62,000 bases of DNA, taken from Zygnema cylindricum. Its lineage: Eukaryota; Streptophyta; Zygnematophyceae; Zygnematales; Zygnemataceae. Positions within the stretch are counted from its first letter, which is position 1, and each line of letters opens with the position of its first letter. Below are positions 1-62,000 of this stretch, in pieces. Location: NCBI GenBank assembly GCA_037447655.1, contig JBBHKE010001613.1:1-62000 (forward strand), given 5' to 3'. The notes beneath the pieces are model-generated. The model did not search any database. It had not been told where the DNA came from and saw only the letters and a program-made list of their open reading frames with translations. The position numbers and the translations under genes were made by a program.

Positions 1-152
1 TATTTGTGTAGACATCCGAATGCTCTGAGAATAGTACGGAGAATCTTTGATAAAAATAAAGTAACAAGACTAAGTTTCGGTAACATGCGAAAGTACCCTA
101 AGATTTTTTAAAAAAACCGCACTATATACTTAATAAAAACCGTTACATTATT

Positions 153-1065
153 TGTATAGGACAGACGTGCGTATGATTTTAGGCCACTAGCCAAGCTTTC
201 TTATTGGAGCGTAGACCTACATCGGTGCGAAAGTACGACACCCGAGATGGCCTCGGGAGTCCCCGATTACGTCACAATATGCATCTACCGAAGCGTGGAG
301 TTCCGTATATGCGTGGGGTAAGAGTGGAGTTCCGTACATGAGTGGAGTAAGAGTGGAGTTTCGTACATGAGTGGAGTAAGCGTGTTCGTACATGCGTGGA
401 GTACGAGTGGCGTTCCGTACATGAGTGGAGCAAGCGTATTCCGTACATGCTTGGAATAAGAGAGGACTTATATACAAGGGTGTTCTGTACATGCGTGGAG
501 TAAGAGTGGAGTCTCGTACTTGAGTTGAGTAAGAGTGGATTTCCGTACATGAGTGGGGTAAGCGTGTTTTGTACATGCGTGGAGTAACACTGGAGTTAAG
601 TTCATGCGTGGAGTAAGCATGTTCCATACATGAAGTTGAGTAAGCGTGTTCCGTACATTTGTGGAGTAAGAGTGGAGTTTCGAACATGAGTGAAGTAAGC
701 GTGTTTCGTACATGCGTGGAATAAGAGTGGAGTTTCGTACATGCGTGGAGTAAGAGTGGAGTTCCGTACATGAGTGGAGTAAGCGTGTTCCGTACATGCG
801 TGGAGTAAGTTTGGAGTTAAGTTTATGCCTAGAGCAAACGTGTTTCGTACATGCGTGGAATAAGAGTAGAGATCCATACATGAGTGGAATAAGCGTGATC
901 CGCACACTTGTGGAGTAAGCGTGTTCCATACATGCGTGAAACAAGAGTGGATTTCCGTACATGCGTGGAATACCGTACATGCGTGGAGTTCCGTACATGT
1001 TTTGGTAGGTACAATATACGCGTAGTGGAGAATTGGCGAGAAAGACGTAAAAAAACGTGTACCAA
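153..1065. repeat. Dispersed repeat R1, copy 1 (minisatellite-expanded)
   Basis: The outer parts (about 153-300 and 993-1065) match a second copy near 7010-8205. Shared landmarks are the segment around CATCGGTGCGAAAGTA, the hairpin CCCGAG...CTCGGG, the phrase ACGTCACAATATGC, and on the right GCGTAGTGGAG. Between the flanks copy 1 holds a large tandem array where copy 2 has only about two units. Copy 1 lacks the 952-bp insertion found in copy 2, so it is the empty site. No coding function is apparent. Confidence 0.8.
293..1000. repeat. Minisatellite with 26- and 29-bp units
   Basis: Roughly 25 head-to-tail units built on GTGGAGTAAG(A/C)GTG...TTCCGTACATG. Two unit lengths alternate: about 29 bp (with GAGTGGAGTT) and about 26 bp (with GCGTGTT). 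Neither is a multiple of three, and unit lengths mix freely, so the long minus-strand open frames across the array are by-products and not a protein. The array lies inside dispersed repeat R1. Confidence 0.9.
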
Positions 1066-2380
1066 CGGATGGATATGTAGGGAAATTCAGATGGAGGTGA
1101 TTTTAGTAGACTTCTACTTTTTTGTCCCCTTCAACAATGGAGGAATTGAAGAAAGGAGGATTTGACGATATTAAAAGAAAATACGTTCTCGATGTGTCGA
1201 GTAGATGTGCGTGCACACACAATTATATCTTGCCAAGTGGCAGACTCGACGGTTGTCAAAAGATAGAGTAGAAATTATAGAGGAGAAATTGGAGAGAGGA
1301 ATTGGAGACTGGAGTTGGAAGTGGTGAATGGAAAATGAACTGCAAGTTGGAGTAACTAGGGAATAGGAGGGATGGGGGACATAGGAGGATTTGGGGATTG
1401 GAGGGGAAATTATAGGTGGGAAATGAATTGCAGATTGGAGGTGGAATTGAGAATATGGTAGGAATCGGGGATCGGAGTCCGAATTGGGATTAAAAGAGGA
1501 ATTTGAGATAGTGCAGGTACCTTATTACGATAAAATAAATGTATATTAAATTAACAATACGAGTGTTAATGTAGCAAGGGAAAATTATAGAGGATAATTG
1601 AATTCGATATGGGGATCGAATGCAGATTGGGAAATTGGTTTATATTACAATGGGGGCTCAAACAACAATTAGAATGATTGTCCGAAAATGACAAGGGTGC
1701 GTTTATTATGGATTGGATTTCAAATCAAATGTTCAAAGGTCAAAATTTGGGTTAGATGGCGTGAAATTATACTTCAATCTGTCACAACTTTATTCCATGC
1801 ACCAAAAAGCAAAACGTCTAAAGTGGTAAAATCGTACATGGTATGGATGTACCATAATATACATAATCTACATTAACACAAATAGTCAATGACAAAACTA
1901 ATGTTTTTGATGTAAAAGTGCAAAAATCTTAATGGCTCGTTGACAAACAAATCAAATTATCAAAAGAAAAATAAAAATTATTGCATAGAACCCTCTTAAA
2001 CATAGTTTACAGTCAAACCAATTTCAATGTTGCTTATTTTTGAATCGACGTGTTTAATTTTTGTTTTAATAATTGACAAATTGTGCAAATAAAATTACAC
2101 CATGGTTATAAACTTGGTAATTCAAAATCCAAAAGTTGAAAAATACAACAAAATCTTATGACTGAAAGTTGTCAATGTACATGTTGATATACAACGTATA
2201 CACTACGTACACCTATCAAAAAACATGTCCGTGAATAGAGAAAAAACTAACACACGAAAGATTTCCAAAAAAAAAAAGTCCATTTAAAAGACAAATCTAC
2301 TTCATTCTTACATCCAAGAAATCTTCCATCAAGGTAAACTTTCAACCTTAAGTTGCTCTTCTAGTCTTCTCCAAAATTTA
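1066..2380. other. No gene seen; purine-rich then AT-rich DNA
   Basis: About 1190-1520 is purine-rich with loosely repeated GGAGTTGGAA/GAATTGGAG phrases. About 1650-2380 is AT-rich with no frame longer than about 60 codons. I see no recognisable domain, RNA gene or transposon ends. Confidence 0.6.
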
Positions 2381-2399
2381 CCGTTTGCTGTGGATTACC

Positions 2400-3480
2400 T
2401 CATGTCTAAACCAAACAACACAAAACTTGCCAGAGTAACATGCGTAATAGTTTTAATACCTAGTCTCATCAACATCCACATTTTGGATAACCAAAAGGAC
2501 TTTCCCCTTCACATCGGGTGGTACTTCAAACAACTGTCCCATGGAAGTGTAAATTGGATGTATGGATACAATGATTGTAATTTTGTCACTTTTGTCACAC
2601 ATTGTATAGCAACCAGTGGATCCACCTTCTCAAGTTGAAACTCGAGCTCTACTCCTTTCAACGACAGACAATCTTTAAAAAAACGTTGTATTTTTTTTAC
2701 TTCAAGCATTGAGTAGGAAAGCCTTTTAAAGAAAACATAATTAGATGTTTCATCTTGTAATTTGAAAAGTCAATTGATGAAGCATTGAGACGCAGATGTT
2801 GAATATTGGGAGTGTTAAGCACAAGTGTCGCGCACGAGTCAATGAAGCGAGGTTAAGGACTTCGAGTTTATATGAAAAGGAAATAGTGCCACCTCACCGC
2901 TATGATAAGCGAAAGAATGAAGTCGAGGCATATGTTCAAGAAGAAAATGCAATGACTCTCCTTGTGTGTAATCCCGGTAGAGGTTGAACATAAATAACTC
3001 TTCAACATTTGTGAAAAGAGTTTTATTTATGCCCTTCTTCGATGTAATATTACAATCTAGGAAAGACAAGTGGTTCAAAGCTTTCATTTCGCTCAAAGCA
3101 TTCAAATGCGATGCAGTGAAGTTACACCCCTTCGCCTCAAAAGTGGTTAGTCTAAAACCTATTACAACTGACCAGTAAAAAATGCATGCCCCTAACATTT
3201 CCATTGAAGGATCAAATGTTACATCCAAAGTAAGTTTTTAAATATTTGGTGTCAACAGTACCGTACGGGCCAAAATACTTGTACGATCCTCCAGATACCA
3301 CCGAATAAGATTCAAGTTCGCCAGTTTAAAACTTCGGACCCCTTTCACTGCTTCGGCGAACTTCTTGGATACTGTGGAATATAAAACAAGTTGACGAACT
3401 TCTCCACCAAAGGATGAACGAACTAAGATATCAGAAAGAATAGGAAGAGGACAACATTCTAAATGATTAGTATTAGCCAT
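2400..3480 (-). pseudogene. F-box/LRR-type protein gene, decayed
   Basis: From ATG at 3480 the first segment (to 3238) begins MANTNHLECC and has an F-box-like stretch (LPILSDILVRSS, then VLYSTVSKKF), the usual SCF substrate-adaptor module. A TAA at 3238-3240 interrupts the frame exactly where the next leucine-rich stretch (LTLDVTFDPSMEM) continues in the same frame to about 2839. Another frame then supplies LVLNTPNIQHLRL, and a third segment (2509-2709) continues with leucine-rich sequence. At least one nonsense codon and one or two frameshifts, or unrecognised introns, break the gene. F-box/LRR genes are abundant in plants and often decay. Substrate unknown. Confidence 0.6.
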
Positions 3481-4063
3481 AAAAGTGGAAAAAGGAAGAA
3501 TGCAACTCCTGAACCTGCAAGATCAAAAGTCATGACAATCAACTTTAGTTTTTACTAGCAATTAACCGAGAGAGAAGGAAAGTTCAAATCTCAAATCTAA
3601 CTCTCACAAGTATTTTTCCAGAGTTGTAATAAAAATGTTTATAGTTAGTATTTTTGAAGGGATTTTTCAACACAAACTTATGAAGCATAGCTTGAGACAA
3701 TGTTTCTTGAAAGGACCGTGGTTTGAAATATATTTGAAACTTTTCTTTGACCGCGAGCAAGAGAAGAGGGAGGGAGAGAGCGAGGGAGAGGGAGGGAGAT
3801 CCGTATTCTCTACAATCAGAGACAAAGCATTTACGATGTTTTACGACAAAAAAAAATAAAAAAAAATTGTGATAGGGGATAAATAAAACAACACCGTGTA
3901 TCATCTTTTTGCTTTGGTCACCTTTTTCTCTATGACACGTGTCAGGTTTTCCGTTCGAAAACCACCAATCAGAAGCTAAGTTCCTTACCTTTCCATCACA
4001 ACCGTCAAATCAGAAATCCGAAAAGCCGATGAAAGTGGCAAAAAAAAAAAGACGCTAGTAATG
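3481..4063. other. No gene seen
   Basis: Upstream flank of the F-box relic. It contains a purine tract (about 3758-3803, GAGGGAGAGAGC-type) and A-runs. Short frames on both strands show no recognisable domain. Confidence 0.5.
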
Positions 4064-4071
4064 GTACACGG

Positions 4072-4456
4072 TAGTGTTGGGTATCTGGTAAAATCATATA
4101 GCGATAATTTCGACATTCGATATATCAAATATCGTTCGGTCAGAGGCCTCAATATGATACGGAAAATCGTACGGAAATAGTACGAAAAAGGTACAAAAAA
4201 GTACCCCCCCCCTTCCCCACTAAGGGCGCGCCACGGGGGGGGTGGGGGAAGCGGGGGGGCTTTTGATTTTTTTTTTTTGACCTGGCGTCCACTTCGATAT
4301 ATCGTGGTAAAAAATGTATCCAATTATCGGCCGATATATCGCATATATATCGTGATATTCACCTCCTCGATGTATCGAAGCGATAAATCGAATATCGGGT
4401 ACCCAAAATTCGGTACATATTGAATATCGGCATGGGGCCCTTGATACCCAACACTA
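4072..4456. mobile_element. hAT-type MITE, 385 bp, with 8-bp TSD
   Basis: The termini are perfect inverted repeats: TAGTGTTGGGTATC at 4072-4085 and GATACCCAACACTA at 4443-4456. Both ends are flanked by the same 8 bp, GTACACGG (4064-4071 and 4457-4464). A TIR starting TAGTG plus an 8-bp target duplication is the hAT superfamily pattern. There is no transposase, so it is non-autonomous. The interior has several CGATATATCG-like palindromes and a C-run/G-run pair (about 4204-4219 and 4241-4258) able to form a long hairpin. The DNA right of it (4465-4620) has similar palindromic motifs and may be an older relative. Confidence 0.9.
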
Positions 4457-4689
4457 GTACACGGTATAGTGTTGCGTAACTTACCAAAATATCGGCGATT
4501 CCGACACAGTATTCGTACAGTCATCCAATATCGATAGGATCCAATATTTAAGGTTTTCCATGTCGCGATATTGCAACTTTTCAGTATAGTAGTCCATATT
4601 AGTACCACTATAAAGGCTAAAATACCACTATAAAGGCTAAAATCACAACTTCTCCTGTTTTTTTTTTGAACCAATTATGCGAGCAAAAC

Positions 4690-5185
4690 CAATCATACAT
4701 GAGTTGGCAGTAAGAGTAAAACCGGTTGTATTCGAACTGGTGATACCGGTAAAACCAGTTCAACCTATGAAACCGGCTTTAGCGAATTAGAGGTACAACA
4801 AAAAACCGGTTTTATTAAAAAAAACCGGTTTTACTTGGACTGGCGGTACGAGTAGACCTTGTTTTACTCAACATGGCGATACGGGTAGCAATTATACTCA
4901 AGAACCGCTTTTGTTCGAACTTGAGTTACGATTATAACCGGTTATTCTCAAACACGCAGTACAAGTAGACCAGTATTCTTCAGATTGGTTGCGAGTAAAA
5001 TTGATTTAATTGAACCGGCACAACGAGTAAAGGCGTTTTTACTTGAATTGGCTGTATGAGTAACACCGATTGTACGAAAAAACCGGTCTTTCTCAAACTG
5101 GCAGCACAAGTAACACCGGTTTTACTCAAAAAACGGGTATTCTGTTGGTACCGCACGAGTATAACCAGGAGACCGGTTCCATAAT
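4690..5185. repeat. Degenerate tandem repeat built on AAAACCGGTTTT
   Basis: Loosely periodic copies, about 35-45 bp apart, of an ACCGGTTTTACTCGAACTGG / CAGTACGAGTAA-type unit. Many carry the palindrome AAACCGGTTT. Units are too diverged for a fixed period by eye. No coding potential. Confidence 0.7.
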
Positions 5186-5192
5186 CCGATAA

Positions 5193-5258
5193 CCGAGGCC
5201 CCTCCCTCTACCTCTCCCTCTCCCTCTCCCTCACCCTTCCCCTCTCCCTCCCCCTTTT
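5193..5258. repeat. Polypyrimidine microsatellite (CTCCCT)n
   Basis: An almost pure C/T tract of CTCCCT/CTCCCC units on the plus strand. Confidence 0.9.
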
Positions 5259-5985
5259 TGATAGGCAAAATTACAAAACAACTTTAGGAAAAAGGAAAAA
5301 AAAAAAAAGAGGAAAAACATAATTTATTTGGAAGAGAAGGAAAACAAAATGTCTCAATAAAAGAAACGAACAAAGAGATGAATTATAGAAAAAAAAAAAA
5401 ACGTGCTTTTGACGACAAAAAAAGAAAAAAAAACTGATCTTCGAATTATCAAAGACTACCAGATATATATAGCATTAGTGAGAAAGGAAAACAAAAATGC
5501 TAAGATAGAGGAGAGAAACAAAGAAGTAGGATAAACCCTATTTATGACCGAGGTGAAAAAAATGAACTAACCTCCAATCAAAAGTCACCAGTTGAATAAA
5601 TTTCTTTTTTGGGTTTAAACGGGTTATGCGCCAGTTCCCTCCGAAATCATCGATATCATTTTGGTCAAATTTTTATGCGATAAAAGAAAACCTTATTTTC
5701 AGTTTGGGTTTATTTTTCAGTGTCAGTTTTATTTTTAGTTTCTAAATTCGATTTGAAATTTTTTACGCTTTTCAAAATTTGTGAAGAAAATCAAACACAT
5801 TCTAAATTTAAAAATTTTCACTCTTTTGAACATTTGTGGAAAAAAGAACCGAGCACGTCTCATATATTTTTTCACTCTTTTTAACCTTTTTTGTTTGATA
5901 AAAAACATTAACCCTTTTATTTGACAAAAACAAAATCCTCCAGTGCAAAAAACAGCCGCAGTCCAGCGACGCCGCAACATAGGCG
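5259..5985. other. No gene seen; A/T-rich spacer
   Basis: A-rich on the left and T-rich on the right, with poly-A runs. Minus-strand frames at 5735-6133 have no recognisable domain and run into the repeat at 6003. Confidence 0.5.
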
Positions 5986-6002
5986 TGTCGCGGAACTTTG
6001 CG

Positions 6003-6425
6003 ATGGAATCCTGGCCGTCGATTTCGCATGCAAGAATCTCTAGGGTTTCGATGGTCTTGGACGACCAATAGAATCGTGGCCGTCGATTCTTCATTTCTAG
6101 CCTTCTAGGGTTTCGATGGTTTCGGACGACCAATCAACGTAACGGCACGTGGGTTTCGACGCTTTTCATGTGAGAGTACGGATGGAAATATAACCGTACC
6201 ACTGAACTGTTATTTCATTATTTGCATGGGATAGACGGACGCATGATCTTGGGCAACCAGCCAGGCGTCAGAATTTTGTGATAGAATCGCGGCCGTCGAT
6301 TCTTCGCATGCGGGAATATCTAGCCTTCTAGGGTTTCGATGGTCTCGGACGACCAATCAACGTTACAACACGTGGGCTTCGACGCCTTTCATGCGAAAGC
6401 ACGGATGGAAATATAGCCATAGTAC
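6003..6425. repeat. Local duplication of a TCGATTC...TAGGGTTTCGATGGT unit
   Basis: Three related copies (about 6003-6065, 6071-6132, 6283-6360) share GGCCGTCGATT, CTAGGGTTTCGATGGT and CGGACGACCAAT. The last two continue with AATCAACGT, CACGTGGG and TCGACGC, then ACGGATGGAAATATA. The first two are in tandem and the third follows about 150 bp later. Confidence 0.75.
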
Positions 6426-6469
6426 AATCACATTGTACTATTGTACTATTGTACTATTGCATTATGTAC

Positions 6470-6988
6470 TACACCGCGAATCGTAATTAGAGTAAATTAC
6501 TCTAATTCGGTCGCTCGAAATTTCGACTCTATTACATCAAATAGAGTAGATGATTCTAATTTTTTCATTATTCTATTTAAGGTAATGTTTAATTAGCGTT
6601 TTTAATTCTAATATATGTTCGTTTTAAATAGTGTGGAATACGGACGACGTCCGACCGTGCAAAATTGTACCTTTATAAGTAAAAAAGTACAAATAATGAT
6701 TTAATACAGGCCATTATCATGTAACTGCGTTTTAACCAACGCGTAGTGCAAACGTCATAGTGACGATAAACTGTACGTTTTGTCAGATTCTGTACGATTA
6801 CCTTATTTACAGTAGAGGATATTAGCTTGCCAAATTAGAGTACACCGCATAAATTAGAGTAAATTCCTTTTTGAAACAGTTCTATCACATAAATTAGAGT
6901 AAATTACTCTAATTATTTTTTTCTCTTTTTTTACTCTAATTTTTTCATTACTAAACTTTTCATTACTCTAATTACGATGCGCGGTGTA
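6470..6988. mobile_element. TIR element/MITE, about 519 bp, unclassified
   Basis: The left end TACACCGCGAATCGTAATTA and the reverse complement of the right end match with one mismatch and extend into TAGAGTAA. The flanks share TGTAC (6465-6469 and 6990-6994, with one base of slack at the right junction), compatible with a 4-5 bp target duplication. The interior is AT-rich with repeated ATTAGAGTAAATTACTCTAAT palindromes. No transposase frame. Superfamily not determined. Confidence 0.75.
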
Positions 6989-7009
6989 CTGTACAATTGC
7001 TTGTATGGA

Positions 7010-8205
7010 ACAGAGTCTGTTCAACAGACGGACGCGTAATCTTGGGCAGCCAGCCAAGCATTCCTATTGGAGCGCAGACTTAGGGTACGTCCCCATGTAA
7101 GCGATACTTTGAAAAAATATTTTGGACTGTAGTGCAGTGTTCCGTACTACTTTGAAAAGCATCCCTATGTGCGAAAATGAAATCGGAACTTTGATATGTG
7201 ACGGTTGTAGATGTAGGTACAACTTTGTGACGGTGACGACGACTATGAAATCGGTGACGCCTACAAAAACAGCGACAGTTGTAGACGTCTACATTTTTGT
7301 AATTTTGTGACATGGCAGATGCTTAGGATTTTGTAACATTGTGACGTCACGATCACTTGTGACGTCACAGATTTTAGAACTTTCTGCCATGGATGCCCAA
7401 TTTCGTTTTCTCTACTTTTTTCGCTATACTTGCCGTAAAAATATCCATAAAGGTAGTCAAAAGAATTATTTTACAAATATCTTTCATTTCATACCAGTTT
7501 TGTTTTGCCTCATTCTAAAAAGTGTGAGATCAAAGTGATAGTGTGAGAGGGAGAGGGAAGAGGCGACGACGATGCAAAATTCTACCGAGGACCCATGAAT
7601 GAAATTGGAGGTCCAAGACCCCTGCAGATTTTTTCCGTACATCCTCGTCTTTTCCGTATACGCACGTGACGGGCTGGGAGAAAAATAGCGAGTACTCTCC
7701 CTCGTCCTAAAATTTTACCACTCGTGTGGCGTGTGCGTGGTCATTTTTCATTCGTTGTTTGGGCGGTACTTTCCCTGAAATCAGGTCGTGAGGTGATTTT
7801 TCATGAAGTTTTTTGACGGACTGGATTCTCTTTCCCGGGGGTCGAAAAAAGGAAAACGCCAAAATGCGTTCACATGACGATAAACATGAAGTACATTCAA
7901 AGTATGAACTTGAGGTTTGCTGTACTTTAAAAGAATTGATTATTTTCTACGGCTAAAGTTTTTCTCGTACGAAACTGCGTTTTCAATGAAAACGACATAT
8001 TAAAGTCGATACTTTAATACATGGGGACGTACCCTTACATCGGTGCGAAAGTAAGGCGCCCGAGATGGCTTCGGGAGTCCCCGAATACGTCACAATATGC
8101 GTCTACAGAAGCGTGGAGTTCCATACATGTTTGGCAGAGTTCCATACATGTTTGGCAAGTACAGTGTAAGCGTAGTGGAGCAGTGGCGGAAAGTACGTGG
8201 AAAAC
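7010..8205. repeat. Dispersed repeat R1, copy 2, split by a DNA transposon
   Basis: The left part (7010-7082) and right part (8035-8205) together match the flanks of copy 1 at 153-1065. The right part has only about two short GAGTTCCATACATGTTTGG units where copy 1 has the large minisatellite. The halves are separated by the TIR element at 7083-8034. Confidence 0.8.
7083..8034. mobile_element. Non-autonomous TIR transposon, 952 bp, TTA target duplication (PIF/Harbinger-like)
   Basis: Perfect 17-bp inverted ends, GGGTACGTCCCCATGTA at 7083-7099 and its complement at 8018-8034. Both sides carry TTA (7080-7082 and 8035-8037). The uninterrupted homologue in repeat copy 1 near 212-216 reads CTA at the insertion point, supporting a 3-bp target duplication. 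TTA/TWA 3-bp duplications are typical of PIF/Harbinger elements. That assignment is inference because no transposase or diagnostic TIR motif is present. Confidence 0.85.
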
Positions 8206-8530
8206 ATGCACTTCTGTTCCGCTCTGCGCAGAGCGCCTTGATTGGATGGATTAACCAAAAAAGTCCCACTCCCACCCCCTCTCGCCCTCCCCCTCTCTCC
8301 CCCCCGCCCCCCCCCGCCACTTCTCTCACCTATGCAGTTCGCCTTCTCTCCTGCGCCTCCGTCTGCCCTGCGTGCGACTTAGCATCCCGGAAATGCGATT
8401 CTTTCTGGAGGCCGGCGGCGGTGGGAGAACGCAGCTGACGGCGGGGACACCAGAGGCCGCAGTGGTGACATCTTGGTTGGTGATAACATGTTGCGTTCAT
8501 GCATAGGCCATCTTGTCGTTGCTGATAGAC
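8206..8530. other. No gene seen; C-rich tract
   Basis: Right flank of repeat R1. It holds a C-rich stretch (about 8268-8331, CCCCCTCTC/CCCCGCC runs), then unremarkable moderately GC-rich DNA. Short frames over the C-rich tract encode low-complexity Pro/Ser and look artefactual. Confidence 0.5.
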
Positions 8531-10085
8531 CATGTTTCAAAAAAAATACCTAATTTATTGATAGCCCAGTACACTTTTCTCATAGTGTAACAGGTATAGC
8601 ATGTGTTCACCTTGAACATGTGAGAAGAGTTTCCCGTGAATTTTTTCTTTCTTTATCACAGGCAATTAAATTTGAGTGCCCTTTTTCGTGTCGACGCACT
8701 CACTTTTGCGTGTTGACGCCTATATTTGATACTATTTTTTTGTGATTGTACGAAATAACGAACAATATTAGTACGAACTGTCACACACTACACTATTTAG
8801 AAACAACACAAATTAGAGTTATTAACGCTTACTAGACACTACCAATATTAACATAAAAACAAAACAATTAGAGTTATTTATTCTATTTTAGGTTTGAGGG
8901 TCAAAATTTGGGGGTGACGAAGTAACGTTATCAACGCTTATAACAATTCACCGTGTACAAATTTCACAAGTGCAAACTGTACTGGCATGCCGTAAGATGT
9001 CGGAGGGTATTGATGCACTTGCCCATACTAATTTATGTTTGAGTGACGTGACATGTCTGTACGGGAACATACGGCGTGAGGTAAAGATAGGACAATGACC
9101 GGATTATCTGCTGGTGTACGGCCCAAAGGGAACGCGATTCGGAATTCACATGGAACCAAACCGCGGTATGACCTCAGATGTCAGAAATTCAAAGGCTCTG
9201 AACATGACAAATGCCAAAGTCATGGACCCTCAGAGGTTCATGCATTTATGTATTTAGCTTAGGAAGGGTTTTTATCCTTGAGGTGTAGATGTAAGGCATC
9301 CCGAGGCGGCCACGCAGCGGCCGTATCTAGAAACTGGCAGCGTTTAATGCATAGAAACTTGCACGCTGAGAGACATAAGAAATAGTGTAGTTGTTGGCTA
9401 GCACAAGCATAGGATAAATGCCAATTGGCATGTTTGAAGTAATTTGGAAGTTAAAGCACGGGAATCCAACATTGGAAGTTTGTCTTTTTTTGGCATGCGT
9501 TTTTCTCGGGATTTGTTGAACAATTTGATAGTTAGGGTTTCATCTAAGTATTTTAGTGATAGGCTAGTTTTAAGTTAGGGTTTCTAAAATGGCCCATAGT
9601 TTGATGTTGGTGAACTGTCTCTGAGCTCCCTTTTTTCTCTTGTAACAAGTTCTTACATAATCTACTAGCGCAAGCCGGCTTGAAAGGTTTCCCTCCACAC
9701 TGTTGTCTACTCGCTGTGGCGTGTGACTCGTGGTTGTAGACTTTGTGCTTTCTTACTGCCAAAGAGTTTACAGTACCGGCTGGCTCTCACGTTTTGTTTG
9801 GCTTCTTGGGAATACCGACTATCTCGGCTCCTTTGTCCGGTTGAGAAAGGGTTCTGGTCCGCTCGTTGGACTCCTGTAAGGGATACTAAAAGACTTCAGG
9901 GCCTAATGGCTACTGTCGCAATTATTACTGTGCTTTAATTTGTTATTTTTGTTTCAATTTGCTTGTTTTTTCAATTTTTTATCTTGCTGGTTTATTTTAT
10001 TTTTCGTCCTGTTTATGGTTAATTTGTTGGCATCTTAAAATTTCTGCTTTTTTCCATTCTATCTGTTGTCTTGTTACTTTTTAGT
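8531..10085 (+). other. Probable decayed 5' LTR region of gypsy element G1
   Basis: No gene is seen. Near 9866-9920 the phrase ACTCCTGTAAGG...CAGGGCCTAATGGCTA aligns with the end region of the G2 LTR (ACTCCTACAAGG...TAGGGCCTAGTGGCCA at 15102-15143). This places an older diverged LTR of the same gypsy family somewhere in this interval, upstream of the G1 leader and gag. I cannot fix either LTR border. Confidence 0.35.
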
Positions 10086-10554
10086 TGTTGAATCTGAGAT
10101 TGCTGAAATGTCCGGTATCATTTTTTTTTCTTTCTTCCTACTGGATTAACTCACTCAGAACACCTAGCAAACTTAAAACCCAAGTATATATATATATGTA
10201 TATTATGTTGCACGAATTATCACAAAAATTATCATTGCTTTATAGACGGGTTGGGTGTAGCATGGTGCTAATACGCGTGCCCTAATAGGCTACTAACTTA
10301 GTTGGTCATTATGCTGTGGTGTTTCTCGACAATTTGGAATTGGAGAGGGAGTGGAGCTTGCAGTACCATACTTGGTGTTATCACTCTAAGGTGAGTAGCC
10401 GGTTCCTGGTGGGTGCAATCGCGAAGTAGGTAGTTGAGCGCAAGAGTTTAGAGGAAGTTATACTCAACTGGAGGTTGTGCCTTCTATTCGTATAGGGCAT
10501 TCTGTCGCATTTTCTTAGATATGACCGTGATTGGTCTTAAATAACTGCTTCCTG

Positions 10555-10830
10555 TTTTATTACATCTGGCCTAGTTGGCATTGATAGTTTCATGTTTTAC
10601 TACATCTGGCCTTATTGGCCTTGATATTTTCCTTCTTTGTTACATTTGGCCTTGTTGGCCCTAATAGTTTCCTATTTTATTACATCTAGCCTTGTTGGCC
10701 CTGATAGTTTCATGTTTTATTACATCTAGCATTGTTGGCCTTGATAGTTTCCTATTTTATTACATCTAGCCTTGTTCGCCCTGACAATTTCCTATTTTTA
10801 TTAAATCTGGCCACAAGTGGCCCTGCATAA
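10555..10830 (+). repeat. 40-bp tandem array in the G1 leader
   Basis: Six to seven copies spaced exactly 40 bp (starts near 10561, 10601, 10641, 10681, 10721, 10761, 10802), each TACATCTGGCCTTGTTGGCC + CTGATAGTTTC-type. Related but dispersed AGATCTGGCC phrases occur in the corresponding leader of G2 (26820-27130), so the motif belongs to the leader of this gypsy family and expanded in G1. Confidence 0.85.
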
Positions 10831-11435
10831 ATGACATGTTTCGTCTTAGCGTGGCTTGAAATGCTTTATTGTGGTTTGCTTAGATCTGGCGATGAACAAC
10901 CTTGTTAGGGGGGTTTTTTGCGATTAGACTAAACCCGGTGATACAAAATAGATCGAATCGTGGAGGTGGTGCCTGTTTACGTGGATTGATATACTGCATG
11001 CGTGTTTGTTCAGTAGACCCAGCGGTGGGCATTAGCACATTGATGTTAATTAGAGTTGGCATCTAGTTGCATTCGGATATAACGAATTTTCGGCTTACAT
11101 GCCAACAGACTAGAACAATTTCCAGTTTCCGGCTGGCACCACTAGAAGCTCGAGTCTTTATCGAGAATTGGACAAGGATTCCATTCCTGTCGGCTCCCCT
11201 TGTCGGCTCCCCTCCTTTCTAGTCCCCCGATCATACTGTCCAGTCTCAACTTATGGGTTCACCCAGCGCTTGTGTTACCACCATCCATAGATCAGTCTCA
11301 TCTGTCTCTTCGTCCTTTTCCCACAGCTAGGGGGAGGATTCTGTCATAGACTCCCTTGATATCCAGGATCTAAACTTAGCGCCTTCACTTTTTCGGTTGG
11401 GCTGAACTATACACTCTAATAGTGGTCCCTTTAGT

Positions 11436-11790
11436 GTGGACTTGGCCTCGTACATGGACACCGGAGGAGGTAGAAATCGGTTTTGTTTTTTAGGGCTCAA
11501 AGATACTATGTCCTTGTCCCACTTCTGTATGCTTTTTGATACCGAGATGTGCGATCTTGCATTCCGGTATCAAGACCGTTATGACTTACGGGTGGCGTTC
11601 TCTTTACTATGGCGATACCTAAGGGGATATGCCTTATCTCTTTACACTCGGAAATATGCCCTAACTCTTTACATTCGGAAATATGCGGCGATCTGTGCCA
11701 TGACAGATATGGCACCTGCCTATTCGGGCACGCTAGCCATAACCGGCAGCCCGGAATTTTTTTTCCAACCCGCGGTACCTGCAGTTTATT
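11436..11790 (+). pseudogene. Ty3/gypsy G1 gag, N-terminal fragment
   Basis: The frame reads SLSHFCMLFD, DLAFRYQDRYDLRVAFS and AMTDMAPAYSG. These align with the G2 gag (TLSHFRMLFD, DLAFWYQDRFYLRVAFS, AMTEFSLAFAG at 27351-27640). Homology stops near FQPAVPAVY and resumes at about 13150, so an insertion splits the gene. Gag forms the retrotransposon particle. This copy cannot be functional. Confidence 0.7.
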
Positions 11791-13140
11791 GTTTGTTTTT
11801 GGCCTTTTCAGCCATGAATGTACCCTCGGAAGCACCACAGACTACCCCAAAACAACCTCCTTTGACTCCACTCAGAATTCTACAGAATAACCAAACCAAG
11901 CTGAAACTACTCAACCAGATAGTTTCTAGGCCACTAAGAATTCCCACCTAATTTCATATAATAATACCAAACCGAATAATCACAACACTCAGTCAAAGTT
12001 GAAGAAAACAGCCTGCCAGAACTTCGATAAATCTGACCAACTTCACAATGAAGCTCCTAGCAAATCAGACACACAATAAGTCTGAAAATTTTCTATAATG
12101 TTCTCAACCTAAGTAGAAACACACATGCAAAATTTCAGATAAATCTGCCAATAAAACCGAGAGCAATTCTCAGATGAAAATATAAAAAATGACCTAAAAC
12201 AGATTTTAGTGTAACAGTTCCCTAAGTCTCAAAATGACTAAGTTCAACAAATATACACTACAGCTTACTAATTGTACGGAGGCATACCATCCGTACGTAA
12301 TCAATCAACTACCTGTATTAATGTGAGTGTACTTGAAATCTACATTAATAATTAATACACAAGACAAAACATTGTTAAACATTTACAAGTATTATGAATT
12401 CCGTTAAGCGAATCTGGACCGTCCAAAATAAACATCATGTGATGGACGCGATTTCGCGTCCCTCATCAAAATGAGCAAAGTGACGGCGCCGACTTACGTA
12501 GCTCCGACGGCGTCCGATTCATAAAATTTCGCCCGTCACATTTCGTTTCGTTCGTGCGACATAGATTTCCAACAGCGTCGATTATCTAACGTCGGATCGC
12601 TTCGCGATCCGCCGTCCATTTCCCTTTAAGCAAACTGTACTTTTGTCTATGTGTCTTCGCATCACTTGAAGTCTAATTCTGTAAGTGTCAATAAACTTAG
12701 TACATAGTCCGCAAGCTGCTATGACTGTGATGTGACCAGCGCAGCATGGCAGCACAATATCTTTATCGCACACCCTGTTATGGTTGCGATTTAATCAGCG
12801 CAGCATGGCAGCATAGCAATGTGATACAGAGAGGACTAAAGGTTTCCAAAAACCAACACTCCCCCAAACCGTTAGACTCTCTCAGCCACTAAGTCCACAT
12901 TTCTCCATTCTCCCTTTTTGTTCAACCGTCACCACCGCTTCGGTTATTGTTACCACTGATTCAAATAATTTCGTACATCCCAAGCAATTAGTACCATTAC
13001 TCCCCAATTCGCAGATCCATTTGAACCTCTATTGTAAATGAAGATAGCATTAGATTCTCGTACTGTACCCATGAAACATTTTGTACACACGAAACGACAC
13101 GCCTTTACGAAATTGACTTTTCAAAAGACTCTGCAGGTAA
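11791..13140 (-). mobile_element. Unclassified insertion in G1 gag, possible minus-strand LTR fragment
   Basis: The interval interrupts the G1 gag. Around 12862-12880 the plus strand reads CCAACACTCCCCCAAACC. Read on the minus strand this is a purine tract GGTTTGGGGGAG followed by TGTTGG, the usual look of a PPT/3' LTR border of a minus-strand LTR element. CAGCGCAGCATGGCAGCA occurs twice (near 12737 and 12796). No coding domain was recognised and the outer borders are not proven. Confidence 0.4.
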
Positions 13141-13149
13141 CGAAATTTC

Positions 13150-13834
13150 ACCTGAAATGCATGAGGTCCCTCATCAGTTCGCCGTTGCAGCTCGGGCAGC
13201 AATTCCAACCGCCTTGCCATGTTGGTTTATCTAAGAGATCCGCTATCATTTGTCTTCAGTTTATTACAGGAAAAGTACCTAATGCATAATCCCGATCACG
13301 TTAAAGAACTAATGAATGTCGAACGTCGCCCAGGCAAAACCGCTCCGGCATTGCAGCACGTATGGTTACGTGAAGCAGTGCTCGATCTCATGTCAGACGC
13401 AGATGCAGTTCAGAAAAATGTGGACAATTTCCCACCCAATCTCGACGTTTCATTCAAAGCCATTTGACTGAGGCATATGGCCTCAAATTTACTTTTGAGC
13501 AAGCTGCAGAATATGCCGTAAGGTATGAAATGCAGACCAGGTGGTGGGACGCTCACGAGCGACCAAAATCTTCTCCTAATGTAAACCCTAATCCTCATCC
13601 TAATCCTAATCCACGCAACCCATGGCCCAATCTGAGACCTCCAAGGGCTCCGGCCATGGGAACATTACCAACAAACCCTGGTGTTCGTATATGCTTCCGT
13701 TGTGGTAACATTGGTCACGACGCACGCAAATGTCCGGATAAGACCGCCACGTGTACTCATTATAATCAAACAAGTCATTATGTACATCGATGTCACATTA
13801 AAAATCTTGATTTCAGTTATCAAAATCAAATCAA
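13150..13834 (+). pseudogene. Ty3/gypsy G1 gag, C-terminal fragment with zinc knuckles
   Basis: It resumes with HQFAVAARAAIP and continues YLMHNPDHVKELMNVER, then an Asn/Pro repeat and two CCHC knuckles. The first, CFRCGNIGHDARKC, is intact. The second has Tyr in place of its second Cys (CTHYNQTSHYVHRC). Frames change at least once (13219-13467 versus 13464-13952). The sequence aligns with the G2 gag at 27700-28370. It is cut after SYQNQIN by the 5' LTR of G2 at 13835. Confidence 0.8.
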
Positions 13835-15155
13835 TGTCATGTTGCATCTCGTCGGCCATTTAAATTGTTTATATGTAGGTTTTAGGATGGGCAACCGCTA
13901 CACTAATTTGCTTTTGGGTATATTTAGGTTTCGCAGGGCCGTACATACTTAAGTTGGTCGGCCGTACATACTTACGTTGGTCGTAATTTCCGCCGACGGT
14001 GACTTCGACCGTACGACATACATTCTTCGTGATTTCCGCCGACGGTGGATTTATTCATTTCATCGTCTGTACCATATATATTCTGCATGATTTCTGTTGA
14101 CGGTGAATTCGATATTTCACGTCGAGTGTACGACTTACATTTTCTGAAATTCGTGCTACGACAAAACGGACCGTACTTGCGGTCATATTGTACATACTTT
14201 CGTTTCCCAGAATTCCGACCGACGACAAATTTTAATCATTTTGCTTGAAAGAGCATCTCGACTGTCAACGCAAAATATATAACCTTTGAATTAGGACATC
14301 TAGACCGTTTACGCGAATGACAGAAAAATCGGCTGTCAGTTTTGACGAAACGACGTGATTGGGCCATTTTAAGTCGTGAACCACTTGGAGGTTCATGCGT
14401 TCACACGTAGATAGGAAGGGATTCAATCCGTAGGTTCTAGATTCTATAACGTGGGGCATAGGATTTTGGCCTCTTATTGGCTGAATCCAAACTAGACGCA
14501 AATACTTACATAGCACGTTGTATTCTGATTGGCCTATTTTCGCTGGGCGTAGTTTTTGTTACTTAGTTCATTTTAGATTATTTCCTGGTCACAATTTTCA
14601 AGTGCAGGAATTATTTATTGATTTATTTTAACTATTGAGGATTTTCTGCACCATCTTTTTATTTGTAAAATTCTCCAGACAGCTTAAAGGCGATTTTCTG
14701 CCTTAGCGTGAAGCGTCTAGTTTCTTAAATTTTCAATCTCTTGTAAAGCTTTATATATTAATCTATATGGCTTCGGCCAAGACCTACACGGTTTCCCTTC
14801 AATTCTCTCGTCCTTTTGAGTGGATTTCGACCGCGTTCTAACGACAGAAACTTCTTTTCCCCGTTGTGGCCGAACTTTAATTAGTGTGGAAGTGCCATAT
14901 TGGGATATTGTTTTATTGTTGTTGTTTCTTGTGATTGTGTATTTATTTGGCTTATGCGCATCTTTTGAGTTTGGTTATCTCAAACCTCATAAGTGTCGGG
15001 CATATTGTCATTTTCAGTTTTTGTTTGTCTTTTTTCGGTTGTTTATGTTTTGATTTGTTTTATTTAAGTATAAATTCGGATTATTCTCGATAACATAACT
15101 CCTACAAGGAATATAAATAGACCGTAGGGCCTAGTGGCCATCCATCGGCTTAGTA
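13835..15155 (+). repeat. G2 5' LTR (right border uncertain)
   Basis: Starts TGTCATGTTG directly after the interrupted G1 gag and aligns with 41239-42521 as far as GGCTTAGTA. The true 3' border may lie further right, up to about 15293 where ...GTCGCACA is followed by TTTGGCGC, because the right LTR copy is truncated. CCGTACATACTTA(A/C)GTTGGTCG occurs twice near 13939 and 13961. Confidence 0.75.
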
Positions 15156-15727
15156 TTCGCGCACTTGAAAATTGTCCTCCTTCTCTCTCTTGTTTTTGTT
15201 TAAAAAAATATTTATATATATATATAGAAAAATATATATATATATAATAATCACATTTTCTCGACATTGGTCAACATTGTCGCACATTTGGCGCAATTGA
15301 TGCAATTGTCGAAACATATTTTCACATTTCCATCCTTAGTTAGTGACATTGTGTCACTTTGATCATACATTGTTGGACATTTGGTCATATTTGCATTCAT
15401 TGTAGAACATTGTTTAAGATTGTTGTCAAATTCTTAGATATTTAGCTGTTTGTGAGTACTACTTTCCACCCTAACTTCTCTCGTATTGGTGTGCATTGCA
15501 TTTCTCGCCCGTACCCGACTTTACATACGAGGTGATCGGCCTACTTCCATATTTCGCCGGGAGCGAAAAAAAAGTAAGCAAATTCGATTCGAAGTTTTGC
15601 AAAACTCCAGCTGGAGCGATCAGCTGCAGTTCACTTTTGACAATCACCAGATTGTTAAAGGTGTTGTGTAAGTATCACGATGCCCTGTGGGCGCATGAGC
15701 GTGTTAAGATAGTTGGTTGATTTTTAG
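15156..15727 (+). other. G2 leader, first part
   Basis: AT-rich sequence with TATA-type runs (15205-15250), then DNA leading to the insertion point of element A. The leader continues after element A at 26756. No gene or clear PBS was recognised. Confidence 0.5.
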
Positions 15728-17075
15728 TGTTGATATTTGGGTATTTTCTAGGTCTTTGTTAGATAGAAAAGAGTAGAGGCAGTCTGCCTCTGACTCCCTT
15801 CTTCAAGCCCCCACACTTGTCGTAGTCACTGAAGGCTGGAGAGGGAGCTAGAGCCATGGCTGCCTAAGCTTTCCAGAGAGACAGGAATAGATAATAGGTA
15901 TGTTTACTAAAAATATATTTGACGGACCCAGGAATTGATCCTGGGACCTACCGACTGTCAAACGTCCAGTAGCCGTTAGCTTTGTCCATTTAGTCTAGGA
16001 CTAGTGCTAGTACGTGTAAGGTTTGATAAATATTTAAATAGTTACAGATAGGATTTTCCATTTAACTGGGTTACGATATTTAGTACATAGAGACAGTTTA
16101 GTTTAGTACGGAGTACAGTACGGGGACGGAACGGATACCGCGCATTTGTTTCGATAGCGAAACAAATACCGCGCACCAATTTTCAACGGCTACAATTGAA
16201 TGCCGAAATACATCGGACGGCCGTGATTAGCGCCGGCTACGCGAAAGGATAATTTGGCGGTTTGCAGACGCCGCCACTCCGGATGACACGTGGCAACATC
16301 GTACGGGATTACGTAATTTCCGGAACGGCAGAAAACAAATACGAGAATGACAAATGTCGCACTATGGCGACATCGTACAATGTACGTACAGAAAGTACTC
16401 CGACACTTGTACTTTCTCGTACGGTACCATTTTTATGACGCGGCATGACCCGGCGCCACGTGGAGAGATAAGATTTGGAGGCAGGAATTCCGGAGATTAT
16501 AAGAGCGAATCCGGATAGGACATTTGTTGGCTTTTTAGCCATGTTGTACGATGACCGTACAGAAGGTACACCGGCATCTGTACCTTTGTGTACTATACAG
16601 TAATGTGATTGGTCCGTACCTCAGTACTAGAGGGTTTAGAGAGGGGTTTAGGACTTAGAATATTTCTGTAGGTAGCTGCCTCTCCTAGAGAGCACCTTGT
16701 ATAAATGGCAAACTTTGGCCAGCCAAAACTATCAATTTACTTGACCATTTTCAGTGATTCTTTTTGCTGCATACTCAAGGGAGTCCAGGCTACACAGGGG
16801 TGTAGTCGGTCAGAGTTTTTGTCTGCCAGAGTGGCTGTATTTCTAAGGGAAAGTCAAAGTGGGTGAATGTGTCCAAATCTCATATTCTAACTTTGCATTC
16901 TGTGGTGGAACTGAGCACATAGAAAGTGTTATTTCACAGGGTTGAATCAGTATTGGGGTTCTGACTGTCAAGGGGTCAATCACTTGGGTTTATATTAACT
17001 TGGAGTCGGCACTATCTAGATTAGCTTCTTTTGGATCTGCATACTCTGAGGGCCAATGGAGGTCTCAGAGTTTCT
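15728..17075 (+). repeat. Element A 5' LTR, 1348 bp
   Basis: TGTTGATATT...CAGAGTTTCT, with the terminal CA decayed to CT. A TATA box (TATAAAT at 16700) lies in CCTTGTATAAATGGC. It contains the antisense tRNA-like segment (about 15922-15988), two leader stem-loops (16773-16784 and 16790-16805) and, at its 3' edge, the ATG at 17056 that opens gag. Confidence 0.93.
15922..15988 (-). other. Antisense tRNA-like segment, element A 5' LTR
   Basis: On the minus strand it shows an A-box-like AGCTAACGGCTAC and a T-arm CCCAGG-ATCAATT-CCTGGG (6-bp stem, 7-nt loop) ending in GTCC. Orientation is opposite to the element, as in all sibling LTRs. Cloverleaf completeness not established. Confidence 0.55.
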
Positions 17076-18144
17076 GGTTATGGGCCCACCATCTAGGGTG
17101 CCTATGTTCGATGAAACAGACTTTACTTATTGGGAGTTTACAATGGCGCGATTGCTTTTCGAGAAGCACTTATGGGGAATTGTTTCGGGATAAGTGAGAT
17201 GTCCTCCACCTGGCTTTGGAGGAGCTTACTATGGAGATTCATCTGAGGCTGCCCAGAATATCATCCGGAGCTCAGATGCAACGGAAGGTGAAGGGAAGAA
17301 TCTTTCCGTGGATGGGGAAATAGGGGAGAAGGAAAAAGGGACACCTATGGTGAGGGGAGCTAGGCTCTCGGCTATGGTACCACTTGTAGGGATTAAAACT
17401 GAAGAAAATGATAGAAAAATATGGGATTATAAAAACACTATAGCAAAACATCTCATACTTAGATATGTGTCTAAGTCCATAGCTATCACTCTTTTAAGTC
17501 TAACCAAGTCTTCAAAAATATGGGAAGCACTAATTCAGATTTATAAGAGTGAGACTATACAGAGGCAGCAATTAGTGAAACAAGAAATAGAGGCCTATGT
17601 TTATAAAGGCGGTAGCATGATAGAGTTTTGCAATGATATTGCTGCATTATATGTTGAGCTTGCTAGTGCGGGATATGTAGAATCTGAGGAGAGAAAGATT
17701 AATACTCTAATAATGAAACTCCCGGATGAGTACGAAGACATCATTTACCGTATGCAGGAAATGGATGGCTCCTCGTGGACTTGGAGCGTTACCATGGGGA
17801 TAATACTTGTGAGGGAAAGCACTTTGGAGCTTCGTAGGGGAAGTGAAAGGGTGACTGCATTTACAGCTGGTGGTGATTGGCGGAAGCGTGATGAGAGGAA
17901 GGCGGTGACGAGGGGAAGCGTGATGAGAGGAAGAAAGACAAAGGTAAACCTTATCGGAACTTTGGTGGAAAGAGAAGGAGAGGAAAAGAAAGGGGAGCTT
18001 TGAAACAAGGGGTTTGCTTCGCTTGTAGGAAACCCGGTCACTATATGGATGAGTATCCTCGTTTGGAAGAACTTAGAAGTTGGAGTGTGAATGAGGAGGA
18101 AGAAGGGGAAGAGGAGAAAGAGGATGAAAAAGTTTTGGAGCTTC
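17056..18144 (+). pseudogene. Element A gag (copia type), one stop and one frameshift
   Basis: Opens at ATG 17056 inside the LTR, reads MEVSEFLVMGPPSRVP through the PBS, and meets an in-frame TAA at 17191-17193. The same frame continues from 17194 to 18003 with the family gag core (YKGGSMIEFCNDIAALY, KINTLIMKLPDEYEDIIYRM), which aligns with element B residues about 90-240. After a frameshift near 18000 the zinc knuckle follows as CFACRKPGHYMDEY, its last Cys replaced by Tyr. Element B interrupts the frame at 18145, and the reading continues after its TSD at 24588. Confidence 0.85.
17076..17091 (+). promoter_or_regulatory. Element A primer-binding site (tRNA-iMet anticodon arm)
   Basis: GGTTATGGGCCCACCA directly follows the LTR. 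It is complementary to the anticodon stem-loop of plant initiator tRNA-Met over 16 nt, judging from my recollection of that tRNA. There is no TGGTATCAGAGC acceptor-end PBS. Confidence 0.8.
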
Positions 18145-18364
18145 TGTAGAAACTAATGGATTTATTAGTATTTTCTAGGTCTAAATAGAAATATAGAAAG
18201 AAGCCGAGGCAGTCTACCTCTAACTTCTCTCTCCAAATCTCAAACTTGTCGCAGTCACTGAGAAATTGGAGAGGAAGCTAGAGCCATGGCTACCTTGGCT
18301 ATCCTGAGGATTACGGGAATTTTATACTAGGGTTTATTTATTTATTTAAAAGGAATGTGCCGGC

Positions 18365-18440
18365 GGCAGGATTTGATCCTTGTACCTACCGGCCGGCAGA
18401 TAGGAAACAGCCGGTAGTCTTAGCCGTTAGATCTAGCAGT
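18365..18440 (-). other. Antisense tRNA-like segment, element B 5' LTR
   Basis: The minus strand reads TCTAACGGCTAAGAC (A-box-like) and GGATCAAATCC (B-box/T-loop-like) about 45 nt apart, ending in GCCGGC. The same module, in the same antisense orientation, is at 23760-23835 in the 3' LTR. Confidence 0.55.
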
Positions 18441-18990
18441 AGTATTACATGATATATAGTTTGATAATTATATATTTTATAATACGTACGATAATTCATT
18501 TAAACTGTTACGATTTACGGGATGCATAGATCCGGTACGAATAACAGTACGGATTACGAATCAGTACCGCACATTTGTTTCGGAAGTAAAATAAATACCG
18601 CGCATGTATTTATTACGGCCACGATTAAATCTGAATTTAATCGGACGGCCGGGATTAGCGCCGAGATCGCGGAGGAAGATTTCGGCGGTTTGTGGCCATC
18701 GCCACATCGGATGACGCGTGGCGAAATTCCGTTGGATTGTGGAATCTCCGGAGATTATGGCACCGAATCCGGATTTGACATGTGTCGACATTTTGGACAT
18801 GTCGTACAATGTCCGTACATAAAGTACACCGGCGGCTGTACTTTTACGTACGGAACTCAATTCTGATTGGTTCCGTACATCAGTAGATAGAGTCTGTGAG
18901 AGAGATAGGACTTAGAAAAATTAGAAGATAGGACCCCCTCTCCCAGAGAGCTTCTGTACAAAAGGTCAACTTTGACCCCCCATAACTTAC

Positions 18991-19062
18991 TGCTCAGGGG
19001 AGCAAATTCAAAGATTCTTTTTGCTATCGACTCAGGGGAGTCTTGTCTTCACAGGGGTGAAG
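18991..19062 (+). promoter_or_regulatory. Triple AGGG stem-loop in the element B leader (5' LTR)
   Basis: Three consecutive perfect hairpins share one loop sequence: TGCTC-AGGG-GAGCA (18991-19004), GACTC-AGGG-GAGTC (19029-19042) and CTTCAC-AGGG-GTGAAG (19047-19062). They lie between the expected transcript start and the PBS, so they would be in the genomic RNA leader. Sibling LTRs keep the pairing with changed bases. Confidence 0.75.
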
Positions 19063-19167
19063 TTGGTCAGCGTTTTTGTCTGGCAGGGTGGCAGTTATTT
19101 TTGCTTAAACACAAAGGGGTCAGGATTATCCTAGAGGCTTCTTGGAAGCTGTCCACTCTGAGGACTT

Positions 19168-22100
19168 ATGGAGGTCTCAGAGTTACAGGTTATGGGCCCA
19201 CCCTCTAGGGTACCAATCTTTAATGGAACTGGCTTCATATACTGGGAAAGTATGATGATAGGAGCTCTATGCGAAAAAAGGTTTTGGGGGATAGTGAGTG
19301 GACGATTGGGGCGTCCATCAAGTCTTGGAATTCCTCCAGGGTTTGGAGGAAGCAGATTCACCAGGAAAGAGGATTCACCTTCAACGGAGGAAACAAAGGA
19401 AGGAGAGGTGGTGGACAAAGGAAAGGAGAAGGAGGCGACCACACCAATAGCAACTGGTTTAGCATTCATGTCACCTATTCCAAGGAACGAGGAGAATGAT
19501 ACTGAAACCTGGGACTTCAACAATATGGCGGCAAAACACTTCATCCTACGCCATCTCACTCAAGGACTTGCATGTCCTCATTTGCAGGTAGAAAGGGCAT
19601 CCGATCTTTGGATGGCTCTTATAGAGATGTACCGAAGTGGTACGATTCAGCAACAACAGTTGGCTGATCAGAAAGTTAAGGAGTATGTATACAAAGGGGG
19701 GAATATGTTGGATTTTTGCAATGAGCTTGCTACACTCTTCATGGAGCTACAGAGTGCGGGAAAAGATTTGAGTGAAAAAGAAAAGGTTAACTGTTTACTG
19801 ATGAAGTTACCTGATGAGTTCGTGAACATAGTTTACCGTGTGCAGGACTTGCCTGACTCAAGGTGGATATGGAACTCAGTGGTAGGAATGATTCTCGTTC
19901 AAGAGAATACAATTGAGATCCGAAGGGGAGGAAAGAGTGGCCAAGCCTTGGCAACAGCGACTGATTGGAGGAACAGGGATTCCCGAAAACCGGTCGGAAA
20001 CTATGGGGGTAGGGAGCAGAAAAAACCGGCCGATGAGTTCGAACCAAGGGCTCCCAAAGGACTATGTCATTTTTGTAAGAAACCGGGGCACTATATGGCA
20101 GAGTGCACTAAGCTAACCGAGCTTCGGTTAAAAGAGGGGCAGACCGGTGGTACCCCGAGAGGAAAGAAAAAGGCCCTTGTCACACAGGTACTTGAGGCTG
20201 AATCCGAGGACGAGGACGATGAGCTCCTTTTGGATGAGGAGTTGGAGGCGAAAAATGAGGTCGAAATTCCACGGAGGCAGAAATGTGCTTACGGTGGATT
20301 GAAAGGTGAAGCAGGCTGGATTGTAGATTCAGGTGCCTCCATGCACATGTGTAAGGATAGACACCTGTTCACTAAGATAAGAAAGATTCCCACCGTAGAG
20401 ATAGAGTACGGGGATGGGAGGATAGTCACCACTACTCTTGTAGGATCGGTAGATCTAAAAGTGTTAGTAGAAGGAAAGACATCCATATTAACATTCTCCG
20501 ATGTATTGTTTATTCCGGAGCTGAACAAAAATCTTATCTCTACATCAGTATTAGATGATAAGGGTTTTTTTACTAGCACTAGGGAAGGAGTCTTTACTGC
20601 TAGTTTTGAGGATGATGTCTATTTCATTGCTGAGAAAGGTAGCCATGGGATGTTTAGGCTGATCTTAAGTAATGAAAAGAAGAAACTTTATTATGCTGGT
20701 GTTCATGATATTATGATGTGGCATAAGAGGCTTGGGCATGTGAATCTAGATAAGTTAAGAGAGATGAAAAAGATGGGAGTGGTGGAAGGGATTCAGTTCA
20801 GTGAGAGTGATGATATAAGTGATTGTAGTGGATGTGCTCAAGGTAAAGCACACAGATTACCCTTTCCTAAGTCAGCCACCTATAAGGGAGAAAAAATTCT
20901 AGATCTAGTACACACAGATATTTGGGGACCGGCTAAAGTGCCCTCACCGGGGGGGAAGAGATTTATGATGACTATAACTGATGATTGGTCTCGGTATTCC
21001 CGGGTATATTTTTTGAAAAACAAGTCCGAAGCTGAGGATTGTTTTAGACAATATAAAGCATGGAGCGAAAAACTCCATGAAACTCCAATCAAGAGAGTAA
21101 GAAGTGACAATGGTGGAGAGTATACTTCTAACCAGTTTGAGGATTTTCTGAGAGAAGATGGGGTTCAACACCAAAAGACAGTTCCAGAAAATCCTGAACA
21201 GAATGGGGTAGCCGAGAGGTTAAATAGAACACTAAGTGATAGTGCTAGAAGTATGTTGTCAGATAAAAGGATAGGGAAAAGGTTTTGGGCAGAAGCAATG
21301 AACTGTGCTAATTACCTCAAGAATAGAGTTCTTACTTCAGCTATAAAAGATCAAACACCTTATGAGAGATGGACAGGCCGGAAACCAGACATATCTCACT
21401 TAAAGGTTTTCGGCAGTCAAGTGTTCAGTCTAGATACTGATCGGTCAAATTGGAAGCTAGATCCTAAAGGAAAACCAGGATACTTATTAGGATATGATGA
21501 AGATGTTAAAGGATATAGAGTTTATGATCTAAAAAGGGAAGATATAATCTTAGTAAAGCATCTAGTAGTTATGGATGAAGGAAAGTCTGTAGATCCCTTC
21601 AAATATACGAAGTCAGTAAAAATCAGATTTGAGTCAGAAAATTCCGATGACTTTGAGCTTCCTAACTATCCAGGTTTTAGAGAAGATGACATTCTTGCAG
21701 GAACAAATCAGACTGAAAAGGACTCGGCTGTGGAAACCCCAGTGACAACTCTACTCGAAGCGGAAGACGTGGTGGAAATTGATTCGGAATCAAGGGATAG
21801 GGGAGAAGTCGAGTTTGTTCGAAAGAATCCACGAGAACCATCTATTCCGGCCTCAGATTTTGAGGGGGGGAGGAGAAGTAGCAAAAGACTGCAAGAAAAA
21901 CAGGTTAATAACAAGGTAACTAAACTATCTCATCAAGATGAACCTCAAACTTATGGAGAGGCGATGACTTGTCCAGAAAGAAACCGGTGGAAGACAGCCA
22001 TCAATGAGGAGATGGCTTCAATCATGGCAGCCGATACTTGGGAGCTGGTGGACTGTCCACCTAACCGAAAACCAATCGGTTGTAAGTGGGTTTTCAAACT

Positions 22101-23526
22101 AAAACTGAACCCAGATAACACAATCGAGCGCTACAAGGCCAGATTAGTGGCAAAGGGATTTACACAAAAGGAAGGAATTGACTACGAGGAAACCTTTGCT
22201 CCAGTGGTCAGATTTCCCTCCGTCCGCATACTTCTCAGTTTAGCGGCGGCGGAAGACATGGAAGTGCACCAGATGGACATAAAAACAGCCTTTTTGCATG
22301 GAGAATTGGAAGAGGAGATCTTCATGCGACAACCCGAAGGGTTTGTGGAAGAAGGAGAGGAGAGTAAGGTATGCCGGCTAATTAAATCTCTTTATGGTTT
22401 GAAACAGGCACCTCGACAATGGAATAAGAAGCTTGATGAGTTTCTTACCGGTCTGGGATATATTCGGATCAGCTCAGATCACTCAATCTATGTTTTCGAA
22501 GATGAGGAAGGTTTGATATTTATTGCAATTTATGTTGATGATTTGCTTGTATTAAGTAAATCAATGGAAAAAATTAACAAACTGAAAACCGATCTTAAGG
22601 GGAGATTTGAAATGAAGGATATGGGAGAAGCAAGATATATTTTGGGAATTCAAGTAGAGAGAGACCGAAAAAGGAAAATTATAAGATTGACTCAAAAAGA
22701 AGCAATAGGGAACATGCTTGAAAAATTTCAAATGGATAAAGCTAATAGTTGTACAACTCCAATGGAGTTGAAGAAGGGAAGTGAGGGGAGTGAGGAAGAA
22801 GGAGTCATAGTCTTAGACGAGGAATTATCTCCTGATGAACAGAAGTTCATGCAGACCATTCCTTACAGGCAAGTAGTGGGAAGTCTAATCTATTTTATGA
22901 ATTGTACCCGGCCGGATTTAGCTGCAGCTGTAGGAGTGCTGAGTAGAAGTCTAAATGCTCCCACTAAGAAGGATTGGGAGGCAGCTAAGAGAGTCCTTAG
23001 ATACTTGGTAGGAACTAGAGATCTATGGTTGCATTTGGGTGGGGAGAATACTGACATCACTACTTGGAGTGATGCCAGTTATGGTGATGCTCCGATGAGG
23101 AGATGTACTTCTGGATATGTATTATATGTGGGTGATGGGGCTTGCTGTTGGAGTAGCAAACAGCAAAAGGTTATTGCTCAGTCCACCATGGAGGCTGAGT
23201 ATATGGCCTCTTGCTCTGCTGTAAAAGAATTGATGTGGGTCAAGTCTTTGCTTGGTGAGCTTGGTCACCTTAAGAGTGGTGTGCAGAAAATATTTTGTGA
23301 TAATCAGGCAGCAATCGCTATCTCTGCCAATCCTAAACACCATTTTAAAGCCAAACACATGGACATCAGACTCAGTTTTGTTAGAGAGAAAGTAGAAAAC
23401 AAAATAATCAGTTTAGAGTACAGACCAGATAGTGAGATGGTAGCAGATATGATGACCAAACCTGTGCCTTCCCCTAAGCTAATTTTTTGCAGGGAGAAGT
23501 GTGGTCTGAAATTAAAGATTGACTAG
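19168..23526 (+). CDS. Copia gag-pol polyprotein, 1452 aa, intact
   Basis: Encodes all functions for copia-type retrotransposition. Gag core is about residues 20-260. The zinc knuckle CHFCKKPGHYMAEC is at about 300-313. Protease has WIVDSGASMHM (catalytic Asp about 386). GAG-pre-integrase has HKRLGHVN and CSGCAQGKAH. Integrase has HTDIWGP (Asp about 584), SDNGGEY (Asp about 647) and GVAERLN (Glu about 683), giving D-35-E spacing. RT carries YVDDLLVL at about 1122. RNase H has STMEAEYMA and ends near TKPVPSPKL. The single frame has no stop or shift between gag and pol. The start at 19168 lies inside the 5' LTR; an alternative in-frame ATG at 19192 lies within the PBS. Confidence 0.97.
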   Translation: MEVSELQVMGPPSRVPIFNGTGFIYWESMMIGALCEKRFWGIVSGRLGRPSSLGIPPGFGGSRFTRKEDSPSTEETKEGEVVDKGKEKEATTPIATGLAFMSPIPRNEENDTETWDFNNMAAKHFILRHLTQGLACPHLQVERASDLWMALIEMYRSGTIQQQQLADQKVKEYVYKGGNMLDFCNELATLFMELQSAGKDLSEKEKVNCLLMKLPDEFVNIVYRVQDLPDSRWIWNSVVGMILVQENTIEIRRGGKSGQALATATDWRNRDSRKPVGNYGGREQKKPADEFEPRAPKGLCHFCKKPGHYMAECTKLTELRLKEGQTGGTPRGKKKALVTQVLEAESEDEDDELLLDEELEAKNEVEIPRRQKCAYGGLKGEAGWIVDSGASMHMCKDRHLFTKIRKIPTVEIEYGDGRIVTTTLVGSVDLKVLVEGKTSILTFSDVLFIPELNKNLISTSVLDDKGFFTSTREGVFTASFEDDVYFIAEKGSHGMFRLILSNEKKKLYYAGVHDIMMWHKRLGHVNLDKLREMKKMGVVEGIQFSESDDISDCSGCAQGKAHRLPFPKSATYKGEKILDLVHTDIWGPAKVPSPGGKRFMMTITDDWSRYSRVYFLKNKSEAEDCFRQYKAWSEKLHETPIKRVRSDNGGEYTSNQFEDFLREDGVQHQKTVPENPEQNGVAERLNRTLSDSARSMLSDKRIGKRFWAEAMNCANYLKNRVLTSAIKDQTPYERWTGRKPDISHLKVFGSQVFSLDTDRSNWKLDPKGKPGYLLGYDEDVKGYRVYDLKREDIILVKHLVVMDEGKSVDPFKYTKSVKIRFESENSDDFELPNYPGFREDDILAGTNQTEKDSAVETPVTTLLEAEDVVEIDSESRDRGEVEFVRKNPREPSIPASDFEGGRRSSKRLQEKQVNNKVTKLSHQDEPQTYGEAMTCPERNRWKTAINEEMASIMAADTWELVDCPPNRKPIGCKWVFKLKLNPDNTIERYKARLVAKGFTQKEGIDYEETFAPVVRFPSVRILLSLAAAEDMEVHQMDIKTAFLHGELEEEIFMRQPEGFVEEGEESKVCRLIKSLYGLKQAPRQWNKKLDEFLTGLGYIRISSDHSIYVFEDEEGLIFIAIYVDDLLVLSKSMEKINKLKTDLKGRFEMKDMGEARYILGIQVERDRKRKIIRLTQKEAIGNMLEKFQMDKANSCTTPMELKKGSEGSEEEGVIVLDEELSPDEQKFMQTIPYRQVVGSLIYFMNCTRPDLAAAVGVLSRSLNAPTKKDWEAAKRVLRYLVGTRDLWLHLGGENTDITTWSDASYGDAPMRRCTSGYVLYVGDGACCWSSKQQKVIAQSTMEAEYMASCSAVKELMWVKSLLGELGHLKSGVQKIFCDNQAAIAISANPKHHFKAKHMDIRLSFVREKVENKIISLEYRPDSEMVADMMTKPVPSPKLIFCREKCGLKLKID
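19188..19202 (+). promoter_or_regulatory. Element B primer-binding site, also gag coding sequence
   Basis: GGTTATGGGCCCACC immediately follows the LTR and is complementary to the anticodon stem-loop of initiator tRNA-Met (GGUGGGCCCAUAACC). Drosophila copia uses the same internal half-tRNA site. It is translated in frame as V-M-G-P, and its ATG (19192) pairs with the CAU anticodon. Confidence 0.85.
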
Positions 23527-23539
23527 AAAATAAGGGGAG
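23527..23539 (+). promoter_or_regulatory. Element B polypurine tract
   Basis: AAAATAAGGGGAG, directly after the stop codon and abutting the 3' LTR, is the expected plus-strand primer. The same tract precedes the 3' LTRs of A, C and E. Confidence 0.85.
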
Positions 23540-24582
23540 TGTAGAAACTAATGGATTTATTAGTATTTTCTAGGTCTAAATAGAAATATAGAAAGAAGCC
23601 GAGGCAGTCTACCTCTAACTTCTCTCTCCAAATCTCAAACTTGTCGCAGTCACTGAGAAATTGGAGAGGAAGCTAGAGCCATGGCTACCTTGGCTATCCT
23701 GAGGATTACGGGAATTTTATACTAGGGTTTATTTATTTATTTAAAAGGAATGTGCCGGCGGCAGGATTTGATCCTTGTACCTACCGGCCGGCAGATAGGA
23801 AACAGCCGGTAGTCTTAGCCGTTAGATCTAGCAGTAGTATTACATGATATATAGTTTGATAATTATATATTTTATAATACGTACGATAATTCATTTAAAC
23901 TGTTACGATTTACGGGATGCATAGATCCGGTACGAATAACAGTACGGATTACGAATCAGTACCGCACATTTGTTTCGGAAGTAAAATAAATACCGCGCAT
24001 GTATTTATTACGGCCACGATTAAATCTGAATTTAATCGGACGGCCGGGATTAGCGCCGAGATCGCGGAGGAAGATTTCGGCGGTTTGTGGCCATCGCCAC
24101 ATCGGATGACGCGTGGCGAAATTCCGTTGGATTGTGGAATCTCCGGAGATTATGGCACCGAATCCGGATTTGACATGTGTCGACATTTTGGACATGTCGT
24201 ACAATGTCCGTACATAAAGTACACCGGCGGCTGTACTTTTACGTACGGAACTCAATTCTGATTGGTTCCGTACATCAGTAGATAGAGTCTGTGAGAGAGA
24301 TAGGACTTAGAAAAATTAGAAGATAGGACCCCCTCTCCCAGAGAGCTTCTGTACAAAAGGTCAACTTTGACCCCCCATAACTTACTGCTCAGGGGAGCAA
24401 ATTCAAAGATTCTTTTTGCTATCGACTCAGGGGAGTCTTGTCTTCACAGGGGTGAAGTTGGTCAGCGTTTTTGTCTGGCAGGGTGGCAGTTATTTTTGCT
24501 TAAACACAAAGGGGTCAGGATTATCCTAGAGGCTTCTTGGAAGCTGTCCACTCTGAGGACTTATGGAGGTCTCAGAGTTACA
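23540..24582 (+). repeat. Element B 3' LTR, 1043 bp
   Basis: Matches the 5' LTR throughout the stretches compared. It ends GAGTTACA followed by the target duplication GCTTC. The antisense tRNA-like segment is at about 23760-23835. The three stem-loops are at 24386-24399, 24424-24437 and 24442-24457. Confidence 0.97.
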
Positions 24583-24587
24583 GCTTC

Positions 24588-25147
24588 TTCACATCGGTAG
24601 AATGGAAAAGAAAGAAAAGTACACGGAAATTCCACGAAGACAACAGTGTGCTTTTGGAGGTATTAGAGAAGTAAAGGGAAGGGAGGTACTTGAGGGAGTT
24701 AGACATGATGTGGATGTCAAGGAGTGTAGAAAGTATGACTTAGAAATGAGTAAGTCGGATCTAGGACCAATTATTGAAAAAGGGAAAAATAAAAATAATG
24801 AGGAGAATTTTTTAGATATTTTGGAAAAAGAAAACTGGTCAGAAAAGGAGACTTCAACGGATTCCGAGGAAAGGGGAGAAGTGAAACTAGGAGTTTTAAA
24901 GGATAAGGAAGAAGAGGAATACTTAATGAAAGGTTTAGGGGAGGAGAAATGTTTATTGGGAATAAATTTAGAAAGTGAGGGTGGAAAGAAATCCATTGGA
25001 GAGAGTGAGGAAAGTTCATGTTTTGGGGGTAATGGGCTTGACCTCACTAAAGGGAGTGATGGTATTTATGAAGGTGTGCCTGTAAAAGGGTTAGCCTCAG
25101 GGTGTGTTTTGCAGAATGGAGATGGGGCTGGTTGTTTGATTTGTTAG
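24588..25147 (+). pseudogene. Element A gag, continuation after the B insertion
   Basis: The frame resumes after the duplicated GCTTC and reads EIPRRQQCAFGG, matching EIPRRQKCAYGG that precedes the protease in element B. It then continues as an acidic, Lys/Glu-rich stretch with no protease, integrase or RT motif and stops at 25145-25147. SGCVLQNGDGAGC near the end resembles SGYVLYVGDGACC of the B RNase H. This suggests an internal deletion joined the gag end to a remnant of RNase H. Confidence 0.75.
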
Positions 25148-25407
25148 AGGGAAAGTGGATTTAGTGTGGATAGAAAAGAGATAAGGTGGATAAAATCTTT
25201 GCTCGGATTTATGATAAGTGGGATGCTAAATGAAATGTGTGATGCAATTATAATTTCATTTCATCTAATGCAGTGTTTCAAATACGAGAGCATATTTCTT
25301 AAGTTATATAAAAGGAAAAAGAAAAGAAAAAGGAAAAAGGGGAGGGAGTGTTTTGTTTATTTTTGTTTGTAAGAGTTGAAAGGAAGTAGACTAGAAAATA
25401 AGGGGAG
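25148..25407 (+). other. Element A 3' untranslated region and PPT
   Basis: A-rich sequence with faint similarity to the RNase H end (KEIRWIKSLLG versus KELMWVKSLLG of B), then CTAGAAAATAAGGGGAG directly before the 3' LTR. Confidence 0.65.
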
Positions 25408-26755
25408 TGTTGATATTTGGGTATTTTCTAGGTCTTTGTTAGATAGAAAAGAGTAGAGGCAGTCTGCCTCTGACTTCCTTCTCCAAGCCCCCACACTTGT
25501 CGTAGTCACTAAAGGCTGGAGAAGGAGCTAGAGCCATGGCTGCCTAAGCTTTCCAGAGAGACAGGAATAGATAATAGGTATGTTTACCAAAAATATATTT
25601 GACGGACCCATGAATTGATCCTGGGACCTACCGACCGTCAAACGTCCAGTAGCCGTTAGCTTTGTCCATTTAGTCTAGGACTAGTGCTAGTACGTGTAAG
25701 GTTTGATAAATATTTAAATAGTTACAGATAGGATTTTCCATTTAACTGGGTTACGATATTTAGTACATAGAGACAGTTTAGTTTAGTACGGAGTACAATA
25801 CGGGGACGGAACGGATACTGCGCATTTGTTTCGATAGCGAAACAAATACCGCGCACCAATTTTCAACGGCTACAATTGAATGCCGAAATACATCGGACGG
25901 CCGTGATTAGCCCCGGCTACGCGAAAGGATAATTTGGCGGTTTGCAGACGCCGCCACTCCGGATGACACGTGGCAACATCGTACGGGATTACGTAATTTC
26001 CGGAACGGCAGAAAACAAATCCGAGAATGACAAATGTCGCACTATGGCGACATCGTACAATGTACGTACAGAAAGTACTCCGGCACTTGTACTTTCTCGT
26101 ACGGTACCATTTTTATGACGCGGCATGACCCGGCGCCACGTGGAGAGATAAGATTTGGAGGCAGGAATTCCGGAGATTATAAGAGCGAATCCGGATAGGA
26201 CATTTGTTGGCTTTTTAGCCATGTTGTACGATGATCGTACAGAAGGTACACCGGCATCTGTACCTTTGGGTACTATACAGTAATGTGATTGGTCCGTACC
26301 TCAGTATTAGAGGGTTTAGAGAGGGGTTTAGGACTTAGAATATTTCTGTAGGTAGCTGCCTCTCCTAGAGAGCACCTTGTATAAATGGCAAACTTTGGCC
26401 AGCCATAACTATCAATTTACTTGACCATTTTCAGTGATTCTTTTTGCTGCATACTCAGGGGAGTCCAGGCTACACAGGGGTGTAGTCGGTCAGAGTTTTC
26501 TTCTACCAGGGTGGCTGTATTTCTAAGGGAAAGTCAAAGTGGGTGAATGTGTCCAAATCTCATATTCTAACTTTGCATTCTGTGGTGGAACTGAGCACAC
26601 AGAAAGTGTTATTTTACATGGGTGAATCAATATTGGGGTTCTGACTGTCAAGGGGTCAGTCACTTGGGTTTATATTAACTTGGAGTCGGCACTATCTAGA
26701 TTAGCTTCTTTTGGATCTGCATACTCTGAGGGCCAATGGAGGTCTCAGAGTTTCA
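25408..26755 (+). repeat. Element A 3' LTR, 1348 bp
   Basis: Same length as the 5' LTR with scattered substitutions (for example GACTTCCTTCTCC versus GACTCCCTTCTTC). Older than B, consistent with nesting. The antisense tRNA-like segment is at about 25601-25668. Ends GAGTTTCA. Confidence 0.93.
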
Positions 26756-27350
26756 GTTAGAGGGAACGAGATTGGAGTGGATTTGTTCAAATCCACTCAT
26801 ATTGAGCATTGCATTTTTCTAGCTTTCCATGCTTGCTATCTGGCTCTGAGTGGCCTTAGCTAAGTTTGCTTTGTTTAGTGTGATATTTTCTTTAGATCTT
26901 GCCGTTGGTGGCATTAATATGTTTCCTTTTGGATTGTGTTGTTGTAGATCTGCACTTGTGAGTGCTTGATAGTAAGTTATTTGCCTTTGTAGATCTGGCC
27001 GTTCGACCTTGTCCCCTTGATTGTAAGGTTGAAGGTTTCGGTAATACGGCTTCCTGATAGATCTGGCCATCAAGGCCTTGTTAGAGATTGATTGGCTGAT
27101 TGGACAAGAGAGTGGTGTGGCGTGGCATTTGAAACATGTCGTATAGATTGATTTTGTTATTTGGTCATCATTTGGTTTTATCATTTTTTATATCAGTATC
27201 TCAGTATCTTCTTTATCATCAAAGTCTTCCACACTTTTTGAGGAAGAATCTGACCACAAATCCATTGAAGGGTCGAATTCCAATTCATTATCATTTTAGT
27301 TTCCTATAATTACAAATCCATTATTAGCCCCAATAATTGCATTAGTGGAA
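26756..27350 (+). other. G2 leader, second part
   Basis: Resumes after element A. It contains dispersed AGATCTGGCC/ATCTGGC phrases (26838, 26990, 27060) related to the 40-bp array in G1. No gene. It leads into the gag ATG at 27351. Confidence 0.6.
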
Positions 27351-28678
27351 ATGGCTTCCATATCTGAGGGAGTGGGTAGGCTTCATTTCTGTTTTTCAAG
27401 AATGAATGACAGTATGACCTTATCCCATTTCCGTATGTTATTCGATATCGAAATGACCGATCTTGCATTTTGGTACCAAGATCGGTTTTACCTACGGGTT
27501 GCTTTCTCTGGGTAGGTCGTTACCTTTGTGGTTCGGCCCTTACTCTTTATTCTCGCAAGTATGATTCTGTCCTTGCAATGACAGAGTTTTCTCTAGCTTT
27601 CGCTGGGAGCCCTGCTATTTTAAGACAATTTGAAATTCCCTACCAACCGGCTATTCCGGAAGTCCTTGATCTCCACGGCGATGTTATTACAGCATCAATG
27701 GCGGAAATACCGGAGCAATTTGCTATAGCCGCACGTGCTGGAATCTCGGCACAACCAGCGATGACGATCCCTATTCTAGATCCGCTCTCAGTCATGTTTG
27801 AAATGTTGCAAGCGGAATACCGTATGCAAAACCCTGACCAAGTTCGCGAATTGATGAACTTTGAACGGAAATTAGGAGAGTCCGCCCCTACCATGCGTAC
27901 TCGTATATAAGTTTTTCGTGAAGCATTGTCGGACTTGATGTCTGATGTTGAAGCTTTCCAAGAATTTGTAGGACAATTTCCGAGTCAGTCTAAGAAATTT
28001 AATCAGAGTCACTTGACTCAAACCTACGGCTAAAAGTTCACTTTCGACCAAGCCGCCCAGCATGCTGTGGAATATGGAACCCAAAACTATTGGTGGGAAG
28101 CCCATGACCGTCCTAAAGCGATCCCGAAAGAACCAACTTTTCAAACATGGAACAATCCTCGTCGTAACAACCGACCTTCTAAAGTCCCGGCCATGGGAAC
28201 CCCACCAGTTGCTCCCGGAAATAGATTATGTTTTCGATGTGGGAAGACGAGGCACGATGCCCGAATGTGTCCAGACAAAAATGCTACTTGTACACATTGC
28301 AAGCAAACAGGACATTATGTCCAACGTTGTCATATAAAGAACCCAAAATTTTCTTATCATAACCAAGTTAAGAGTGGTGGCATTTCCGCTCGATTCGCAA
28401 AACCAGTTCAACCGGTTAAAGAACATGAAAAGGACACCACTCCACCTAAGGTATCTCGAAGAGATAGAGAACGTTTGGAAATGCAAGAGCAAATAGCGGT
28501 CATGATGAAGGAGCAGTTTGCGGCATTCATGGCTCAAATGAAGCCACAATTTACAGGCATGGCTCGCACCGTTGTACACATGTCTACGTTGGTAGGTCAA
28601 CCCTTACGAGATTCCACCGTCCAACAACGAGAGGCTACGTTCAATAAAGGTTTGACCGATCTCAGCCGTGACGGTTAA
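27351..28678 (+). pseudogene. G2 gag (Ty3/gypsy) with two CCHC zinc knuckles
   Basis: ATG at 27351 opens MASISEGVGRLHFC and runs to a TAG near 27510. Other frames continue with AMTEFSLAFAG, MQNPDQVRELMNFERK (to about 27910), then FTFDQAAQHAVEY and both knuckles, CFRCGKTRHDARMC and CTHCKQTGHYVQRC, each intact CX2CX4HX4C. The stretch after the knuckles is charged and Gln/Met-rich. At least two frameshifts plus stops at 27908 and about 28031 break it. It would have formed the particle and bound element RNA. Confidence 0.85.
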
Positions 28679-29510
28679 ACTCCTAACACGCTTATTCCGT
28701 TGTCATTTACTGAAGAACCTTCTCCTCCCATGCCCGAAAGGGCTTCAGCCATCGCGGTTGAACCTCTCAATATAGTGGGTCGAACCATACATGAAGCACA
28801 TCACGTGAAAGAACATTTGTGCATTCTATCCACTATGATTTCTGACACTCCAAAACTCTCTTTTTATTCTCTTCTACCCCCGATAGTTCAGCTGCAGCTG
28901 CCGCTTTACAAGCACTGTAGCTGCACAAAAATCTTGCTACTATTCAGCCTATTTCCGTGGAGGAGCAAAATTCCCTCGATCCTCACATCAGTTTTTTGGA
29001 ATAGGGGAAGGGATCCTTATTGATCAATGGTATAGCCCCTTCCATGCCCCTCATGGATACAGGTGGAAAGTTGGTGATATTGGGCTCTAGCTTTGCACTC
29101 AAGCTTGGTGTAACTCAAGACAAGCTTCAGCCCACTACGACTCGCTTGTTAACATCAACGGGTACAACCGAGCTAGTCTTAAGAATCACTAAGGTACCAC
29201 TCTTCTTTCGGTTCATGAATGGAACGGACACGAACTTTGCACAGATCTCGGTTCACGCTCTAGTCACTAAATGTAGTGATTATGAATGCCTAGTGGGATA
29301 GGATGTTATATTTCGTGTAGGGGGAGGAGTTGACATGCATGATCGAACATTTTCTTATAGATCCGTTAACTTCCCAAAACGCAAAATCTGCATTCTGCTA
29401 ATTTTTGCTATGAAACCCATGCATGTTATGGCGCATTCGGCCACCTTCATACGTGCATTTTTGGGGAATTTTGTGGGGGCCGAAATTCTTCATTCATTGT
29501 GAGCAAAAGA
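28679..29510 (+). pseudogene. G2 aspartic protease region
   Basis: The frame 29020-29301 contains MPLMDTGGKLVILG, a retropepsin active-site-like D-T-G, followed by SFALKLGVTQ and, later, YECLVG. A TAG at 29299-29301 replaces the residue after YECLVG, and the reading continues in the same frame with DVIFRVGGGVDM. It precedes the methyltransferase domain. Confidence 0.65.
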
Positions 29511-29708
29511 AATTCTGACAGATAGTTTTTACTTGGCGGAAATTTTCAGTGACTCATGATTTCTTATGGATACGAGTGAATTTGATCACATCTATAACCA
29601 AACCTTGTCAATTCCACTTTCTCCAATCTCTCCTCCAATCCAAATTCTTACAGACTTCCTACAGACTCGTCTGGGTTTTTTCCAATTAATTGGAATCCGG
29701 TCCAATAA
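29511..29708 (+). other. G2 linker between protease and methyltransferase
   Basis: Readable in one frame as TSEFDHIYNQTLSIPLSP and neighbouring sequence, with no recognised domain. Several stops. Confidence 0.4.
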
Positions 29709-30690
29709 AGACCTCATCCAAATGTATTGGTGATTTTGGACCAATTCGGTTGAATTGGGACTTCCCTCCTTTCTTGTTTGCGAAATGGATTATTAATCCG
29801 ATTTTATTATTCTGTCGTGATTGATACTTTAGCACGGAAAGCAAAAGTACATCAGTGTGATATGTTGCATTCCCAATACCCGCATTTGTTACCAAAATTC
29901 GCATACAAGCATATGCATACTGCCCTCCCACAAGACATCCGGATTGTGGGCAACCATCACTTATTGGATATTGGTCTAATCAATCTAGTTGTTGGGCGGA
30001 TGGGAGTGCCAAGGAATGTCGGGCCGGGAAAGGTCTCAAATTAGCCGATCCCCGCACCAAATTATTTTGTTTATTGGTTCGCATCCTACATTTCCTACAA
30101 ACTTTAGAACATTCTATGGGATGTATCTCGGAAAATGGCGCGGCCTATAACAATCAAACACCCATGGTTGTGGCTAATTATCAACGTATTGAACAATTAA
30201 TTGGTCCGTCGCTTATTATTGATGCCGCTCGCCATCGTTCATTAGCACACCGGGTTCGCTACAAATGGACGAACCTGATTGATATTGGTCGACTTTGTGA
30301 GGCTAACTTGTCAGTTTGTCCTCCTCCTACAGATATTCAGGCTGCCCTTCTCCCTTTCCATAAGGTACAGCCGTGCATTCAAAAAAACTGTCCACCTCAT
30401 TCCAATATCAATGTCCCTGGTCAACCTCTCAAGGTTCTTCCTACCTTATTTTTTTGCCCGCATTCTCATGCATTCTCTAATGACGGTCATGGCATGCTTT
30501 GAAACATTCATATCGGTGAGCTCGAATAGCCTACCTCTCCGAAGCAAGAACACCTCCTCCTTTTCATTCCTTGCACTACTGCCGCTCCTGGTCTTACAGA
30601 ACGTCAAAGATGCAATTTATTAGGTCGTATCATGGACCCTCAGTCTTTGTCCTTTGTGTTAGGTCTTGGATTTACAGGTGGTCGCCACTC
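29709..30690 (+). pseudogene. C5-cytosine DNA methyltransferase domain (DNMT3-like order) inside G2 pol
   Basis: Motifs occur in canonical order. Motif I (SAM binding) is ILDQFG-stop-IGTSLL at about 29733-29770, with TGA at 29751-29753 in place of a Gly codon. Motif IV has the catalytic-type Cys in GGWECQGMS (Cys codon 30007-30009). Then DPRTKLFCLLVRIL follows, motif VI as CISENGAAY, motif VIII as AHRVRYKWTNL, and motifs IX/X as TERQRCNLLGRIMD near 30590-30634. These align best with DNMT3 (GTGRLFFEFYRLL, FENVVAM, AHRARYFWGNL, RQRLLGR). Motif order is not the permuted DRM order. Two frameshifts flank motif IV, and stops lie at 30500 and 30527. Protease lies before it and RT after it, so it is an integral pol domain. 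Confidence 0.87.
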
Positions 30691-30874
30691 TCAGACACAT
30701 CTGTATCAACCAGCTAGGTGGGGAAATGCATCACTAAGTAAATCTTTCCGTCCCACTCTCATAGAGACCACATTTCAATTTTTCCTCTTTTTTTCTCCAA
30801 TTCCACCAATTCTGGAAATCTCTATATACGATTTCCTTAATCTTAGCCACATGTCGTGGTCTATTCCCACATAA
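30691..30874 (+). other. G2 linker between methyltransferase and RT
   Basis: Low-complexity reading in the same frame as the end of the methyltransferase, no recognised domain. Confidence 0.4.
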
Positions 30875-31144
30875 TTGGCTGTCCAATCTACAAGTTCCAT
30901 GCATATTCCACCCACTCCTCATTATAGTGCTGCTTTTCCAACACACAGCTGGAATCATTTAATTAATTGCTTTAAACAGAACCATGTGGCTTACGAGTTA
31001 GGACAAATGCTTATCGCAGATGAGCAATTGGCCTTTGCACAAGCCATGGAGGCTATGACAATTGAGAATCCCGAGGCTCCTAAATGGAAATTCGGCCCCT
31101 ATATAACAAAGGCCGAACAAGAATTACTAAATGACGTAGTTTTA
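30875..31144 (+). pseudogene. G2 pol segment before the RT, interrupted by element C
   Basis: Reads HYSAAFPTHSWNHLINCF, YELGQMLIADEQLAFAQAME and KAEQELLNDVVL, and is cut by the TTTTA target site of element C. The frame resumes at 38080 and runs into the RT. Confidence 0.7.
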
Positions 31145-32150
31145 TGCAATTTTGTGTCCACGAGTGGACTACAAAATTCAAGAAGCCTCTAGATAGTTAT
31201 TAACTAACCCACTTCCAATGGCAACCACTGCTACCCAAGCAGACAAGCAAACAATCTTACTGCACCCCTGTGTATCCTGGATTCCCCTGAGTCCGTAGGA
31301 AAAAGAATCTGAGAAAACGCCCAGCCAGGCGATAAGTTATGATCTGGCAAAAAGGCCCATTTTATACAAAGCTCTCTTAGGGAGAGGTGACTACCTACCA
31401 AATTTCCTAAGTCCTAAACCCCTCTCACAGCCCCTATCTACTCAAGTACGAACCAATCATATGACAGTAAAGTACAGAAAGGTTCTACGACCGATGTCCT
31501 TTCTGTACGGCATGTGTACGACAAGTCCACTAAGTGAACGCTTCTCACTTTTCAACTCGTCCGTTCATTCCTTAGAATTCCCACGACCGAATGTCATCCT
31601 TCCACGAGGCGCCAAGTCATGCCAGGTCCATAAAAGCCAAAGTGACCATTCCGCGATCTCGACGATGATATGTGCCGTCGGATTAAATCTGACATTAAAT
31701 TTTGACCGTCGAAACAAATGTCCGATTCATTTGTTTCGTGCGAAATGACGTCCGCACTAAACTTTAACAGGTTCTATGTTCCTTCGTTCGAATTCCCATT
31801 AATTGATTTCAATACCATACAACATTTTAAATACATATCGAACCCTATATCTCCTAACGGACTTCTACGACAGAGTGGTTAGAGCCAACAACTACCCCAC
31901 GCTCTGCTGGTCGGAAGTTCGAGTCTTGTCGGACTCAACCTTTTGTTGAGAGTGACTTAAGTCACTCTTTAGTCTTGCCTGATGAGCTAGGACACCTATG
32001 GCTCAACTACTCTCTCTATCCCTCAGTGACTATAACAAGCATGGTGGGTAGAGAGAGGAGGTGGAGGCAAGCTGTTTGCCTTTTTCTTTTCCTTTTTGTA
32101 TTGAACTATTTAGACCTAGAAAATACCACATTTTTCTCATAATTTCAACA
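31145..32150 (-). repeat. Element C 3' LTR
   Basis: On the plus strand it runs TGCAATTTTGTG...ATTTCAACA. It contains the tRNA-like segment at 31866-31935. Confidence 0.93.
31866..31935 (+). other. tRNA-like segment antisense to element C (3' LTR)
   Basis: The best example in the window. The plus strand has GACAGAGTGGTTAGAGCC, close to a Pol III A box, and AAGTTCGAGTCTTG, close to a B box, about 40 nt apart. It lies opposite to the element's transcription. Confidence 0.65.
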
Positions 32151-32852
32151 CTCCCCTTATTTTCTAGTCTAACTTTAAGTTCAGTTTTAACCCACACTTA
32201 TCTTTGCAATATTTTAACTTGGGAGAAGGCACCGGTTTTGTCATCATATTTGCCACCATTTTCTCATCAGATCTATATACAAGATTCGCAATCTTATTCT
32301 CAACTTTTTCTCTTACAAAACTCAATCTTATGCCTATATGTTTAGTCTTAAAATGATGTTTTCGATTAGCTGCAATTGTAATGGGAGCTTGATTATCACA
32401 AAACACTTCATGCACTCCCTCCTTCATATACCCCAGTTCTTGCAACAAGGACTTGACCCACATCAACTCTTTCACAGCAGAACAAAGGGCCATGTACCCA
32501 ACCTCCACAGTAGAAAAGCAGCCACCTTTTGTTGCTTACTGCTCCAACAGCAAGCACTTTCCCAAACATATTACACATACCCAGATTTGCATCTTCTCAT
32601 AGGTGTGTCCCCATAACTGGCATCACTCGAAGTAGTGATGTCAATTTGCTCCCCTCCCAAATGCAACAATAACTCTCTAGTTCCAACCAGATATCTCATG
32701 ACTCTCTTGGCTGCCTCCCAATCTCTCTTCCTAGAATCATTAAGACTCCTACTGATTACTTTCAGTCGTAAATAGATTAAACTTCTTAATGACTGTCTAT
32801 GGGAATAGGTGCCGTGGTCATGGGCATTTAGAGTCCGCCGATCACTCCCCAC

Positions 32853-33415
32853 TAAGTCACACTTGCACCATTTGGATATTCACCTCGGAGGGCGGGGATC
32901 ACTAATTGGACCAAGCCGAGCCATTAGTAGATATGACAGAAAGCAAACCGAAACCTGGGTATAGTGTAAGATATGTAACTCCAAATGAAAGAGGTCTTTC
33001 AACCATACAAACATGGACCTTAAGCAAATCAAAGACAATAGAGCACAAAACACCTTAAACTGCAGACAGTGCTCACATTTCCTTAACCCTTGTGTAGTAT
33101 GTATATTCTGTAGCAAACTGATCATTCCTAATTGAATTAAATACTCTAAAGATCCTCAAAATATCTAAAACGTATGTACAAGTACTGACAAAAATCTAAG
33201 TGATTGGACCAGAATTGTCCACTAACAATATCTATTCCCTAAAAATCCGGGTGATTCTCATCACGTCCACATTCATTGGCGGCCCTACACACTAATTTAC
33301 TTAAAGATAACTATTTGTGTTGATACTACAAAAAATCCACACTAAATTTGGTCAATGTTGAACAGTTGGTATTCCAAAAATATTCTAAGTCCTAGACTCA
33401 AATTTCTAAGACTTA
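32853..33415. other. Insertion inside element C RT/RNase H region
   Basis: Relative to element B, about 560-600 bp of unrelated AT-rich DNA lies between the RT end (...REFMKSIL near 33430) and the RNase H side (...VISRSLND near 32750). No TIRs, LTR ends or coding domain recognised. Confidence 0.5.
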
Positions 33416-36400
33416 CTAAAGCTTACTTTTCAATATAGACTTCATAAACTCTCTCTCCTCTAGACTCATGTGATCATCTAAGATCATCACTCCTCCTACA
33501 CTCCCATCACTTACTTTTTTCAAGTGTATGGGAGTGGAACAACTGTTAGCATTTTCCATCTGGAATTTCTCAAGCATATTACCTATTGCTTCTTTCTGAG
33601 TAAGTTTGATAATCTTCTTTGCCCTATCTCTCTCCATTTGAATCCCCAAAATATATCTTGCCTCCCTTGAATCCTTCATATCAAATCTGCTTCTAAGATC
33701 TTTCTTTAACTTATTGATTTTTTCTAGAGATTTACTCAACAAAAGTAGATCATCCACATAAATTGCAATATAAATAACACCATTTTCATCTTCAAACATA
33801 TAGACAGAATGGTCAGAGCTGATCCTGATATATCCCAGACCGGTGAGAAACTCATCTAGTTTCTTATTCCTTGTCGGGGAGGCACTTTACAGATAAGGAC
33901 TTTATGAGCATGCAAACTTTGCTCTCTTCTCTTTCCTCCACGAACCCCTCGGGTTGCCTCATGAAAAATTCTTCCTCTAACTCACCATTAAGAAAAGCGG
34001 TCTTAATGTCCATCTAGTGTATTTCCATGTCTTCCGATGCTGCCAGACTGAGGAGAATCCTTACTAATGGGAACCGAACAACTGGAGCTAAGGTCTCCTC
34101 ATAGTCAATCCCCTCCTTTTGGGTGAACCTCTTCGCTACGAATCGAGCCTTATATCTCTCAATGGTATTATCTGGGTTCAATTTTAGTTTAAATACCCAT
34201 TTACACCCAATATGTTTTTTGTCTGGAGGATAATCCGCTAGTTCCCAAGTATTTGATTCTATGATGGAGGCCATCTCATCATTTATGGCTCTAATCCATC
34301 TTTCTTTCTCTGGACTATTCATTCCCTCCGAGTAAGAATGAGGCTCATCTAGGTGAGATGGCTTAGTTACCTTATGAGTGGCTTGTTTTTCATGTATCTT
34401 TTTGCTGCTCCTTCTCCCTCCCTCAAACTCCGAAGCTGGAATGGATGGAAGTCTTGAATTTCCCCTCACTGTCTCATCGGCTCCCCTGTCCATGGAAGCC
34501 GGTTTTGGTCCCACTTCTTCTATCTCCTCAAAGTCCATAGGAGTATGTGAGGTTTCAGGTGAGTCTTCTATATCTCGTTTCTCCCTTGAGTGTTCAATCA
34601 CGGTTTCACTCATGTCCCTTTTGGTAACGACCAAGTTCTCCTCATATTTGGACTCAAATCTGATTCTTTTCTTATTTCTATATTTGAAGGGGTCAAATGA
34701 CTTCCCTTCATCCATGACAACTAGGTGTTTGACCAGAATGGTATCTTTCTTTGCTATGTCATAAACTCTATACCCCTTAACATCCTCATCATATCCCACA
34801 AAGTATCTAGGTTTTCCCTTAGCATCTAGCTTCCAGTTTTTCTTATCCATGTCAAGACTGTAAACTTGGCTACCAAATATTTTAAGGTGAGAGACATCTG
34901 GTTTACTTCCAACCCATCTCTCATAAGGTGTCACTCCCTTTACAGCTGAGGTAAGAACTCCATTTTTAATGTAGTTGGCACAGTTCATTGCCTCTGCCCA
35001 AAATCTCTTTCCTATTTTCTTGTCGGCCAACTTACTGCATGCACTATCTCCTAGTGTCCGATTCAACCTCTCAGCTACCCCATTTTGTTCCGAGTTATAT
35101 GGTACAATATTTTGGTGCTGCACTTCCTCATTTGTTAGATATTCCTCAAACTGGTTAGAGGTATATTCCCCCCCATTATCACTCCTTATTCTCTTAATGG
35201 GGATGTCATGCAACTTCTCACACCAGGCTTTATATTATTTGAAGTAAAATGATGTTTCAGACTTTGTTTTTAGGAAATACAATCTAGAGTATCTGAACCA
35301 GTCATCGGTTATTGTCATCATAAACCTCTTTCCTCCAATCGAAGGTACTTTTGCAGGTCCCCAAATATCTGTGTGGACCAAATCTAAAACCTTCTCACCT
35401 CTATATGTGGCGGCTTTGGGAAAAGGAAGTCTGTGAGCCTTACCTTGAGCACAGCCACTGCAATCATCCATCATTTCATTATCCCCAAACTGAATGCCTT
35501 CTTCTACCCCAATCTTTTACAATTCCCTCAACTTATCAAAATGCACATGCCCCAACCGCTAATGCTAAATCATCAACTTAGGAACACCAACATAGTAAGC
35601 ATTATTCTTTTCATTACTCAGGTTAAGCCTAAACATTCCTTGGCTACCCTTATCTGCCATGAAGTAAACTTCATCCCCATACTTTGCTGTAAAGACTCCC
35701 TTTCTAGTGAAGGTATCAAACTCCTTGTCATCTAACACAAACGTAGAGACATGATTTTTACTCAGTTTACGAATGTAGAGTACATCTGAGAATGTAAGTA
35801 TAAAAGTCTTACCCTCCACTAAGACTTTCAGATCTACTGACCCTACTAGATCTGTAGTAACCACTCTCCCATCCCTATACTCTATCTCTACAACAGGGAT
35901 CTTTTTTAGCTTAGTGAAGAGTTCCTTATCACGGCACATATGCATAGATGCACCTGAGTAAATGATCCACCCTTATTGCGGCGCTTCCTGAATTGCTCCA
36001 AGGGCACACTTCTATCTCCGAGGGATCTCCTTTTTCTCCAGACTCTCGTCAAGAAGAAGCTCCCCATCCTCCTCCGAGGACTCGTCCTTGGTTTCTCCTG
36101 TCACTTTTGTGACCACAAGTGCATGTTTCTGTAAGAATACCCTCCACGATTCTCTTGGAGACTCAGCTCCGACAGCTTGACACAATCTGCTATAAAGTGT
36201 CCCATTTTTTGCAAAAATGAAAAAGACCCTTTGGGGGGCTCTCTCCTCCAGAGTGATTTCTTTCCCCTTTGTACGGTTTCTTTGGGTCCTCTCCCCATCG
36301 GTTCCCTCCTGCTGCTACAGCTTGAATGCTCTTCCTCCTCTTCTAATCTCCATTGTGTTTTCCTACACAAGTATCATCCGGACCACTGTGTTCCATTTCA

Positions 36401-37058
36401 TGAACTATCAGATATTTCTTGTACTCGGTACATTATTTTTTCGTACTCATCGGGTAGCTTCATGATAAGAGTCTTGACTTTCATTTTCATTGTACCTGTC
36501 CAACCGGCACTTTTCATCTCCATATACAAACAAAAAAGATCATTACAGTAATCTAATATCTTTCCTCCTTTGTAAGTGTAACTCACTAGCTTTAGCTGAG
36601 CCAATTGGAGCTCTAGAATAGTTCGATCTCTATAGATCACCACCAAACTCACCCACAACTCCTCGGCCTTGTAAATGTGAAGATGAGAGGTGGCCAAAGC
36701 TTGAGTGAGGTGCCTCAGAATGAAGTTCTTGGCAGCCATGTTTACATCCTCCCACATTTGAGTATTGTTCTCTGCGGTCTTCACGGTCCCTGCTCCCGGT
36801 ACTGTGGCAATAGGAGTGAGGGGTGTCTCCTTCTCTTTCCCCTTTTCGGACACACTGCTGTCCCCATCATCTGCCTCCTCCGCCGAGGCAGCCGTTGCTG
36901 CAGGAAACCTTACTCCTCCAAATCCTAGTGGGGTTCTTGAAGGTGGACGTTTCACTTGTCCACTGACGATACCCCAGTATCGTTTTTCGCACAAAGCTCC
37001 CATCATCATGGCTTCCCAATAGATGAACCGAGATCCATTGAAGGTGGGCACCCTAGAG

Positions 37059-37073
37059 GGTGGGCCCATAACT
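37059..37073 (-). promoter_or_regulatory. Element C primer-binding site
   Basis: The minus strand reads AGTTATGGGCCCACC, one mismatch (first base) from the tRNA-iMet anticodon-arm complement seen in A and B. It is in frame with gag (V-M-G-P). Confidence 0.8.
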
Positions 37074-38074
37074 TGCAATTTTGTGTCCTCCATTGGACTA
37101 GAGAATTCAGGATGCCTCTAGATAGTTTTTAGCTAACCCACTTCCAATGGCAACCATTGCTACCAAAACAGACAAGGAAATAATCTATTAACACCCTTGT
37201 GGAGCTTGGACTCCCTTAAGTCCGTGGGAAAAAGAATCTCTGAGAACGCCCAACCAGGCGATAAGTTATGATTTGGCAAAAAGGCCCAGTTTATACAAAG
37301 CTCTCTTAGAGAGAGGTGACAACCTACCAAATTTCCTAGGTCCTAAACCCCTCTCACAGCCCCTATTTATTGAAGTACGAACCAATCATATGACTGTAAT
37401 GTACAGAAAAGTACTACGGCCGATGTCCTTTCTGAACGGCATGTGTACAACAATGCCACTGAGTGAACGCGTGTCACTTTTCAACTCGTCTGTACATTCC
37501 TTGGAATTCCCACGACCGAATGTCATCATTCCACGCGGCGCCAAGTCATGCCACGCCCATAAAAGCCAAAGTGACCATTTCGCGATCTCGGCGATGATAT
37601 GTGCCGTCGAATTAAATCCGATATTAAAATGTCGACCGTCGAAACAAATGTCCAATTCATTTGTTTTGTGCGAAATGATGTCTGCACTAAACTTTAGCAA
37701 GTTCTATGTTCTTTCGTTCAAATTCCATTTAATCGATTGCAGTACCATACAACAGTTTAAATACATATCGAACCCTATATCTCCTAACGGACTTCTACGA
37801 CAGACTGGTTAGAGGCTACGCTGCGCTCTATCGGTCGAACGTTCGAGTCCTGACGGACTCAACCTTTTGTTGAGAGTGACTTAAGTCACTCTTTAGTCGT
37901 GCCTGTTGAGTTATGAGAGCCATGGCTCAACCACCCACTCTATCCCTCAGTGACTACAACAAGTATGGTGGGTAGAGAGAGAAGGTGGAGGAAGGTTGTT
38001 TGCCTTTTTCTTTTCCATTTTGTATTGAACTATTTAGACCTACAAAATACCACATAAATCGAATAATTTCAACA
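37074..38074 (-). repeat. Element C 5' LTR
   Basis: Plus-strand TGCAATTTTGTG...ATTTCAACA. It carries the tRNA-like segment at 37796-37856 and the gag ATG at 37093, 20 nt from its inner edge. Leader hairpins persist as CGCC-TGGTTG-GGCG and GGACT-TAAGGG-AGTCC (minus strand). Confidence 0.93.
37796..37856 (+). other. tRNA-like segment antisense to element C (5' LTR)
   Basis: CAGACTGGTTAGAGG (A-box-like) and ACGTTCGAGTCCTG (B-box-like, very close to GGTTCGANTCC) about 30 nt apart, opposite to the element. It has diverged internally from the 31866 copy while keeping both boxes. Confidence 0.65.
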
Positions 38075-38079
38075 TTTTA

Positions 38080-39531
38080 CAAAATATAAACTCCTTTGCT
38101 TTTTCAGTGAACGATTTGGGTCGTCAAACCGCTTATAAGTTGTTGATAGTTCTCGAAGATGACCGTCCGATATTTAAACTGAAACATCGTCTGTCAAAAA
38201 CTGAATGGGAAATGGTAGACAAGCCATGTGATGAACAGGAGGAAGCTGGCCTAATCTATCAGTCAGACTCCACATTTGCAGTTCCCATCATCATGCCTCG
38301 GAAAAAGGATTTTCAGGTTAATTTTACTGAACGTCGAATGTGTGGTCATTATCGTGAACTAAATTCTAAGACCGTTCAAGATCGTCATCCCATGCCCCTA
38401 GCCGAGGAAACATTTGACCACATACACAAGGCGAATTATTTTAGTATCCTTGACCTCCGTCAAGGATTCAATCAAATTGAGACTGAGGAAAAAGACCGAC
38501 ATAATACTGCCTTTTGGGGTAGTGACGGCCGATGGGAATCGGCCGTAATGCCATTCAGACTGAAAAACGCTCTAGCGGTATTTCAAAAAGTCGTGTTCTC
38601 GGTTCTCAGAGGTTGTAAGTTTGCTAGATGTTACATCGATGACCTCATCATTGTCTCTGCTACTATCGAAGAGCAGCAACTCACATCGAATTGGTATTGA
38701 CTGAGTTTAAAAAGGTCAAATTAAAGTGTCATCCAGCGAAATGCACCTTTGGAGCCGAGGGAGTACCTTACCTCGACCATTTTATTTCGGCTGAGGGGAT
38801 CACTCCTCTCGAAAAAAAGGTTGAGCCAATCAGTAAATTGCCGACTCCCGCAGACCTCACAAGCCTGCAAGCCTTTCTCAGACTTGCTAATAATTATCGC
38901 AGGTTCGTATCTAATTTCAGTACCATCTCATCTCCTTTAAACGACCTTCTCAAGAAAGAATTGGCCTTCATATGGGGTCCTGATCAGAGTTCCGCATTTC
39001 AAAAATTAAAAAAATTGCTATATCGAGTGCTCCTATTCTCCGTCTCCCAATCACAAACTCTGTTTTGTTCTCCAAACATATTTTGGAAAACTCGGAATCG
39101 CTGCCATTTTGACACAAAGAGAGTTGAGCGGAGAGGAATATGTAGTTGCTTATGCGAGTAGAAGGAATAATCTTGCTGAATCGAAATATAGTAATTACGA
39201 AGGGGAATGTCTACGCTTTAATGCTTCACTCGGCCATTTGTACGAAAGTTTCACACTTCTAACTGACTATCAACCCTTACATTAGCTGATGACTAACGAT
39301 AAGCTTTCCATGAAACTAGCCCGATGGGCTTTAATTTTGCAAGAATATGACGTTGAAATGATTCACCGACCCAGTCTGCTTAGTCTAAACGCGGACGAAT
39401 TTTCCAAAAATCCTTTGCCCCGAACGACAGATAACGGAGTTCGACAGGATTTTGACGACGATAATGTTCCAGTCATGTCAGTGGGTTCTTATCTTACATA
39501 CTCTCTGGCCTCTATTCGGAACCCTCGTTAA
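38080..39531 (+). pseudogene. G2 reverse transcriptase and RNase H (Ty3/gypsy)
   Basis: RT motifs include FAVPIIMPRKKDF, RMCGHYRELNSKTV, HPMPLAEETF, FSILDLRQGFNQIE and the catalytic box CYIDDLIIVS at about 38632-38658. The connection continues in another frame (38691-39161: PAKCTFGAEGVPYL, LPTPADLTSLQAFLRLANNYRRF), then RNase H sequence ends LARWALILQEYDVEMIHRP (39289-39531). At least two frameshifts. The family is clearly gypsy by sequence and order. Confidence 0.9.
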
Positions 39532-40803
39532 GCCACAGATCCTTAGCGTGATGGGCCTCTCATTCTTTTCCTATCCTCCCAAACCTTTAAGTCTGGCACT
39601 ACCTTTGACGAAGAAGACAGGGTGAAAAAGAGAGCCAAAAATTACCTTTGGCTCAGAGGATCTTTAGTTTGGTTGCTAGAAGACGGAAGCCATAGACACA
39701 TCCCTCGTCCTACCGAGCGGCTTTCTCTAATTGAGCATATTCACATCGAGCTTGGTGACTACGGTACCAAGCGGACGTTAAGCCTTGTTTAGGCAAGGTA
39801 TTGGTGGTCAAGAATGCAAACTGATGTTGCTGCCATTCTACACAAGTGTGCCACCTGCGATTGTATCGAAACTTTTTTCTCTAATCGACAAAATACGCTC
39901 CAACCTCTACCCATTAGGGGTTTATTCTATCGATGGTCGGTTGATCTGGCTGGACCTTTTCCATTCTCACGTAGAGGAAAACAATGCATGATGATTATGA
40001 TCAAAAATTTCACTAAGTGGGTAGAAGTTGTAGCTCCGCCTCACTAGACTGCAAAGCTAACCACCACAACCTTTAAGAAACATGTCTTTATGAGATACGG
40101 TGCCCCAGCGCAGGTCCTTACGGATCAAGGTTTAGAATTTTGGGGAGAATTTCAAGAGATGCTTGATGAGGCTCTCATCGATCATCGTTGTACTAGTCGC
40201 GCTCACCCTCAGGCCGATGGCCTAGCTAAACGGGCAGTCTAGACATTTAAGCGTGCCTTGCGTAACCATTGCTTAGAAAAACACATTTCAGTTTGGGACG
40301 AGTCCCTCGCCTACATTACCATGGGATATCCCATGTCAGTTCAAGCTAGTCTCGCTAGTTTCAGCCTATATTATGTTTTATTTGGGCAACAACCGTTGCT
40401 CGGTCGCAATATTCAGAAAGCTAAAAGCTTTCCGCTTTTGCTGATGTCTGACATTATCTTTTTGGAAAAACTCACTCGTCGTGCTTTGTTTTTTGCCTGT
40501 GAAATGTCCATGGCTTTTGATAATCTGCAGATTGCCCAGCATCAAGACACACTTCGGTTTGCCACCACTCAAAGCGGCAGTTACAAGCCGCAACAGAAGC
40601 GCTATCGAGTGGGAGACTATTTGTATCTTCGCAGGCAATCTTTTTTACACTTTGGACACGGATGTTTCAGCACACATCCTACGAATTATCGAGGTGGATC
40701 TGAACGGAATGTTGGGATTACAAGGAGCAGACACACGGACTTTCCGGGAGCACTATGTAATTATATACTATACTAGAATTGTGCTCTATGTTATTTACCA
40801 GAT
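39532..40803 (+). pseudogene. G2 integrase (Ty3/gypsy)
   Basis: The N-terminal zinc-binding region is degraded: IEHIHIELGDYG has lost the second His, while HKCATC keeps the Cys pair. The catalytic core shows RWSVDLAGPF (first Asp), GAPAQVLTDQGLEFWG (second Asp) and PQADGLAKRAV, where the third acidic residue is replaced by Lys. A TAG follows at about 40240. The C-terminal part has RYRVGDYLYLRRQ and, in a shifted frame, HILRIIEVDLNGMLGLQGAD. A TAG at 40774-40776 separates it in frame from the PHD finger. Confidence 0.85.
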
Positions 40804-41028
40804 TTGTCGCAAGATACATATCCCATGCGGATGCCAATTACGGAGGCGACAGTATGTACCTTTTGTCGTTTGGACGGGGAAACTACCTTGTTACTTTGTG
40901 ATCATTGCAATCAGAGGTTTCACATGGTGTGTTTGACGCCACCATTGTTGGCGGTTCTAGAGTGTCATTGGTTTTGTCACGGATGTCGTAAGCTTTCGGT
41001 CGTGTTGGCCAGCTCCTCTGCCAGCTAA
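40804..41028 (+). pseudogene. PHD finger at the C-terminus of the G2 integrase
   Basis: The module at 40855-40986 has exact C4HC3 spacing: C-x2-C-x10-C-x2-C-x4-H-x2-C-x14-C-x2-C, with Trp two residues before the seventh Cys (HWFCHGC) and LLCDHC/FHMVCLTPP in the middle. PHD fingers typically read histone H3 tails. It is in the same frame as the integrase frame 40258-40776 with a single TAG between, and is followed by a short Ser-rich tail and a stop at 41026. Chromoviral integrases usually end in a chromodomain, so a PHD here would be an alternative chromatin reader. Confidence 0.88.
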
Positions 41029-41043
41029 AGAGCTAGAGGGGGG

Positions 41044-41238
41044 AATAAACCGACCTGACCATAACCAGCTAAGTCGTCGACCTTTCTTTTTATTCCAACT
41101 TGCCAGTTGTTTTATTTATCAATTTTTCACTTTTATGTCTTATTTCATTCACAATAGTTTGTCATCATTTGGGTTTAAGTGGAGCACAGCTGATGATATT
41201 GCATGCATCTTCACGTTATTTAACACATGCACGACAAT
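41044..41238 (+). repeat. G2 3' UTR, first copy
   Basis: AATAAACCGACCTGACC...CACATGCACGACAAT immediately before the 3' LTR. An approximately 90 percent similar copy follows the LTR at 42523-42720. Confidence 0.85.
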
Positions 41239-42521
41239 TGTCATGCTGAATCTCTTCGGCCACCTTCTTTGGTTATATTTAGGTTTTAGGATGGGCGGCC
41301 GCCACACTAATTTGCATTTGGGTGTTATTTGGGTTTTGCTAGTCCGTACATACTTACGTTGGCCGTAATTTCCGCCTACCATAAGTTTGACCGTGCGTAC
41401 ATACCTACGTTGGCCGTAATTTCCTCGGACGACATGTTTGACCATACGGCTTACATTTCTCGTAATTCTCGTTGACGACAACTTGTACTCTACAGCTTAC
41501 TTTTCCCGCATTCTCCGCCGACGACTTACTTACGAATTTGCGACCGTACATATAAATTTATTGTACCTGTATCTCGCGTAATTCTGGCCGACGGCAAATT
41601 TTTCGCTTCGAGCGAAGGAGCATCTCCACCGTCGACGTGGAAATATACGAGTTTCGAAAGGTGACATCTAGACCGTTGACGCGAGTGACAGACAAACCGA
41701 TTGACAGTTATGACCTTGCAACGCGATTAGACTATTTTAAGTCGTGGACCATTTGGAGGTTCATGCGTTCACATGTAGATAGAAAAGGTTTTAATCCGTA
41801 GGTTATAGATTTTGTAACGGAGGGCATAGGATTCCGGCCGCCTATTGGCTGAATCCAAACTAGACGCAAATACTTACATAGCACGCTGTAATCTTATTGG
41901 CTTGTTTTTGCTAGGCGTAGGCCTTGGTTCTTAGTTGATTTTAGATGATTTCATGTACACAATTTTCAAGTGCAGGAATTATGTTTTCAGTATTGAAGAT
42001 TTTCTGCAACTATCCTTTTCTTTGTAAAATTGTCCGGACAGCTTAGAGGCGATTTTTTGCTTTAGCGTGAAGCATCTAGTTTCTATTACATTATCAAGCT
42101 CTTGTAAAGCCTTACATATTAATCCATACGGCTTCGGCCAAGACCTACACGGTTTCCCTTCAACTCTTTTCGCCCGTTTGAGTTTATTTGGATCGCGTCC
42201 TCATAACACAAACTTCTTTTCTCGATCGTGGCTGAACTTTAATTAGTGTGGAAGTTGCATGTTGGGAATATCATTTTGATGTTTTTATTTCTTGTGATTG
42301 TGTATTTATTTCTATTTGGCTTATGCACATCTTTTGAGTTTGGTTATCTCAAACCTCATAAGTGTTTTGCATATTGTCATTTTCAGTTTTTGTTTTCCGT
42401 CTCGGCTATTTCTATTTTGATTTATTCTCTTTAAGTCTAAATTCAGATTGTCTTCGATAGGAAAACTCCTGCGAGGAATATAAACAGACCGTGGGGCCTA
42501 GTGGCCATCCATCGGCTTAGT
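41239..42521 (+). repeat. G2 3' LTR, truncated
   Basis: Aligns with the 5' LTR at 13835-15155 from TGTCATGCTG to GGCTTAGTA. Contains TGGACCATTTGGAGGTTCATG and GAATATAAACAGACCGTGGGG matching the left copy. Ends abruptly at a second copy of the 3' UTR. Confidence 0.85.
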
Positions 42522-42522
42522 A

Positions 42523-42720
42523 AAATAAACCGACCTGACCAAAACCTTCTAAGTCGTCGACCTTTCTCTTTCTTCCACCTTTTCGTTGTTGTATTTATCC
42601 ATTTTTCACTTTTATGTCTTATTTCGTTCACAATAGCTTTTCATCATTTGGGTTTAAGTGGAGCAGAGCTGATGATATTGCATGCAACTTCACGTTATTT
42701 AACACATGCACTACAACACT
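42523..42720 (+). repeat. G2 3' UTR, second copy after the LTR
   Basis: Repeats 41044-41238 but sits downstream of the LTR and stops at the point where an LTR should begin (CACATGCACTACAAC). This suggests an LTR-LTR or template-switch rearrangement. It is joined to element F at about 42735. Confidence 0.8.
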
Positions 42721-42734
42721 TTATACTCTTTAAA

Positions 42735-43049
42735 ATAAGATTAAGGATATGTTCACCTTTATAGCTTGCAGTTTTTGGGAAAGGTAATATGTGGGCTTTA
42801 CCTTGAGCACATCCACTACATTCATCCAAGGTCTTATTATCCCCAAAATGAATCCTCTCAACTACTCCCATTTTTTTCATTTCTCTCAATCTTTTTAGAT
42901 GGACATGCCCTAATCTTTATGCCAAATCATCAAGTTTTTTAAACCCCCGCCATTACTCAAATTCAGCCTAGACTTTCTTTAGCTACCCTTTTCAGCTGTG
43001 AAATATACGTCATCCTCATAGCTAGCAACAAAGAATCCTTTCTTAGTAC
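42735..43049 (-). pseudogene. Element F pol fragment, GAG-pre-integrase part (copia, A/B family)
   Basis: The minus strand reads MREMKKMGVVERIHF, then ECSGCAQGKAHILPFPKTA and YKGEHILNLI, as in element B. It ends abruptly at about 42735, so the rest of integrase, RT, RNase H and the 3' LTR of F are missing. The other half of F lies beyond element D from 49412. Confidence 0.85.
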
Positions 43050-43698
43050 TTTGATATCTTAAGCAAAAGATATTCACTCTTAATAATTCACAAAACATAA
43101 ATCATTACACAGCGGAAGCTCATAAAAGACAAGAGGAATATTCAACCAAAAGGATTTATAAGTGTTCTTGGCCGAAGCTCCTTTACATCATCTCTCTTCT
43201 CACTTCTCTCTCTTCTCTCTCCTCTTTAACTAATCTGTTACTCCAAGATTAATCCTCTATGATTCAATCATATAAGATTCAATACTCTGTACATATACAT
43301 TGCTGCCTATATACTCGCTACTCTACACTAACAGACAACAAGGTAAGACAAGCAGGACTTAGCGTAGCGATGAAGTCTGTCCCTAGCTGACTGTGGACAC
43401 TGTAAGTAATTTTCCACAAAGAAATTAGCCCGCGCTTTCTTCCTTCGAAACGACTAACACCAAAGGTGTACTTAATTACGTGTCACTCCATGAACACACC
43501 TGCACACAAATTGAAACACCTGTGCACGAAAACAAAAAGTGACGCGAAACGAAATAGAACATTTCGTTCGCGGATATCAAAAGTACCGTCGCCAAATGAC
43601 ATAGTACTTTTTGTATAATGACGCGACACTTCGCGTCAAGCAAACAAATGTTGGTATGACGCTTCGCGGAAATACCGCGAAACGACAATATCCCAACA
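43050..43698 (-). repeat. Element D 3' LTR
   Basis: The plus strand runs from TTTGATATCTTAAGC (first base pair decayed) to ATATCCCAACA. It contains a CT-rich run (43190-43225) that is longer in the other LTR. Confidence 0.9.
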
Positions 43699-43771
43699 AT
43701 CCCCCTCTTATTGTCGGAATCGCCAAACTCTTCATAATAATCCATGTTTTGGTTGCCCCCTCTCAAATACA

Positions 43772-46700
43772 TCATGTGTAGTTGCTTTTCGTCATCAAAT
43801 CTGCCGCCTCCTCTTTTGTCGGTACGTACGAAAATACGATCTCGTTCGCCGTAACCAAATCTCTTACAAAATGCCATTGGATCCTGATGTGTTTCGTCCT
43901 CTTGTGAAACACAAGATTTTTCGCCAACGCCATCGAACTCATGCTGTCAGAATAAATCGTCATACAACCAATAGGAATGCTTAACTCACGTAACATCTCC
44001 TTAATCCAAATCGAAGCCTTACGTGCATGACACGCATCCATGTAACTCAAAGTAACCGTAGGTTGTAGCCTAGAACTCCACGAGATCGCGGCTCCTCCAA
44101 AAATAAATGCGTACCTTGACGTGGACTTACTTCAACCAAAGTCGCCGCCCCAATCGGCGTCACAATAACCAACACAATCCAAATAATTATTGTGTGAAAT
44201 AAACAAAAGTCCAAGATCAATCGTTCCAACCAAATATCAAAATATACGTCGTACGACCTCCCAATGCGCCTTCTTTGGCTCGTGACAATAACAGCTGACG
44301 ATGGAAACCGCGGCCGAAATATTTGGACGAGTACCAACGCTAAGGTACATAAGTGAACCAACTACCTCTCGATATGGTACGTCGATAGAATATTCTTCCT
44401 CAAACTTGTGAATGTGTAGATTTGAATCCAACGGCGTAGAAAGCGGTTTGGCATCAGTCATACCAAATCTCTCCAAAATCTCCTTACAATATTGAGCTTG
44501 ACTCAATTTAATGTTCCCCTCTTTATCGCGTATCACTTCAGTTCCTAAAATATAGGGTACCTCACCAAGATCTGTCACTTTGAAATGTAATCCAAGGTAA
44601 CCTGAATGTAATCCAAGGTAACCTGTCAACTCAGTAATGGGATCCAACTTGTAGCATGCCATCAAGAAATCATCCACATAAACAGAAAAGATGATTTGGT
44701 CATCACCTTCACCTTTCACATAAACTCCAGAATCGGACGTAGTCCGTACAAATCCGAATTTCAATAGTACTTGATGAAGTCTCAAATACCACGTGCGCGA
44801 CGATTGTTTCAAACCATATATTGACTTTCGCAAACGCCATACATTTCTTTACTTCAAAGGAGACACGCCTTCCGGTACCTTCATGTATACCTCTTCCTCC
44901 AACTCACCATTTAAAAACGCAGTTTTCACGTCCATTTGATATACGTGCTTCTTCCCCATCGCTGCAATTTCAATAATAATCCGTAGTGAGTCGAACTTCA
45001 CCACGGGAGCATAAGTCTCGTTAAAATTAATTCCCTCTTGTTGTTGGAAGCCTTTACAAACAAGCCTCGCGTTGTACTTAATTATTTCACCCGAAGCTCC
45101 ATTCTTCATCTTAAATACCCACTTTGTATCTATCGCCTTTTTCCCCTCCGGTAATTTTACTTCCTCAAAAGTTCGATTTTCAACCGTCGATTTAAATTCT
45201 TTCTCCCACGCCGGTTTCCACTTATTCTCCCAATCAACTGACCTCTTTGCCTCGAGATAAGATTGAGGGTCGCCGATCATATTTTTCATAAGTGATTGCT
45301 ACAAAAGAAACTCCGTCTCTTTAGCATCAAAAAGAAAATAATGAGAATTCGATGCATTTTACCTTTTTCGATCGTAAGTGAGTTTCTCCGGTTTCTTCCC
45401 CTTTGTACTCCGAGAGCTCCTTCTAAAAACTTGCTCCTCCTTCTTCTCCTCGGATTCGATTTCAATTTCCTTCTTACTCTATTTAGAACTCGATTTAGAG
45501 CTTTGAGATTTCCGAATGTTCGAAAGCATTAAGGAATCCAAAGATCCGTTACTCTTTCTTTCAAATTCAATTTCAACCGATTTTCTCAATTTCTTTTTCT
45601 GGGTTTTTACATTCGGTTCCTCATCGGATTCCGAATCCCCAATGAACGGAAAATTCTCAATTTCACTCTCCTCATAAAAATCCAAATTCTCTTTAAATTT
45701 CCCCACGGAATTCATGGCGGATTTGAGATCCTCATGAAAATCCACATTCCGAGATTCCTCCACGGTGTGACGAGCCGGATTATACACTCGGTACAAATTC
45801 CCCTTTGCATTATAACCAACAAAAAATCTCGCTAACACCTTGTAGCAAATTTCTCGTTCCTCTTAATTGATTCCACATAAACTGTACATCCCCAAATTCT
45901 CAAATGATCAACCGTGGGCTTTCTCCCACTCCATAACTCCTCCGGTGTTTTACTTCCGGAAACCGAAGTGAGTCTGCGGCTACAAATGTAATTCCCCGTA
46001 AGAATCGCATTTCCCCACAAAATCATCTCTCGTCCGGAGCTATGAACCATCGCACGAACCATTTCTTGTAAGGTACGATTCTTTCTCTCGGCCACTCTAT
46101 TTGACTCCGGAGAATAAGGCGTCGTGAATTGATGACTTATCCCCCACTCCTTACAATACCCCTCAAAAACAACAAACTCCCCTCCATTGTCCGAACGAAT
46201 GGACTTAAGCTTCTTATCAATTTGCCTTTCGGCCATCACATGCTATTCTTTAAATTTTTCAAATGCATCCGATTTCTTTTTCAATAAATACACCCATGAC
46301 TTCCGAGAGAAGTCATCAACAATTACCAAAGTATACTTATTACCTCCAATTGTCTCGGGTTTAATATGTCCACAAAGATCGATGTGGACAACCTCCAAAT
46401 GACTTTGAGCTCGATGCTTGATGTCTTTAATCGGATGGGATTTCCGAATTTGATGTCCTTTGCTACATCCTCCGCATCCGTTCACCTTCTCACCGAATGC
46501 AAGGACATCCGATGATGCCATAAGGTAAGATAACCTTTCAACTCCGAAATTTGATGTGAAATTCCCTCGGTGGGAACTTTAGATTTCGGCCTCCTCCATA
46601 AAAGCTGGATATGATTCGCATCCATTACAACTCCTTCTCCAATTACATTCCCCTTCTCATTCCAAATCTTGATAGATTGATCACCTCTCGCAAGTAAGCT

Positions 46701-47360
46701 TCCACCACTTTTATGGATTTGTGGAACGCTTAAAAAATTAACCAAACCGTCTGGAATATAAAGAGTATTTTGTAGACGATACTCCGTTGATCTCTCTTTC
46801 CCATCATTATCCCATGAAAGAAGATCAAGCCGAACCGTGCCAACCGTACCAACCAAAATGACATGGCCGCTTGCAACCGTAATAAACTTTGGAACCGTGA
46901 GATCCCTCATGTCATCAAACAAGGTAGCATCCGTGCAAACATGGTGAGATGCCCCCGTATCAATAATCCACTCTTTCTCCAAATTTCCTCCACTACTTAC
47001 CAAATCAAGAGGTAAGGTTAAAAAGCGAAAAATCATCACCGGTTTCATTACCATAGTAAAAGTAATTTGCATTACCGTAACCACGACCACCACCGCGGCC
47101 TCCTCCTCGGCCGCCACCTCGGGCGCCTCTATCACCTCGTCTACCTCCTCTTCCACTTCCGGAATCTCCACTCTTTGCATAACATTGAGGGATCGTATGC
47201 CCCCACTTACCGCAAAAATGACATTGCTTGTCCTTATCCGGATAAGATGAAGACAAATGTACAAGCCGGTTACATCGGTAGCATGTCACATTGGAAAGAT
47301 CCGAAGGGACCTTCGGTGGACGACCTTGGTCCCTTTTGATGCCTCGGCCGCCACCACCAC
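43772..47360 (-). pseudogene. Element D gag-pol (copia), disrupted
   Basis: Gag C-terminus near 47360-47000: a degenerate knuckle CYRCNRLVHLSSSY, an intact one CHFCGKWGHTIPQC and a Gly/Arg-rich tail. Protease EWIIDTGASHHVC near 46975. Integrase HIDLCGHIKPE, a nonsense TAG near 46241, IRSDNGGEF and NRVAERKNRTL. RT (44849-45289) KWVFKMKN, YQMDVKTAFLNGELEEE. YVDDFLMA near 44680. A perfect 21-bp duplication inserts a second GYLGLH-type heptad near 44590-44630. RNase H ends EEAADLMTK near 43790. Several frameshifts. Confidence 0.88.
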
Positions 47361-47364
47361 CTAT

Positions 47365-48593
47365 TAGACTCAGCTTTGTTAGAGAGAAAGTAGAAAACAA
47401 AATAATCAGTTTAGAGTACCGACCAGATAGTGAGATGGTAGCAGATATGATGACCAAACCTGTGCCTTCCCCTAAGCTAATTTTCTGCAGGGAGAAGTGT
47501 GGTCTGAAATTAAAGATTGACTAGAAAATAAGGGGAGTGTAGAAATTAATGGTATTTTTAAAGTATTTTCTAGGTCTGAATAGAAATATAGAAAGAAGCC
47601 GAGGCAGTCTACCTCTAACTTCTCTCTCCAACTCTCAAACTTGTCGCAGTCACTGAGAAATTGGAGAGGAAGCTAGAGCCATGGCTACCTAGGCTATCCA
47701 GAGGTTTACGAGATATAAATATTAGTAGGGGTTTATTTACTAAAATTATATGTGACACCTCCTGGATTTGATCCTGGAACTTGCCGCCCGGTAAACAGCC
47801 TGTAGCCGGTAGCTTTAACCGTTAAGTCTTGAGATAGTGTTATGTAGTGTAGGGTTTGATAATTAATTAAACATTAATACGTAGGATAGTTCATTTAACT
47901 GAAATAGTTTTATGGGAGACATACATCCAGTAATGTAAAAGTACAGATTACAGTACAGATAAGAAACGAATACCGCACATTTATTTCTTTAGCGAAACGA
48001 ATACCGCGCATGTATTTATTACGGCTACGATTAAATGTGAATTTAATCGGACGGCTGAATTTATACGCCGAGATCGAGGAAGAGAATTTCGGCCGTTTTT
48101 GATCATTGCCACATCGGATGACACGTGGCGGAATGACATTGGATCGCGGTATCTCCGAGGATTAAGGGAGCGAATCTGAATATACCACGTGTCGACATTT
48201 GAACATGTCGTACAATGTTCGTATAGAAAGTACACCGGCAGCTGTACTTTTGTGTACGCAGGAGTAATCTGATTGGCTCCGTACATTAGTAGATAGATTA
48301 TGTGAGAGAGATAGGACTTAGAAAAATTAGGAGATAGGACCCTCTCTCTCAGAGAGCTTCTGTACAAAAGGAAAACTTTGACCCTCCATAACTTACTGCT
48401 CAGGGGAGCAAATTAAGAGATTCTTTTTGCTATCGACTGAAAGGAGTCTTGCCTTCATAAGGGTGAAGTTGGTCAGAGTTTTTATCTGCCAGGGTGGCAG
48501 TTGTTCTTGCTTAAACACAAAGGGGTCAAGATTATCCTAGAGGTTTCTTGGAAGTTGTCCACTCTGAGGACTTATGGAGGTCTCAGAGTTTCA
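47365..48593 (+). mobile_element. Fragment E: 3' end of an A/B-family copia element
   Basis: Plus-strand RNase H end (RLSFVREKVENK to CREKCGLKLKID, stop at 47522-47524), PPT CTAGAAAATAAGGGGAG, then a full LTR 47538-48593 starting TGTAGAAATT and ending GAGTTTCA. The left border is abrupt inside the coding region. It lies in the D gag in opposite orientation to D. No target duplication found, so a truncated insertion or recombination product. Confidence 0.88.
47757..47835 (-). other. Antisense tRNA-like segment in the E LTR
   Basis: The minus strand reads GACTTAACGGTTAAAGC (A-box-like) and TTCCAGGATCAAATCC (B-box-like). Antisense to the element, at the position homologous to that in B. Confidence 0.5.
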
Positions 48594-48758
48594 ACATACA
48601 TACTCAATGTTATGATAAAGGTGACGATGAAAAATCTAACAAACGTCACACATGGTGTGACCAAGACCGCTGGCTTAGAAAGGGTCGTAGTCTTGGAGGT
48701 GGTCGTGGTCTCGGAAGGGGACGTGGTTAAGGTCGCGGCATGAGCTAGAGGCTTCACA
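48594..48758 (+). pseudogene. Gag-like fragment beside the D 5' LTR
   Basis: Plus-strand reading HTQCYDKGDDEKSNKRHTW, then a Gly/Arg-rich GGGRGLGRGRG tail, resembles the end of a copia gag such as that of D (HTIPQCY plus Gly/Arg tail), but in the opposite orientation to D. Probably a rearranged fragment. No PBS is recognisable next to the D LTR. Confidence 0.4.
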
Positions 48759-49411
48759 TGTAGGATCTTGAGCAAAAGACATTCACTCTTAATAATTCAC
48801 AAAACATAAATCATTACACAACGGAAGCTCTTAATAGACAAGAGGAATATTCAACCAAAAAGATTTATAAGTATTTTTGGCCGAAGCCACTTTACATCAT
48901 CTCTTCTCTCTTCTCTCTCTTCTCTCTCTTCTCTCTCTTCTTTAAATAATCTCTTACTCCAAGATTAATTCTCTATGATTCAATCATATAAGATTCAATA
49001 CTCTGCACATATGCATTGCTGCCTATATACTCGCTACTCTACACTAAGAGACAACAAGGTAAGACAAGCAAGACTTAGCGTAGCGATGAAGTCTATCCCT
49101 AGCTGACTGTGCACACTGCAAGTACCTTTCCACCAACAAAGTAGCACGCGCTTTCTTACTTTGAAACGACTAACTCCAAACGTTGACTTAAACACGTGTC
49201 GCTCCACGAACACACTTGCACGCAAATAAAAACACCTGCGCACGAAAACAAAGTGTCTCGAAACAAAATAGAACATTTTGTTCGCGGATATCAAAAGTAC
49301 TGTCGTGAAACGATGTAGTACTTTTGTATGATGACGGTACACTTCGCGTCAAGCAAACAAATGTTGGTATGACGGTTCGCGGAAATACCGCGAAAAGACA
49401 ATATCCCAACA
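48759..49411 (-). repeat. Element D 5' LTR
   Basis: Plus strand TGTAGGATCTTGAGC...ATATCCCAACA. Contains an expanded TCTCTCTTC run at 48901-48950. Confidence 0.9.
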
Positions 49412-49416
49412 AGTAC

Positions 49417-50820
49417 TAGTCTCAAAACCGTTATCATCTAAGACCGATGTAGTGATAAGATTCTTGTTCAATTCTGGAATAAAAAAGACATAAGAGAAAG
49501 TGACTACGCATGTCTTACCTTCAACTAACACTTTTAGATCCACAGATCAAACTAAACTAGTGGTTGCTATTCTCTCATCCGTATACTCTATCTCTACAAT
49601 AAGGATCTTTCTTATTTTATTAAACATTTGTTTCTCTAAAAACATATACAAAAAGGCACCTGAATCAATAATCCAACCTTCTTCGGGAGTTTCTTCCACT
49701 CCACTGAAAGTACACTTTTACTTCTTTGGAATCTCCAACTCGATTTTCACCTCCAACTCCTCGTTGAGGGGGAGTTCTCCATCATCCTCATCAAAATCCT
49801 CTCCTAATAATTGTGTTGCCACAAATACCTTTTTCTTTCCTCCGGCTGATATACTAATCTGCCGCATCTTAAGTCTTAGCTCTGTCAATCTAGTACACTC
49901 CGCCATGTAATGTCCCGACTTCTTATAAATATGACAAAACCCCTTAAGAGGCCTAGATTCGGATCCATCCGATTAATTACCTCTACCTCCACCAAAGTAT
50001 CTATAAGGTTTTTTGAAATCACGATTCTTCTAGTCAGTTCCAATAGCCAAGGCTTGAATTCTCTTTCCTCCTCTGTGAATCTTAATGGTGTTTCCCGAAC
50101 CAAAATCATTTCAAAATTTGAATTCCAAATACATTGATGATCTAGCAAATGGTGAACCTTGTTAAAAATGTTCTCATAATCACCCACCACTTTCAATAAC
50201 AAACTATTCACCTTTTCTTTCTCAGTCTCTTGTCTACAAACACTCTCCAACTCCAAAAATAATCGGGACAAATCATTGCAATAGTCAAACATCTTTCCTC
50301 CTTTGTAAACATATTCTTGCACCTTTCGATCAGCTAGTTTCTACTGGTGAATTGTACCACGATAATAAATATTTACAAGAGCCTCCGACGAATCGACCAC
50401 CTTGTCCACATTTAGGTGAGAGGTGAAAAAGGCTTGAGGAAGACGCCCGAGAATATAATGAGTTTCCATTGTGTTTTTGAAATCCTAGATTTTAGTATCA
50501 TTTGCTTTAGTTTTTGGAACAACCCCTACCGATACTGATCTAGTAGCTATCGGTGTTAATTTCTCCTTCCACTTCTCTTTGCCTTTGTTTAACACAATGG
50601 TCTATCCGCCATCATCTACCTCCTCTATCTCCACTGATTCTCATGCGAATGAGCTTTTCAAAACCTTGGTGGAACTCCTAGATTTGTAGATGGCCCCCGC
50701 ACACGACCACTCAAAACGCCCCATAGCCGTTTTTCTAAAAGTGCACCCTTAATTTTAGTGTCTGAGTATATGAACCATGTTCCATTGAAAATGGGCAACC
50801 TAGAGGGTGGGCCCATAACT
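49417..50820 (-). pseudogene. Element F gag and protease (copia, A/B family)
   Basis: Reads from the PBS ATG with VMGPPSRLPIFNGTWFIY (near 50815), then GALLEKRLWGVLSGRV, the gag core YKGGKMFDYCNDLSRLF (50322-49885), a knuckle with Cys changed to Tyr (CHIYKKSGHYMAEC), protease GWIIDSGAF near 49670, and MDLKVLVEGKTCVVTF up to the D insertion at 49412. Frameshifts and stops are frequent. The upstream LTR-encoded ATG is out of frame here. Confidence 0.85.
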
Positions 50821-51700
50821 TTGTGACCTCCATTGGCCCACAAAGTATCCAGCTTGTATCAAGCCTATAGGATTCAAATCGCCCGCTTCACATTGACCCC
50901 AAATAAATGACACACGGTTAGGCAGGTTTTTTGACTGAGCCCACCCGTGTGAGGGCTTGCCTCCGTTGAGTCAAACGCAAAAATAATTTATGATTTTACT
51001 CCCATGAGCCGATAGTTATGGTTGTTCAAAGACAGTTGTTTATACAGACGGCCTATGGGAGAGAGATCTTCTTAGAGTACTCTAAAATCTCTAAGTACCA
51101 GACTAACTTCTCACAACACGTATATGCTAAACCATGCGCCAATGGGAGGATTGTTTCGTACACCTAAGTAATGTACAATACCTACTAGCCGCCGCAAAAT
51201 GTGTACGGAACCTGTAGGACACGTATTAATACGAGGTAACAACTAAGTCGGACGCCATAGTTTTGGTCCCTCTTTGTCTAACTTCCAATGCATTGCTACT
51301 ACGTTTGAATACATGGCTTTCTTGCAAAAGCCGCCAAAAAAACTATTCCAATCCGTCGACGCTCACGTGAGCCGTCCGATTACTTAATTCCCTAAAATGT
51401 CGTCCATTTTATTTGTCGCCGCGCAGAATGTTTTTTGCAGCCGTGGTACTCTGTCCGTTGAGTGTTTGTTGCCAATTGAAGTATAACATAAGTCTTTATA
51501 ATATTGCGCATGATCATTGTTTCTTCAATGCCTTAATGGATAAAGCATACAGCTACATTTAATTCGCAAACCTTATATCAAAAGTTGGGTCGCGCTTTTT
51601 GGAAGTGACTCATTCTATCCCTCCTACCCTTAGCGGTAGCTTCAATTAACAGCCATGGCTTTTGTTCCTCTACAGCTTTTATCCTATCTCAACTCTAACA
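50821..51700 (-). repeat. Element F 5' LTR
   Basis: Plus-strand TTGTGACCTCCATTGG...AACTCTAACA, about 880 bp, next to the PBS AGTTATGGGCCCACC (minus). It contains the leader hairpins in weakened form and a tRNA-like segment on the plus strand (51525-51600). Confidence 0.8.
51525..51600 (+). other. tRNA-like segment antisense to element F LTR
   Basis: TTCAATGCCTTAATGGATAA + AGC resembles the tRNA-Arg D-arm/A box (CCTAATGGATAAGGC). The B-box part is decayed (CTTATATCAAAAG). Confidence 0.45.
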
Positions 51701-53371
51701 ACTACAAGAAAAAAAAATTACATTTTTCCTATTTTCAACATAAAATGATAGAAATATAAAATACCTTTTTCATAACCTCACAATAGGAAAGGTCGTCTAA
51801 TAAGACGACTTTAAGAAACAGGTTAACAAAATCAAGGCCTCTAATAAGGAAACCTAAAGCACTTATGTCCTCTTGAAGAGTTGAAAAACGGAATCTTGAA
51901 AGGAGATAAAAATTTGGTGGAAGACTAACTAAGCTCCATCAACATCATCTACTGACTCTGAAAAAAAGGTGAATGTTAGAAAGTTGCTCTACAAAATAGT
52001 GAATGGAAAAAACAACCTCATTCGAAGGGTTGATGATGTGAGTGTCGTCATCAGCTGAAGAGGAAAAACAATATGGAAATGTAGCAGATGCTTTTAAAGT
52101 CAGCATGTGAGCAAGATCAAACAAAAGGGCTCATAGAGTGTCACTTTGACAGGGATCAGTTACTGATTCCAAAGTGGTAGGGTCCCCGAATGGGCCACTG
52201 ATGGGATTAAATAAAAGGCTCTATTTGGATTAAAACAAACAAACAAAAGGGAAAATCTTGTTAACAAGAGACCACGTGTGTCGAAGCTCACAAAAAATGG
52301 CATTTTGATCATCCGTGTTGAAGGCGTTAGAAGCATGACTATACGAGGTGGCACAAGACCCATAGCGAATTGAAAATCCACCTCGAACAACAATTAAAAC
52401 CCTGTGATGGGGTTTTTAGAGGGAAAAGATTGCAAAAAGGCTCATAGACAATCCACGAGTTCCCTAGCTGAGAGATGAGGGAACCAAATTAGGGCTCTAG
52501 CAAAGGCATATCGTCGAGGTCAAAGGGTTATAGAACTTCAACAAATGATAAAACGTTATGAAATGCCACGAGGTAAAGGTCATGGAGATGATAAAAGGCT
52601 ATCAAGTGCCAAGAGGTAAAGGTCTTGGAGGGCTTCAACTGTCAACGAGGTTGTTGGAGAGTGTGAAATGTAGTTGTGCACAAGCAGCACGAGAAATATC
52701 ACCACATCGACAAAGGTATATGGCCCGCCGCATGCGGGCCGTAGAAGCTAGAAGTGGATCTTGGCGATGAGAAAGCGTCACCGAAAGGCCAACTACATGG
52801 CTTGTGTGTTCTTGTTGAAAAGATTCTCAATCCCCACGGAGAAAAAGTTGGCAATTTGACTATGTCTTGCATGCCTTGCTAGCACCTCCACGGGGAGGTA
52901 AAACCAAAACCCAAGGAGGAAAAAAAAAGATGTCATAAAACAAGTTTATTGATATCATCAGCTAAAAGCCCAAAAGGGAACAAAAATGCAACGTGAACAA
53001 TTTCCCAAAGATGGGGAGGAATCAACAAATAGAACCGTGGTTTGGGGAAACCTAAATGGTAGCATCTCATAACGTTTAGATTGTAGACAAAGTTTCAATC
53101 GTGGTGAGACGGGTGGCATTGGAGGGGAGAAACCTAGGTGCCGTCTTGGGCATTAGAAATGGTTGGAACGATGTTGGGACACGCTTGTACATTTCGCGCT
53201 AAACCAACACCTTGAGCGTAAGGCTTTCCATAACTCAAGCAAGGGACATGAGATGAAGCGGTACTAGAGGAAAGGTGGACATGCGAAGGAGAGTGACGAG
53301 TAGTGTGTGTAGAATGTGGGGTCGTTGAAAGAAGAACTTGAGAGGGAGGTATGACGTTGAAATTTTGTGGG
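51701..53371. other. No gene seen
   Basis: Moderately A-rich DNA. A short inverted repeat GGCCCGC-CGCAT-GCGGGCC lies at about 52722-52741, and GAGGTAAAGGTC(A/T)TGGAG is repeated at about 52569 and 52613. Short frames show no recognisable domain. May be old transposon sequence. Confidence 0.45.
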
Positions 53372-54190
53372 CACCACAATCTCCCACACAATTCATAGCT
53401 ACTCCTCCACTACTATATACACCCAATAGCCCAATAAATTTCACATAATTACTACCACCATGGCAAGCACTGTCTTTGACTAGCGTCACCTTTGTGAAGA
53501 CAATACTCCCCTAAGTCCAACGCAAAAAGAATCTCCAAATTTTGCTCCCCTAAGGAGTAAGTTATGGTTGTTCAAAGACAATTGATTTACGTATATGGCA
53601 TCTAGGAGATACGGCTTGAAAAAACTCTAAGTCTAAACTATCTACTCTCAAAGTCCGCTTATTAAACCCTCAGCCAATGAGAGGACTTTAAAATACTCTG
53701 AGCTATGTATAAAAAAATAATAGTCGCTATAAAATTGTACAACAACTTAACGACACTACTGGATTTGTCTTATCCCCCTCTGCCGACCGTTAGCATTTGG
53801 CCACGTGCCAATTTGTGGCTATTTTGTCAAAAGCCGCCAGAAGAGCCATTCCGGGCTGTCGATGTTTACGTGAACCGTCTGTTTTCTTATTTCCTTAAAA
53901 ATGTTGCTTGTCTCAATTTGTCGGCACGCAAAATGTACATTGGGGCCGTGGTACTATGTGGGTTTAACGTCCGTCTCCAAAAGAAAGGTAGTTTAAGGAT
54001 TTATGAAACTCTACATTAACATCGCTTCTTCAATGTCTTAGTGGATAAGGCGGACCACAATCTAGAATCCATAAACCTAAGATAAATTCTAGGTCGGGTC
54101 ACCCGTTTTCTCTCTTACCTTTAAAGTTGGCTATCATTGATAGCCATGGCTTCCGTTCCTTTGCAGCTTGTATCATGTCTCAACCGTAAG
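53372..54190 (-). repeat. LTR-like remnant G (A/B family, minus)
   Basis: Shares with the F and H LTRs the phrases TTTTGCTCCCCTAAGGAG, TAAGTTATGGTTGTTCAAAGAC, GCCATGGCTT and the tRNA-like segment at 54030-54105. No adjacent internal region or PBS, so a solo LTR or fragment. Borders approximate. Confidence 0.7.
54030..54105 (+). other. tRNA-like segment antisense to LTR G
   Basis: GTCTTAGTGGATAAGGCGG strongly resembles a tRNA-Arg D-arm/A box. A T-arm-like CCTAAG-ATAAATT-CTAGG follows about 45 nt later. Confidence 0.55.
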
Positions 54191-54353
54191 AACTATTAGT
54201 AATATAAGAATTATATTTTTCAACGGACGTTTGTGTGAGGGGGATGGGACGCCGAAATCAGTACATGGGGAGAACTTAGGGGTGGGATGGTTGGAGGGAG
54301 GAGTTGAATGGATCTCTGATAGGGCTTGTGGAAGAAAAGGATCGGAAAGTTTA

Positions 54354-55310
54354 ATTTTGTGACCTCCATTGGCCCACAAAATGTCTAGCTTATATGAAGC
54401 CTGATAATACTTGCCCATTTGACTTTCAGACCAAATAAAAACCACCCGATCAGACAAGAGTTTTTACCAACTTTACCCATGTGAAGGCTCAACTCCTTTG
54501 AGTCACACGTAAGAAGAAGTTCTGAAATTTGCTCAGGTTTTTGAATTTGCTCCCCTAAGCAGTAAGTTATGGCCAACCAAAGATGGCCTATAAATACAAA
54601 AGGTCTCTCAGAGAGAGGTACCTCAAAAATGTCTAAGTTCTAATTCCCTCTCTGAACCCTGTCTTACTAATGTACTCAACCAATCACAAGACTCTTACTA
54701 ATGTACTCAACCAATCACAAGACTGTAAAGTACAAGAAGTACAGTTGTTGAGGTACTTCTTGTATGGCCATGGTACGACATTGCCGTCCCGGTAACACTT
54801 GTCAGTTCATGAGACATGGTCGCTCTTCCCGTAATATCCGTCGTCTACTTATGGCTTACCACGTGTCATACGCCGACATTAGCTCACAAACCGCCAAATG
54901 ACCACTCCGATCTGAATTCGGCAACTAATCGCGTCCATTCAGGTTGAATGTCTTTTCGCATATGCCGCTATTTCCTAATCCGTTAAATGGAGTATATGAG
55001 AAGATACATTTTTAAATAGAACTCTCGCCCCATCTACGTAACACTTCATTAAGACTTAACGGATAAGGCAAAGGGTTACATCGTACGGTTGTCATCCTGT
55101 AGGACCTAGGATCAAATCCTAGTCTGGACGACTAAGTTTTGCTAAAATTTCTGCCTCCTGCTACCTTAGTCTAGTTTGTTCTTCCTCCTATTACCTTAGT
55201 CTAGTCTGTTCTTCCTGACTCTTATCTTCCTGACTTTAGGCAATATTCCTGACTCTGACTGCCTAAGACACCCATGGCTGTCTTTGCGTCCTCACTGACT
55301 ATGACAAGTG
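54354..55310 (-). repeat. LTR-like remnant H (A/B family, minus)
   Basis: Starts TTTTGTGACCTCCATTGGCCC. Leader hairpins on the minus strand are TGCTT-AGGG-GAGCA, GACTC-AAAG-GAGTT and CTTCAC-ATGG-GTAAAG. The plus strand has CTCAACCAATCACAAGACT twice near 54670-54725. Contains a tRNA-like segment at 55050-55130. No internal region or PBS adjacent. Right border approximate. Confidence 0.7.
55050..55130 (+). other. tRNA-like segment antisense to LTR H
   Basis: GACTTAACGGATAAGGCAAAG (A-box-like) and a T-arm CTAGG-ATCAAAT-CCTAG with a perfect 5-bp stem and 7-nt loop, about 45 nt apart. Confidence 0.6.
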
Positions 55311-57284
55311 TGAGGATTTTAAGGATCATAGAATCGCGGTGTAAGGATGGGTAGGGTATGGTTCTCCCGATTGCAACGATGGTAGGGGAACAACGGGAGC
55401 ATTTGGGTGAAAGGTTTGGGGTGAGGGTGCTGCTTTGGGTGGTGGAGGAGGCGGTTGGGAGGGTGGGACAACCTTGAGGAGATGGTCCGTACACGCGGAT
55501 GCTTGGGAGATGATGGGGAACGAGAGCGAGACGCTTGCCGTTTATGAGAGGCCATATGAATTTAAGAGTAACTTGCCAATGGTCCGTAAATAGGCGCGGC
55601 CCACAAAGGTCTTGTCCAACCTCTCAAGACGAGAAATGAAGCAAGTAAAGGCGGAAACCCGAAACCGTGAATTGAAAGCACCGCACTAGGGATTGGAACC
55701 CCCTTTCTTGCTCTAAGCATGTGTTTTTTCAAAAAAAAAAAAATAGCGTTGGGTTGGTCTTTTGTTTCCTTTGTCAACCCTTCCCCCGCTGTTTTTCGAA
55801 ACTCCCTGATTACCTTTGTTTAAAACTGGCTGTTCAAGCATGGCATGGTATATAATTAACACATACATGGAACCAGTAAAATGTTCACTTTTGTAATTGT
55901 TTCGTGTGATACTCCTGTACGAACTGCACGTTCTAAGTACAAGACATAAAGTGCCATGTAAAAAACGTACGATCGCATTTTTGATCTTTGACTCACGGGA
56001 GAAAAAAGTGTGGTCACCGGCGAGAATCGACCCTGGAAATAAGTTACTGAACGCGTGGTCGATCCCTACGCATTTCTCACTCCGATCGCAGAATCTCCGT
56101 TCGCTCATATTATTGGTTGTAACAACTTAGGCCGTCTCGGCACACGCTGCATCCGGGAATACTCCAATGACGGACCACCTGTAAACGGAATCTGCTCACG
56201 ATTTTTCGTACACTTATTTCGTAAGCTAGAAACGTGGTTGATCCCCGTACATCTCTTGCGCGGTTTTCCAATCTAGAAATCCTAAATTGCATATCATTGG
56301 CTGGGAGATCGAGTCCCCTCCAGAGTCCTGACTTCTGCGAAACGACAAGCGGTAACGTGTGTCCGCCAAGTGTATGGCACACGACCGTATCTAGAGAAAA
56401 TAGTGACTGGTGTCCTTTGTAGGAAATCTTCATCATAACATATTTCAATGTGTTAGCGCTGTCGTTGAGCTTTCCTAAAAGTTATGAGTCGGTTACGACG
56501 CTGGTCCAAATACTCATCCGCCATTCACAGATCACCACGTGGCAGGTAGCAACATAAAAGAAAATAAAGTCGGGAATGAATAGAAAGATTTGATAATTTT
56601 ACCTTTTTTAAAAATTGTTTTACGCGCTCTCCGGAAGTTTTCTTGAAGCAACTAGCGAATTTGAACGAATCATTTGCTTTATACGACGACTAATAAAGCG
56701 AGAAATGTTTATTTCTCAAACATTTTGTAAAGTATATTCGGGTTATCTCTTTTTTCTCGCAAGCTTAAGATACACGTGTAGCGACCTAATTGGCTCCTTG
56801 CAATTCTCACAGCTACCGACAATCATTGACTTTTAGGGTTTACTTTTGCAAATCATGGGATTTTGAGAAAAGCTATGACCTTCAAAAATTGAGCAGCAAA
56901 AAATCAACGACTGGGATAGACGCGGGAAATCCGGCAGACGGTTAATTTGAATAAAAAAAAAAAGGATTTTATTATTCTACACTTGTTTTTGTCCTTCGCT
57001 GAGATTTTATCTCCATAGTGAATTGAGACCCGCTTCCTGGGATGCGCCCACCAGTCGCGTCTTTCTTCCGTATGAGCATTTTTTCGCATGCATATACGAC
57101 AAAATAACATATTCAAATACGTCCAGATGCAGATTTCCCCTTTGTCTTCGAGAGCCCTCCAATTGAAATCGTCCTTTTCTTTTGTCATTTACTTGTTTTC
57201 TTTTCGAGTTTCATCACTCTTTCCATTTTCCATTTTTCATTTTTACCCTTTCTCTTCACTAACCTTTTCCTTCCTTTGTCTCTT
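55311..57284. other. No gene established between LTR H and the MYB gene
   Basis: A minus-strand frame from ATG 55555 (MASHKRQASRSRSPSSPKHP) runs into LTR H at about 55320 and could be the 5' exon of a disrupted host gene or chance Pro/Ser-rich sequence. The rest (55560-57100) shows only short frames. The 57180-57284 stretch is T/C-rich and probably the MYB 5' UTR/promoter-proximal region. Confidence 0.4.
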
Positions 57285-59272
57285 ATGGCGCTAAACTCCA
57301 AACCCGCGTTCCGGCGGCCTTGGAGTGCGGCGGAGGATGCGGCGCTGCGAAACGTCGTCGAATCGGGCGGCGGGACGGCCTGGGTCCGTACAATTTCGCA
57401 CGTGCCGGCGCTTGCCGGGCGGTCGGCGAAAAGCTGCCGGCGGCGGTGGCTGCAGCATCTCGACCCGCAGGTGGGCGGCGGCCGAAGCGCCGCGTTGCTG
57501 GGTGCACCCTGGGAGGCGGCGGGCCTGGCGGAGTCCTTACATGAATTCGGGCGTCGGACAGGTCTGTCGGCGGCGGTTTTGCGAGCAGGAGAGTCGTACG
57601 GTCGCAGTGGGCCACGCGCGGTACGGATCGAGCTGGGCGAGAATCGCGCGGGAACTGCCAGGCAGAACGGACAGCGCGGTCAGAGTGAGTGGGAATCGAG
57701 AAGACTACGTCACTCGCTTTGGCTGACGTCACAAATTAGGATTGACGCTGGTGGTGTGCTGACGTCAGCATGTGACGGGATTAAGTCGCTGGTTTGTCGT
57801 GTTGTGGCAGAATCACTGGAACAGCTCGCTGCGGGAACGTTACGTGACGGTGGTAAGAAGGGTGTTGGAGACGCCCACGGTGAGAATTGTGGGAAGAAGA
57901 GAGGGAGGGAGGGAGGGAGGGAGGGAGGGAAGGAAAGAAGGAAGAGAGAGAAGAGAGGAAGGGAGATGAGGAAAATGACATAGTTCAAGGATGATGTTTG
58001 TTTCTTGTGGTGTTTTTCTGTGTTTTTTACAATTTTTTCTTTTTGATCATTTATTTTTTGTTGTTAGCTAGAGGATTATGATGGTACGTACATTACCTTA
58101 ACTGATTTGTCACGGAAAGGAAAATGTAATTCAATTGTTAGCACATTTCTTATTTTTTCAATATTATTTTGGATTTTTCTTACACATCCTTACTAAAATT
58201 ACGGAAAAAAAATAATGTTACATGTTTTATACTAAACATTATGAGTAAGGATATCGTAATAATGAGCTATTTTTTGCCGCTATTGTTTATTCCTAGTTTT
58301 CCTACCCTAATCAAATGTTTGGATACTATTTCTATTGTTATTATTGTTGTCAACGTTTCGAGCATAATTGAAATCGACCTTGTTATGTTTGATTAAATTG
58401 TAATTGCAATCTATTTTTGTTCAATTGTTACTGTTATTGTATTAAATTTTATCCTGTTGCAAGTTTCCATGCTCCGACTCTTTACAATTCAAACACGTAA
58501 TGTTTGGGTGCAGGCAGAGGACATTCGAGCAATGGAAAAATTTGGCACAACAAAAAAAATGTTAGAACATTCAATTTCAGAAATGGGTACAAATGGGGGG
58601 CAGAAAATGTGCCGATGGGCCATCGACCTATCCGAAAATGGAGGAAACATTGTATTTGGGAAGGAAGGAAAAAATGGCGTAATGGAGAGTGAGGAAGAGG
58701 AAATCGACCATCTTGTCAAACTTTTAAATGAAAATCTTGAAAAAGAGGTTAATGAAAATGCGAATGTAGAGGACATTGAAACTTTCAAGAAAGAGTTAAT
58801 CGGCAATTTTGGAAGAGTAGTTGGGTTTTCTGCGGAGCAAAAAAACGAGGCTGAGAAGAGAGGAAATCGGTGTGGATCATCAAAAATGGAAGTTCCACTT
58901 GCTATTCATGAGAATTTTGAGAATATGAACGTGGAAAACGAATTTCTTAATGCATGTGAATTGTTAGGATCTGAAGGTTTGGCAGTTACTAAAAAGAAAA
59001 ATATGTCAATGGCTTCCCTTTTTCAAACCATGAGAAAAAAGGCAGAAGCGGAAACTTCAATGCTTCAAATGGCTCCTACTTGGAAAATACAAAACAATTA
59101 CGGTAATCAGAAAAACGGGGAACCAAATTTAGTGTGCATAGAGTCAGAGGAGAAAGAAAAGTCTGATCTAGAAGATGAACTTTCTTCACTTTTTTCCCTT
59201 GATGACATTAGAAGATATTTGGGACTGGATAAAAGTGACCTGTCCTCAAACCTTCAATTATCAAGCGGTTGA
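57285..59272 (+). CDS. R2R3-MYB transcription factor gene, four exons
   Basis: Predicted exons: 57285-57470, 57562-57684, 57811-57852, 58514-59272, all phase 0, giving about 369 aa. R2 (RPWSAAEDAALRNVVE...SAKSCRRRWLQHLDPQ) ends exon 1 at donor GTGGGC. R3 starts in exon 2 (RRRFCEQESRTV, HARYGSSWARIARELPGRTD) and finishes in exon 3 with NHWNSSLRERY. Donors GTGAGT and GTAAGA and acceptors GACAG, GGCAG and GTGCAG support the model. Trp spacing and the NHWN end are typical of plant R2R3-MYB DNA-binding domains. The C-terminal exon (252 codons) is acidic and Ser/Asn/Lys-rich with no known domain. The first exons are strongly GC-rich; the last exon is AT-rich. Nuclear DNA-binding regulator; target unknown. 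Confidence 0.85.
57900..57965 (+). repeat. (GGGA)n microsatellite in MYB intron 3
   Basis: GAGGGAGGGAGG-type run followed by GAAGGAAAGAAGG. It lies within the predicted third intron, so the Gly/Arg-rich frames across it are not protein. Confidence 0.85.
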
Positions 59273-59401
59273 TAGTTTTCATTTTTGATGATTTAAGCCC
59301 TCTACTTGTGTACATTTCAATTGTAGAAGTACCAAATGTGTTATTTGTTTATTCCAAAGGAATTTCGAAAGTTGATTGTTAGTTTTTATAAACTACCAAA
59401 A

Positions 59402-59552
59402 TCAGTACAGGTGTTTTAGTTTTTTATTGATGTGAATTTCACATTCATTTCAGGTTTCAAGTTTACTACCGCAGAATCAGTACAGGTGTTCATAGGTTTT
59501 CATTGAGGTGCATTTGACATTCATTTCAGGTTTCAGGTTTACTACCACTGAG
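59402..59552. repeat. Tandem duplication of about 73 bp downstream of the MYB gene
   Basis: Two adjacent copies of ATCAGTACAGGTGTT...CATTCATTTCAGGTTTCA(A/G)GTTTACTACC. Confidence 0.8.
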
Positions 59553-60818
59553 GTTTTTTGTTTTTCTTTTATTGAAATTAGTGTTTTTGAGTTTTCAGAG
59601 AATCTCCAAAATTGTCCCACTTTTTGTACTTTTAAGAATGTGTTTGAAATTTTTTCATCAAATGCGGAAGGTTGGAAACGGAAACTGAAATAGCTTCTGA
59701 CGCTGGAAGAAAACATCGTTTTGACAAGAAAAATGAACACATTTGCGCATAGTTATTATGACACATGAATGCCATAACATTCTAACAGATCATCACAGAT
59801 CATTCTTAGCAAGTTGAATTTGTTTATGTCTGTATAACGAGGAGTGTTACTTTTTTCTAATACCTGCGACATTAATGGTTTCACAGTGGTTTCACTCACG
59901 AAAACAACAACACTTTTACAATGTAGGCGTGACGTCTTTTTTTTGCATCAGAAAGGAAATTCCTCTGGGTACATTATTCCCACTAAGACTTATTCCAATC
60001 TCTGAGTACTGAAGAAGATGTGATGAAGTTCGAAAAATCTAAAACATTAAAACAATAAATTTGAGAATACAAACATGCACTTGGATCATTTCAAATGCAT
60101 GGTACAAATGGGTAGCTTTGGGAACACTTAAATTCACTAACCATTTTATGAGTTTGAGAAGTAACAATATCATTTGAAAATATTAAACGTATTGATCATC
60201 TTTTGACACTTTAATATGTGAAATTATAAAAGCGTTTCATAAAAGCACAATTTGTCGGGACACTCGAGGGAGGTTTCCTGACCGTATTTTTCCTTTCGAT
60301 CGCTACATTAGAGATGTTAAATAAGCATATCATCTGGTTCTCTACAATATGGTCTGTTCCTCATGGATGGTAGGTTTTAGAACTCCTTGTGCAACTGCTG
60401 GAGACTCTCTAGCAAGAAAATTTTACGTAACAAACTTCAACATCAAAGAAAACAATTATGAAAAAATATTTTATTTTGAAGATGAGAAGGCGTGTAAACA
60501 AAGTGAACTTGCACTAGTGGACGATTGTTTGTGATATCAAGAAATGGATAACAACAAAAGCCTTGGTGAACTCTTGATGGTTGGATTCAGATCAATCGAT
60601 TTGTCTTCTCACATGGGGATGAAGTCCCATGAGAAGTCCGGAAGTACTTTTTTGGGAGACCTAGCACAACTTTGGACGTATTTATTAAGATATTTAAGGA
60701 CGAGGTTCTATTTAAGTTGCAAAAAGAAAGTGACCAGTTTTGACAAACAACAAAAAGATAAATTCGTAAAAATTGGGCTGGGTAACACAGAAACCATTTC
60801 TGCGGGTGATTTTTGAGC
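59553..60818. other. No gene established
   Basis: AT-rich. Two short plus-strand frames, 60349-60534 (MVCSSWMVGFRTPCATAG) and 60544-60816 (MDNNKSLGELLMVGFRSIDL), share only the phrase MVGFR and have no recognisable domain. They could be exons of an unrecognised gene. Confidence 0.35.
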
Positions 60819-61743
60819 TGTTGATACTATGTCCTATTCCTCTCCATTGCCTTTCCACCACGATCCGACCGACTTTATGTCTCCCTCTCCTAATCTCCTT
60901 TTTTCCCTCGCTATTCTTCACGCTCTCCTTCGTCCTCATTTTCACGTTTCCATCAACTCCACCTTCGACTTATCATCTTCACTCATGTTTTCTAAAGTCA
61001 CATTCTCCTTCCCCTCACTCCCACCGTACTCACAACATGGCAAATCCTCCAAGTTGTATCGTCATTTGTTACGATTTACAATTATTGAATCTAGGTTTAC
61101 GTGATGCTTGTTCGTTTTTAGTGTGGTTTAGATTTGGTCTCGCGTCACTTCGCGTATTTAGTTTGGTTTCATTTAGTACTCCGTGCGTCGGTTTGCGAAT
61201 TCGGTTTTGTTTCGTTTGATGTATTATTTCGTGCGTTGTACTTTTCACACGTACACGATTAGATTTGATTTATTTTTGTTTCGTTTAAGTTCTAGTATTG
61301 TACGTCGAGAAGTTTCGTTTCGCGCGACATACGTCTAGTTGTTTCGTTTCGCATAAGTTAAGTTTTGTCGTACAGCATTGTCAGTTTGGTTTCTAGTAGT
61401 TTCATTTTGTTTTGTACCACATTTACGTCTAAGTACATTTAGACACTTCTAGAGTTAGTGTTCTAGATTGTTTCTACGGCTAAGTTATAAAGCCATTGTG
61501 TGAGTTAGATTGTATAACAATTAGGAATCAATCAAGAGTCAATTAAGGAGGAATGAATTAAGAGAAGTGTAATGTTTAAGGATTGAGTTAATATGAGTTT
61601 ATGTTATTGAGTATTTAATTTCTCTCTATCTTGGATTATGCGCTTTTGATGTGTTGTAATGTTTGATTTCATTTTAGTATCGCTTCCGCATTGAGACATA
61701 AAAGTATTTGTGAGCGCATTCCAATTGACTCTTATTCCTATCA
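60819..61743 (+). repeat. Probable 5' LTR of a copia element at the right edge
   Basis: The right border is set by the PBS that follows: the sequence ends CCTATCA at 61743. The left border is a guess at TGTTGATACT (60819). The 3' LTR lies outside the window, so the start cannot be checked. Confidence 0.5.
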
Positions 61744-61745
61744 AT

Positions 61746-61757
61746 TGGTATCGGAGC
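61746..61757 (+). promoter_or_regulatory. Canonical tRNA-iMet acceptor-end PBS
   Basis: TGGTATCGGAGC differs by one base from the usual plant copia PBS TGGTATCAGAGC. It contrasts with the anticodon-arm PBS of the A/B/C/F family. Confidence 0.8.
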
Positions 61758-61805
61758 AGTGTTTATTTAGATTGGAGTAAAGAATTGATTAAGAATTTAT
61801 AAGTG

Positions 61806-62000
61806 ATGGTGGAGGAATACTCCGCAAAGAGAGAAGACACTGAAGTCACTTTTGGAGTTGGAGAATCGGAGAAGTTATCAATGGCGAAGGAGAGTCTCAC
61901 AATTCAGTTTGATCCAACGACTATGGAGGAACTTTACAAATTTCTAAAAGCAAAAAGAGAAGGACAATCTTTCGGTAAAACTCCTACCTTTGGGGGCAAT
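61806..62000 (+). CDS. Start of a copia gag, runs off the window
   Basis: ATG at 61806 (GTGATGG), 65 codons open to the end of the window: MVEEYSAKREDTEVTFGVGE and on through KESLTIQFDPTTMEELYKFL. It lies 48 nt after the PBS, as expected for a copia gag. Family not determined from this much sequence. Confidence 0.6.
   Translation, partial: MVEEYSAKREDTEVTFGVGESEKLSMAKESLTIQFDPTTMEELYKFLKAKREGQSFGKTPTFGGN

Follow-up and report, generated by a model that had tools for sequence, protein, structure and literature searches.

A decayed Ty3/gypsy retrotransposon with a DNMT3-type C5-methyltransferase domain and a PHD finger in its Gag-Pol in Zygnema cylindricum

We analyzed a stretch of 62,000 nucleotides from Zygnema cylindricum (contig JBBHKE010001613.1, positions 1 to 62,000; hereafter, the window) and found that it contains a dead copy of a Ty3/gypsy LTR retrotransposon, denoted G2, whose Gag-Pol includes a DNMT3-type C5-methyltransferase (DNMT) and a PHD finger. 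We regard this identification as virtually certain. G2 spans 27345-31150 and 38074-40992, and its halves are parted by a nested copia element whose LTRs (31145-32150 and 37074-38074) are 88% identical over 1007 bp. The copy is considered dead: its gag, protease, DNMT, RNase H, and integrase regions contain stops, and the reading frame changes within gag, DNMT, and reverse transcriptase (RT). The zf-CCHC match of its gag scored under the Pfam cut-off for that domain, and a search for the LTRs of G2 itself found none. The features of G2 were delimited largely by comparison with L010, an intact copy located elsewhere in the same genome.

Table 1 Features of element G2 and of the copia element nested within it.
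Feature	Position	Strand	Evidence
gag, two CCHC knuckles (~28205-28435)	27345..28840	+	tblastn with L010 frame, 57-71% identity by piece
Aspartic protease (LMDTGG), one internal stop	29011..29388	+	70.6% identity to L010 protease, E 1.8e-58
Decayed DNMT3-like C5-methyltransferase domain, three frames and stops	29715..30700	+	L010 alignment; frameshift-tolerant profile score against shuffles
Motif IV GGWECQG, catalytic Cys, Glu for Pro	29989..30021	+	frame 1 HSP; same motif in siblings
Nested Ty1/copia, splits G2 between DNMT and RT	31145..38074	-	LTRs and copia-like minus-strand open frames
Reverse transcriptase, one frame change	38161..38939	+	77-80% identity to L010; PF00078 6.6e-13
RNase H, one stop	39046..39405	+	75% identity to L010
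Integrase, stops inside	39646..40422	+	78% identity to L010, E 2e-139
C-terminal PHD finger	40834..40992	+	65% identity to L010 PHD, E 2.7e-19

Just 3' of the PHD finger of G2, the regions 41044-41237 and 42524-42716 form a repeat pair (91% identical). The adjacent region 41239-41467 matches at 71% the end (13835-14034) of a related gypsy element, G1. These repeats are perhaps what is left of 3' ends. G1 is located at 8982-13834 and has an LTR-like part (9151-10003, 76% identity to L010) and two gag pieces (11058-11789 at 73% and 13127-13834 at 90% to L010) separated by an interruption at 11790-13126; downstream of its gag, a pol or DNMT match is absent. Elsewhere in the window, an open frame at 57108-57983 encodes a Myb DNA-binding domain and is probably a host gene, and short-peptide repeat frames (STHVRN, LTPRMYET) form a low-complexity array on the minus strand at 217-1130. 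No tRNAs were found in the window.

The initial annotation had placed a methyltransferase domain at 29709-30690. The domain itself stands, but its ends do not, and the best boundaries are 29715-30700. Motifs I, IV, VIII, a VI-like and an X-like motif, all named in that annotation, are present in order in the raw translations, distributed over three frames. The decay limits what conventional searches recover from G2: the 213-aa open piece of the domain has no Pfam match by itself, its best matches in the PDB are DNMT3A at E 1.2, and a protein search with the decayed piece returned 175 candidates and none at E <= 0.01. When a DNMT3 profile was compared with six-frame chunks, the G2 chunk ranked best at E 0.014, the next place having an E of 3.5. 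A frameshift-tolerant alignment of the profile scored 43.6 bits over 29814-30277, compared with 16.5 on average (sd 2.0, maximum 26.7) over 300 dinucleotide shuffles, 21.1 for the highest-scoring of 162 chunks from the rest of the window, and at most 20.8 for the reversed profile. Decisive for the reality of the domain is that the intact sibling L010 aligns across the segment. The L010 DNMT matches G2 in three linked pieces (E 2e-125 to 1.7e-120; the two long ones 65-68% identical), which lie at 29715-29990 in frame 3, 29989-30021 in frame 1 (LLGGWECQGMS), and 30017-30700 in frame 2. Motif I is interrupted by a stop, the frame changes twice near 29990-30020, and two further stops lie near 30500-30530. 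Chance similarity or over-read motifs are ruled out by the shuffles together with L010. The initial annotation would have been refuted by a missing profile match, which was not the outcome.

L010 is a single uninterrupted frame of 2395 aa with the order gag, protease, DNMT, RT, RNase H, integrase, and PHD finger. The position first proposed for the methyltransferase, between protease and RT, is supported in G2 and its siblings alike. Pfam detects the zinc knuckle, DNMT, RT, RNase H, integrase, and PHD finger of L010, while the protease falls under its cut-off; the DNMT segment matches the C5-methyltransferase profile PF00145 at 1.2e-12 (48.3 bits, cut-off 22), whereas the open pieces of G2 alone give no match. 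Its motifs read LDLFAGIGTS, GWECQG, LENIAAY, AHRVRSKWTNL, and RQRCTLLGR. RT, RNase H, and integrase in this order together with LTRs mark L010 as a Ty3/gypsy element, and the RT of Ty3 is the best solved relative (E 2.3e-80). The family has recent insertions, as seen from this young, intact copy: the direct LTRs of L010 (931 bp) have zero mismatches, and a second copy, L011, is 99.9% identical to it across 7067 bp. No target-site duplication was evident at the ends of L010.

We searched the genome (352,776,454 bases in 2689 contigs, the window contig being C1210) with PF00145 and obtained at least 123 matches (782 candidates, 123 scored, with all listed rows over the cut-off). Twenty-four distinct sites were inspected, eight returned with the search and the rest picked from its matches. 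At 20 of these 24 sites, the DNMT is adjoined by a gypsy-type protease, RT, or integrase with homology to that of L010. The sites need not be independent, since some contigs may be allelic, and, all having been found via the DNMT, they cannot provide a count of siblings lacking it. At the other four, the DNMT has no co-oriented gypsy gene as a neighbor: L020 is a DNMT only, cut off; L003 has a DNMT and a weak opposite-strand integrase match; the L103 stretch is too short for a verdict; and L007 matches neither DNMT query. The PF00145 match of L007 is unlike either DNMT subfamily and perhaps represents an exon of a host DNMT. These four sites, together with the broken state and split frames of G2, are what could suggest a host DNMT hit by a gypsy insertion, or neighbors brought together by chance. 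We give this reading practically no credence, as it is already refuted by the uninterrupted frame of L010, and the gypsy genes at the 20 sites and the same fusion in database proteins also speak against it.

A second subfamily (L009, L012, and others) shares ~42% DNMT identity with the first and has the order DNMT, RT, RNase H, and integrase followed by a PHD-like end. The DNMT is under purifying selection. Among the measurable pairs, the remaining deep pairs having saturated dS, dN/dS of the DNMT was 0.17 (L010/L016), 0.18 (L011/L016), 0.10-0.11 (three L004 pairs), 0.24 (L098/L102), 0.05 (L014/L102), and 0.11-0.39 in the second subfamily. The values were 0.07-0.08 for the PHD finger and 0.08 for the protease in two pairs, with 0.86 for the L015/L098 protease at a very low dS of 0.03. 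The DNMT evolves faster than the RT (79% versus 92% identity between L010 and L013).

We searched a protein database with the L010 DNMT domain, which gave 44 relatives at E <= 1e-5 among 5287 candidates. In an alignment of 45 sequences, all 45 have the Cys of motif IV as well as Glu and Asn in motif VI, and the catalytic Cys is also legible in G2. Motif VIII is of the DNMT3 type (HRxR..W), with the first Arg in 44, the second Arg in 43, and the Trp in 43 of the 45, the remainder being gaps. In canonical C5 enzymes, the catalytic Cys is preceded by Pro (PCQ). Here, the preceding residue was Glu in 36, Pro in 7, and Asp in 2. Of 23 rows from the same genome, 11 have Glu (L010 subfamily), 11 have Pro (second subfamily and kin), and one was unread; where the motif could be read, second-subfamily rows have WPCQ throughout (11 rows from at most 10 sites, two rows being one site). 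We treated the Pro-to-Glu position as a variant site and not as family-defining. The Glu-Cys form raises the question of whether the C5 catalytic loop tolerates the loss of Pro. The prevalence of Glu, unlike the canonical Pro, and the limited CpG decay of the L010 subfamily would fit a domain that is catalytically dead or acts on RNA and is kept structurally, for example for nucleic-acid binding in the particle; RNA methylation was raised for SymbioLINE-Dnmt in the Discussion of de Mendoza et al. (PMC5890265). We consider this rather unlikely given the invariant Cys and Glu-Asn, the motif VIII Arg in all rows that reach it, and the WPCQ of the second subfamily. We predict with fair confidence that the element's DNMT is an active methyltransferase.

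Sequence similarity and fold both point to DNMT3. Against solved structures, the L010 DNMT domain matches DNMT3A at E 1.3e-10 and M.HhaI at 0.0026, and the fold of a relative is nearest to DNMT3, identity being 21-26% across the fold alignments listed; with the motif VIII type, these matches uphold the earlier assignment as DNMT3-like. We constructed a DNMT tree from six DNMT-before-RT relatives (P0121 included), 25 relatives of the other order, six own sequences, and the G2 open piece, together with 12 DNMT3 (one typed, 11 from the 120 listed of 869 hits) and 17 phage rows; the tree covered neither DRM, DNMT1, CMT, nor algal host DNMT3, and it omitted 12 of the 44 database proteins as well as P0164, which has a long branch. 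Three separate clades resulted, one each for the retroelement, animal DNMT3, and phage rows. With three clades, a phage root makes the other two sisters, so the tree alone does not pick the nearest group, nor does it exclude a prokaryotic source. A relative is encoded at 77 phage loci. A QRR-type motif VIII was found in 31 of 54 readable phage frames, with 21 unread by the pattern, and the tree rows were drawn from these frames by a script filtering for QRR, so that their motif VIII is no independent evidence. A phage origin was rejected because the phage rows form their own clade and motif VIII differs where it could be read.

Only some of the 44 relatives carry an organism name: P0125, P0126, and P0161 are from Haematococcus lacustris and P0158 and P0160 from Closterium sp. 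NIES-54, the remainder deriving from sources designated ena, jgi, lgn, and ncbi. Their domain orders indicate two positions of the DNMT in pol. In 32, RT or RNase H precedes the DNMT, and four start at the DNMT, followed by integrase; six have the DNMT before RT, one ends after protease and DNMT, and one comprises the DNMT alone. An RT tree was built from 27 database and six own rows (P0164 being dropped when rooting with Ty3). Rooting with Ty3 did not resolve its root, so the direction proposed for DNMT relocation is taken from the DNMT tree alone. Three relatives (P0130, P0131, and P0144) also have a G-patch domain (PF01585) in the precomputed annotation.

The C-terminal PHD finger noted initially is present in G2, and that of L010 matches PF00628 at 1.2e-11. 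Among relatives reaching 150 aa past the integrase, a PHD finger follows the integrase in 31 of 34, comprising 30 of 30 of the second order and one of four with the DNMT before RT (present in P0164; missing in P0122, P0148, and P0158). P0156 extends 149 aa beyond the integrase, just below this cut, with no PHD finger seen. Solved relatives of the L010 PHD include PHF12, Lid/KDM5, BAZ2B, WSTF, and PHF21A, several of which read unmodified H3K4. A binding partner named for the L010 PHD on this basis would be a guess. The PHD-like pol end of L009 and L012 has a GWH core, compared with GFH in L010, and the two subfamilies may thus read different H3 states.

Parallels to this architecture exist on both the enzyme and the reader side. 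In DNMT3A, the enzyme is joined to the ADD domain, a histone reader of zinc-finger type, and chromoviruses are gypsy elements with a C-terminal chromodomain. The domain described here resembles animal DNMT3A/3B in fold, nearest solved relatives, and motif VIII type (AHRxR..W.N), but has mostly Glu-Cys instead of Pro-Cys, is embedded in Gag-Pol, and is accompanied by a separate C-terminal PHD finger rather than an ADD domain. The elements share with chromoviruses a histone-reading module after the integrase, but carry a PHD finger in place of the chromodomain and a methyltransferase in pol.

The kinship first suggested with the class of de Mendoza and colleagues (2018) is borne out as a kind, Gypsy with DNMT3. 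According to the text of PMC5890265, KnitGypsy-Dnmt3 of Klebsormidium nitens has a DNMT3-related DNMT in the Gypsy Pol ORF, conserved key residues, and Ka/Ks <0.2. The location, residues, and selection values found here are comparable. A legend of that paper describes the KnitGypsy-Dnmt3 repeats as DIRS-like, in contrast to the direct 931-bp LTRs of L010; the comparison is with the published description and not the sequence, and the word PHD is absent from its main text. No match named Klebsormidium was found among our 44 relatives, most of which lack an organism name. SymbioDIRS-Dnmt3 of Symbiodinium likewise has DNMT3 in a retrotransposon Pol with two domain orders, but belongs to another element class, having a tyrosine recombinase where the Ty3/gypsy elements have an rve integrase (PMC5890265). 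The same text states that Symbiodinium DIRS-type DNMT3 methylates CG de novo and that SymbioLINE-Dnmt gave no DNA methylation in a yeast assay. In the passages concerned, PMC12344493 describes DNMT3 within DIRS and LTR elements, the latter termed Copia there, in streptophytes and dinoflagellates, and sets apart a ChloroDNMT lineage of chlorophytes and charophytes, and PMC9998398 states that DNMT3 was not identified in MMETSP green algae. Gypsy and DIRS retrotransposons with adenine or cytosine methylases are listed in a passage of PMC6338049 for green algae and charophytes, among others, and not for land plants. As that passage names green algae, without saying there which methylase type, a chlorophyte finding is not wholly unannounced. 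The kind itself has been known since 2018, when Gypsy-DNMT3 elements were published for Klebsormidium. Judged by titles and the start of abstracts among the matches listed in open-licence PMC, no PHD-linked DNMT gypsy element, nor one in Haematococcus or Closterium, was found. The PHD coupling, the second DNMT position, and the Glu-Cys motif look new, and the Closterium and Haematococcus relatives widen the lone published Gypsy case.

From the computed architecture, homology, conserved catalytic residues, selection, and young copies, we propose how a live copy of the G2 type could work, an explanation to which, as a whole, we assign a probability of roughly 0.6. Carried in the particle alongside RT and integrase, the DNMT would methylate either newly made cDNA or the recent insertion. 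The PHD finger would tether the integrase to nucleosomes of a given H3-tail state. New copies would then land in, or be converted to, quiet chromatin tolerated by the host. The de novo CG methylation published for the Symbiodinium DIRS-type DNMT3 lends this model support. For the cDNA or insertion as the target of the DNMT we see about even odds, and the PHD finger may equally well serve as an integration tether or not; that the element sets its own chromatin state is plausible.

The CpG record bears on how lasting such methylation could be. CpG observed/expected was 0.87-0.92 in L010 and L013 (slight depletion) and 0.62-0.64 in L009, L012, and L018 (moderate depletion), and CpG transitions in three pairs were 1.5, 1.9, and 0.7 times those elsewhere. 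These figures show no clear trace of heavy and lasting CG methylation, and the slight depletion in the L010 subfamily counts against strong lasting self-methylation. For comparison, an intact 1454-aa Ty1/copia frame at 19162-23526 has a value of 0.47, compared with 0.85 for the window and 0.87-0.92 for the L010 type. Also counting against the proposed explanation are the Glu at the canonical Pro position of motif IV, the PHD finger missing in three of four same-order relatives, the dN/dS of the L015/L098 protease, and the SymbioLINE-Dnmt yeast result. The DNMT could alternatively counter host defence, hiding cDNA from foreign recognition or deamination, instead of steering chromatin. Such a role was proposed for the Symbiodinium elements in the text of PMC5890265, and an antiviral role in that of PMC6338049, but the PHD finger points to chromatin instead, and we regard this alternative as improbable.

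Combining these observations with the proposed writing and tethering roles, we tentatively sketch a history that, taken jointly, falls somewhat short of even odds. A single old capture of DNMT3 may have founded a gypsy lineage across chlorophytes and streptophytes, in which the DNMT changed its place in pol once, from a site ahead of RT to one between RNase H and integrase, and motif IV was rebuilt as Glu-Cys. The PHD finger would have been paired with it on the integrase side in the whole second branch and in the family of G2, yielding a self-contained writer and reader able to select and mark its own chromatin, in parallel to DNMT3A and its ADD domain. Retrotransposons are usually targets of DNA methylation; here, a multicopy family encodes the enzyme itself, keeps it under selection, and combines it with a histone reader. 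If the enzyme is active, it would become testable whether an element chooses and sets the epigenetic state of its own copies.
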